From positions 1 through 38,282 of the IMG/VR virus record IMGVR_UViG_3300035698_007267: 38,282 nt of DNA; one strand, written 5' to 3'. A program made the position numbers and the translations under genes. Of the stretch, positions 1 to 38,282 are shown one piece after another (within the stretch, counting starts at the first letter, position 1; the number at the start of each line of letters is the position of its first letter). Source of the stretch: a virus. Under the pieces are notes generated by a model, which saw only the letters and a list, made by a program, of their open reading frames with translations, was not told the DNA's origin and made no database searches.

Positions 1-127
1 CAATTATATTTCAGTAGCTTTGTTTTGGACTCCAGAAACTTTCTTTACTGAAACTGCACCCTGTACATAAGACTTAAAGTTCAAGTCCCAGTCTGTATCT
101 CCACCCAAGTTAGCCCACACACCTGCC
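1..127. repeat. Terminal direct repeat, left copy (assembly overlap)
   Basis: These 127 bases are identical to 38156-38282. The length equals a common de Bruijn k-mer size, so this is best read as the overlap left when a circular or circularly permuted genome is assembled. A true short terminal repeat is possible but less likely, because the repeat lies inside a coding sequence (the 3' end of the glycine-rich adhesin gene). The non-redundant genome is 38,155 bp. Confidence 0.95.
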
Positions 128-1338
128 GATGTTGAGAAAGTGCCGTGTCCGTTTGCATAATCCCCACCATCCTTAGCATGTACCCTTACATAATCAGCCG
201 CACTTTGATTGGTTGTTTTCATAACTATGTGGTATTGTGTTCCCCTTACTACTGGGTATGCCGAAGCTAAAGCTATCTCAAAGTCATACCAAACATATGA
301 TGTGGTTAGCGAAGATTCAGCTATTGTATCTATGGTACTTAAAGCAGAACTTGGAAGACCACTTCCGTTATCTGAATATAAATAAACTGTAGTTGTTGCT
401 GTTGGGCTACCTGTCTTTTTCATTTCAAGAGATACTTTTGTTAGTTTCCCACCAGTTTCAAATATGACTCCTTGTCCCAAAGCAATCTTGTCTGGGTTTG
501 TGTATCCATAGTATTCATCTGTGTTACCTCCTGTATATTGTTCAGCATCGTTTTCGTAAGGATTCCAAACATCACAAATCGTCTTTACACTTGCTATTGC
601 AACTCCAGCTATCTTTTTAATAAGTGGGTAAAGTATTAGAGTTCCATCGCTTGTAAATGTGTGAATGGTCTCCGTACCGCTTGTAGTGATAGTTCCACCG
701 AGACCTCCGTTGAAATCTGTTGTTGTGTATCTGATAATAACAATACCAGAAGCACCCTTACCAGTATCTCCACCACCACCGCCCGTATTAGCAGTACCGT
801 CTACCGAACCCCCATGATTTCTTCCATTACCTCCGCCACCAGTTCCTCCAGTACCGTCTTGATAACCTCCCCCACCACCAGCATATGTTACCGACGATCC
901 TGATATAGAGTTAGCTAATCCGTTTCCCCCGTCTCCTCCTACAGTACCCCCTTGCCCAGCTTGTCCAGCGGAACCAGCACCTCCACCGCCACCACCCGTG
1001 GCATTGTCTGCACTACCAGCACCTCCAGCATTACCAGTATGGCTTCCAGAAGCAGTACCCCCAGCATTACCACCACCTTCATACCCACCGCCACCTGAAC
1101 CACCGTTTCCTCCAACATTAGCACCGCCAGAAGCACCTCCACCTATAGCTGTGTTTCCATCAAATGTTGAGTCACTTCCTGCAGTACGACCAGCAGCAGT
1201 CTGAGCTGCAACTACTACAGCATACGAACCTGCTGAAAGGGAATATGAAGCGTCATATAGAAACTCACCAGCACCTCCACCACCGCCACCACTTGATGAA
1301 CCTCCTCCGCCTATTAGTAATATCTTACCTGTTGCCAT
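4..1338 (-). CDS. Glycine-rich tail adhesin / receptor-binding protein
   Basis: This 444-residue protein has a very glycine-rich N-terminal half (about residues 10-205), with runs of GGGG separated by short Ser/Asn/Ala segments. That half closes with a hydrophobic SGIVIIRY strand, typical of the glycine-rich domain of phage adhesins. The rest looks like a beta-sandwich carbohydrate-binding or fibre-tip domain rich in Thr, Tyr and Asp. The start ATG overlaps the stop of the collagen-like fibre gene (TAATG), with GGAG about 8 nt upstream. It probably forms the tip of, or an attachment to, that fibre and contacts the host surface. The domain type is read from composition and its closing motif; no specific receptor can be inferred. 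The gene is complete on the circular map. Confidence 0.75.
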   Translation of the reverse strand: MATGKILLIGGGGSSSGGGGGGAGEFLYDASYSLSAGSYAVVVAAQTAAGRTAGSDSTFDGNTAIGGGASGGANVGGNGGSGGGGYEGGGNAGGTASGSHTGNAGGAGSADNATGGGGGGAGSAGQAGQGGTVGGDGGNGLANSISGSSVTYAGGGGGYQDGTGGTGGGGNGRNHGGSVDGTANTGGGGGDTGKGASGIVIIRYTTTDFNGGLGGTITTSGTETIHTFTSDGTLILYPLIKKIAGVAIASVKTICDVWNPYENDAEQYTGGNTDEYYGYTNPDKIALGQGVIFETGGKLTKVSLEMKKTGSPTATTTVYLYSDNGSGLPSSALSTIDTIAESSLTTSYVWYDFEIALASAYPVVRGTQYHIVMKTTNQSAADYVRVHAKDGGDYANGHGTFSTSAGVWANLGGDTDWDLNFKSYVQGAVSVKKVSGVQNKATEI

Positions 1339-3245
1339 TAGACATGCTCCACAATCACTGATTGAGGATTGAATAACATTCTATCAGCGTGTGTTGCAAT
1401 ACCGACTATAACAATACAGTCATCTGTATCACTTGGTGCTGTTTGGGTTAGAGTGTTAGTCGTAGTCCCTGTTAGTGACAAATAAATGAATCCACCAACT
1501 GTCCAAGTCCATGTGTCATCTCTTGCTATTCCAAATAGTAAGTAGTCTCCAGCTGCATCCGCTGCTATCGTAGCATCCGAACACATACCTGCTACCTTTG
1601 CTGTTGCTATCGCATCTGCGTCTGCGATGGCCATTTTACCTGTTGCAGCTATATAACAAACATCTCCAAAAGCTTGATTCTCATTTGCTGTATATTTAGC
1701 AATTATTCCGCTACAAGTATGATCCGAATCGGGCGTGGGGTCTATTTCCCATTCTGTTCCTGCTACACCAGTATCCCCCTGATCCCCGGTATCTCCTTGA
1801 TCCCCCGCTGCTCCGGCGGAACCTGATTCTCCTGTTGCGCCAGTATCTCCTTGATCTCCGGTATCTCCCGTGTTTCCAGTATCACCTTGATCTCCTGCTG
1901 CCCCTGCTGTTCCGGTATCTCCTTTTGCTCCTGTCAATCCAGTTTCACCAGTATCTCCTTGATCTCCTGTGTCACCTTTTGCACCGGATGTTCCAGTATC
2001 TCCTTGAATTCCAGTATCTCCGTTAGTACCTGCTGTTCCAGTATCACCCTGATCTCCTGCCGATCCTGCACTTCCTGTATCCCCTTGATCTCCTGTGTCA
2101 CCTGTTGTTCCGGATGCCCCGGCTTCTCCGGCAGTACCAGTATCACCCTTATCTCCGGTATCTCCTGTGTTTCCAGTATCTCCTTGATCTCCGGCCGTAC
2201 CCGCTGTTCCTGTGTCACCTTCAACTCCTTGACTTCCGGTATCACCTTTTTCTACCCAAACACTCCACCAAGCAGTTTCGCTTACCGGATTCTTATTTAA
2301 ATTTGCGCCTTGTAATGAAATGTAAGAAGTACCATTATAAGAAACGGCATCATATTCTGCATAAGTAACACCACTATTCCAAGCACCTATCCAATTTACT
2401 CCCGCTCCCGCTGCTCCTGTATCGCCCTCAACTCCAGTATCTCCTTGAGATCCGGTATCTCCTTTAACTGTAGAATCTGCTCCAGTATCTCCCGCAACAC
2501 CAGTATCCCCTTGATCTCCAGTATCGCCTTTAACTCCTTGTGATCCAGTATCACCTTTATCTCCTTGTGATCCTGTACTTCCAGTATCTCCGGCATCTCC
2601 AGTATCTCCTTGAGTTCCAGTATCTCCATCAATTCCCTGAATTCCTTGTGACCCGGTATCTCCGGTACTTCCAGTATCTCCTGTGTTTCCAGTATCTCCT
2701 GCATCGCCTTGATTCCCTGTGTCACCTTGTGACCCTGTATCTCCTTGATCCCCGGTGTCACCTGCATCTCCTTGTGATCCTGTATCCCCTTTGGATCCAG
2801 TATCCCCTTGATCTCCTGTGTCACCTTGATCTCCAGTATCTCCAGTATTACCCGTATCACCTGCATTTCCAGTATCTCCTTGATCTCCGGTATCTCCTTG
2901 AGAACCGGTATTTCCCTGCACCCCTGTATCTCCTGCCTGTGTTAGTAAATCCCAATCGCTAGCGCTTCCGCTAGGTTCTTCTGTAGTAGACGTAGCATTA
3001 CAAATCCATGCTGATCCATTGTGTGAAACTGTTTGTTTATAAGTATAAGTACCTGCACTCCAATCACCTTCCCATTCAATTCCTGAAGCAAGAAGCGCCC
3101 AATAAGTGGCATTAGGTGGTTCTTGACCCGAATGGTTTGATATACAAATGTAACTACTTGAAAGATGGTCTACAATATCACCTATAACATATGAGGTTCC
3201 TATTAACCAAGTTCCTTTTGTAAGTTCTGTAATAAGTTTTGTCAT
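1338..3245 (-). CDS. Collagen-like tail fibre with chitin-binding-type modules
   Basis: This 635-residue protein has two long collagen-like blocks, about residues 105-282 and 334-497, built almost wholly of Gly-X-Y triplets. GDT and GDQ dominate, with Thr very often in the third position. Two modules of about 45 residues come first (10-52 and 57-102) and a third lies between the blocks (284-332). Each has the W-x-x-G-T-Y-x-x-G-D-x-V...N-G-S-x-W pattern of small chitin/carbohydrate-binding (CBM5/12-like) modules. The last 135 residues form a beta-rich trimer or tip domain. It is likely a trimeric virion fibre. The start ATG overlaps the previous stop (ATGA), has no Shine-Dalgarno sequence, and has TAAAAT 6 nt upstream, so it may be transcribed leaderless. 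The DNA repeats are codon repeats, not CRISPR. Confidence 0.85.
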   Translation of the reverse strand: MTKLITELTKGTWLIGTSYVIGDIVDHLSSSYICISNHSGQEPPNATYWALLASGIEWEGDWSAGTYTYKQTVSHNGSAWICNATSTTEEPSGSASDWDLLTQAGDTGVQGNTGSQGDTGDQGDTGNAGDTGNTGDTGDQGDTGDQGDTGSKGDTGSQGDAGDTGDQGDTGSQGDTGNQGDAGDTGNTGDTGSTGDTGSQGIQGIDGDTGTQGDTGDAGDTGSTGSQGDKGDTGSQGVKGDTGDQGDTGVAGDTGADSTVKGDTGSQGDTGVEGDTGAAGAGVNWIGAWNSGVTYAEYDAVSYNGTSYISLQGANLNKNPVSETAWWSVWVEKGDTGSQGVEGDTGTAGTAGDQGDTGNTGDTGDKGDTGTAGEAGASGTTGDTGDQGDTGSAGSAGDQGDTGTAGTNGDTGIQGDTGTSGAKGDTGDQGDTGETGLTGAKGDTGTAGAAGDQGDTGNTGDTGDQGDTGATGESGSAGAAGDQGDTGDQGDTGVAGTEWEIDPTPDSDHTCSGIIAKYTANENQAFGDVCYIAATGKMAIADADAIATAKVAGMCSDATIAADAAGDYLLFGIARDDTWTWTVGGFIYLSLTGTTTNTLTQTAPSDTDDCIVIVGIATHADRMLFNPQSVIVEHV

Positions 3246-3436
3246 GTTTCTATTTTAACCTTCAATTCCCAATTATTAAATGCCTCTTGATATATTAGTT
3301 CTTGATCTACAAGTTCACCAACCAAAATCCTTTGATAATCAGGAGTTAATATATAACCTATACCACCTTCATTAAAGATCTTTGTCTTTAAAGTTGTTAC
3401 GGCTTCTGCATTTTTGGCTTTAGTTTCCCAAGACAT
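3242..3436 (-). CDS. Small conserved-looking virion-region protein
   Basis: A 64-residue protein that I do not recognise. The N-terminus (SWETKAKNAEAV) looks helical, and the rest alternates charged and hydrophobic residues with no membrane segment or cysteines. It lies between a small head/tail accessory gene and the collagen-like fibre gene, and its stop overlaps the fibre start by 4 nt. It may be a fibre-attachment or joining protein, judged from position only. No clear Shine-Dalgarno sequence precedes the ATG; a candidate extended -10 promoter lies about 30-40 bp upstream. Confidence 0.6.
   Translation of the reverse strand: MSWETKAKNAEAVTTLKTKIFNEGGIGYILTPDYQRILVGELVDQELIYQEAFNNWELKVKIET
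3252..3257 (-). promoter_or_regulatory. -10-like hexamer 6 nt before fibre ATG
   Basis: On the minus strand TAAAAT is followed by six bases (AGAAAC) and then ATG at 3245, which would place +1 at the A of the start codon. It lacks a recognisable -35 and lies inside the end of the preceding gene. Read alone it is weak; it gains weight because the same spacing recurs at other genes of this genome. Confidence 0.35.
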
Positions 3437-3466
3437 TAAAAACTTTCAAAAATTTCTACTATATTT

Positions 3467-3475
3467 AGTATAGCA
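3467..3475 (-). promoter_or_regulatory. Candidate extended -10 promoter for the fibre genes
   Basis: The minus strand reads TGCTATACT, a TGn extended -10 joined to TATACT (5 of 6 matches to consensus). It lies in the gap between the 3481-3774 and 3242-3436 genes. No good -35 is visible. It would begin a transcript about 25 nt before the 3436 start and could give extra expression of fibre genes. Confidence 0.35.
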
Positions 3476-3480
3476 CCCAA

Positions 3481-3774
3481 CTATTTTCCGTAATAGTGAA
3501 CGCTCAATACACCGTCAGTACCACCATCTCTAATGGCTGAAAGGTCTGCAAGCGTATTATTTCCGTATAGTTCAAAAGGTTCCATAGCTGCTTTTGCTAG
3601 AAAACCTACTGTAGCTGTAGGATCAGTACCATCTAATCTATATCTGATATCCTGATCTTCCACTACTAGAACCGCCCTAATAGTTCCTGCGGGAACTGTT
3701 AAAGAAACGGCTGTAGTACTAACGGTTAGTTGTTCATATCCCATGCACTTTAATCCTATTGGATATATTTCCAT
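3481..3774 (-). CDS. Small beta-rich head/tail accessory protein
   Basis: A 97-residue protein made mostly of short beta strands: TVSTTAVSLTVPAGTIRAVLVVEDQDIRYRLD, split by polar turns, followed by a PFELYGN segment and a C-terminal SVHYYGK. This resembles small beta-sandwich proteins near capsid genes in many phages, sometimes called head decoration or joining proteins. I chose the internal ATG at 3774, because AAAGGA lies just upstream; the longer frame from GTG at 3810 adds twelve residues overlapping a hairpin. It lies between the decoration-type gene and the fibre genes. Its exact virion location cannot be told. Confidence 0.6.
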   Translation of the reverse strand: MEIYPIGLKCMGYEQLTVSTTAVSLTVPAGTIRAVLVVEDQDIRYRLDGTDPTATVGFLAKAAMEPFELYGNNTLADLSAIRDGGTDGVLSVHYYGK

Positions 3775-3809
3775 TTTCTTTTCCTTTAAATAAATTACTA
3801 CTTTAGGCA

Positions 3810-3833
3810 CGGGGTTTTTTTAATAGAACCCCG
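3810..3833 (-). other. GC-rich intergenic hairpin
   Basis: CGGGGTT (3810-3816) pairs with AACCCCG (3827-3833), a 7-bp stem with a 10-nt AT-rich loop. It lies in the 77-nt gap between two structural genes. No U-tract follows it on the transcribed minus strand, so it is more likely an mRNA processing or stability hairpin than a terminator. Confidence 0.5.
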
Positions 3834-3851
3834 AAAAACTATTCGTTACTT

Positions 3852-4577
3852 CTAGGCAGAAGTACCTGCATGAATCACATAAGTGGTTCCGTCAATCTTA
3901 ACATTGATCTTCTTTATTGGAGTTAAGGCTTCACCTGTTGCATCGCCTACCAAACCCGTGTCGGTAGGATCAATGGTTATTAAGTGAGTTATCTTATTTC
4001 CGGGATAAAGGAAGATTGCTTGATCCATTGTTGCTGCACCGTTGTTTGTCATGTACAAAAGTTCGTGTTCTCCTGTAACTGCATTTGCCTGATGCGAATC
4101 AAGCCATGCTGAACAAACGTGGGAAGCTGTCATGGCTGCACTAGCCTCAATCAATCCGTAAAGTCCGGCTATCATGCTTCCCCCACCTGCTAAAGTACCG
4201 TCTGCTCTTGCCTGTCCATAAACACCAATAACAGTTACTCCTGTAGCTGTATATCCTGAATCTATAACTGCCACACCACGAGTAGACATGATGCTTGCTG
4301 CACCATCTTTTGCTAAGTGAGTTTCATTGTCGAATCCCAAAAATGTTCCTGTTGCCTTTCCTGAAATGGCCCTTATCTGTTGAGCATAATCTTCTGAAGT
4401 TCCGCCTGTAGGTCTAACATCTAATTTCAATCTACCTCTAATCATATTCTGCGCTGTCTTTGCAGAGTTACCTGCGTACAAAGCGTTGTTTACACCAAAA
4501 GCATTTAAGCCATTTATCATAAGTCCGACTGAATCTGCCGGAACATTTATTTTTAATCCTCTATTTAATACTTTCAT
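3852..4577 (-). CDS. Capsid-associated structural protein (possible decoration protein)
   Basis: A 241-residue protein coded directly after the major capsid gene. It is rich in Gly, Ala, Thr and Val, with many short strands (GVAVIDSGYTATGVTVIGVYG) and a C-terminal INVKIDGTTYVIHAGTSA. Such a short 'kIDGttY' terminal strand is common in phage capsid-decoration and minor head proteins. No enzymatic motif is visible. The start is supported by a strong Shine-Dalgarno sequence (AGGAGGTGA) 8-9 nt before ATG. Strong translation and the place after the capsid gene fit an abundant virion protein; the precise role is inferred. Confidence 0.6.
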   Translation of the reverse strand: MKVLNRGLKINVPADSVGLMINGLNAFGVNNALYAGNSAKTAQNMIRGRLKLDVRPTGGTSEDYAQQIRAISGKATGTFLGFDNETHLAKDGAASIMSTRGVAVIDSGYTATGVTVIGVYGQARADGTLAGGGSMIAGLYGLIEASAAMTASHVCSAWLDSHQANAVTGEHELLYMTNNGAATMDQAIFLYPGNKITHLITIDPTDTGLVGDATGEALTPIKKINVKIDGTTYVIHAGTSA

Positions 4578-4614
4578 TTTTTTCTTTCACCTCCTAATAA
4601 ATTTATAATTTTAA

Positions 4615-4676
4615 GAGGTAAGTCTTTTCTATGAGTCCCCTCCGAATGGAGGGGAGGATATAAAATCACTTACCTC
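4615..4676 (-). other. Nested hairpin between capsid and decoration-type genes
   Basis: An outer perfect 9-bp inverted repeat (GAGGTAAGT at 4615-4623, ACTTACCTC at 4668-4676) encloses a perfect 7-bp hairpin (CCCCTCC at 4637-4643, GGAGGGG at 4648-4654, loop GAAT). It begins about 20 nt after the capsid stop and ends upstream of the strong Shine-Dalgarno of the next gene. No U-tract follows, so it could be an mRNA stabiliser or processing site that sets the ratio of capsid to the downstream protein, rather than a full terminator. Confidence 0.6.
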
Positions 4677-4696
4677 ATACTATGCGCTAGCAACTA

Positions 4697-5863
4697 TTAG
4701 AAGTTACTTGCGTCTTGGTCAAGTTTAACCATCAATTGTGCGCCGTCATCGAATGTTTCAGCACCGACCCCGATTACACCTTTTGGCAACTTTGCGAATC
4801 CTTTTTCTTTGCTTCCAACTTCTAATTCCATGAACTGTAATACTAAATCAATAGCACCACGAATCATGAAAACTGGAGTCGTTTTTTGAGCGCTCCATAA
4901 ATTAGTAGCGGTTGTCATGTCATCTGCTACGGCAATATCACCGTACCCAGTAAATGACATACCTTCAACTGATGTAGCAGTAAGATTTCTCTTTCTTCTG
5001 ATCATGAATTTCTGCCTTGCTGTTAAAGCAGTATAGTTGGTTCCTACTGTAAGTGTTCCGTTTATAGCTGCTGCCAAGTTTGTTCTAGCTGTTCCTACTG
5101 TTCCATTTCTTAATACTCCAACATAACCAGAGGTTGTGTCGTCAATATCGTCTTGGAATTCAAATACAACTCCTGCAATAGTAACCGTGTCACCATCTGC
5201 GGGTTCTGTATCAATAGTTAGAGTAGCGCTCCATGGGAGGTTGTTGTTTTGAACAACTATCCAACCATTCCATGCACCTACCACACCATTTTGGGAAACC
5301 GTATCTCCCAATCCAGTTTCTCTTTCGCCCCTAGCCCTTCTCAGTCTTGCGACTGTTCTTGGCCCGAATACGACTGCCCTCATCATAGTTTCATAAGGAG
5401 CATCGTAAGCACCTAAAATACCTTCTGCTTCTTCAAAGAAGTCAAGGATATTAGCGGAGGTTACTTCTTGAGTACCACCTGAAATTGTGTGATCTGCGTT
5501 AGCAATCTCACTTAAATAAACTTGTTCAACTCTATTCATCAACCCTTGTCTAATAGAGGTTAAGGAGTGTTGTACTAAATCGTAAGGAACTTGTTTTTCC
5601 TCGGTGATATCAATATCTTCAGCAGCGTACTCAAAAGTACTTACTTCCAAAGTCTGCTTAGATGCTGATTTTTCATCAAAATCAATATCGGAGTGAGGTG
5701 TGTATGTTCCTACATCGGGATGGGAAACGATTGGCCTATGAGCCTTATAACCATCTTCCCTTATGATTTGTTCGAGTGATTGGTTGGCAAGGTAGATAGC
5801 TGTATTTTTTACGTACAGATCTGCTTGTAGATCCCCCCAAAACTCTTGTCTTAGATCATCCAT
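4697..5863 (-). CDS. Major capsid protein, HK97-like fold with inserted domain
   Basis: A 388-residue protein in the capsid position, directly after a scaffold-like gene. The N-terminal third has the helical arm and E-loop-like region (LEVSTFEYAAEDIDITEEKQ), then a long helix around residues 100-120 and VFGPRTVARLRRAR, typical of podoviral HK97-fold capsids. About residues 209-325 look like an inserted beta domain (DGDTVTIAGVVFEF, then TARTNLAAAING), a module seen in other phage capsid and head proteins. After it the P-domain strands resume (KTTPVFMIRGAIDL) and the chain ends with a beta-rich segment. GAAAGG lies upstream of the ATG as a ribosome site. Confidence is high from context and pattern, lower for domain borders. 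Confidence 0.85.
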   Translation of the reverse strand: MDDLRQEFWGDLQADLYVKNTAIYLANQSLEQIIREDGYKAHRPIVSHPDVGTYTPHSDIDFDEKSASKQTLEVSTFEYAAEDIDITEEKQVPYDLVQHSLTSIRQGLMNRVEQVYLSEIANADHTISGGTQEVTSANILDFFEEAEGILGAYDAPYETMMRAVVFGPRTVARLRRARGERETGLGDTVSQNGVVGAWNGWIVVQNNNLPWSATLTIDTEPADGDTVTIAGVVFEFQDDIDDTTSGYVGVLRNGTVGTARTNLAAAINGTLTVGTNYTALTARQKFMIRRKRNLTATSVEGMSFTGYGDIAVADDMTTATNLWSAQKTTPVFMIRGAIDLVLQFMELEVGSKEKGFAKLPKGVIGVGAETFDDGAQLMVKLDQDASNF

Positions 5864-5919
5864 TGTAAAATAGACCTTTCAATTAAATAAATATATTCAA
5901 TTTTAGAGGGGTAAGTATG

Positions 5920-6594
5920 TTACTTATTTTCGGATTGCCATCTGTCCTTAGCGGCCTTATCCTTGTTCCACTTCTCAACGCCTTCTTTCGTACTGAAGCC
6001 TTCATATCTGGCATCATTAGGATCGAGAGGTTTAGAAGGATCTATGACACTTCCATAAGAACCCTTTTTGCTGCGTGTAGGGGTAGCGTTAGCGACACCT
6101 TGCTCCTTCTCATAATCCTGTTTCATAGCGATTATAATAGGATGTTCAGCAGCTTCCCTCACGGAAATACCTTTAAGTTTGGCTAGATCTTTTACTTCTT
6201 GTTCAATTTCATCGGGCAAACTCATGCGTTTTAATTCAATTTCTGCCATCTTCTTTTCAAACTTGTCATCAAAAGATTCACCATCCTCGTTAGCATTACC
6301 ATCTTTTTTGGCTTTTCCTCCCGAGTCATCGGGATTTTCGGAGTCGAATTTCTTTTCTGCACGATCTCGCCATTTTCTTTTCTGTCTAATAGCGCCGGAA
6401 AGTTTGTCCCGGTTCGCAAGTTCATGCTCCACGAGTTTGTCTAACAGTTCAGCTTGTTCTTCAGATTCAGGATCCAATCCCAAACCTTCTGCTAACTCTG
6501 TACGCAAGTCGTTTTCTTCAACTTCCTTTAATGCTTCCTCATCAGCTTTTTGCTCATCGGAAAGCGAGATGTCTTTGTTTTTATCTTTGTCCAT
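5920..6594 (-). CDS. Capsid scaffolding protein
   Basis: A 224-residue, highly charged, mainly helical protein directly before the major capsid gene. The N-terminus is acidic (SDEQKADEEALKEVEEND). The middle mixes a Gly/Asp/Lys linker with charged helices, and the C-terminus is basic and aromatic (KWNKDKAAKDRW), as needed to bind capsid subunits. There are no cysteines and little hydrophobic core, typical of phage scaffolds. I chose the ATG at 6594 because AAAGGA lies 9 nt before it; the frame also allows an ATG at 6603, inside that ribosome site. A short inverted repeat (TAAGTA/TACTTA) spans its stop codon at 5912-5926. Confidence 0.8.
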   Translation of the reverse strand: MDKDKNKDISLSDEQKADEEALKEVEENDLRTELAEGLGLDPESEEQAELLDKLVEHELANRDKLSGAIRQKRKWRDRAEKKFDSENPDDSGGKAKKDGNANEDGESFDDKFEKKMAEIELKRMSLPDEIEQEVKDLAKLKGISVREAAEHPIIIAMKQDYEKEQGVANATPTRSKKGSYGSVIDPSKPLDPNDARYEGFSTKEGVEKWNKDKAAKDRWQSENK

Positions 6595-6641
6595 AGGACA
6601 CATTCCTTTTCTTGCTCCATCGGAGCTAAATTTTTAAATAC

Positions 6642-7040
6642 CTAATTCCTATATATCTTACCACCACAATGGGGGCAAATTATAGCAGGTCTTACAAATT
6701 TCAATTTATAACTATAATCTTTTTTATTAGAATAAGACTTTGCCATTTCAGCAAAATCTTTCCCGTGTATGCTAAACGTATATATTCTTATTTCGTTGCC
6801 TGATTTATTAAAAACTACGGCAGCGTTGTATTTTTCTTCAGTTTCTTTTGGTTCCTCTTTTACTTCTTCCACTTCGTCAACTTCCACTTCTTCAGTTTCT
6901 ACTTCTTCCACTACTTCTTCCACCTCATCTTTATTGGATTTTTCATACTCTGAAATCAAAGAGGTTAATTTCTTAATATTGCCGTTTGATGGCAATCCTA
7001 AACTTTTTGCTTTTTTCTGTAATTCTCTATAATTAGACAT
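6642..7040 (-). CDS. SAP/HeH-like protein with acidic linker and zinc knuckle
   Basis: A 132-residue protein in three parts. Residues 1-35 (YRELQKKAKSLGLPSNGNIKKLTSLI) match the helix-extended-helix pattern of SAP or Rho-N-like modules that bind nucleic acid or mediate assembly. Residues 36-70 are almost all Glu, Val and Lys. The C-terminal part is a small beta domain ending in CPHCGG, a half zinc site. It lies just upstream of the scaffold gene, with a good Shine-Dalgarno (AGGAG) before ATG. A role in head assembly or genome contact is possible. I know no exact family for the whole protein. Confidence 0.6.
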   Translation of the reverse strand: MSNYRELQKKAKSLGLPSNGNIKKLTSLISEYEKSNKDEVEEVVEEVETEEVEVDEVEEVKEEPKETEEKYNAAVVFNKSGNEIRIYTFSIHGKDFAEMAKSYSNKKDYSYKLKFVRPAIICPHCGGKIYRN

Positions 7041-7068
7041 AATATCTCCTGTTAATATAATAACTTAA

Positions 7069-7572
7069 TTACTTATTTTCCTCAAGATCTATCATCAGGG
7101 AAAATATACTTACCAATTGAGAGGATGTTATGTTTTCCGGTAGATCCTCTTGATTCAAACCTAAAAGGTGTATTTCAAATTCTTCATTTAAAATATTATT
7201 AAAATCCTCTAACTGTTTCTCTCTATCCTCGACCACATCAGCATTACTTTTCTTTAACTCATCTACTGCTTTTTCAAAAGCCTTAATATCTTTAATAACA
7301 AATCGTGATTGGCCTTTATCCCTTATAATTTTTGGATCTCCATTTTCTTCCTTTTCAGAAAATTTCTCTGCGAGTTCAATTCTTTTATTATCAAATTCTA
7401 TAAAAGCCTCACTTGGTTCTTGCGCTTTGTTTAGTGCTTTTATTTCATCTTGTAATAGAGATATATTCTTAGCAATAACGTAAACAAATCTTGAGCCTGA
7501 TAGATTTCCTACGGAATGTAAGTTATTAAATAAATCAACCGCTTCTTTTTTAGTTATATTTAAAGTAGGCAT
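7069..7572 (-). CDS. Head-region helical protein, function unknown
   Basis: A 167-residue, mainly helical protein with N-terminal segment LSGSRFVYVIAKNISLLQDEIKAL, a charged middle and a C-terminal QLVSIFSLMIDLEE. The order, a short N-terminal helix with LSG-rFxYxIaKN followed by E-rich helices, resembles small unknown proteins found near head genes of Gram-positive phages (DUF1617-like), but this is a pattern match only. It lies between a tiny basic protein gene and the SAP-like gene. The ATG has no Shine-Dalgarno; it is preceded at exactly 6 nt by TACAAT, itself joined to the upstream stop codon. Confidence 0.6.
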   Translation of the reverse strand: MPTLNITKKEAVDLFNNLHSVGNLSGSRFVYVIAKNISLLQDEIKALNKAQEPSEAFIEFDNKRIELAEKFSEKEENGDPKIIRDKGQSRFVIKDIKAFEKAVDELKKSNADVVEDREKQLEDFNNILNEEFEIHLLGLNQEDLPENITSSQLVSIFSLMIDLEENK

Positions 7573-7578
7573 ATTAAA

Positions 7579-7587
7579 ATTGTATCA
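7579..7587 (-). promoter_or_regulatory. Stop-codon-built extended -10 before 7572 gene
   Basis: The minus strand reads TGATACAAT, six bases, ATG. The TGA is the stop codon of the 7585-7743 gene and also provides the TGn of an extended -10 (TACAAT). The predicted +1 is the A of the ATG at 7572, a leaderless mRNA. No Shine-Dalgarno is present. Confidence 0.5.
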
Positions 7588-7743
7588 AAAGCCGTATCTT
7601 TTAGCAATTTTCTTAGCTTTTTCCTTCCTTTTTCTTTTTAATTTAGTAGCAATGTCCGGGTTCTTAGCTTTTTCAATTGCTCTATCTAAGAACCTTTTTA
7701 TCTGTAATTTTGTGTATTCATTATTCGGTTTCTTAGAATCCAT
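7585..7743 (-). CDS. Small basic protein in a gap between head genes
   Basis: A 52-residue protein (starts MDSKKPNNEY, ends AKKIAKRYGF) that fills what otherwise looks like a 150-bp gap. About one third of residues are Lys or Arg, and it is predicted as one or two amphipathic helices, so it could contact DNA or RNA. Its ATG overlaps the last codons of the upstream gene, which suggests coupled translation, and its stop forms part of the next gene's promoter-like element. The coding frame is uninterrupted and tightly packed with both neighbours, which argues it is real. No family is recognised. Confidence 0.65.
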   Translation of the reverse strand: MDSKKPNNEYTKLQIKRFLDRAIEKAKNPDIATKLKRKRKEKAKKIAKRYGF

Positions 7744-8002
7744 ATTTACTTTCGGCTTCCTCTATTTCTTCTTCTGTAAGTTCCTTTTTCTCATTGAAAT
7801 CTATAACAGGAGAAAAAACTGCTTCTAAAATTTCTACTGCCCTTGCTCTAGCTTTCACCTCAATAGAAATATCGTTTGCATTTAAATCACCTAAAGTACT
7901 TATACTATCTAAAACACTAGCTTGTTTAATAGCATAGTCAGAAAATATTTCAAAATCTTTACTTTCTCTTAATCTTTTTATTAAATCTTCTGATAAATTC
8001 AT
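7733..8002 (-). CDS. Small helical protein downstream of TerL
   Basis: An 89-residue acidic, helical protein (NLSEDLIKRLRESKDFEIFSDY at the start, ELTEEEIEEAESKYGF at the end). I chose the ATG at 8002: it follows the TerL stop without overlap and has TATAAT exactly 6 nt before it. The longer frames from 8020 or 8062 would overlap the terL 3' end. No enzymatic motif is present. It may be a head-completion or packaging accessory protein, from position only. Its C-terminal KYGF resembles the ends of the neighbouring 52-residue protein and of the adaptor protein. Confidence 0.6.
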   Translation of the reverse strand: MNLSEDLIKRLRESKDFEIFSDYAIKQASVLDSISTLGDLNANDISIEVKARARAVEILEAVFSPVIDFNEKKELTEEEIEEAESKYGF

Positions 8003-8008
8003 ATTTGT

Positions 8009-8014
8009 ATTATA
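8009..8014 (-). promoter_or_regulatory. TATAAT 6 nt before the 8002 ATG
   Basis: A perfect -10 hexamer on the minus strand; its internal TAA is the terL stop codon. Six bases (ACAAAT) separate it from ATG, so +1 falls on the start codon. No -35 match (AGAAGT at the right distance). No Shine-Dalgarno is present for the downstream gene. Confidence 0.5.
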
Positions 8015-9503
8015 AACCATAATTGCCCCTAACTTCTTCTCTTTTTCTTTTCCTTTGTTCATTAGCTACTAATCTTGTATATGGATCAATTACAGATTCA
8101 GCTATTTCCAACTGCATTGCTGCTGCATCTATAGTATCATCGTGAGCGCCTTTAGGAAAAACAAACATTTCTTTTTCTAAATCTGCGCACTCATTTGTTA
8201 TATGATAGATACCTTTCCCGGAATATCTAGGAATCAAACCTCTAACTCTAACTTCCTTTTGAGTCTTAGGGTGTTTCAAAGGTATTATGTTTGGATACTT
8301 ATTTCTTTTAGCGCACTCCTGATCTAACCACGGCTTTAATGCTTTTAAGTAAACTGTTTCCTCAATTCCTATTTTTTCAAATCCTTCATCATGTAATCTA
8401 AAAATATAATTAGTAAGTTCTTGAGAATCAAAGTGTACTCTAATAGCCCTAAAATTCCATTTGTTTTGATTATCAACATAGTTTCTTACAATCCCGGTAT
8501 AATCATTTTCTTGTTCTTTTCCTCCCGGATCTATTGTTACAAATTTCCTTGTGTTCATAGCCTCCACCTCGCTCCAAGTTCTGTTAATAATCCAATCCTC
8601 TTTAAATTCCTGATTAGCAGAAGAAATTGGATGTGCTTGATATAGCGCTGCAAACTCATATGGGCCTAATGTATTCTCAATTACTCTTAACGATTCTATT
8701 GGAAACTTCTCTGGCCATAATGGATCTCCTTTTTTTCTAAAAGCCTCATCCTCTACAGCAATAGCCGGGAATGTTATTCTTGTCCACTTATCATAGAATT
8801 TCTCATTATCTCTCTCTGCCTTCTCTTGTTGATCTACCAACCTACCCACTAAATCATCCATATGCCAACGAGTCATAATAACAATAACTGCCGTTCCACC
8901 TTCACCTCTTGTATAAAAAGTAGACCTGTACCAATCCCACCTGCTATCTCTAATAGTTTCGGAATTAGCTTCCTCTCTGTTTTTAAACGGATCATCAATT
9001 ATACCTATCTTAAATCCCTTACCTGTAATGGAACCACCAACACCTACCGCAGTATAACCCCCATCTTCTTGAGTCATCCACCTACCCTTTGCTTTTGTGT
9101 CGGGTCTTAATCTTGTATTGAAAATATCCTGATATGTTTCGGATTCCATAATATCTCTAGTACCCTGCCCAAACTCTGAAGCAAGTTCACTAGAATAAGA
9201 TGAAACAATAATAGGCCATTCAGGATGATGGCCGAGTACCCATGCGGGAAATTTCTTAGTGGCTAATTCTGATTTGCCGTGTCGTGGGGGACATTCTAAA
9301 ATAATACGGACATCTTCACCACGCTCAACTTTTTCAAGAGCCGTTTGAAAAACAGCTGCTAAAGTTTCGTGAAATTCCGTGTCTTGATAATCAACATCAG
9401 TAGCAATCGCAAAATCAATTAGATTCTTCTTTGCCTGATGTATTACCATCGCCCTTGCTTCCTCCGGCGATGCGTGCTGCGATTCTGTTAATTTGGTCAT
9501 CAT
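8010..9503 (-). CDS. terL: Terminase large subunit (ATPase-nuclease)
   Basis: A 497-residue DNA-packaging motor. Walker A is PPRHGKS (72-78) and Walker B IIDDP (168-172). The C-terminal RNase H-like nuclease shows TIDPGG (D325), an IEE acidic pair (381-382) and HDDTID (D455/D456), the three acidic positions expected for metal binding. It works with the portal and TerS to cut and translocate DNA. The start shown overlaps terS by 89 nt and has no ribosome site. An in-frame ATG at 9449 follows GGAGG by 11 nt and would remove 18 residues without touching the ATPase; either may be used. The far separation from the portal gene (about 12 kb) is unusual. Confidence 0.95.
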   Translation of the reverse strand: MMTKLTESQHASPEEARAMVIHQAKKNLIDFAIATDVDYQDTEFHETLAAVFQTALEKVERGEDVRIILECPPRHGKSELATKKFPAWVLGHHPEWPIIVSSYSSELASEFGQGTRDIMESETYQDIFNTRLRPDTKAKGRWMTQEDGGYTAVGVGGSITGKGFKIGIIDDPFKNREEANSETIRDSRWDWYRSTFYTRGEGGTAVIVIMTRWHMDDLVGRLVDQQEKAERDNEKFYDKWTRITFPAIAVEDEAFRKKGDPLWPEKFPIESLRVIENTLGPYEFAALYQAHPISSANQEFKEDWIINRTWSEVEAMNTRKFVTIDPGGKEQENDYTGIVRNYVDNQNKWNFRAIRVHFDSQELTNYIFRLHDEGFEKIGIEETVYLKALKPWLDQECAKRNKYPNIIPLKHPKTQKEVRVRGLIPRYSGKGIYHITNECADLEKEMFVFPKGAHDDTIDAAAMQLEIAESVIDPYTRLVANEQRKRKREEVRGNYGL

Positions 9504-9900
9504 TAAATGAGTTTAGTGGCTTCCCGTCAGATGTAACATCATTCTTATCAGACATCCCGTGATTATTTGCAAGAATAAGTTTTGCGATAGTTGGATTATA
9601 ACTCCCATCAAGCCCGTGTTCAACTAATTTCTGCTTTTGTTTAGTTTTTATCAACTCCATGGCTTCCCTAAATTCAGGATACACCTTTGACCAATCATAC
9701 AAAACTTGCCTAGAAACCTTTAGATAAATAGCATAGCCCTCAATAGTAGGTAACTTAACAATGAGTTTCTTCCTATACATCTTATAACCCTTTTCTACAT
9801 TCTCTTGAACAATCTGATCCTCAAAATCATCCATACAAGATGCAATATAGTCATTAACCCTTTTTCCTGCATATACATTTTTATATTTATTTGCTGGCAT
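9415..9900 (-). CDS. terS: Terminase small subunit
   Basis: A 161-residue protein directly before terL. It has an HTH-like segment (TIEGYAIYLKVSRQVLYDWSKVYPEF), a helical oligomerisation segment and the ILANNHGMSDKND motif. These are typical of small terminase subunits that recognise phage DNA and phase the packaging cut. I prefer the ATG at 9900, because TATAAT lies exactly 6 nt upstream and no Shine-Dalgarno is near. An ATG at 9915 overlapping the giant gene stop (TGATG), or a TTG at 9918, would add 5-6 residues. The 3' end overlaps terL. Confidence 0.85.
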   Translation of the reverse strand: MPANKYKNVYAGKRVNDYIASCMDDFEDQIVQENVEKGYKMYRKKLIVKLPTIEGYAIYLKVSRQVLYDWSKVYPEFREAMELIKTKQKQKLVEHGLDGSYNPTIAKLILANNHGMSDKNDVTSDGKPLNSFNDDQINRIAARIAGGSKGDGNTSGKEESN

Positions 9901-9906
9901 GGTTTT

Positions 9907-9912
9907 ATTATA
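9907..9912 (-). promoter_or_regulatory. TATAAT 6 nt before terS ATG
   Basis: A perfect -10 hexamer on the minus strand, directly preceded by TG (TGTATAAT) and followed by AAAACC then ATG at 9900. The predicted transcript begins at the A of ATG. No -35 is evident. This would allow terminase genes to be expressed separately from the giant upstream gene. Confidence 0.5.
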
Positions 9913-9914
9913 CA

Positions 9915-12900
9915 TCAATTATTATTTATTCTTCTCCTTATTGTTCTTTGTGAAGATGGGGCATACGTATTGATTAGTTTTTCTACATCATCCTTACTGG
10001 CTTTTGACAGTTTCTCAAAAGCATCTGTATTATCCTTATCAGTTAAAGAACCTTCTATTTTATAGACTGCTCTAACAAAATCCCTAACATAACCATCCGC
10101 TCTCTCTTGATCAAACACACCTTCCTCAACCCCGATTTCTACTGCCCTGAAAAATCTATCCTTTTGTGTATCTGAAAGATCTGTTTTATAAGCAATATCT
10201 AAAGTGTCATAAATAACTCCATAACTCCATGATTGTGTATTACCATTTCTATAAAATTGCCTTACAAAAGGTGTTCTATTAGGATCAAACTCCCCACCTA
10301 TAGAAGTAGCTGCTGATTCAAATGTAGAAGTAACAAATTCAAAAGGCCCCCCTAGATATTGGTCATACATATATTCAAGATCATCGGGGTGTATGTCTAT
10401 AACGCCCCTAGTTTTTTCATCTCCACCGGTTAGCTTATTCAAAATCTCCGATATAAATATCGCTACCTCACTTGTATTTTCAAAATATGTAGCACTATTT
10501 GGCTTAGGTGTTTTTGTAAATATTTGATCCGGGTGTATTTTCCCATCATACCAAGCATCGTTTGAGTTTATATCTGCAATTGGTTTTATCAAAGTAGGCC
10601 ATAAATCGTTTAGTTTAGTTCCAAAAGGGGAGAAACTATTTACTGCTGTTTCTGCAACTTGTTTTGTAGCTTCATCAAAATCCTTAGTACCCCAAGCTAT
10701 ATCAGACATCTGCCTTCCCATAGCATAGAAAGTTGTGTATCCATAAGGCATATTCCAAAGATTTACTTCTTTTCCATTGCCTATTGAAAATGATAATTTG
10801 TGATTCTTTGTCCACTCACTCATTTGCTCATCTCCTTCTTTATCTATCAGCTTAGATAAAGAGCCTGTCAAAAACCCTAACATTGTCATAGCACCTAAAG
10901 ACTTTACTATTCTAGTTCTTCCTTTTCTTGATGCTATTGATCTAGCAACTTTAGAAGTACCTTGAATAGCCGGGTTAATAAAACCATACGCACTTTTTAG
11001 AATAGGTGACATTTCACCTTGTCTTGAAAAGTTTACTGTTAAATCTGCTGCTGCTTGAATAGCTTTGTTTGGTGACATTCCCCTACCAATCAATTCCTTA
11101 TAAGCTGAAAATCTAATACCCAACTCGACCATTGTTTGTGCATCGTCAACAAATTCCCCTGCTTTCCTAACTGGATTTGTAAATTTTTCAACCCCCGCAT
11201 TTTGTATTTCTTTTTGTAACTTTAATAAGGATTGTTCTGCGTCTTGAACTGGTTCTAACCAATAATGTCCTGTATCACCGCCGTCTTTAAAAAATTGATC
11301 TACAAGTTTATTTCCATCACCTTTTAAATAACCCCAAATTTCTTTTTGTGATTGTGGTATTCCCTTAGCAACATCTATTTTTAAATTCTTCCCTGCATCT
11401 CCAAGTTCTCCCTGCTCGACACTTAGGTTAATAAGTCCTTCTCCAACATCCCTTTGAAAGTTTGTAATTAAGAATTCAGGTCGCCATCTAGTTTTAAAAC
11501 CACTCCAAATAGATAGGGCTGTTCTAAAACTCTTTGCCCAAGTAGGCACTCTAGAAAGATTAGTATTCTTTAATGCCCTTGCTAAATCGGGATCTTTTAC
11601 AGTTATGAAATATTCAGATCCATTTATCTTTGTAAGAATTACATTAGGGCCAACTTTAAATATTCTACCCCAAACATCTTCGGTAATACTTTCCAATGTG
11701 GGGCTAGCCGTAGGCTTGATATTAAGAAGTGGTTTCAATGTAGAATCCTTATTTATCACTCTTGTTATTTCCTTATGGAATTCGGGCATAGAACTTGCTG
11801 CCAAGTCCCTATGTGTCAACCACCATGAAAAAGCGTTAGCAAACTGTTCCTCCGGCATAGCAAGCCTTGTTGGATTTTCTCCAACTTCTAATTCTGAATG
11901 TTTATAAATCTCCAATCCAATAGTAGTATTTTTTACAACTCTTTTTGCCAATCCTTTTCTTATATCTAAAAAATGTCCTATCTCGTGCGCTAGCGTTTCC
12001 CTGCTTGTTGCAAATTTTCTTACAACTTTATTCTCAAGAGGAGAATAGTAACCTAGTTTTCTTCCGGGTTGCCCTTCTGTTTCAAAAACATCTAATCCCA
12101 ATCCTTCAGCGAACCCAACTAAATCATCTACAAACTTTTTATCTATCTCCGCTTTCAATTCTCTTTTAGCCAAAACTCCAACCGGATCTTTATCAACTGT
12201 AAACACCGTATCTTTTAAAAATGGATAAACTCTTGTCATATCAACAATAGTCTTACCTATATCATTCTTTAATTTAATTGTATAAACCCTTTCCATTCTG
12301 TGAAATGTATTTCCAATAGTAGATAAAACCCTTCTATCAGAACCTTTTGCTCTTTTAATAATACTTCTTGGAGTTGCTATACCCTGACCTGTTCCTATTC
12401 CTGTATAATCCTCGCTCATATCTCTAAATAATGGGGCGTAATTTTTATATGTAGAATTTATTTTTTCTGCTTCTGATTTCTTTAACAGTCCGTTTGCAAC
12501 CATGTACTTCAATGTATGTTTATCAAACTCCTTTAACTCCGCTATAAAAGGATCCATTTTACTATTATCTCTTGCTAAAATTTCATCTGCTTCAGAATCT
12601 TTCATTCCTGATAACCCTTCTTCAGCAGGTTTTCCTATCTCTGCCCTTCTTCTATTCATTTCCGCATTTCTTTCCTTAGCGTGCAATGCGTGTCTGTACT
12701 CATCCAATTCTTCAAAAGTTAAATCTGCCAACACAAGTCTTTCAACAAAATCTCTTTTTATATCTCTAATTCTTCTTATCTGATCTGCCTGTTTTCTAGG
12801 CAACATATCTTTCTGCGCCCATAAATCTAACTGCTCTTTTACTGAATCTCCGGTTCTTTCTTCAATAGATTGATTCAAAGATTTCAATCTTATATTCATA

Positions 12901-15194
12901 TCCTCAACCGTTCTTCTAAATTTCTGCCATTTTGTAGTTTCAGGAATTGTGAACTCCCCGCTGTGATCTTGAGATACAGTTTTGGTACTATTAGCAGGAG
13001 GTATTTTATCCATATCCTCGGTAATTTGAACCACTTTATCCAAATTATCTTGTATGTTATTCTTTGAATATGTCGAGTCTGCCTCAATTACATCCTTTGA
13101 TAAAGTACGGTCTAATGTTTCTGTTTCTGATCTTTCTTGTTGGGATCTTTGATCCCCCAAATCCTGTTGTGATTGGCGTACTTCTGTTCCTTTTTCTATT
13201 GCTTCCGTAGCATTTCTAATTCCCTCCGCCCTGCTTTTAATTTCATCTTGTAAGATATCGTATAGTTCCTGCTGTCTAGTAGCATTTTTGGCAGGTGTTA
13301 TGTTGTTTGCAGGATCTAGCATTGGTAATACTTTTTCAAAAAGTGACTTAGATCTCAAGTACTCCGGAACCCAAGAAGGAAATGTTGATGGTATTCCTAT
13401 AACACCTGCGTTCTCCGTTGGAATTCTTTGTCCTGCTTCGGCGGTTTCAACCTCCTGAAATACCTGTGCATATGCTTCTTGAAAAGCAATATCTTCTGCA
13501 ACTTCGTCTGTTGTAGCAGTCTGTGTTTCTCCTTCTATCCCCTGTGTTTCAGGAACTACATCTGTTTGAGTTTTAATATCTTGTTGTGTCTTTATATTCT
13601 GCAAATCAGTATAGACTTCCCCTACTGTTTTAAAACCTAAAAGTTTTTCATCTCCTGTATATAAAACCGGAGCCTTCATATCCAATTCCTCAAAAGCGGT
13701 TCTTCTATTAGACCCATCAAATGTTTCCCAAGAACCATCCTCCGATCTCTGCATTATTATTGGCTCTATTACTTCTCCATTCTGTATTCTTATTTTATAA
13801 TCATCTACTGTCTGCCTATCAATAGGATCTCTAGATCTTATATCCTTAGCATCAATAGATCCCAATTGACTTTCTGTAGATGTTCCAAAAACTACATCTG
13901 CAAAATCGCTAGCTTCTACAAAATCCCTAGCTTCCTTTGCATAATTCTCTGTATAACTTTTTAAAGAATCCTTATTGGATTCAATTATGTTTATCTGTTC
14001 TATATCTTGCTCTGTAACACCCCCAATATCTCCATTCCTTATCCCATTAGCAAAAGAAACCATTACCTCTGCTCCCGCACCTCCTAATAAACCACCTAAT
14101 GCTGACATGGCATTTCTAGTAGCAATTTCATCCCAACCTAAATCTTCTCTAAATGTAGATTCAACACCTATCTGAATATCTTCTTGTACAACCTCTGTGC
14201 CTGCTTCTTTTAAAGAAATTTTAACTATTCTTTTTGTAAGACCTTTGGCGAATTGGCCCTGTTCTCTTGGAGAAAATACTTCATCAGGAACTAATTTATC
14301 TACCCAACCAACTAAAATTCCTGTACCTACACCTATTCTCAATGCTTTATCTTTATCCAATCCCGATTCTTGTGCTGCTGTACTTACATCATCCGCAACT
14401 GCTCCCGAAGATACTGTAAAACCAACAATAGGATTTAATGCGAAAGCGCCTAAAGATGCTATAACTCCGGGGCCTGCATATAGTACTGTTTCAAAAATAT
14501 TTGTTGGCAAAAACTTTTCGCCTAAAGTTGAATTAGACCATTCCTCCGTTGGAACTAATCCGGGCTTCTCCCTTAAATCTTGAGTGAACTTCTTCATACT
14601 TTCAGTTTTTGATCCTAATGTATTATCATAAAAGTTTATCCACTTATCCGCCATCTCATTACCTTTTTCAGGATCGTACATAGTCCTCATAGCATCAGCA
14701 CGTACTTTTTCTCCGGGTGATAGTTTCTTATAATCCTCATCGGAAATATTTACATACTCTTTACTAACTTGTACATACATTGGATTTCTAAACTTTTGCT
14801 CAAAATGGTTTGCTATTAAATCTCCTGCAACATCTATAGTTGATGTTCCTAAATTCAGTAACTCTACACCAGTTCTAGGAAGTAATTTCACCATACCGCT
14901 AGTTATATCCCCTGAAATATTCTTTAATCCTGAAAATAACTTTCCGAAGAATCCTTTCTTCTCTTGTTCCTTTTCATCTACGGATTCCTCTATAACAGGC
15001 TTTCTATCAAAGTCTATAGAAGCAGATGATTTATATTTAGTAGGATTGTCCTTTATTGTTTTTAAAATAGAATCGTTAAATGGAAGGTTGCCCGATTTCT
15101 TAACAGTACCGCTTAGATCTACGGTTGTTCCACCGTATTTATAGGTACTACCATTTAAAGTTTTCAGTATATCTTCATGTTTTGGTATCGGCAT
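9915..15194 (-). CDS. Giant polyvalent internal virion protein (ParB-like and zincin modules)
   Basis: A 1,759-residue protein between the LysM virion protein and terminase. Hydrophobic, glycine-rich segments at about 232-265 and 285-300 could insert in membranes. About residues 441-515 look like a ParB/sulfiredoxin-type module: a 'pIDRQTVDDYKIRIQNGEV' strand-helix followed by DGSNRRTA (493-500). Residues 1015-1080 end in HEIGH (1070-1074), a zincin metallopeptidase-like site. The last 600 residues resemble the C-terminal region of large podoviral internal proteins and polyvalent proteins (helical, with RD/NF motifs and FINPAIQG). It is likely ejected with the DNA and could form the ejection channel, digest a target or protect the DNA. 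Ribosome site GAGG precedes ATG by 6 nt. Confidence 0.75.
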   Translation of the reverse strand: MPIPKHEDILKTLNGSTYKYGGTTVDLSGTVKKSGNLPFNDSILKTIKDNPTKYKSSASIDFDRKPVIEESVDEKEQEKKGFFGKLFSGLKNISGDITSGMVKLLPRTGVELLNLGTSTIDVAGDLIANHFEQKFRNPMYVQVSKEYVNISDEDYKKLSPGEKVRADAMRTMYDPEKGNEMADKWINFYDNTLGSKTESMKKFTQDLREKPGLVPTEEWSNSTLGEKFLPTNIFETVLYAGPGVIASLGAFALNPIVGFTVSSGAVADDVSTAAQESGLDKDKALRIGVGTGILVGWVDKLVPDEVFSPREQGQFAKGLTKRIVKISLKEAGTEVVQEDIQIGVESTFREDLGWDEIATRNAMSALGGLLGGAGAEVMVSFANGIRNGDIGGVTEQDIEQINIIESNKDSLKSYTENYAKEARDFVEASDFADVVFGTSTESQLGSIDAKDIRSRDPIDRQTVDDYKIRIQNGEVIEPIIMQRSEDGSWETFDGSNRRTAFEELDMKAPVLYTGDEKLLGFKTVGEVYTDLQNIKTQQDIKTQTDVVPETQGIEGETQTATTDEVAEDIAFQEAYAQVFQEVETAEAGQRIPTENAGVIGIPSTFPSWVPEYLRSKSLFEKVLPMLDPANNITPAKNATRQQELYDILQDEIKSRAEGIRNATEAIEKGTEVRQSQQDLGDQRSQQERSETETLDRTLSKDVIEADSTYSKNNIQDNLDKVVQITEDMDKIPPANSTKTVSQDHSGEFTIPETTKWQKFRRTVEDMNIRLKSLNQSIEERTGDSVKEQLDLWAQKDMLPRKQADQIRRIRDIKRDFVERLVLADLTFEELDEYRHALHAKERNAEMNRRRAEIGKPAEEGLSGMKDSEADEILARDNSKMDPFIAELKEFDKHTLKYMVANGLLKKSEAEKINSTYKNYAPLFRDMSEDYTGIGTGQGIATPRSIIKRAKGSDRRVLSTIGNTFHRMERVYTIKLKNDIGKTIVDMTRVYPFLKDTVFTVDKDPVGVLAKRELKAEIDKKFVDDLVGFAEGLGLDVFETEGQPGRKLGYYSPLENKVVRKFATSRETLAHEIGHFLDIRKGLAKRVVKNTTIGLEIYKHSELEVGENPTRLAMPEEQFANAFSWWLTHRDLAASSMPEFHKEITRVINKDSTLKPLLNIKPTASPTLESITEDVWGRIFKVGPNVILTKINGSEYFITVKDPDLARALKNTNLSRVPTWAKSFRTALSIWSGFKTRWRPEFLITNFQRDVGEGLINLSVEQGELGDAGKNLKIDVAKGIPQSQKEIWGYLKGDGNKLVDQFFKDGGDTGHYWLEPVQDAEQSLLKLQKEIQNAGVEKFTNPVRKAGEFVDDAQTMVELGIRFSAYKELIGRGMSPNKAIQAAADLTVNFSRQGEMSPILKSAYGFINPAIQGTSKVARSIASRKGRTRIVKSLGAMTMLGFLTGSLSKLIDKEGDEQMSEWTKNHKLSFSIGNGKEVNLWNMPYGYTTFYAMGRQMSDIAWGTKDFDEATKQVAETAVNSFSPFGTKLNDLWPTLIKPIADINSNDAWYDGKIHPDQIFTKTPKPNSATYFENTSEVAIFISEILNKLTGGDEKTRGVIDIHPDDLEYMYDQYLGGPFEFVTSTFESAATSIGGEFDPNRTPFVRQFYRNGNTQSWSYGVIYDTLDIAYKTDLSDTQKDRFFRAVEIGVEEGVFDQERADGYVRDFVRAVYKIEGSLTDKDNTDAFEKLSKASKDDVEKLINTYAPSSQRTIRRRINNN

Positions 15195-15195
15195 T

Positions 15196-16698
15196 TTATT
15201 CCTCTGAACTTAATTGACTTAATACTTTACTTTTTATTTCATCCGGAACTTGATTAAGTGTTGCATAGTCATTCTTTACTGCGAATACCCAATCATTTAC
15301 ATTTGTTCCGCCTATAGTAGAAGTATTATTTCCAATAAGGGAGTTATATTGCTGCCTTAATTCCTCGACTAAAGATGGCCCATAAGACATCAAAGATGTT
15401 TCTTGGGCTGCATTTAAATAGTCCTCAAAGGATATTCCTTCCATAGCCATGCTTTGACCCAAAGCTGCTGCTACAGAATTTCTTATATCTGCCGGTACAT
15501 CCTCTAAATTATACTGACCTTTATTTATTAAGCTAACATATGCTGAAACTCTAGGATCATCTGCACCGAGATTTAAACCATCACTACTGCTAGCAGGCAT
15601 TTTGTAATAGTGAGTTACACCATTAGCATCTTTATAAGAAACTAATTGATTGGCAGGAACAGACGATGGGTCTGCTACTGCAACCCCACCCTTCATAGTT
15701 ATTTCATTAGAAAATTCTCTAACTTCTCTGTTGTTTTGTGCGATAGTCAATTTTGCATTTATATTATCTACACTATCATTCAATGAAACACCGGCTTCTC
15801 CCATTAGTGCTGCTGTGGAAGGATCTACTAAAAGTTGCTTAATATAATCTGCTGTTGCTTCTGCTCTTGATAAATCATTTTGAATTAAATTAACCTGTGC
15901 ATCTGCTAATTTTATAGATTGATCATCAAGCCTTAAAAGATCCTGTCTGTTTAAATTTAAAATAGTTTCATAGTAAGATAGTTGATCTTGCCTGTCCTGT
16001 GCGATAGCGGAAATGGATCTATCTATTAAACCCTCTGCTACAGAAATTTGTCCATTTCTAGCATTTATAACCGCCTCAATAACTCCCGCCCTTGCTGCTA
16101 CATCATCCATTGTTTTTTGAATTCGTGGATTTCTTACTGCTGCAAGTCCGGTAACTTCTTGTTGCTGTTTAATTAAATTATTTCCTTCTGTTAAAAGGGT
16201 ATCTAGTTCATTTATTAAATCCTGATTTGCCTCAAAGTTTTCATTTATATAAAGTCTTTCGCGTTCTGCATTTTCTAAATCTTCTCTAAATGGACTTGTA
16301 ACATCTTTTATATCTCCTAAGATATCCTTCTCATTTGCTTTTAATTCCTCTATCTGTTTATCTATTTCACTTTTTTTATTATTGATTACATCCTCTATTT
16401 GTTTTCTATATTTATTTACTTGATCATCTACACTTTTTCCATCCGGGGTTTTAAATAAAGAACTTGTCCCAGTTGCCTGTTGCGTTTGTTGAGATGGTAA
16501 CCCCATATTAGATGACGACTGCATATCATTTGCGTTTATAGAACTACCTAGATTTGATAAGGTTAATTGCTCTCCGGGGAATATTAAATTTGGATTCCCG
16601 GAACTATATCCTGAAATATCACCGACACTAATTCCGTAGTTTTGTGCTATTTGTGAGAGCGTATCTCCGCCTTTTACTGTATATTTATTGTCTGCCAT
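15196..16698 (-). CDS. LysM-containing, coiled-coil virion protein
   Basis: A 500-residue protein beginning with one LysM module (about residues 5-48: YTVKGGDTLSQIAQNYGISV...NPNLIFPGEQLTL), which binds peptidoglycan or related glycans. Residues 85-300 are long charged helices predicted as coiled coil. The C-terminal 150 residues are helical with a DPRVSAYVSLINKGQ segment. It lies between tail proteins and the giant internal protein and is probably carried in the virion for cell-wall contact at entry. No catalytic residues of a hydrolase are seen. TATAAT lies 7 nt before ATG, with no Shine-Dalgarno at proper distance. Confidence 0.75.
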   Translation of the reverse strand: MADNKYTVKGGDTLSQIAQNYGISVGDISGYSSGNPNLIFPGEQLTLSNLGSSINANDMQSSSNMGLPSQQTQQATGTSSLFKTPDGKSVDDQVNKYRKQIEDVINNKKSEIDKQIEELKANEKDILGDIKDVTSPFREDLENAERERLYINENFEANQDLINELDTLLTEGNNLIKQQQEVTGLAAVRNPRIQKTMDDVAARAGVIEAVINARNGQISVAEGLIDRSISAIAQDRQDQLSYYETILNLNRQDLLRLDDQSIKLADAQVNLIQNDLSRAEATADYIKQLLVDPSTAALMGEAGVSLNDSVDNINAKLTIAQNNREVREFSNEITMKGGVAVADPSSVPANQLVSYKDANGVTHYYKMPASSSDGLNLGADDPRVSAYVSLINKGQYNLEDVPADIRNSVAAALGQSMAMEGISFEDYLNAAQETSLMSYGPSLVEELRQQYNSLIGNNTSTIGGTNVNDWVFAVKNDYATLNQVPDEIKSKVLSQLSSEE

Positions 16699-16705
16699 TA
16701 TTTTT

Positions 16706-16711
16706 ATTATA
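16706..16711 (-). promoter_or_regulatory. TATAAT 7 nt before LysM-gene ATG
   Basis: A perfect -10 hexamer on the minus strand in the 20-nt gap after the 16719-17117 gene, 7 nt before ATG. It would give a leader of one base. A small inverted repeat (CCTTA/TAAGG) overlaps it on the upstream side. Confidence 0.45.
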
Positions 16712-16718
16712 TCCTTAT

Positions 16719-17117
16719 TTAAGGTTTCACTCCATTCTTACTTATATTAGAGGTTTCCTTTTCTAAATTTTCTACTTTTTTAGTTAAAGCATCAATCAAT
16801 TCCATAGCTTTATTGTAAGCGTTAGCGATAGTGAGATACATAAAATGTCCTCCCTCATACTCGCCTATTCTTTCGTGGGCATCTACTGGAAATGGTAATA
16901 GATCACGGGTTGGCAATCTATTTGGAAAAACCTCATACCTATCCCTATTCTCTTTTATAGAAAAAAACTTTAAACGACCACTCTCAACCGCAGGTAATAT
17001 GGGTTTTTCAGAAGTCACTACGTTGACTGCCTCATCAATAACCTTGCCATCACCATCAAAACATTTCTCCGCATCTATTATACTTTTATTCTTTTTTATT
17101 AAACTTTGTATTTTCAT
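16719..17117 (-). CDS. Small tail-fibre-associated protein with C-terminal coiled coil
   Basis: A 132-residue protein whose start overlaps the stop of the 17114-18436 tail gene (ATGA); the longer frame from 17141 would lie within that gene. The middle is basic and beta-like (RLKFFSIKENRDRYEVFPNRLP). The C-terminus AYNKAMELIDALTKKVENLEKE is a heptad coiled coil like those ending tail-fibre chaperone domains. It may be a separate trimerisation or assembly factor for the preceding tail protein, on analogy and coupling only; I see no peptidase S74 catalytic Ser-Lys pair with confidence. Confidence 0.55.
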   Translation of the reverse strand: MKIQSLIKKNKSIIDAEKCFDGDGKVIDEAVNVVTSEKPILPAVESGRLKFFSIKENRDRYEVFPNRLPTRDLLPFPVDAHERIGEYEGGHFMYLTIANAYNKAMELIDALTKKVENLEKETSNISKNGVKP

Positions 17118-18436
17118 ATACTTTCTTGGGTAAAAGACCAATTTCCCCCTTCCATACGACTTCTAAAACCGTAACTACCGCCACTTTTATAATACCAAAT
17201 GCCGTCATCGTCATTGGGCCTTGAACTATGTTCCGAAAAATTAGCCATCTTTATTTCATAAATAGTTGTATCATTCATTTCTATACCATCTCCAACATAT
17301 ATTTTTTTAGCAGAATAAAATTGCGATGTAGACCAAGAAGTTAAAGTATTTCCACTTGCATCAGTTAAGTAAACTATGTTTGAATTAGGGGCTTCAATAA
17401 TCCCATTAGATGAATGACAATAAAATTTAAAGAAATCTTCAAAACTAGAATCTACGCAAGCATAAAAACCTTCATCATACCTAGTAACAAAAGATCCTAT
17501 TTCTGCGATAAGACCAACACCACCGTCAGCAGAAGATCCTCGTAACCTCATCCTTTCAGTACCGCCCCTATAAAACCTTAAATAGTCTGTATTACTAAAT
17601 TCCAATCTATCATTCCCGGAAGATGTTCTTAAATATGCACCTGTATCTGTAGATAAAGTACCGGACAAGGTAAGACTTTTAGCAATAACATCCCCGGACA
17701 TATTAACTCTAAATGGAGCGCTAGAATATGTTGCGTTTCCTAAATATATCCCATTTGAGTCTGCTTTGAATACTGCGTTATCGCTCCCTATTTCTATGCT
17801 TATACCTGATAGGGTTCCTGTATTTATTTTATCAGCACTTAAATTAGATATATCTCCGTTTTCTATGGAAACGCTAGTTATTTTCGCCCATTCAATAGTT
17901 GCAATCTGTGCGTTTACTAATTGAGATGTAATTTTAGTTGCATCCAAAGAAACTATTTTTGCGCTAGTAATAAGAGCATTTTGTATTTGCGCTGCCGCAG
18001 TTATAATCGCTTCCGTTGCTATTAGTTGAGTTGCCGTAACTGTGTTAGCTGTTATTTTTCCACCGTCAATAGTTGTTGCGTTAGCATTTACATCTCCCGC
18101 TGCCTCACCTTCTTCTAAAAATCCAACAACACTAAGACCAGTACCGTTCCAAGCAATGTATGTCCCTTCTGGATCACCTGCCCTAAACTTATATAAATCA
18201 TCTTCTGAATCTTTACCTATATAAATTCCAATACCTTCATCATATGCGGTAGCGTCACCGAAAAGTATCCTCTCATCAACTCCCTGAATCTTTATTTTTC
18301 CATGGGTAAGTTCGCGGGATCCTGCTGTTAATCCTCCTAATAACCCGCCAGTTTGATCTTCAAACGATTCCGGGAATACTAAAGACTCCTGCAATGTAGT
18401 AAAATCCATTTTTGGAGTTAGGTCTATGACTTTCAT
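17114..18436 (-). CDS. Tail-tip / fibre-like structural protein
   Basis: A 440-residue protein. A short N-terminal attachment region precedes a long repetitive stretch of Ala/Ile/Thr-rich strands (residues 110-230, as ATKITSQLVNAQIATIEWAKI). This is the pattern of tail-tip proteins that trimerise as helical or beta-helical stalks. The motif SGISIEIGSDNAVFKADSNG and following APFRVNMSGDVIAKSLTLSG is typical of phage tail-fibre C-terminal repeats. The end is beta-rich and aromatic. It lies directly next to the propeller-like tail protein (one base between them) and upstream of a small coiled-coil partner. It is probably a fibre or central tip that meets the host envelope. Confidence 0.7.
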   Translation of the reverse strand: MKVIDLTPKMDFTTLQESLVFPESFEDQTGGLLGGLTAGSRELTHGKIKIQGVDERILFGDATAYDEGIGIYIGKDSEDDLYKFRAGDPEGTYIAWNGTGLSVVGFLEEGEAAGDVNANATTIDGGKITANTVTATQLIATEAIITAAAQIQNALITSAKIVSLDATKITSQLVNAQIATIEWAKITSVSIENGDISNLSADKINTGTLSGISIEIGSDNAVFKADSNGIYLGNATYSSAPFRVNMSGDVIAKSLTLSGTLSTDTGAYLRTSSGNDRLEFSNTDYLRFYRGGTERMRLRGSSADGGVGLIAEIGSFVTRYDEGFYACVDSSFEDFFKFYCHSSNGIIEAPNSNIVYLTDASGNTLTSWSTSQFYSAKKIYVGDGIEMNDTTIYEIKMANFSEHSSRPNDDDGIWYYKSGGSYGFRSRMEGGNWSFTQESI

Positions 18437-19858
18437 TTATCTCTCAACAAAGTTGCCTAGTAGAATAATCTTTCTAATAGGACAATCCGCTGTTGCATTC
18501 CCTTCCGAATAATCAATTATTACTCTTGCATCTTCAACTGCCGGAATATTTATTGTATTAAATTCGTGTCTTGTTCTATTTTCTGTTTCTATATCGCCAA
18601 TAGTAGCGCTTTCCTCTCCTTGATTTCCTTCTATTTTCAAAACTGCTTTCGCATTTTCTTCTAATGGTTTTGTATAAACTATAATTGTATGAATATTCCC
18701 TATCTTGTTATCTCTTGTTAAATCTACAAATAAGCTTTTCCATTCTGAATCTACTGAATATCCTGAAAACTTTGCTAACCTAAAATCTCCTTCTCCATCA
18801 CTAGATGCAACAAAAGGAGTTCCGAATGGGGAAGCAATTCCACCTACTGTAGAATGGCCTGCGTCTGCTAGTTTGCTAATTTGTACTGGGAGTTGCTGAA
18901 CAGATGCTCCAAAACTCCAAATATTAGCCCCCGAAATAAATGCAATTGTATGTTTATAAAGTGTCTTTTGCCTATGATCCGGTAGGGATCCTGAAAAGTA
19001 TTTTAAAGGTGTTATTACTTTACCCGATAAGTATCCAATAGAATATCCTCCGCCAGTACTATCTGAAAATGAAACGTAAATCACACCATTCAATGTATAT
19101 AAAAATCCTATCTCTTGCGCTCCTACTCCAGATTCATCTGAAAGTATGTTAGATAAAGCTGATCCATCATACATATAAATTTGAGATTTTCTTTTTCCAT
19201 AGTTTACCGCTATCCACCAATAATTTGAATGAAAAACAATATCCGCAATTTCTGCCCCTGTTCCAAAATCCAAAGCTTGAACATCTAATGTTGCAAGTCC
19301 TTCTATATACTTTCCAACATATTGACCATTTCCAAATAAAATAATATCTTCTTTTACTGCGCTAGGGTGCAATGCTTTTTCTAATAATACATCTGTGGTA
19401 CTTCCCCAATCATCATCAAGTGTATTAGTTGAGAGCGTTAGCGTTGCGATATCCCCTCCTGTTGCTTTATTATAAAATACAAATAGATTTCCATTTAAAT
19501 GAATTATTGATTCTCCTGAAGTCATTCCTGTTATTGTCATTGGATAATTTGCATCGTCAACAACTGTTGTTACACTTAATTTGAAAAGATGTGCCGTACC
19601 TACTACATAACAATCCGCATCATTTATTGGTTGCTCCATAATAAATCGGATCAATTCGTCTACCTCACCATCTTGATTTCCATTAGTCAAATCAACAAGT
19701 CCGGGGCTTTGTGTTAAAAATCCGGGCCTTGATATAATATCTGCTTTCATGTCACTAGCTTGTCCACCTGCGCCAATAAAAGTATCACTATCAATGTGCG
19801 ATAGCGGTGCAAGGCCTTTATGTAAATCTGTGAGTTCTATTCTGAATTCGATGTCCAT
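18437..19858 (-). CDS. Tail nozzle/hub-like protein, probable beta-propeller
   Basis: A 473-residue, nearly all-beta protein. It has a series of blade-like repeats in which a buried hydrophobic strand meets G-N-x-x-V/Y turns: NGNLFVFYNKATGG, EDIILFGNGQYVGKYIEG, HSNYWWIAVNYGKRKSQIYMYDGS, TLNGVIYVSFSDSTGG. The chain ends in a jelly-roll-like segment. Such propeller-type proteins form the tail nozzle or tubular B part of short-tailed phages. Its start overlaps the portal stop (TAATG), so translation is coupled to the portal. The tail role is inferred from repeats and order. Confidence 0.6.
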   Translation of the reverse strand: MDIEFRIELTDLHKGLAPLSHIDSDTFIGAGGQASDMKADIISRPGFLTQSPGLVDLTNGNQDGEVDELIRFIMEQPINDADCYVVGTAHLFKLSVTTVVDDANYPMTITGMTSGESIIHLNGNLFVFYNKATGGDIATLTLSTNTLDDDWGSTTDVLLEKALHPSAVKEDIILFGNGQYVGKYIEGLATLDVQALDFGTGAEIADIVFHSNYWWIAVNYGKRKSQIYMYDGSALSNILSDESGVGAQEIGFLYTLNGVIYVSFSDSTGGGYSIGYLSGKVITPLKYFSGSLPDHRQKTLYKHTIAFISGANIWSFGASVQQLPVQISKLADAGHSTVGGIASPFGTPFVASSDGEGDFRLAKFSGYSVDSEWKSLFVDLTRDNKIGNIHTIIVYTKPLEENAKAVLKIEGNQGEESATIGDIETENRTRHEFNTINIPAVEDARVIIDYSEGNATADCPIRKIILLGNFVER

Positions 19859-21624
19859 TATTCAATCGGCTGTTGAACTTGGGGAGCAGATTTCTGAATT
19901 CCCGCCCCACTTACTATCTGTTGTTCTGATGGTTCGTTAAATTCTTGTGGTGGAATTGGTATGTTTCTAATCCCATAAATCTGATCTAATATCCATGCAA
20001 TTCTTCTAGGATCTTTTTCAAGCCCTACTAAATTGATAAGATCTGTTACTTGATCAGCAAGATCCGAATTTTCTCCGGTAATAGTTACAAAAAGTCTTGG
20101 CATTACACCTTTCCATATCTCCGGGGCATTCTCGATTGTTGGATCTGTTTCTCTAAGTTCGTCTAACTTCTCCGCTTTTATCGCTTCCGCTTGTTCTTTT
20201 GTATGTGGGCCTATCTTAACTAAATTCTCCATGTACCATTTCTCTACCATTATTGTGCGTAAGCGATCCATGACTTCTATTTCCCCTACTAATGAGAAAA
20301 TCTTTTCTCCTTTTAAATCTTTGATAAGTTCTGCAAGTACCCAATTTTTGAAAATCCTTTTGTAAGGTAGTGTTATTTTTTGTCTTAAAAATGTAAATAG
20401 CATTCCTGCATTCTGATCTATTAAAGCGCCTAATCTGAATGGAGTTCCTGCCGGTAGGGATTCCCCTCTTACTACTTCAAAAGAGTTTGATATTCTATCT
20501 GCATCTTGCATGAGTCTGTTCCAGTCGGCTATTAGTTGATCTGCTCCTTGCATTCTTACATATAATTGATCTAAGTCTTGAGCAAGAATAACATCACCAT
20601 TGTCTAAATCTGCTCTGATATTTTGCAATACTCTACTGTCATTACTCTTGAACACCACTTTACTCGCCCATTCTAAACCACTAGCAAGATCATTACCAAT
20701 TTGATTTGCTCTGATTTGATGATCCATTAACTTCTCAACTAATCCCTCTCTCCAAAACCTGCCGTTATATTTCCCTAAATGTGCAAACTCATAATAATCA
20801 GTCATGTCACCATTCAATTGTTCTGCATAAAGAGTATATTTCTCCCCGGATCCACCTTCTTCAAGTCCTGCAACAATTATCTTTGCGAGAAAATAAGTAT
20901 CTGCATCCCCCTCTTGTTCCATTCCTTTGACCGCATAGAATTCTTTTTCTGATACCTCTCCGGTGAATTCATATATCTCGTAGCTGTTTGATGTTGATGA
21001 TTGTTCAGTTGTTTCACTAGTTGCTGAAAATGATTTCTCCCCTAAGTCCTTGATAACTCTTTGTGCTACATCTTGGTCCCACCCCTTCATTGCTTTTATT
21101 TCTGATGCTTTTAGTTCGTGTCGTTCTATTAAATCCGTTTCATGTACTGTTTTAGCAAGTTGGTTCGTTACCACTAAATTAAGAACATCTACTATCTCAT
21201 ATGTTCCTTTTACCTTTTTAAAGCCAATATTTCCATTTGCCACGAATTCCTCAACTGATTCCTTTAGCTTGTCATCCTCACCTTTTTCATTCATCCACTT
21301 TTTGAGTGATGCGTTAGCGATAAAGACTGCCCCAAAGTCGTCAATAGGGTTAGTTGAAAATAGTTTAACGTGCTTGGTATCAAATCTAAGATTCTTTACC
21401 ATTGAGTCAACACGTGGCTCTATAATGTCAAAGTAATAATTGTATGAGAGATCATCATTTATTTTTGAACTTGAAAGCTGTTTGTTTCTAAATTTATAAA
21501 TACGCTTAACGGTGTCATGTTGACTAAAATGAACTCCTTCAGCAACTTCGACACCTTGCGCAATGTAGTTTGATATTTCTGTTTCTATCCTCGCGAATAG
21601 TCCGCTGTGCGTTTCTTTTGACAT
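19858..21624 (-). CDS. Portal protein
   Basis: A 588-residue protein of podoviral portal size and pattern. The N-terminal helices include HSGLFARIETEISNYIAQG. The wing and stem region includes YFDIIEPRVDSMVKNLRF and FVANGNIGFKKVKGTYEIVDV. Long helices DHQIRANQIGNDLASGLEWASKVV and MQDADRISNSFEVVRGESLPAGTPFRLGALIDQNAGML match the portal helical core, where a conserved 'fev vRGEsLPaGTP' stretch is typical. It forms the dodecameric DNA gate and binds TerL. A weak ribosome site (AAGAAAG) precedes ATG. It lies between adaptor and nozzle-like genes, about 10 kb from terminase. Confidence 0.85.
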   Translation of the reverse strand: MSKETHSGLFARIETEISNYIAQGVEVAEGVHFSQHDTVKRIYKFRNKQLSSSKINDDLSYNYYFDIIEPRVDSMVKNLRFDTKHVKLFSTNPIDDFGAVFIANASLKKWMNEKGEDDKLKESVEEFVANGNIGFKKVKGTYEIVDVLNLVVTNQLAKTVHETDLIERHELKASEIKAMKGWDQDVAQRVIKDLGEKSFSATSETTEQSSTSNSYEIYEFTGEVSEKEFYAVKGMEQEGDADTYFLAKIIVAGLEEGGSGEKYTLYAEQLNGDMTDYYEFAHLGKYNGRFWREGLVEKLMDHQIRANQIGNDLASGLEWASKVVFKSNDSRVLQNIRADLDNGDVILAQDLDQLYVRMQGADQLIADWNRLMQDADRISNSFEVVRGESLPAGTPFRLGALIDQNAGMLFTFLRQKITLPYKRIFKNWVLAELIKDLKGEKIFSLVGEIEVMDRLRTIMVEKWYMENLVKIGPHTKEQAEAIKAEKLDELRETDPTIENAPEIWKGVMPRLFVTITGENSDLADQVTDLINLVGLEKDPRRIAWILDQIYGIRNIPIPPQEFNEPSEQQIVSGAGIQKSAPQVQQPIE

Positions 21625-21641
21625 AATACTTTCTTTTTAAA

Positions 21642-22367
21642 TTAAAAACCGTATTTAGCTTGTACGTTTCGGCGTTTGAGTGAGAAGCTTGGCTTCTTAT
21701 CCTTTGAGCGCCTTTCGTAGAATTCACGCATAGCGTCAGCGATCTGCTGTTTTTGTTGTGTAAGCACGACAACTTTTTCCTTCATTCCGTTAGATATAGC
21801 ATACCTCAATGATGCACTAACAGACAAGTATTGATGAAATTGTGGGTTAAATCCGGGAGAATTTTCCTCATCTGTAATAACAAAGTGAGTACCGGCTCTC
21901 TGAAACTCTACCTCTACGCCACTAGTAGCGCCATAGTTAGGAACAGGAACGGGAAAAATAACCCCGCCCATTTTATAATACTTTTCGGGATTCCCGGTGT
22001 TAGTTGTAGCAAGATCCTCATCTGATAGATCACGCCTTTCAACTGGTATAAGTGTATCAAATTTGCCCTCGCTGTTTTGGATTCTAACTCGGTGAAGTAT
22101 CTGCGCACTATCTAATAAATCGTAATGATCCTGCCCGGCTGTTAAATCTAATGTAGCAATAGGGATATCTGCGTTTGATGTATCATCCCATTTATATAAA
22201 GGATCTGCCCTATACATTATAGAAGTAGCTTCATCGTAAGCTATATTTATATTCCTAGTTCTGTCCGTTAGGGAGTACTTTGTATTGAGGCTTTCGCTAT
22301 CTCCAAAGAGTAGAAAATCAATATCACCTATTAAGCTATTGGCCTTATCGGTCGGATTGAATTGCAT
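21642..22367 (-). CDS. Head-tail adaptor-like protein
   Basis: A 241-residue protein directly before the portal gene. Its pattern fits podoviral head-tail adaptors: N-terminal helices (RTRNINIAYDEATSIMYRAD), a beta hairpin region (TLDLTAGQDHYDLLDSAQILHRVRI), and a C-terminal helix pair (QFHQYLSVSASLRYAISNG then VVLTQQKQQIADAMREFYERR) ending in a basic tail, KYGF. Such proteins dock under the portal to connect the nozzle. A strong extended -10 promoter ends 9 nt before its ATG, so this is probably the first late gene. No Shine-Dalgarno is seen. Confidence 0.65.
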   Translation of the reverse strand: MQFNPTDKANSLIGDIDFLLFGDSESLNTKYSLTDRTRNINIAYDEATSIMYRADPLYKWDDTSNADIPIATLDLTAGQDHYDLLDSAQILHRVRIQNSEGKFDTLIPVERRDLSDEDLATTNTGNPEKYYKMGGVIFPVPVPNYGATSGVEVEFQRAGTHFVITDEENSPGFNPQFHQYLSVSASLRYAISNGMKEKVVVLTQQKQQIADAMREFYERRSKDKKPSFSLKRRNVQAKYGF

Positions 22368-22376
22368 ATTGAGAAA

Positions 22377-22405
22377 ATTATATCAGGAAAGTGGGGAGTT
22401 TTAAA
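22377..22405 (-). promoter_or_regulatory. Probable late promoter before the adaptor gene
   Basis: The minus strand carries TTTAAA (22405-22400), a 17-bp spacer and TATAAT (22382-22377) preceded by TGA, a perfect extended -10. +1 is predicted at 22370, leaving a 3-nt leader before ATG. It lies in an 82-bp gap between the middle genes and the virion genes, and overlaps a GC-rich hairpin. Confidence 0.7.
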
Positions 22406-22415
22406 CACCCCCCAC
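22391..22415 (-). terminator. GC-rich hairpin at end of middle operon
   Basis: GTGGGG (22391-22396) pairs with CCCCAC (22410-22415), with a loop containing TTTAAA. On the minus strand the hairpin is followed by TTTCC, a short U-rich run. It could partly terminate the middle operon. It overlaps the late promoter spacer and -35, so read-through RNA could also mask that region. Confidence 0.4.
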
Positions 22416-22421
22416 CCCTGT

Positions 22422-22440
22422 CTGTGCATATAGTGTACAG
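22422..22440. promoter_or_regulatory. Imperfect palindrome upstream of late promoter
   Basis: CTGTGCA (22422-22428) and TGTACAG (22434-22440) form a 7-5-7 inverted repeat with one mismatch. It lies about 60 bp upstream of the predicted late start site and just downstream of the preceding stop codon at 22450. It could bind an activator or be a small hairpin; no regulator can be assigned. Confidence 0.3.
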
Positions 22441-22449
22441 AATATGTGG

Positions 22450-22836
22450 TTATTTCGCCCGTTTTTGTGGCTCTATGAGATTCTTTTTAGCTTTTGACCT
22501 CTTGATATCGTTCATACGTTTAGATTCTTCAGGTGTCAACTCACGGCGTGATTTTTTCCCACCTTTTGCACCTATTTCGGATAAATATTCTCTGATTTGA
22601 ATATCTTTTATCTCCGTAACTTCTAATTTATATCTAATTCCATCATGCTCTAATACCTCATCACTAATTTTATAGAACTCTAAATTCCCCAAATCATAAC
22701 CATCGTACATAGAACGGAGAACTTTTCGCGCATCCTTTTCGCTTTCAGCTAAAAACCATTCATAATCCGGTTCTTCTAAATCTGAATACCCCTCAAACCT
22801 CACAATATAGAATTCAGGTTTTATTTTTTTAGCCAT
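22450..22836 (-). CDS. Unknown protein with basic GGKKSRRE tail
   Basis: A 128-residue protein. The N-terminal half is an alpha/beta module (FYIVRFEGYSDLEEPDYEWFLAESEKDARKVLRSMY). The C-terminus has IGAKGGKKSRRELTPEESKRMNDIKRSKAKKN, a basic segment resembling the small 'GGK..R..L' helix-turn of many phage proteins of unknown role; it may touch nucleic acid. A strong ribosome site (AAAGGAGG) precedes ATG, and the start abuts the stop of the RadC-like gene. It is the last gene before the late promoter. Function unknown. Confidence 0.6.
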   Translation of the reverse strand: MAKKIKPEFYIVRFEGYSDLEEPDYEWFLAESEKDARKVLRSMYDGYDLGNLEFYKISDEVLEHDGIRYKLEVTEIKDIQIREYLSEIGAKGGKKSRRELTPEESKRMNDIKRSKAKKNLIEPQKRAK

Positions 22837-23268
22837 TTATTTTCCCTCCTTTATAATTAAATTATTAGCCTTTAGAGAAAAGTAATCACCCTTATCGTTT
22901 ATAATTACATGGTCTATTAAATTGATACCTATTGTTTCACCTACTTCCTTAATCTTTTTAGTAACTTGTAAATCTTCTGAACTTGGATTCACGTCACCAC
23001 TTGGATGATTGTGAGCAAGTATAATCCCGTTTACATTTCCAATTACTGCACGTCTATATATTTCCTTGGGGGATATTAAACACTCGGTTGAAGTTCCCAT
23101 TGATACCAATTCAGCATAGACAACTACATTTCTAACATTTAATCCAATAGTCCATAAATGTTCTCTATCCTTTTCCACGTCATCGGCTATTGATAGAAAC
23201 CCTTTAAGTATTTCGGCAATATCTTTTGGTGATACTATTTTAGTATTTTTAGCAACTTTTAGTTTCAT
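22837..23268 (-). CDS. radC-like: RadC-like JAB/MPN-domain protein
   Basis: A 143-residue protein consisting of the JAB1/MPN-type RadC domain only. The metal-binding motif is HNHPSGD (H86, H88, D92) followed by PSSEDL (D99), after ILA, and the core strands LWTIGLNVRNVVVYAELVSMGT match RadC proteins. The N-terminal helix-hairpin-helix of full-length chromosomal RadC is absent, as usual for phage and plasmid copies. The biochemical role of this family is not settled; a nuclease or protease-type metal site in DNA exchange is possible. Its start overlaps the preceding stop (ATGA), with AAGGA upstream. Confidence 0.85.
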   Translation of the reverse strand: MKLKVAKNTKIVSPKDIAEILKGFLSIADDVEKDREHLWTIGLNVRNVVVYAELVSMGTSTECLISPKEIYRRAVIGNVNGIILAHNHPSGDVNPSSEDLQVTKKIKEVGETIGINLIDHVIINDKGDYFSLKANNLIIKEGK

Positions 23269-23708
23269 TGCATCAATCCTTCCTTTAAATTATCTAAGTA
23301 CTGTTGAGCATTCGCAATTTCTCCATGAGTATCAACGCGAGATATTGTTTCCTCTAATTCTTTTCTAGCCTCAACAAGCGGATAATAATTAGTCACAAAA
23401 TTATCAACCATATTTTCTAAGCTATTGACTGTATTCTGATATGGCTGTCCGTACTTACAACCATCAACAGTTATAGATAAATATGTTCTGTTACCTTCTA
23501 CATCCTCGTGTTTGATGTTCTTCTTAAATTTAACCATCGGCGTATCTTGTGACTCGCTAAGTCCCCAAAATTCAAACACTTCTGAAAAACTTCCCTCATC
23601 CTCAACTAACTCCTCTAACTGCTTCCTTGCATAATTGTCTAATTCGTAATCCCTATAACCTACAACATCAATCAAGTATGTTTTTAACTGTTCGTTTGTT
23701 AAATTCAT
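23265..23708 (-). CDS. Unknown middle-operon protein
   Basis: A 147-residue acidic protein. It starts LTNEQLKTYLIDVVGYRDYELDNYARKQLEELVEDEG, a helical module. A beta-like middle follows (VKFKKNIKHEDVEGNRTYLSITVDGC), then helices, ending LDNLKEGLMQ. No catalytic motif or membrane segment is visible. It overlaps the next gene by 4 nt and has AGGGG before ATG. It belongs to the same middle operon as the RadC-like gene; function unknown. Confidence 0.6.
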   Translation of the reverse strand: MNLTNEQLKTYLIDVVGYRDYELDNYARKQLEELVEDEGSFSEVFEFWGLSESQDTPMVKFKKNIKHEDVEGNRTYLSITVDGCKYGQPYQNTVNSLENMVDNFVTNYYPLVEARKELEETISRVDTHGEIANAQQYLDNLKEGLMQ

Positions 23709-24193
23709 TTTGTTCCCCTTTCTGCAAATTGTCGGGCTTGTTTTCTAGTAAGAACCCCTACGCTATAATGATCTTTCCCTCTTTTAACGAAAGTATCATA
23801 TCTAGCCTGTTCCACACCCTCAAGCATCACATGATCATATGCTTCAGATACTTGAAAAACTCCATTTGGATGGAATATAGGAGGTAAAACATCTAACATA
23901 TCGTTATATTCTTCAGCACTTACTTTTCTAAGTCTGATTTTATCGTTTAGAGTTTTCTCCTGCTCCTTATACCAGATATTTAAATCCTGCATATCTTGGC
24001 TAAATTTAGTAACACTTACTTTTGGCATAAGCCCTCCGGCTCCAATGCTCACGAGTTCGCTAATCTCCTTAATTCCTTTTTCTTCCATGCCTTCTTTGAG
24101 TTGTTTCTCTCCAAAAGCCCAAAAGACATTGTTGTCCTTTAGAATTTGATTGACGCGATCTTGTCTTTTATTTTTTAACTCTGTTAGAGTCAT
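23705..24193 (-). CDS. Unknown helical phage protein
   Basis: A 162-residue protein. The N-terminal part (LTELKNKRQDRVNQILKDNNVFWAFGEKQLKEGME) resembles a small phage family with a 'vFfAFsekQfeEG' signature of unknown function. The middle includes VSIGAGGLMPKVSVTKFSQDM and the end is basic. I chose ATG at 24193, because AAAGGTC lies 7 nt upstream; the longer frame from 24253 adds 20 residues that include the ribosome site. Its stop overlaps the start of the 23708 gene. Confidence 0.6.
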   Translation of the reverse strand: MTLTELKNKRQDRVNQILKDNNVFWAFGEKQLKEGMEEKGIKEISELVSIGAGGLMPKVSVTKFSQDMQDLNIWYKEQEKTLNDKIRLRKVSAEEYNDMLDVLPPIFHPNGVFQVSEAYDHVMLEGVEQARYDTFVKRGKDHYSVGVLTRKQARQFAERGTK

Positions 24194-24257
24194 AATCGAC
24201 CTTTCATAAATTTCTACTGTCTGCAATTTACCATAACCCACTTTAGGTGTCAAGTGG

Positions 24258-24506
24258 TCAAATGTTCCTCATTCTATCCCAACCAATTCCCCATTCATAA
24301 GATAAAAACTCATCCCCATAACAAAGGAATGTTTCAGAAAACGCCCTTCCAATTCCTAAAGTTTCAAGTTCTGAAAAAATAGGCTCACACTTTTCAGAAA
24401 TAAAAACTCTTTTTTTATTGTTCTCCATATTCTTATATACTTTGTGAATTTGAAATAATTGATCTAATAACTTGATGGTCTTTTTTTTATCTGTTTTCTT
24501 AACCAT
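24258..24506 (-). CDS. Small unknown protein, first gene after the iteron array
   Basis: An 82-residue protein, basic and helical in its first half (VKKTDKKKTIKLLDQLFQIHKVYKNMENNKKRVF), with aromatic residues and DEFLSYEWGIGWDRMRN at the end. No family is recognised. A very strong ribosome site (AGGAGGTGAT) precedes ATG. Being the first gene downstream of the repeat array, it could encode a factor tied to those repeats, but no DNA-binding motif is certain. Confidence 0.55.
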   Translation of the reverse strand: MVKKTDKKKTIKLLDQLFQIHKVYKNMENNKKRVFISEKCEPIFSELETLGIGRAFSETFLCYGDEFLSYEWGIGWDRMRNI

Positions 24507-24585
24507 TAAAAATCACCTCCTGTTTTTCTAATAAATAACTATTTTTTCTAATAATACTATAAGGTTACCAAAAATTATTATCTTC

Positions 24586-24852
24586 ATTATCGTCAAACAT
24601 ACCCTAAAGGGTATGTTGATGACAATAATAAAAATATCTGATGCCATTTCTGACGACAATCTGACGATAATAAAACACAAACCCTGCAACCGCGCCCATA
24701 AACCTATTATCGTCAATGACGATAATGCTTGACGATAATGACGATAATGAATCGCTAACGCACATTGCTGTATCATCTCGTTTTGCCTTTCACTACAACC
24801 AAATCAATATTATCGTCACGACTTTTCATTTTCCAAAAAGCTTGACGATAAT
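24586..24852. repeat. TGACGATAAT iteron array, candidate origin or operator cluster
   Basis: Exact TGACGATAAT occurs on the plus strand at 24662, 24717, 24730, 24739 and 24843, and on the minus strand at 24586-24595, 24706-24715 and 24809-24818. One-mismatch copies lie at 24620 and 24651. The pair at 24706-24726 forms a 21-bp palindrome (10-1-10). An 8-2-8 palindrome, CATACCCT/AGGGTATG, lies at 24598-24615. The 382-bp gap between the helicase gene and 24506 contains no convincing gene. Dense repeats in AT-rich DNA beside the replicative helicase are typical of iteron origins; an operator cluster for the downstream operon is the alternative. Confidence 0.75.
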
Positions 24853-24888
24853 GAACTTCTGCCTTTAACTGAAGCAAATAATGGGATT

Positions 24889-26502
24889 TTATAGCAAACC
24901 ACCTTCCGGCTTAATTTCGTCTACTATAAGGTATTTTATTTTGAACCACACCGCTCTACCTTTTTTAAATTTCGCTACCGCTCCCTCATCGGTCATAATA
25001 TTTATAGTTCTATCAAAAGTACTTTCACTAATACCGCTTCCGCTTAGAATTGTTATTAGATCTTGTCTGCTAACCCCACTTTGTGTTTCGTTTAGTACAT
25101 CCTTTATAATTTCCTCGGCTTCTGAACTCTTGCCATCGCTATCGCTTGCAACTATTCCCAAATAAGTAAACCCGGAAACAATAGTTCCATCGTTTTCTTT
25201 GTTATTAGAAACATCCATTCTTATCATGAACTTATCCATTTTTTGTTCATCACGGGCTTTTGTTTGATGAAGTGTCATTTCTGTTTTAGATTTAGCGACA
25301 GGCTCCAGTCTAAACATTGTGAAAGCTTGGGCGTTAATGTTAGATGATCCCCTCAAGCGTTGGGATGCGTTTCTAAAAGTACCGGATGCGGGTTTGTTTT
25401 CATGATGTATTACTAGTTTTGCAACAGAGGGAAATAGAAATCTTAATGCTTCTATAAAGCGCATAGTGTCCTCAGAGGAATTTTCAGAACCAACCATGAT
25501 ATCAATCATAGAGTCGACAACAATCAGTCCTATGTTCTTCTCTTTTACGAGAGTAGATAGTGCGATAGCGAAGTCGGATGCGTTTCCTTTGGAGTCGGAG
25601 AGTTGAAATTTATCAGGATACTTTAACATATAAAGATTGTTGGGAATGTTTTCTTCTGAAAGTCCGCGGATTCTTTTTTGCATTAGAGAGTGGGGATTTT
25701 CTTTATCAAGATAAAGAACAGGGGTTTTAGCGGGAACCTTGAAAACATCAAGCCAGTTCTCCCCATTCGCTATCGCTATCGCCATAGATAGGGCAATGAA
25801 AGATTTTCCAGTTCCTTCAGCACCATAGACGAATGCAAATCCTTCTGAATATATCATTCCTTCTATTAGCCATGGAATTTTAGCGAATTCTTTTTCGTTT
25901 AGTTCTTGGGCAGTCATGACTTGATAATCATCAGGGATAAAAGATGCCTCAAATTCTACGGGAGAGAGGGCAAGTTTCATTAGCTTTTTAAAATCTTCAT
26001 GAGAATGATTCTGATAAAATTCGCAAACATCTTTTGAACCTTGCGGGAGCATTACGATTCGGGCTTTTGGGAATTTCTCAAGCATTTCATAAACTCCTTT
26101 GATCCCGGCCTTGTCATTGTCAAAACAGATATAAATCTTTTTATCTTTTAATGGCTCAATAAACTCATCGGGAAAAGTTCCTGCCCCTCCCGTAGATGAT
26201 ACAGAAGGGATGCCCTCCTGCATTAGTTTAATAGCATCAATTTCACCTTCAGTAATAACAACCATTGATGAATCTTTAACGGCATATAAATTAAAAAGTG
26301 TTGCGTGGGATCCTAAAGAGTTTTTGTATTTAGGTTTCTTGGAATCTTCCTTATGTTTTAGATAACGGGATTTTATGAATAGGAGTTCACCATCTTCATC
26401 TAAGATAGGGATATTTAGATAGTCGCCTTCTTCTGTAAGTTCATAGAGTTCGGCGAATTCCTCGGAAATGCCGTGTTCTTTTAGATAAGCTTTGGCAGTC
26501 AT
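24889..26502 (-). CDS. TOPRIM-RecA-like replicative primase/helicase
   Basis: A 537-residue protein. The N-terminal 70 residues form a small mixed domain. A TOPRIM domain follows (E85 in ITEGE, D128/D130 in CFDND), then a RecA-like ATPase with Walker A GAEGTGKS (227-234), Walker B LIVVD (326-330) and HHENKPASG (about 366-374), as in RepA/AAA_25 helicases. A winged-helix-like segment lies at about 460-535. It is likely to unwind phage DNA and perhaps to synthesise or position primers. It lacks a covalently joined zinc finger; two small zinc proteins are coded upstream (26499-26672 and 27508-27801). Its ATG overlaps the stop of the zinc-ribbon gene. Confidence 0.85.
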   Translation of the reverse strand: MTAKAYLKEHGISEEFAELYELTEEGDYLNIPILDEDGELLFIKSRYLKHKEDSKKPKYKNSLGSHATLFNLYAVKDSSMVVITEGEIDAIKLMQEGIPSVSSTGGAGTFPDEFIEPLKDKKIYICFDNDKAGIKGVYEMLEKFPKARIVMLPQGSKDVCEFYQNHSHEDFKKLMKLALSPVEFEASFIPDDYQVMTAQELNEKEFAKIPWLIEGMIYSEGFAFVYGAEGTGKSFIALSMAIAIANGENWLDVFKVPAKTPVLYLDKENPHSLMQKRIRGLSEENIPNNLYMLKYPDKFQLSDSKGNASDFAIALSTLVKEKNIGLIVVDSMIDIMVGSENSSEDTMRFIEALRFLFPSVAKLVIHHENKPASGTFRNASQRLRGSSNINAQAFTMFRLEPVAKSKTEMTLHQTKARDEQKMDKFMIRMDVSNNKENDGTIVSGFTYLGIVASDSDGKSSEAEEIIKDVLNETQSGVSRQDLITILSGSGISESTFDRTINIMTDEGAVAKFKKGRAVWFKIKYLIVDEIKPEGGLL

Positions 26503-26672
26503 ATTGTGTTTATTCCCTTATTAACGAAATTTGTTACGAGTTCGGCCATTCTTTTCTCTGATATAGAGAACCCACATTTGCAGGTAATGGATTTATTTTC
26601 AAAATCAGCGTTTCCCATTACAAGCCAATCGCAGTTGCATTTGGGACATTTATTTTGTTTCAGGTTTTCCAC
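26499..26672 (-). CDS. Zinc-ribbon mini-protein between resolvase and helicase
   Basis: A 57-residue protein starting with GTG one base after the RuvC-like stop. It carries CPKCNC, then CKCGFSISEKRMAE, a two-knuckle zinc ribbon with four or five cysteines. Its TGA overlaps the ATG of the TOPRIM-helicase (ATGA), so translation is coupled. Zinc ribbons of this size are joined to TOPRIM domains in many phage primases, so this may be the separate template-reading module of the primase. An alternative is a general transcription-type ribbon. The frame fills the otherwise empty 170-bp gap exactly. Confidence 0.75.
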   Translation of the reverse strand: MENLKQNKCPKCNCDWLVMGNADFENKSITCKCGFSISEKRMAELVTNFVNKGINTI

Positions 26673-26673
26673 C

Positions 26674-27162
26674 TCATTCTTTCATTCCTTCCGGGAAAAT
26701 TATCTTTTTGTATGTTTCAACAACCAGTATCGCGTCTGCTTCATGTTCTGTAATTTCTCTTTTTATCTTTGTAAGTTTTTTGGCAATCGCTATCGCTTCC
26801 TCTTTTGTTTTATACTTAAAAGTGCTTTTGCAAACCTTATTATGTACTTGGTTTACCCATGATCCTTGAGCCATAGCAAGGGAAACAATCGCCCCGAACA
26901 CTTGATTTAGAGATGTAACGGCTCTGCTGTTTCTTATTGGGACAGTTTCTTCTATTACTACTAGATCCGGACCATATGTTTCAAAAAGTTCATCAAACCC
27001 TAAAATAATTTTCTTTAGTTTATTAAGATCAAAAGTTCCATCAAATTTATAATTGATGGCATTTATAAATTTACCATTTTCATAAATGGCAACGCCACAA
27101 TTAGTTGTTGAACTATCTATTCCTATTGTTATTATCTTTTTCTTTTCTTTTTTATTTGCCAT
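26674..27162 (-). CDS. RuvC-like Holliday-junction resolvase
   Basis: A 162-residue RNase H-fold nuclease. The first strand holds GIDSSTTNCGVA (catalytic D), then VVIEE (E), then EHEADAILV (D), giving the acidic residues and order of RuvC. FGAIVSLAM and VNQVHNKVCKSTFKYKTKEEAI fit the intervening region. It would cut branched recombination or replication intermediates before packaging. The start overlaps the 27152-27511 gene by 11 nt; AAAAGG lies upstream. One base after its stop begins the zinc-ribbon gene. Confidence 0.85.
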   Translation of the reverse strand: MANKKEKKKIITIGIDSSTTNCGVAIYENGKFINAINYKFDGTFDLNKLKKIILGFDELFETYGPDLVVIEETVPIRNSRAVTSLNQVFGAIVSLAMAQGSWVNQVHNKVCKSTFKYKTKEEAIAIAKKLTKIKREITEHEADAILVVETYKKIIFPEGMKE

Positions 27163-27511
27163 CTTTGGATGCCTTTTTCAATAAACTATGCTTGAATTCA
27201 ACACACATTCTAATTAGAGTATTATATGGTTTTTCTATAAATTGAGTCATTTTCGCTAGATTTCTATCAAAAGATAGATCATTGTTAGCACAATAGAAAA
27301 CAAAATCATCAACTGTTTGTAGGCTTTCGCTTATTACTATCATTTTTAAAAGACTTAATATTTCAGATGCCTGACTTTCAAGTACTTGTTCGGGAGTGAG
27401 TTCTATTATAGTTTCTTTTTCCTTATCTAGTGTTGGAACTTTTATAATAGCCCTATTTAGTATATTTTTTATCTCTTGTTTTATTGCTGTTTCATTTAGT
27501 TCTGTTTTCAT
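27152..27511 (-). CDS. Unknown helical replication-operon protein
   Basis: A 119-residue helical protein (LNETAIKQEIKNILNRAIIKVP at the start, PYNTLIRMCVEFKHSLLKKASKDGK at the end) with no clear motif. It lies between the CHC2 zinc-finger gene and the RuvC-like gene and overlaps both by 4 and 11 nt, so it is probably part of one replication operon. GGAGG precedes its ATG. It may be a helicase loader or small primase part, from position only. Confidence 0.55.
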   Translation of the reverse strand: MKTELNETAIKQEIKNILNRAIIKVPTLDKEKETIIELTPEQVLESQASEILSLLKMIVISESLQTVDDFVFYCANNDLSFDRNLAKMTQFIEKPYNTLIRMCVEFKHSLLKKASKDGK

Positions 27512-27801
27512 TGTGTTAGTTCCTCCAATGCTGTTTGAAAATCACAATCTTTTAGTTTCATATAAAAAGAAATAGCATCCCCACCACCGCACCCGGCGAA
27601 ACAATTCCATGTATTAGTATTAGGATAGATTGCAAAAGATGGGGTATCTTCTTCGTGAAAGGGGCATTTTCCCATTAAAGTTTTACCTGTTCTTTTTAAT
27701 TGTCCGGAATATAAGTTTTCTATAGGAAATTGATTAGCTTTATCTACTTTATCATTGTTAAAACTCTTTTCTGTGTTGAATAGGCGAACTTTTCTTTGCA
27801 T
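27508..27801 (-). CDS. CHC2 zinc-finger protein (primase zinc-binding domain)
   Basis: A 97-residue protein with the DnaG-type CHC2 zinc finger only: KCPFHEEDTPSFAIYP then WNCFAGCGGGDAISF, with Cys-x2-His and Cys-x3-Cys spacing. In DnaG the zinc finger is joined to TOPRIM; here it is a separate polypeptide coded at the head of the leftward operon, with the TOPRIM domain in the helicase about 1.1 kb downstream. It would help read the template for primer synthesis. The ATG has no Shine-Dalgarno and is predicted to be the first base of the mRNA. Confidence 0.85.
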   Translation of the reverse strand: MQRKVRLFNTEKSFNNDKVDKANQFPIENLYSGQLKRTGKTLMGKCPFHEEDTPSFAIYPNTNTWNCFAGCGGGDAISFYMKLKDCDFQTALEELTQ

Positions 27802-27807
27802 ATTTGA

Positions 27808-27836
27808 AAGATATCACATCCTACAAATAGAGTCAA
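27808..27836 (-). promoter_or_regulatory. Leftward early promoter, predicted leaderless
   Basis: The minus strand has TTGACT (27836-27831), a 17-bp spacer, TGA and TATCTT (27813-27808). Six bases follow to the ATG at 27801, so +1 is the A of the start codon of the CHC2 gene. Two CAAATAGA repeats overlap this promoter, one in the spacer and one over the -35. Confidence 0.75.
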
Positions 27837-27865
27837 ATAGAAACATTTGACAACAAATAGAAACA
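27824..27865. promoter_or_regulatory. Three phased CAAATAGA repeats, probable operators
   Basis: CAAATAGA occurs at 27824, 27834 and 27854, spaced by 10 and 20 bp, so all copies face one side of the helix. The latter two extend to CAAATAGAAACA. The first lies in the leftward promoter spacer, the second over its -35, and the third in the rightward promoter spacer. A bound protein would control both promoters. The HTH product of the adjacent gene is the natural candidate. Confidence 0.7.
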
Positions 27866-27875
27866 ATGATATTCT
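27847..27875 (+). promoter_or_regulatory. Rightward early promoter, predicted leaderless
   Basis: A consensus TTGACA (27847-27852), a 17-bp spacer ending in TGA, and TATTCT (27870-27875). Six bases follow, then ATG at 27882, so the transcript should start at the A of ATG, as in the lambda cI message made from the maintenance promoter. One CAAATAGAAACA repeat lies in the spacer. Confidence 0.75.
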
Positions 27876-27881
27876 CTAAAC

Positions 27882-28109
27882 ATGGATAAAGATGATATTA
27901 ACATTAACATAAATGACTACAAGGAATTCATGAGTTTGCAAGATGTTGCAGACTACTTGGGAGTTCATATAAATAGTATTTATAACTATTTAAAAGATGG
28001 GGGAAAACCACTTCCATCTATTCACATCTCTAAAAAAAAGATATTAGTTAAGAAGGAAGATCTAATTGATTGGCTCAATGAGCAGAAAGACGAGGAAGAA
28101 AATGAGTAA
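27882..28109 (+). CDS. Excisionase/MerR-type HTH regulator
   Basis: A 75-residue DNA-binding protein with a single winged-HTH domain: FMSLQDVADYLGVHINSIYNYLKD, then HISKKKILVKKEDLIDWLNEQ. This is the pattern of excisionase/MerR-like small regulators (HTH_17 type). It is the first gene of the rightward operon, directly beside three phased repeats that it probably binds, to set the balance of rightward and leftward transcription. No Shine-Dalgarno is present and the promoter places +1 at its ATG. No integrase is coded, so a directionality role for excision is unlikely. Confidence 0.85.
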   Translation: MDKDDINININDYKEFMSLQDVADYLGVHINSIYNYLKDGGKPLPSIHISKKKILVKKEDLIDWLNEQKDEEENE

Positions 28110-28377
28110 TAAAAAGTCAGAAATAAAAGTAGGGGATCTTGTGTATGCAGAATTTACAAAAAAGGTATCCGAACTTGTTAGAGTAACTTTCTTTGGTAAG
28201 CATATTTATCAAGATAAAGAAGAAAAAGAGATAAGATACGTTGAAGTAATAGGAATAAATAATTATGAAACCTGTGATTGGTCTGGCCAAAAATATAGTG
28301 GAACAAAATATCTAGTAAAAAGTTTAAGGGATGGGCTTGTAGAAGTACATTCAAGCGATGTCTATTCAAATAAATAA
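28102..28377 (+). CDS. Small beta-rich early protein, unknown
   Basis: A 91-residue protein whose start overlaps the HTH gene stop (ATGAGTAA); GAGGAAG lies 4-5 nt upstream. I chose this ATG over the in-frame one at 28066, which would lie deep in the HTH gene. The pattern (VGDLVYAEFTKKVSELVRVTFFGKHIY...YVEVIGINNYETCDW...SGTKYLVKSLRDGLVEVHSSD) is like a small SH3-like beta barrel. No known family is recognised. It probably belongs to host-takeover or early regulation genes. Confidence 0.6.
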   Translation: MSNKKSEIKVGDLVYAEFTKKVSELVRVTFFGKHIYQDKEEKEIRYVEVIGINNYETCDWSGQKYSGTKYLVKSLRDGLVEVHSSDVYSNK

Positions 28378-28808
28378 TGGATCAACCAATGCCAACAACA
28401 AACGAATACTTACCCGCAGATAAACAAGATGTTGATAATATCCCGGATCAGCCGGATAAACCTATTAAGTTTTATATAGTAAGACCGGAGGGAAATCAAT
28501 CAGACGGTGAGGGAGTTTATCATCTTGTAACAGAAGAAGGGGAACATCTTGCTAGTCATTTATGTTCTAATTCTAGCTTTGCAGAAGGAGATTTAATAGA
28601 TGACCGGGAAGAAAGAAAAGCAGAGTTCAAAGATAAATTTGGGGATTATGAGATTGTATGGTTAGGAAACGATGAGATGACATTCAAAGATTTGGTTAAA
28701 TTAAATTTGGATCGTGGGGGTTTAAGGAAAGAAGAACTTCCACAAGTGACATTGGTAGTTGAAGATGATGATGGCAAGGAACACGAAGTAACAAATTATA
28801 TAAACTAA
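28377..28808 (+). CDS. Acidic early protein, unknown
   Basis: A 143-residue acidic protein, starting at TAATG overlap with the previous stop. The N-terminal 30 residues are polar and proline-rich (DNIPDQPDKPIKF), followed by a compact alpha/beta part (YIVRPEGNQSDGEGVYHLVTEEGEHLASHLCSN). The end is acidic (VTLVVEDDDGKEHEV). No motif for catalysis or DNA binding is visible; a DNA-mimic or inhibitor role is possible from charge alone. Confidence 0.55.
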   Translation: MDQPMPTTNEYLPADKQDVDNIPDQPDKPIKFYIVRPEGNQSDGEGVYHLVTEEGEHLASHLCSNSSFAEGDLIDDREERKAEFKDKFGDYEIVWLGNDEMTFKDLVKLNLDRGGLRKEELPQVTLVVEDDDGKEHEVTNYIN

Positions 28809-28811
28809 ATT

Positions 28812-29123
28812 ATGGCAAACTCTAAAACATTAACAGAATACGTAAAACTAAAATTACAACTTAACGAATTAACCCGTGAGGTTGATGCTAAAAAGAAAGA
28901 TGTAGTTGAAGAACTTTTAGCAACGGAAGATAAGGAAGCAGTTGTAGGGGAATCTGTAGTTTCATTGGGTAGAAGGCCAAAATACTCTTATTCTAAAAAG
29001 GTTTCTTTAAAAGAAGAAGAACTTGGTGCTGAAAAAGAAATATTAAAAATAATGAAAAAGGATGAGGAAGAAACAGGAAAGGCCGAACTTGTTGATGAGG
29101 GTTGGTTTCCAAAAGTAAGTTAA
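28812..29123 (+). CDS. Small coiled-coil early protein
   Basis: A 103-residue protein starting TLTEYVKLKLQLNELTREVDAKKKDVVEELL, a coiled-coil helix. A short beta hairpin (ESVVSLGRRPKYSYSKKVSLKEEEL) and a second helix follow. This plan is common among small early phage proteins of unknown function encoded beside SSB or recombination genes. A TATAAA lies 7 nt before ATG; no Shine-Dalgarno is seen. It is followed by the structured 29124-29352 interval. Confidence 0.6.
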   Translation: MANSKTLTEYVKLKLQLNELTREVDAKKKDVVEELLATEDKEAVVGESVVSLGRRPKYSYSKKVSLKEEELGAEKEILKIMKKDEEETGKAELVDEGWFPKVS

Positions 29124-29127
29124 GCCT

Positions 29128-29175
29128 TTGGTGGGTAGATTGGGCTTCCCGTCAGTTGCGCGACCTACCCATCAA
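29128..29175 (+). ncRNA. Three-way-junction-like RNA hairpin
   Basis: TTGGTGGGTAG (29128-29138) pairs with CTACCCATCAA (29165-29175), 11 bp with one G-U pair. Inside are GGG/CCC (29142-29150) and GTC/GAC (29151-29164) mini-stems. It lies just after the 28812 gene stop. No U-tract follows, so it is not an ordinary terminator; it may be the first domain of the structured interval. Confidence 0.5.
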
Positions 29176-29197
29176 GTGCTTAATTTGACAATTGAAT

Positions 29198-29312
29198 TAG
29201 GGATGGCTTTGTTATACAGGCAGTAGTACAAAGCCCGGTATTGTGACGGTAGGCGACTACTGGTTATTTCATAAAGCCGGCGAGGTGAATCACGTAGTAT
29301 CTCGCATCCCTA
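29198..29312 (+). ncRNA. Multibranched structured RNA, class unknown
   Basis: TAGGGATG (29198-29205) pairs with CATCCCTA (29305-29312) and encloses three hairpins: GCTTTGT/ACAAAGC (29206-29212, 29228-29234), CCGGTA/TACTGG (29235-29240, 29258-29263) and CGAGG/TCTCG (29281-29285, 29300-29304). CAGTAGT in the first loop (29221-29227) is fully complementary to ACTACTG (29256-29262), which competes with the second hairpin and offers a pseudoknot or switch. The interval contains no credible gene and lies 40 nt before the SSB-like start. It is not a tRNA (no T-loop); I do not recognise a known riboswitch. Confidence 0.6.
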
Positions 29313-29352
29313 CTTGAGTTATTAAATTTATTGGAAGGTGGTGAAAATAAAT

Positions 29353-30195
29353 ATGGGAAAAGTAAGAATAACAGGCGGAAGTGGTGACTTTGAAACCGTT
29401 CCTGAAGGTATTTATACCTTGCAAATTTTTAAGGTAGAAGATGCTTTTTGGAGTTATAAGGGTCAAGACAAACAGGGTTTTAATTTCACTTTTGTGATAT
29501 TGGATGAAGAAGAACTCCCTGAAAGTGGAGGATCTACTAGAGGAAGATACCTTTGGTGGAGAGTTTCTAGCAGTATCAATAAGAGATCACATCTTTATAA
29601 GATCGCTACCGCAGCGCTGGGGAGGGATCTAACGGATGAGGAAGCAGATACTTCAGAAGATAATGATGAAGTTCTTGATCCGGAGAATGACCTTGTAGGC
29701 CTACAAATTATCGGAATTGTAAAACATAATGAAGATAGTGACGGTAGAGTTTGGGCAAACATTGATTCTGTTAGTAAGGTTAAAGAAGAATTAGAACCGA
29801 TTGAGCCTAAAGAATCAAGTGATGAGGGCGATAAAAAAGTTCAAGTCAAAACTACTCCATTAGAAGAAGTTATGGAGGAAGATGAAGATCTTGATGGAGA
29901 TGACGAGGATGAGGAAGATGAGGATGATATCTTAGCAAACCCTGTCCTTGATGAGATCATAGAGAATCTTGATGATGACGAGGATGAAGATGAAGAAGAA
30001 GATGAAGAAGAAGATGAGGAAGATGATGATGAAGAAGAAGAAGCAAGAGAGGCGGCTAGGAGGGCTAAAGAACGCTTAGAGAGAATCAAAGCGAAGAAAA
30101 AAGCCGGGAAAGCCGAGGCAAAAAGACCTGCATCTAGGGAGTCTAAATCTGTATCTGTAACAGACGGAAAGAAAAAGACTAAGAAAACTAAGTAG
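29353..30195 (+). CDS. Putative ssDNA-binding protein with acidic tail
   Basis: A 280-residue protein. The first 125 residues (VRITGGSGDFETVPEGIYTLQIFKVEDAF...GFNFTFVILDEEELPE...RGRYLWWRVS...LYKIATAALGR) follow the order of OB-fold-like phage ssDNA-binding proteins encoded with exonucleases (DUF669-like). A long Asp/Glu run (about 185-235) then acts as an acidic tail, followed by a basic Lys/Arg-rich C-terminus (about 240-280), so the chain has strong charge segregation. It lies next to the nuclease gene and after a structured RNA. I chose ATG 29353, after GAAGGTGGTGA; the GTG at 29338 falls in that ribosome site. Confidence 0.65.
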   Translation: MGKVRITGGSGDFETVPEGIYTLQIFKVEDAFWSYKGQDKQGFNFTFVILDEEELPESGGSTRGRYLWWRVSSSINKRSHLYKIATAALGRDLTDEEADTSEDNDEVLDPENDLVGLQIIGIVKHNEDSDGRVWANIDSVSKVKEELEPIEPKESSDEGDKKVQVKTTPLEEVMEEDEDLDGDDEDEEDEDDILANPVLDEIIENLDDDEDEDEEEDEEEDEEDDDEEEEAREAARRAKERLERIKAKKKAGKAEAKRPASRESKSVSVTDGKKKTKKTK

Positions 30196-30207
30196 TTTTC
30201 TACTGTT

Positions 30208-30231
30208 GCCCGTCAAGAAGCGTTGGCGGGC
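30208..30231 (+). promoter_or_regulatory. Strong hairpin ending just before a ribosome site
   Basis: GCCCGTCAA (30208-30216) pairs with TTGGCGGGC (30223-30231), 9 bp with one G-U pair and loop GAAGCG. Three bases later the AAGGAGG Shine-Dalgarno of the 30246 gene begins. It could limit ribosome access or protect the downstream mRNA. No U-tract follows, so it is not a canonical terminator. Confidence 0.5.
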
Positions 30232-30245
30232 GTAAGGAGGAAATT

Positions 30246-30503
30246 ATGGAAAATATTAAAGAAACAATAGTAGACATACCGTTGCACGATATAAAGAAAC
30301 ATTTAGAGGAAACCAAACTCCTACAGGTAGGTGTTGGGGAAATAGAGTCTGCTATGAAGATAGGAGCATTAGACTTCCCTTTATTTGCAAGTGATGATTT
30401 TAGAAAAGGTTTCAGAGAAGGGTTTGATTTGTGCGCATATAAAGTCTACGAGGTTACAAATAAACAATACAAACTAAAAGAAAAGGAAAACAAAGATGAG
30501 TAA
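30246..30503 (+). CDS. Small early protein, unknown
   Basis: An 85-residue protein with a strong ribosome site (AAGGAGG). Segments include VDIPLHDIKKHLEETKLLQVGVGEIESAMKIGALDFPLF and DDFRKGFREGFDLCAYKVYEV, suggesting a compact helical fold. No known motif. The stop region overlaps the start of the PD-(D/E)XK nuclease gene by 8 nt, so it may be a co-translated partner. Confidence 0.55.
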   Translation: MENIKETIVDIPLHDIKKHLEETKLLQVGVGEIESAMKIGALDFPLFASDDFRKGFREGFDLCAYKVYEVTNKQYKLKEKENKDE

Positions 30504-31272
30504 ATTTACTTACGAAAATATTTTATATAATGGCGAGGTAACTTTAGTATTTAATACCGCTAAGCACCGCTATATATGGGAAGAAGAAAACAAAATAATA
30601 AGATCTGTAACTCAAGCAATCAATGTTATTGATAAACCTGCTTTAGTTTGGTGGGCTGCAAATATGGCAGTTGATTATATAGCGGAACAGATAGTTCCCG
30701 GAGAAAGTTATGATGAGTTAGAGTTGGCTGATATTTGGCAAAGTGGAAGAAGGGCGCATAACGCTAGAAAGAAATCCGCAGCCGATCACGGAACATTATT
30801 ACATAAATGGATTGAGGATTATATTAACGGAGAAGATCCCGGAATACCTGTAAACAAACATTTAAAAAGATCTGCTAAGAGATTTTTGATGTGGGTAAAA
30901 GAACATAATGTTGAGTTCCTATTAGCAGAGCAAGTTGTATTCTCCAAAAAATACGAGTACGCAGGAACTACAGATTTTATTTGCAGAATTGATGGGGAAC
31001 TATTTGTGGGAGATCTAAAAACAAGTAAAGGTATTTATGAAACAATGTTTATTCAGACCGCCGCCTACAGGCACGCAAGAGAAGAAGAATTTCCTAATGA
31101 GAAGTATGCGGGGCAGATGATATTAAGAATCGGAAGCGATGGAACCTTTGAAACCGCTTTTATTAGAGGGGAAAAAGCATATAAAAAGATGTTCAAGGCA
31201 TTTGTGTACGCCCATATGTTGGCTGATGAAATGGAATTTGTGAAAAATTACAAAGCGGAAAGGAAAATTTAA
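30496..31272 (+). CDS. PD-(D/E)XK (RecB/Cas4-like) exonuclease
   Basis: A 258-residue nuclease. The core motif is YAGTTDFIC (D160), then VGDLKTSK (D173, K175) and Q187 in MFIQTAAYRH, the arrangement of PD-(D/E)XK enzymes. ADHGTLLHKWIEDYING near residue 100 matches the preceding helix motif of RecB/Cas4-type phage exonucleases. It is encoded close to the SSB-like gene, suggesting double-strand end resection for recombination. There are no clustered cysteines for an iron-sulfur cluster. AAAGG precedes the start; its stop overlaps the next ATG (TAATG). Confidence 0.85.
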   Translation: MSKFTYENILYNGEVTLVFNTAKHRYIWEEENKIIRSVTQAINVIDKPALVWWAANMAVDYIAEQIVPGESYDELELADIWQSGRRAHNARKKSAADHGTLLHKWIEDYINGEDPGIPVNKHLKRSAKRFLMWVKEHNVEFLLAEQVVFSKKYEYAGTTDFICRIDGELFVGDLKTSKGIYETMFIQTAAYRHAREEEFPNEKYAGQMILRIGSDGTFETAFIRGEKAYKKMFKAFVYAHMLADEMEFVKNYKAERKI

Positions 31273-31880
31273 TGAAAAAATTATTTATAATAGGGGTATC
31301 AACATCCCTAATCGCTATCGCAATATTTCTTTTTATAAACAAGCCCGTACCTGTAGTAGAACCCTCTTGTGAGGTAGTTGATGGAAATTCCCATATTTAT
31401 AGAGGGCAATGTCTGCCGGAAGGTTTTTCCCCGGAGGTGTTTCCTTTAAATAGAAGATCTTCTTGGCTTAATACTCAACAAACATTGGATCTAAGAGCAA
31501 AGATAATGGTTGAAGAACTGATAGAAGATGCGGAAGCGGATGGTATTTGTTTAGTAGTTACTTCGGGATATAGAAGTTATGAGGAACAAGAAAAACTTTA
31601 TAGTACTTCTAATACCCCTGAATATGTTGCAGTTCCGGGGGGAAGTGAGCATCAAACAGGACTTGCAGTAGACTTTGCAGCCTGCCCCATGCGTAATGGA
31701 ATTAGAGATGATTCTGTAGAACGAGAGGATCTTGAAAAAGAATTTGAAGAACTCCCGGAGTATGAATGGTTAGACAAGTGGGCATGGACATATGGATTTG
31801 AGCAAAGTTTCAGCGTGGAAACGATTGAAGATTCTCAATACCCAGTAGAAAATTGGCATTGGAAGTTAGTATTAGAATGA
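31272..31880 (+). CDS. Membrane-anchored M15 D-Ala-D-Ala carboxypeptidase-like enzyme
   Basis: A 202-residue protein with one N-terminal transmembrane segment (LFIIGVSTSLIAIAIFLFIN, residues 4-23), then an M15B (VanY/DdcY) domain. TSGYRSYEEQEKLY (about 97-110) leads to SEHQTGLAVDF (H127, D134), and VENWHW gives E193 and H196, the full zinc/catalytic set. It would cut stem peptides of peptidoglycan outside the membrane. Its place in the early operon, away from the late lysis genes, is odd: it may remodel or protect the wall, block superinfection, or help lysis. The ribosome site AAAGGAAA precedes ATG. Confidence 0.85.
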   Translation: MKKLFIIGVSTSLIAIAIFLFINKPVPVVEPSCEVVDGNSHIYRGQCLPEGFSPEVFPLNRRSSWLNTQQTLDLRAKIMVEELIEDAEADGICLVVTSGYRSYEEQEKLYSTSNTPEYVAVPGGSEHQTGLAVDFAACPMRNGIRDDSVEREDLEKEFEELPEYEWLDKWAWTYGFEQSFSVETIEDSQYPVENWHWKLVLE

Positions 31881-32065
31881 GATTACTTCCTATTAAAATG
31901 GTGGCTACGGTTGTTAAAGGGCAGACTGATTATGTGGCCCCAAAAGAACTTTCCGATCATATTAAAAGTTTAAAAATTAAAGATAAAGAAGTTGAATTTG
32001 ATTTAGTTATAGTATTAAAAAAGAATCCTAGAACTGATAAAGAAATGGAGATAAGAATAAAATGA
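31877..32065 (+). CDS. Small early protein, unknown
   Basis: A 62-residue protein starting at the ATGA that overlaps the M15 gene stop; a longer frame to 31853 would lie inside that gene. It reads IKMVATVVKGQTDYVAPKELSDHIKSLKIKDKEVEFDLVIVL, a small alpha/beta fold with a basic end. No family recognised. It may be coupled to the peptidase or belong to the following set of short genes. Confidence 0.5.
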   Translation: MRLLPIKMVATVVKGQTDYVAPKELSDHIKSLKIKDKEVEFDLVIVLKKNPRTDKEMEIRIK

Positions 32066-32133
32066 TGTTCAAAATAGTTGTACCCCAAAAGGCAAGCCGA
32101 TTAGGGTACAAAGTTAATAATATCAAATTGTAG
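32062..32133 (+). CDS. Possible 23-residue peptide ORF
   Basis: An ATGA overlap with the preceding stop opens a 23-codon frame (MMFKIVVPQKASRLGYKVNN...). The same DNA contains the hairpin GTACCC (32079-32084) / GGGTAC (32104-32109), so the region may be RNA structure rather than a gene. No ribosome site is visible. I list it because the overlap is of the same form as used by real genes here, but support is thin. Confidence 0.25.
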   Translation: MMFKIVVPQKASRLGYKVNNIKL

Positions 32134-32145
32134 AAAGATGTCAAT

Positions 32146-32427
32146 ATGAAAAAAGAGATTAAACCAATAAATGTAGCCAACCCGGATGCGGATATGATTA
32201 TCCTTAGAAGAATGAGGAAGATGAAAAAGAAAGAGGATATGGAAGATAGAAGTAATTGGGCATTGATTGAAAGAACAAGAGATATAGGGAATGTTCCGAA
32301 AGGGATTTATAGGATATGCCCTTGTTGTATGTATCCTGAAAAATTAAAAAAAGAAGATATGGAGTTGTTAATGGATGAGTTAAAGGGAAAGATCCCACCG
32401 GAAAGCGGACTGATTTTACCTGAATAA
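32146..32427 (+). CDS. Small CPCC-motif protein
   Basis: A 93-residue protein, basic in its N-terminal half (RRMRKMKKKEDMEDRSNWALIERTRDIG) and with IYRICPCCMYPEKLKKEDMELL, a CPCC cysteine cluster that could bind metal or act in redox. The end is GKIPPESGLILPE. No known family. It follows a short 80-nt gap and its stop codon lies inside the left arm of the large hairpin at 32424-32485, so termination of translation and RNA folding may affect each other. Confidence 0.55.
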   Translation: MKKEIKPINVANPDADMIILRRMRKMKKKEDMEDRSNWALIERTRDIGNVPKGIYRICPCCMYPEKLKKEDMELLMDELKGKIPPESGLILPE

Positions 32428-32485
32428 TCGTAGGTCGGGGGATTGATATAGGGGGCAGTATATCTCCCCCACGATCTGCGATTAT
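32424..32485 (+). promoter_or_regulatory. Long structured hairpin in helicase leader
   Basis: ATAATCGTAGGTCG (32424-32437) pairs with CGATCTGCGATTAT (32472-32485), 14 bp with two G-U pairs. Inside, GATATA (32445-32450) pairs with TATATC (32459-32464). CCCCC (32466-32470) can pair with either GGGGG at 32437-32441 or GGGGG at 32451-32455, two exclusive folds. It lies between the CPCC gene and the helicase gene and could be an attenuator or regulator of helicase expression. Confidence 0.55.
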
Positions 32486-32512
32486 CCACTCATCTAGGTT
32501 AGTTGCGGAAAC

Positions 32513-32532
32513 AGGGGGCGCTATCGCCCCCT
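32513..32532 (+). promoter_or_regulatory. GC hairpin directly before helicase start
   Basis: AGGGGGCG (32513-32520) and CGCCCCCT (32525-32532) form a perfect 8-bp hairpin with a CTAT loop, which contains one copy of the CGCTATCGC motif. CTATTATT and the helicase ATG follow at once, with no Shine-Dalgarno. It may terminate transcription partly or control start-codon access. Confidence 0.5.
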
Positions 32533-32540
32533 CTATTATT

Positions 32541-33752
32541 ATGTATAAATTAAGATCTTATCAACAAAAAGCAGTAGATAAACTAATGTGGAGTCAGGGC
32601 CTAAGTGGTGCTGATCTTTGTGTATTACCTACAGGTGCGGGTAAATCTATAGTCATTGCGGAACTTGCTCATAAAACTAATGAACATATTTTAATTATCC
32701 AACCTACAAAAGAGATCTTGGAACAGAATTTCAACAAGTTATCCTCATATGTTGATAAGTCCGAGATAGGGGTGTATTCAGCATCAATGGATCGTAAGGA
32801 TATAGGGTTATACACTTTTGCAACTATTCAATCTATTTATAAGAAGCCGGAAGAATTTAATCATTTTGGTTACATAATCATAGATGAGTGTCATTTGGTT
32901 AATCCAAAAGATTCTAATTCAATGTTTATGAAATTCTTTAGAGGGATAGGTAATCCTAAAATTGTAGGGCTAACCGCAACTCCCTATCGGTTAGATACTA
33001 CATACGAAAGATTAGATAGGGATACTTTTATAGCGCATTCAGGAACCAAACTAATAAATAGAATGCAGGGGAATTTTTGGAAACGAATAGTTTTTAATAT
33101 AAATATAGGGGAACTTATAAAGTTAGGACATTTAACCCCACTTCAATACATAGATAAGACTATTTTAGATCATGCTCAAATTTCAGGAAATAAATCTGAA
33201 ACAGATTTTGATTTACAAAAATATACAGTTCAACTTCATGACGAAATGGATAAACTTTTAGAAGCAGTTTTATTTGCAGAAGAATTATGTAAGCATGTTC
33301 TTGTTTTTTGTCCAACAATTGAGCAGGCAGAAACTATGCGTAATTATATCCCCGGATCCGGGATAGTTACATCAAAGACACCTAAGAAAGTGCGGGAGAA
33401 GCTAATACAGGACTTCCGTTTTGGCCGTGTTAAGACGGTTTTCAATGTTGGGGTGCTAACTACTGGTTTTGACTTCCCGGAATTGGATGGGATAGTTTTG
33501 CTTAGACCAACTAAATCCATCGGGCTTTATTATCAGATGTTGGGCAGAGGTGTAAGAAAATCTCCCGGAAAAACTGCTTGTAAGGTTATTGATCTTACTG
33601 GAACTGTTAAATTTCTAGGTAAGGTTGAAACAATTAAATTAGAGAGGGATAAAATGTGGGAATTAAAATCAGAAAAGGGTTCGTGGCACGCAAAACCCCT
33701 CTACCATATGCGAATAAGTAATATTTCTAAAGGAAAAGTGAAGTTGAGATAG
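32541..33752 (+). CDS. Superfamily 2 DEAD/H-type helicase
   Basis: A 403-residue helicase. Motif I is PTGAGKS (30-36), motif II DECH (115-118), motif III TATPYR (145-150), and later motifs include VGVLTTGFDFPELDG and YQMLGRGVRKSPGKTACKVIDL, as in RadD/UvsW/ERCC3-like helicases. It could remodel recombination forks or R-loops. The C-terminus lacks an added nuclease. It is the last gene of the rightward operon. There is no ribosome site; the start lies 8 nt after a strong hairpin. Confidence 0.9.
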   Translation: MYKLRSYQQKAVDKLMWSQGLSGADLCVLPTGAGKSIVIAELAHKTNEHILIIQPTKEILEQNFNKLSSYVDKSEIGVYSASMDRKDIGLYTFATIQSIYKKPEEFNHFGYIIIDECHLVNPKDSNSMFMKFFRGIGNPKIVGLTATPYRLDTTYERLDRDTFIAHSGTKLINRMQGNFWKRIVFNINIGELIKLGHLTPLQYIDKTILDHAQISGNKSETDFDLQKYTVQLHDEMDKLLEAVLFAEELCKHVLVFCPTIEQAETMRNYIPGSGIVTSKTPKKVREKLIQDFRFGRVKTVFNVGVLTTGFDFPELDGIVLLRPTKSIGLYYQMLGRGVRKSPGKTACKVIDLTGTVKFLGKVETIKLERDKMWELKSEKGSWHAKPLYHMRISNISKGKVKLR

Positions 33753-33804
33753 TCAGTATTTGCTTCTGTTACTATGGTTTGCGGGGAGCTATCACTATCG
33801 TTGT

Positions 33805-34809
33805 TCAACTGCTAGATTTTATGCCAAATTTACCTTTTATTTTGTTAAAAATCCTGCTTATAAACTCATTGTTTATTTCTGTATCAGAAAATGCCGAGAT
33901 ATCCTTTGTAACATTAGAATCCATAATCGCTACCGCAGCATCTATGTTGAACTGTAAGTTACTTTCTTCTTCCTCCAATGACAGGGGATTTGATGGATCT
34001 GTTTTCGTTAATTTGGCGTTTGCATAATTAAGGAAAGCCCGATACGCTACTTCTCCCTGCCCTAGCGACACCGTATATTTAATGAAGTCCTCAAGGCTCC
34101 AGTATTTGTTGTACCAAGTTTTGTCCTTGAGTCCGTAAGTTTCCTCTATAAGTGTTGGGATATCATCGGAGAGTGCCATTTTGGGGTTACTGGGGTTTGG
34201 TTCTTCATAGTTCTCTAATGCTTTCAATAAGAATTCCATCATCTCGTTTAGAGTCCAATATTTGTTATACCAGTCCTTATTTTTCAAGTTGAATTTATCT
34301 TCAAAAGAAGCGGGGAGATCTTTCGTAGGATCTATCATTTCACTAACAACAGAACCATTCGCTAATGCTATGACTTTGTTTATGTCTAGTGTTCCCGGAC
34401 AAGTAGTGGCAACAAATTTTCTATGCCCTACTATCCTATCCTCATTTAAAGGAATTCCTGTTTTTTCACAAACATATTTAACAAGCCATGCTACAGTTTC
34501 ATATGTTTTTCCGGGGAATTGTGGATCTATTTCTATTCCTATAGACATAGGGTTTGCTTGTCTAGCGTGCCATGCAATATCGTCTAATTCTATAAGTTGG
34601 GTTATTTGTTCATCTGAAACTACGAAGTGAGCAGATACTTTACTGGAAGGGTTCTTTAAATAATTTACTGTTCCTTCAAAGGTAGGCTTATCATTTGGAT
34701 CTCCCCACCAATGTAGAACTACATATTCAAAAGTCCTAACAACACCGTAATAAAACATACTTTCATTTTCAGGCGTGAAGTTAGGGGATAGGTTTTTTTT
34801 AATATCCAT
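33805..34809 (-). CDS. N-acetylmuramoyl-L-alanine amidase endolysin with repeat cell-wall domain
   Basis: A 334-residue endolysin. The N-terminal amidase_2 (PGRP-like) domain has VLHWWGD (H33), SAHFVVS, WHARQAN, IGIEID and VGHRKFVATTCPG (H129, C137), the zinc ligands. It would cleave the amide between muramic acid and L-Ala. Two homologous repeats follow, about residues 170-198 and 222-250 (LKNKDWYNKYWTLNEMMEFL and LKDKTWYNKYWSLEDFIKYT), likely wall-binding or oligomer modules. A helical end follows. The gene starts 3 nt after the stop of a holin-like gene. The 52-bp gap to the converging helicase gene has no clear terminator. Confidence 0.9.
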   Translation of the reverse strand: MDIKKNLSPNFTPENESMFYYGVVRTFEYVVLHWWGDPNDKPTFEGTVNYLKNPSSKVSAHFVVSDEQITQLIELDDIAWHARQANPMSIGIEIDPQFPGKTYETVAWLVKYVCEKTGIPLNEDRIVGHRKFVATTCPGTLDINKVIALANGSVVSEMIDPTKDLPASFEDKFNLKNKDWYNKYWTLNEMMEFLLKALENYEEPNPSNPKMALSDDIPTLIEETYGLKDKTWYNKYWSLEDFIKYTVSLGQGEVAYRAFLNYANAKLTKTDPSNPLSLEEEESNLQFNIDAAVAIMDSNVTKDISAFSDTEINNEFISRIFNKIKGKFGIKSSS

Positions 34810-34812
34810 ATA

Positions 34813-35094
34813 TTACTTGCCGAAGGTTAGACCTTTACCATCGTTAAGGAACTTAACGCGGTCAATGTAAGTTAATAATGCTGTAAGAATAGCGCTAACG
34901 CTAGATCTTATCGGTATAGGAAATATAAGTTCCCAAATTTTTACATCAAAACTTACAGGTATAACATCGAGTTGTCCTAGAATTTGTGTTGCAATCCAAG
35001 CAACTATAAAGAAGAAAACTATTCTAGCCAAATCTTTGTAACCCTCTAGCTTAGGATCCTTTATGGCTTTTTCTAAATAGCCTTTTATATTCAT
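34813..35094 (-). CDS. Holin-like small membrane protein (two TM)
   Basis: A 93-residue protein with two hydrophobic segments (about residues 23-42, ARIVFFFIVAWIATQILGQL, and 57-76, ELIFPIPIRSSVSAILTALL) and polar ends. Its place directly before the amidase suggests a holin that opens the membrane for the endolysin. No Shine-Dalgarno; TATAAT joined to the previous TGA stop lies 6 nt before ATG. It could instead be a membrane anchor for another lysis factor. Confidence 0.65.
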   Translation of the reverse strand: MNIKGYLEKAIKDPKLEGYKDLARIVFFFIVAWIATQILGQLDVIPVSFDVKIWELIFPIPIRSSVSAILTALLTYIDRVKFLNDGKGLTFGK

Positions 35095-35100
35095 GTCACA

Positions 35101-35109
35101 ATTATATCA
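35101..35109 (-). promoter_or_regulatory. Stop-codon-built extended -10 before holin-like gene
   Basis: The minus strand reads TGATATAAT, six bases, ATG at 35094. TGA is the stop of the 35107-35433 gene and supplies TGn. +1 is predicted at the A of ATG. This is the cleanest example of the genome's repeated promoter-start geometry. No -35 is visible. Confidence 0.6.
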
Positions 35110-35433
35110 TTTTTCAGATATCTTTTTGTGAAACAATAAAAGCGACCACGCAACAAATGTAAAAAATACATTTAATAAAACTGTTCTATATTGCGCTATC
35201 CCGTGTCCTAAAGGCCCTGCCCCCATGATAACTATTATAGATATGATAGCGTTTAATATAGACCCGAATCCAACTCCTACAAATAAAACTATTAAAATAG
35301 AATTTAATTTTTGTTCCATAGAGTTTATAACTTTTCTCTCCGATAGTGCTACTTTAAGGAGATAAAAGGAAGCCGGGAGTGTTGCTACTGCCGTGATTAT
35401 ATTTAGTAATCTCATTGTATTTATAAGTTCCAT
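35107..35433 (-). CDS. Small membrane protein (three TM), lysis region
   Basis: A 108-residue protein with three predicted membrane helices: about residues 8-28 (RLLNIITAVATLPASFYLLKV), 45-70 (SILIVLFVGVGFGSILNAIISIIVI) and 85-102 (TVLLNVFFTFVAWSLLLF). It resembles multi-spanning phage holins in size, but its many helices could also indicate a membrane partner or anti-holin. It is one of three consecutive small membrane proteins before the amidase. Its TGA is the TG of the next gene's extended -10. Confidence 0.6.
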   Translation of the reverse strand: MELINTMRLLNIITAVATLPASFYLLKVALSERKVINSMEQKLNSILIVLFVGVGFGSILNAIISIIVIMGAGPLGHGIAQYRTVLLNVFFTFVAWSLLLFHKKISEK

Positions 35434-35441
35434 ACTGACCC

Positions 35442-35450
35442 ATCATATCA
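35442..35450 (-). promoter_or_regulatory. Stop-codon-built extended -10 before 35433 gene
   Basis: TGATATGAT on the minus strand, where TGA is the stop of the 35448-35729 gene; 8 nt then lead to ATG, giving a 2-nt leader. TATGAT matches the -10 consensus at 5 of 6 positions. Confidence 0.45.
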
Positions 35451-35729
35451 TTTTTTGAGAGCATCATAAACATATTGTGTCAAGTTTTTTGATGCTTCTG
35501 TGTTTGCTGATATGGCAGTTTGTAATTGTATGCTAGCTTTGGTATTTTCTTTTACTACTTCCAAAACATTATTGTTAAGAGTTTTTAACTCATCATCTTT
35601 AGATGAAATTTTTGTATCTTTTTGGGCAACAGTTTCTTTACGATCCTTCCATATGATAAGAAGAAAATAGAGTAATACTCCTGATAGTCCTAAGTCTAAA
35701 GCTGATTTTATAATTTCTACTGTTTCCAT
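35448..35729 (-). CDS. Single-TM coiled-coil protein (possible holin/spanin-like)
   Basis: A 93-residue protein with one N-terminal membrane helix (about residues 10-28, ALDLGLSGVLLYFLLIIW), then DRKETVAQKDTKISSKDDELKTLNNN, a coiled-coil rod. This plan is like XhlA/holin-type or spanin-like lysis proteins, but it may simply tether a factor to the membrane. It lies after the glycosyltransferase gene. A TATAAA lies 4 nt before ATG, with an ATTACA at 17 bp upstream as a weak -35; I see no ribosome site. Confidence 0.6.
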   Translation of the reverse strand: METVEIIKSALDLGLSGVLLYFLLIIWKDRKETVAQKDTKISSKDDELKTLNNNVLEVVKENTKASIQLQTAISANTEASKNLTQYVYDALKK

Positions 35730-35742
35730 AGTGTTTATATCT

Positions 35743-36891
35743 CTATTCTACACTAATGTAATGCCAAGCTTTAATTTTTGGATCTTTTGTAGATTTATAT
35801 ACTCTATACAGATCATCAAACCATCTTTGATATTCTTTAGATACGCTTTCTAAAGTGAATTTCTCGGCTGTCTTTCTAATTGCTAGCGGGTTTAATTTTA
35901 CAACATCCCTTCCGGCACGAACAAAATCATCTAAAGTGTTGCATTTATAACCATTCAAGCCATCTATCACGTAGTCGGTAAAAGCGCCAAAATTTGTAGT
36001 AATTACAGGTGTTCCACATAACATCGCTTCCGCATGAACTCCTGCGAAGGGTTCGAGATAAATTGATGGAACAAATACTGCCCTTGCATGGCCCATCAAA
36101 TCTGCTCTTTTCTTAGCATCCGCAAACCCTACATACTCACAATTAGCGCTAAGAGAATTTAAAGATATCTCATCACTTAATTGTCCTGCTAGTTTTAAAG
36201 GAATCCCCAAAGCATCTGCTGTTTTAATTGCTGTAAATACCCCTTTTCTTGTTATCATTCTTCCAATAAATAAGAAGTAGTTTTGTTTCGCGTGTGACAT
36301 TGGAAAATCTTTAGTATCAAAATAGTTTGGTATAACTCTATCGTAGTAATTTCCATTTATAGATTGTCTAGGATGTTCTGATCCGTAGGTAAAGTTTTGT
36401 ATATAAGAACTTTCAAACGCTCTAAATTTAGTAAAAGATCCGCGATAGCCAATGCCGGTTTCTACTGTTAGATATAAGCCTACTGCATCTACTATTAGTT
36501 TCTGATATGTTCCCTGTGTGACTATTAAGAAATCATCATCTTTTTTTCTTTTAATTATTTCTTTAACAGCATTAGTATAATATTTTCTTGTAACCGGTTT
36601 CACCTTTTCATTTATATCGTGTTTGAATTGTTTAGAATGCCAATCATATCCGATATCATACCTATTATCTCCTTCTCCCCATGTATCCCGGAGATCCTTT
36701 AAAGTATGAGTTTCTATAAATTCTGTACAGGGAGCGTCTGATCCTTCCGCCCCGTATAAATAAACCTCGTGTCCCATCTCCATAAGCATCTTTGCTAGCT
36801 TATAATTTTTTTGAGTAAATGCGCAGCCGGCATATTCTTCTGATGTTGGTAAATGAACTAATCCTAATAAATGGAATCTATATTTTTTCAT
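35743..36891 (-). CDS. GT4-type glycosyltransferase
   Basis: A 382-residue enzyme with a GT-B/GT4 pattern. FLFIGRMITRKGVFTAIKTADALG starts the C-terminal Rossmann domain, and VFVPSIYLEPFAGVHAEAMLCGTPVITTNFGAFTDYVIDG carries the E-x7-E donor-site motif. It would transfer a sugar from a nucleotide sugar to a glycan or protein. Its ATG overlaps the sulfotransferase stop (ATGA), with a GGGGGGAG ribosome site, so the two are coupled. The target is unknown: the collagen-like fibre, another virion protein, or host surface glycan are candidates. Confidence 0.85.
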   Translation of the reverse strand: MKKYRFHLLGLVHLPTSEEYAGCAFTQKNYKLAKMLMEMGHEVYLYGAEGSDAPCTEFIETHTLKDLRDTWGEGDNRYDIGYDWHSKQFKHDINEKVKPVTRKYYTNAVKEIIKRKKDDDFLIVTQGTYQKLIVDAVGLYLTVETGIGYRGSFTKFRAFESSYIQNFTYGSEHPRQSINGNYYDRVIPNYFDTKDFPMSHAKQNYFLFIGRMITRKGVFTAIKTADALGIPLKLAGQLSDEISLNSLSANCEYVGFADAKKRADLMGHARAVFVPSIYLEPFAGVHAEAMLCGTPVITTNFGAFTDYVIDGLNGYKCNTLDDFVRAGRDVVKLNPLAIRKTAEKFTLESVSKEYQRWFDDLYRVYKSTKDPKIKAWHYISVE

Positions 36892-37505
36892 AACATTCTC
36901 CCCCCGTTGTTTATCGAGAAGTCACCTAAGATCTTGTAATCCTTTTCATAAAGTTTTTTTACCATGCCGATTAGTTTTTCATCCCCGGCATAGTATGATG
37001 AGTAATGAGCGTGATTAGAAGGCCGTTCCTTTGTTAGTTCTTGTGGTATCCCAACACCTATTTTATTACAAACAAAATCCCAGTCCTCTTTTAAATTTGA
37101 AAATCTTCCGATAAAATCAACTATAACTTTATCATCGCTATCGCATAGAAAATAGTATTGTGGTACAAAATGATGGTGATGGTGTCCTGCCCCATTTATT
37201 GATCCGGGAATGTCTATCCCCATTTTATCCATAAAGTAAACAAATTCTCTAAATCCCTTATTATTCCTTTGGAAATTGTGAGTTCTAGGTTCGTGAAAAA
37301 AGGCGGAAACAAATCTATCTAAAGGGTTTCTAACAAATCCCCAAGTAAACATTCTGTTCCATTCTTTTTCTCCTACAATATCTTTTAATACTTGTGCCGT
37401 AGCGTGGGAATTTCCTCCAACAAAGTCATGTATTTCCATAGAAGTTCCGGCAGTCTTTGGATTATGTATAAATATATTGTTGTACTTCATATTGATATTA
37501 CTCAT
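36888..37505 (-). CDS. Sulfotransferase-family enzyme
   Basis: A 205-residue protein with NPKTAGTS (about 15-22), the 5'-phosphosulfate-binding loop of PAPS-dependent sulfotransferases. GFVRNPLDRFVSAF (about 58-71) is the 3'-phosphate-binding motif. It is of the Sulfotransfer_2 type that acts on carbohydrates. I chose the ATG at 37505, which overlaps the methyltransferase stop and has AAAGGAG upstream; the longer frame from 37529 includes that ribosome site. The product probably sulfates a sugar made or added by the adjacent glycosyltransferase. Such an enzyme is uncommon in phage genomes. Confidence 0.8.
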   Translation of the reverse strand: MSNINMKYNNIFIHNPKTAGTSMEIHDFVGGNSHATAQVLKDIVGEKEWNRMFTWGFVRNPLDRFVSAFFHEPRTHNFQRNNKGFREFVYFMDKMGIDIPGSINGAGHHHHHFVPQYYFLCDSDDKVIVDFIGRFSNLKEDWDFVCNKIGVGIPQELTKERPSNHAHYSSYYAGDEKLIGMVKKLYEKDYKILGDFSINNGGRML

Positions 37506-38109
37506 AATGATCTCCTTTGAATACACCATAATAACATTTACCTTTTGTCCCTTCTCTATTTATTATTTCTACTTTACCCTCTCCCCCTAACCATTTATCC
37601 AAATCTTTTTGCGTTAGCGTTTGGGGATGCCCTACATGAAATGGGGTTTCCAACCATTCAAATATTCTAATTACCTTACCTAATTTTCTTGCATTTTTAA
37701 TTATCTTTTTGGGATCTCGTACGTGTTCAAGAACATTATAAATCCAAACTTCATCAAATATTTTATCTACTTTATGTTTTAAGAGATCCTCTCCTGCAAT
37801 AGACATTGGAAAAAGCCCTGCTTCTTTGTATCGTTCTTTTGTCCATTGTGGGAACTTATTCATTAAAGGATCCGTTACAAAACTATTCTTGAAATTTACG
37901 CATTTAAGTAAAAGAGAATAGGGGCCTGATCCAATATCTAATATAGACTTGTCTTTTAAATCAAAACTGAAAGGTGTTTTAGGTGTTGGAGTTCTTACGA
38001 GTCCCATTTTTTCAGCATAGACTAGCTGTTTCTGTTCTTCATGAAATGAGTTTATACAGTTACCGTGCCATTTGGCTTCCCATTCCTGAGCTGTTTTCCA
38101 TTTATCCAT
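37498..38109 (-). CDS. SAM-dependent methyltransferase
   Basis: A 203-residue Rossmann-fold methyltransferase: SILDIGSGPYSLLLKC (about 56-70) binds SAM, and FDEVWIYNVLEHVRDP (about 118-133) is the class I post-I motif. It resembles small-molecule or sugar O-methyltransferases rather than DNA methyltransferases; no DNA target-recognition domain or DPPY/NPPF motif is seen. It is the first gene of the set with sulfotransferase and glycosyltransferase, suggesting glycan methylation. The promoter TAGACA-17-TATAAT puts +1 at its ATG. Confidence 0.8.
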   Translation of the reverse strand: MDKWKTAQEWEAKWHGNCINSFHEEQKQLVYAEKMGLVRTPTPKTPFSFDLKDKSILDIGSGPYSLLLKCVNFKNSFVTDPLMNKFPQWTKERYKEAGLFPMSIAGEDLLKHKVDKIFDEVWIYNVLEHVRDPKKIIKNARKLGKVIRIFEWLETPFHVGHPQTLTQKDLDKWLGGEGKVEIINREGTKGKCYYGVFKGDHYE

Positions 38110-38115
38110 AAGCTG

Positions 38116-38144
38116 ATTATATTATGTGTGAAGTATCTTGTCTA
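38116..38144 (-). promoter_or_regulatory. Promoter of surface-modification/lysis operon, predicted leaderless
   Basis: The minus strand has TAGACA (38144-38139), a 17-bp spacer and TATAAT (38121-38116), then six bases and ATG at 38109. Both elements are close to consensus, and +1 falls on the start codon. It lies in the short gap between the glycine-rich adhesin stop (across the circular junction) and the methyltransferase gene. Confidence 0.75.
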
Positions 38145-38155
38145 CTAGGCTTACT

Positions 38156-38282
38156 CAATTATATTTCAGTAGCTTTGTTTTGGACTCCAGAAACTTTCTT
38201 TACTGAAACTGCACCCTGTACATAAGACTTAAAGTTCAAGTCCCAGTCTGTATCTCCACCCAAGTTAGCCCACACACCTGCC
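38156..38282. repeat. Terminal direct repeat, right copy (assembly overlap)
   Basis: Identical to 1-127, base for base. It contains the 3' coding end of the glycine-rich adhesin gene, so it adds no new gene. It confirms that the late leftward operon is continuous from base 4 to base 38109 on the circular map. Confidence 0.95.

Follow-up and report, generated by a model that had tools for sequence, protein, structure and literature searches.

Back-to-back promoters, probably leaderless and overlaid by phased direct repeats, between two early gene arms of a phage without a tyrosine integrase match

In the compact Cro/CI OR region of phage lambda, two divergent promoters stand back to back and share operators, and a small HTH protein is among the products; the operators are palindromic, one of the arms carries the lysogenic repressor, and the cI message from PRM is leaderless. 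In phage 186, both early promoters are repressed by Apl, which occupies direct repeats spaced 10-11 bp apart in the DNA between them (PMC7498355). Three adjacent sites are needed for Apl binding in vitro, and arrays of the types 101, 1101, and 10101 are not bound (PMC7498355). In Streptomyces, BldC forms head-to-tail multimers on direct repeats and in this form regulates its target genes (PMC5859096). How phages of Patescibacteria, a very large and mostly uncultured group, control their genes is very little known, and literature searches returned no account of a divergent phage switch such as the one described below, nor of leaderless transcripts in these bacteria.

The DNA analysed here (the window) is IMG/VR virus record IMGVR_UViG_3300035698_007267 at its full length of 38,282 bases. 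Since its first and last 127 bases (1-127 and 38156-38282) are identical, the window appears to be a phage genome in complete, circularised form. Genes between ca. 27.8 kb and position 1 point leftward, those from 27.9 to 33.8 kb rightward, and those beyond, up to the end, leftward again; the promoter pair lies at the point where the two arms diverge. The leftward arm encodes, in order, a CHC2 zinc-ribbon protein, an unknown protein, a RuvC-like resolvase, a small unknown protein, and a Toprim/AAA helicase, later followed by RadC and then the structural genes. The rightward arm encodes a 75-aa HTH_17 protein, unknown proteins, an exonuclease, a VanY-type peptidase, and a helicase (Table 1). 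Judged from these gene contents, both arms look like early replication/recombination functions.

Table 1. Coordinates of the promoters, repeats, and principal genes around the divergence point of the window
Feature	Position	Strand	Details
Leftward promoter, TTGACT-17-TG.TATCTT-6-ATG	27808..27836	-	-35 27836-27831; spacer 27830-27814; TG-extended -10 27813-27808; ATG 27801
Rightward promoter, TTGACA-17-TG.TATTCT-6-ATG	27847..27875	+	-35 27847-27852; spacer 27853-27869; TG-extended -10 27870-27875; ATG 27882
Repeat 1, CAAATAGA	27824..27831	+	inside leftward spacer and last base of leftward -35
Repeat 2, CAAATAGA	27834..27841	+	over leftward -35; counterpart CAATAG at leftward -35 of three relatives
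Repeat 3, CAAATAGA	27854..27861	+	rightward spacer; weaker counterpart 30 bp from first CAATAG in relatives
HTH_17 winged-helix protein, 75 aa; rightward early operon gene 1, proposed regulator	27882..28109	+	Pfam HTH_17 E 1.3e-10; PHROG 66 E 1.2e-8
Exonuclease, rightward arm	30496..31272	+	PHROG 298 E 1.6e-36; 57% homologue, L029 rightward arm
CHC2 (DnaG-type) zinc-ribbon primase protein, 97 aa; leftward early operon gene 1	27508..27801	-	Pfam Zn_ribbon_DnaG E 1.6e-19
RuvC-like resolvase, leftward arm	26674..27162	-	Pfam
Toprim/AAA helicase (primase-helicase), leftward arm	24889..26502	-	PHROG and Pfam; 52% homologue, L029 leftward arm

The two promoters stand back to back and mirror-like within 80 bp. 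An earlier note on this DNA had described good -35 and extended -10 elements with 17-bp spacers on both sides, and the coordinates and a motif search agree with that description. The strict motif TTGAC[AT]-17-TANNNT-6-ATG occurs at two sites in the whole 38-kb window, both of them here and 11 bp apart, against 0.035 expected per genome from mononucleotide shuffles; both -10 hexamers match TATAAT at only 4/6 positions. As in leaderless promoters, each gene has 6 nt between the end of its -10 element and the start codon, and a Shine-Dalgarno sequence is absent at both starts (27801 and 27882) while being present at other phage genes, e.g. those starting at 4577 and 24506. At additional genes of the window (21642-22367, 34813-35433, 7069-7572, and 37498-38109), too, a -10 element precedes ATG by 6-9 nt and a Shine-Dalgarno sequence is lacking, which suggests that leaderless starts are common in this phage.

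The same divergent pair, with the CHC2 zinc-ribbon gene leftward and a small HTH_17 gene rightward, was found at three homologous loci, and the HTH gene adjoins the promoters as the first gene in all four. Two of these loci are on viral contigs of 10 kb (L029) and 8 kb (L073); the third (L070) is on contig C26 of a Shapirobacteria (Patescibacteria) MAG (G004), which also carries a 61% terminase relative. C26 (39,176 bp) has an end repeat of the same size as that of the window (127 bp), suggesting that both are complete circularised genomes. The CHC2 homologue of L029 shares 67% identity at the equivalent position. All three loci have TTGACA-17-TAxxxT on both sides, the hexamers of L029 and those of the leftward promoter of L073 having been read off the printed sequence. 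The -10 element lies 6 nt from ATG in these relatives, except at the HTH gene of L073 (9 nt) and the CHC2 gene of L070 (11 nt); for the CHC2 gene of L029, this spacing needs the second ATG, from which the product starts MFGKN, resembling the MFGKH start in L073. The gap between the -35 boxes is 10 bp in the window versus 16 bp in the three relatives. Since this geometry is common to the loci although the rest of the intergenic sequence has diverged among them, it provides good support for functional promoters and a functional leaderless spacing. We are confident that the promoters are real and, somewhat less firmly, expect them to be leaderless; the placement of +1 at the A of ATG, which the earlier note had also proposed for two divergent leaderless promoters, is predicted from spacing and fits the geometry kept in the relatives.

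Neither the HTH protein alone nor a four-row HTH alignment matched anything beyond L029 among the viral contigs, and a DNA search of annotated phages gave no match. Most CHC2 matches (L002-L018 and others) were not syntenic, and the 17 of 374 host-class genomes with Toprim-helicase relatives contained no divergent CHC2/HTH pair besides that of C26. The terminase relatives L021 and L023 (72%) have the same structural genes, but their early module is a different one that includes an integrase, so that no comparison of the divergent region was possible there.

The host is likely a member of Patescibacteria, which are ultra-small bacteria, because C26 belongs to a Shapirobacteria MAG (mis-binning being possible) and strong Toprim-helicase relatives are also present in other genomes of its class. 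Promoter-like -10/-35 pairs 6 nt before a start numbered 9 in six phage sequences, against 1.67 expected. Across 59 class genomes, TTGACA-16..18-TATAAT-6-ATG occurred at 25 sites, compared with 6 sites when the 6 nt were replaced by 15 nt and 1 site for the reversed-pattern control. The TTGACA-17-TATAAT-6-ATG spacing, which the window promoters share, is enriched in the class genomes, where most sites are single. Divergent patterns whose right side is leaderless were present in 12 of 380 phylum genomes (control matches, 0); among these 380, the only clear case that is leaderless or nearly so on both sides is the phage contig C26 itself, L187 being a near case. If the leaderless reading is true, it suggests that Patescibacteria hosts commonly use leaderless initiation.

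The earlier note had also placed repeats at 10- and 20-bp steps over the spacers of both promoters and the leftward -35, and three copies of CAAATAGA were found exactly so, in helical phase. In 20,000 dinucleotide shuffles, the presence of any 8-mer three times in this 80 bp had P = 0.00185. Single copies of CAAATAGA are not rare (7 genome sites versus 3.0 expected); when up to one mismatch was allowed, the 80-bp region held the only plus-strand cluster of three within 60 bp. The exact triple is absent from L029, L070, and L073, and the array is specific to the window phage. These relatives have GTCAATAGT in common at the leftward -35, and their best second match to CAATAG lies at exactly +30 (TAATAG, TAATGG, and TTTTAG; 12/18 letters; P = 0.024 for three relatives, computed with the maximum over offsets). 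The corresponding copies in the window are 20 bp apart, with an additional copy 10 bp before. Comparison of these sequences suggests that the helical phasing of the repeats may be kept across the relatives.

Repeats located between two replication operons could be the iterons of a replication origin, bound by the HTH protein or by a primase complex. The region is AT-rich and adjoins primase genes, and the cumulative GC skew has its minimum at ca. 27-28 kb. This minimum was set aside as an origin signal because the skew follows gene orientation: its sign tracks the coding strand and is negative again after 33.8 kb, where the genes turn leftward. Besides, there are just three 8-bp repeats, all of them on promoter elements, and the array is not kept in the relatives. 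We thus regard an origin at this site as very improbable.

The first rightward gene encodes a small HTH protein, as had been noted, with matches to Pfam HTH_17 and to PHROG 66 (excisionase/transcriptional regulator). Its AlphaFold model, built from the four-row alignment, is a winged helix-turn-helix with a mean pLDDT of 76. The nearest solved folds include 6hn7, Pukovnik Xis, RdfS, RacA, and BldC, all weak (best Foldseek E 0.028), and the sequence profile also matches Pukovnik Xis weakly (E 0.021). The protein has the build of the small winged-helix DNA-binding proteins of the Xis/Apl/Cox class, recombination directionality factors that act as early regulators, with the HTH and the wing visible in the model. 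With 75 aa, it also resembles the BldC family in being a MerR-like winged-helix protein of ca. 70 aa without a coiled coil, dimerisation domain, or effector domain. BldC differs in being a chromosomal developmental regulator of AATTxxxxC sites; direct repeats of that type are absent from the locus, where the repeats are CAAATAGA, and the likeness is one of weak fold matches.

We lean towards the view that the HTH protein regulates the two promoters. A pair that is real and leaderless could instead be constitutive on infection, the HTH protein working elsewhere, e.g. as an architectural protein, in packaging, or as a relic excisionase. This would agree with the lack of conservation of the repeat array as such in the relatives and with the fold, which is also like those of packaging-related winged-helix proteins, e.g. 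6hn7 and lambda Nu1. However, the repeats lie exactly on promoter elements (P = 0.002), the CAATAG core of the relatives recurs at +30, and the HTH gene stands beside the promoters, first in all four loci. On balance, an unregulated pair appears rather unlikely. A different kind of control is suggested by the uneven distribution of the sites over the two promoters. MerR-related proteins often activate, and the HTH protein could recruit polymerase to the leftward arm from 27834, at and upstream of the leftward -35, while repressing only its own promoter. MerR targets, however, have long spacers, whereas both promoters here have normal 17-bp spacers and good -35 elements; the leftward spacer and -35 share bases with repeats 1 and 2, an arrangement that usually amounts to occlusion. 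Activation of one arm is accordingly judged unlikely, and less likely than the absence of regulation.

Returning to repression of both promoters, we give an even chance to the reading that this early divergent pair is shut off on both arms by its own first rightward product. The transcription starts, the binding of the HTH protein, and the repression with its order would, as we infer them, be as follows. Host sigma-70-type RNA polymerase would initiate both operons from the back-to-back promoters, and both messages would start at or beside AUG, so that both early replication arms are expressed at once. The 75-aa Xis/BldC-like winged-helix protein would then bind the CAAATAG direct repeats, which, being one and two helical turns apart, would present the same face of the DNA. 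By spreading across the -35 boxes and spacers, it would turn both promoters down; the leftward promoter would fall first, since it carries two of the three sites. The net effect would be negative feedback and shut-off of the early genes.

The closest counterpart of such a circuit is Apl at pR-pL of phage 186, and also Cox of P2-like phages: the first gene of an early operon encodes a small winged-helix protein, which acts on direct repeats one helical turn apart that lie between and over two opposed early promoters, both of which Apl represses. The 186 promoters are, however, face to face and one of them is lysogenic, whereas those of the window are back to back and both arms carry genes of the early lytic type. 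Phage 186 has seven adjacent operators, whereas the window has three sites with one gap and hence no three adjacent sites. Since Apl did not bind 1101 arrays in vitro, the 1101-like array of the window may be a weak one if binding does not spread along the DNA. Apl also serves as an excisionase, together with an integrase and attP; no tyrosine integrase match was obtained for the window phage. Compared with the lambda OR region, the window has direct repeats in place of palindromic operators and lacks a lysogenic arm.

The earlier note had proposed a switch without an integrase, and this is supported as regards tyrosine integrases: no match to tyrosine integrase (PF00589) was obtained in the complete window genome, while G001 and G003 matched as positive controls. 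These two genomes are structural relatives (terminase 72%) with a tyrosine integrase and a different early module; their loci L025/L026 and L027/L028 combine the same structural genes with an integrase-bearing early module, so that temperate-like and integrase-free relatives have swapped modules. Serine recombinases were covered through Pfam scans of the larger and central proteins. PHROG and Pfam returned no CI-type repressor among the searched window proteins, the first leftward gene encodes the primase zinc-ribbon where a lambda-type switch would have its lysogenic repressor on one arm, and the cognate tyrosine integrase of the Xis/Apl/Cox systems is missing from the window. A lysis-lysogeny switch as in temperate phages, its integrase missed or supplied in trans, would fit the tyrosine integrases carried by relatives with a common structural module. 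The window genome itself has neither a tyrosine integrase match nor an annotated CI-like repressor, however, and early replication genes lie on both arms, which does not support a lysis-lysogeny decision; we consider such a switch extremely unlikely. Of the early decision or timing switch suggested previously, the decision part is not supported. The timing part is plausible, in the form of an autoregulatory switch, because the weak matches of the HTH protein are to Xis-type proteins and BldC, binders of phased repeats such as these.

It may tentatively be proposed, with less than even confidence, that phages of Patescibacteria use an integrase-free early shut-off in which an Xis/BldC-like protein coats a symmetric leaderless promoter pair via phased direct repeats. 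If this is true, it adds an Xis-like protein whose sole use is to regulate transcription and whose relatives serve prophage excision. The conserved control region of 80-90 bp makes sharp predictions: AUG starts, one small regulator, and the positions of the repeats.

Several other features of the window were observed. The VanY-type D-alanyl-D-alanine carboxypeptidase gene (31272-31880) sits in the rightward early arm, away from the amidase gene (33805-34809). In the same arm, a G+C-rich strong hairpin, AGGGGGCGCTATCGCCCCCT, at 32513-32532 ends 8 nt upstream of the helicase start (32541) and may be a terminator or attenuator. The region 1338-3245 encodes a tail-fibre-like protein with collagen repeats and a CBM_5_12 carbohydrate-binding module, and 9915-15194 encodes a protein of 1759 aa that contains an LPD38 (large polyvalent protein) domain and may be injected or belong to the inner virion. 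Host-like genes stand in series at 35743-38109, putatively encoding a glycosyltransferase-like protein (by appearance), a sulfotransferase (PF03567), and a methyltransferase-like protein, and possibly serve the modification of surface or virion sugars.
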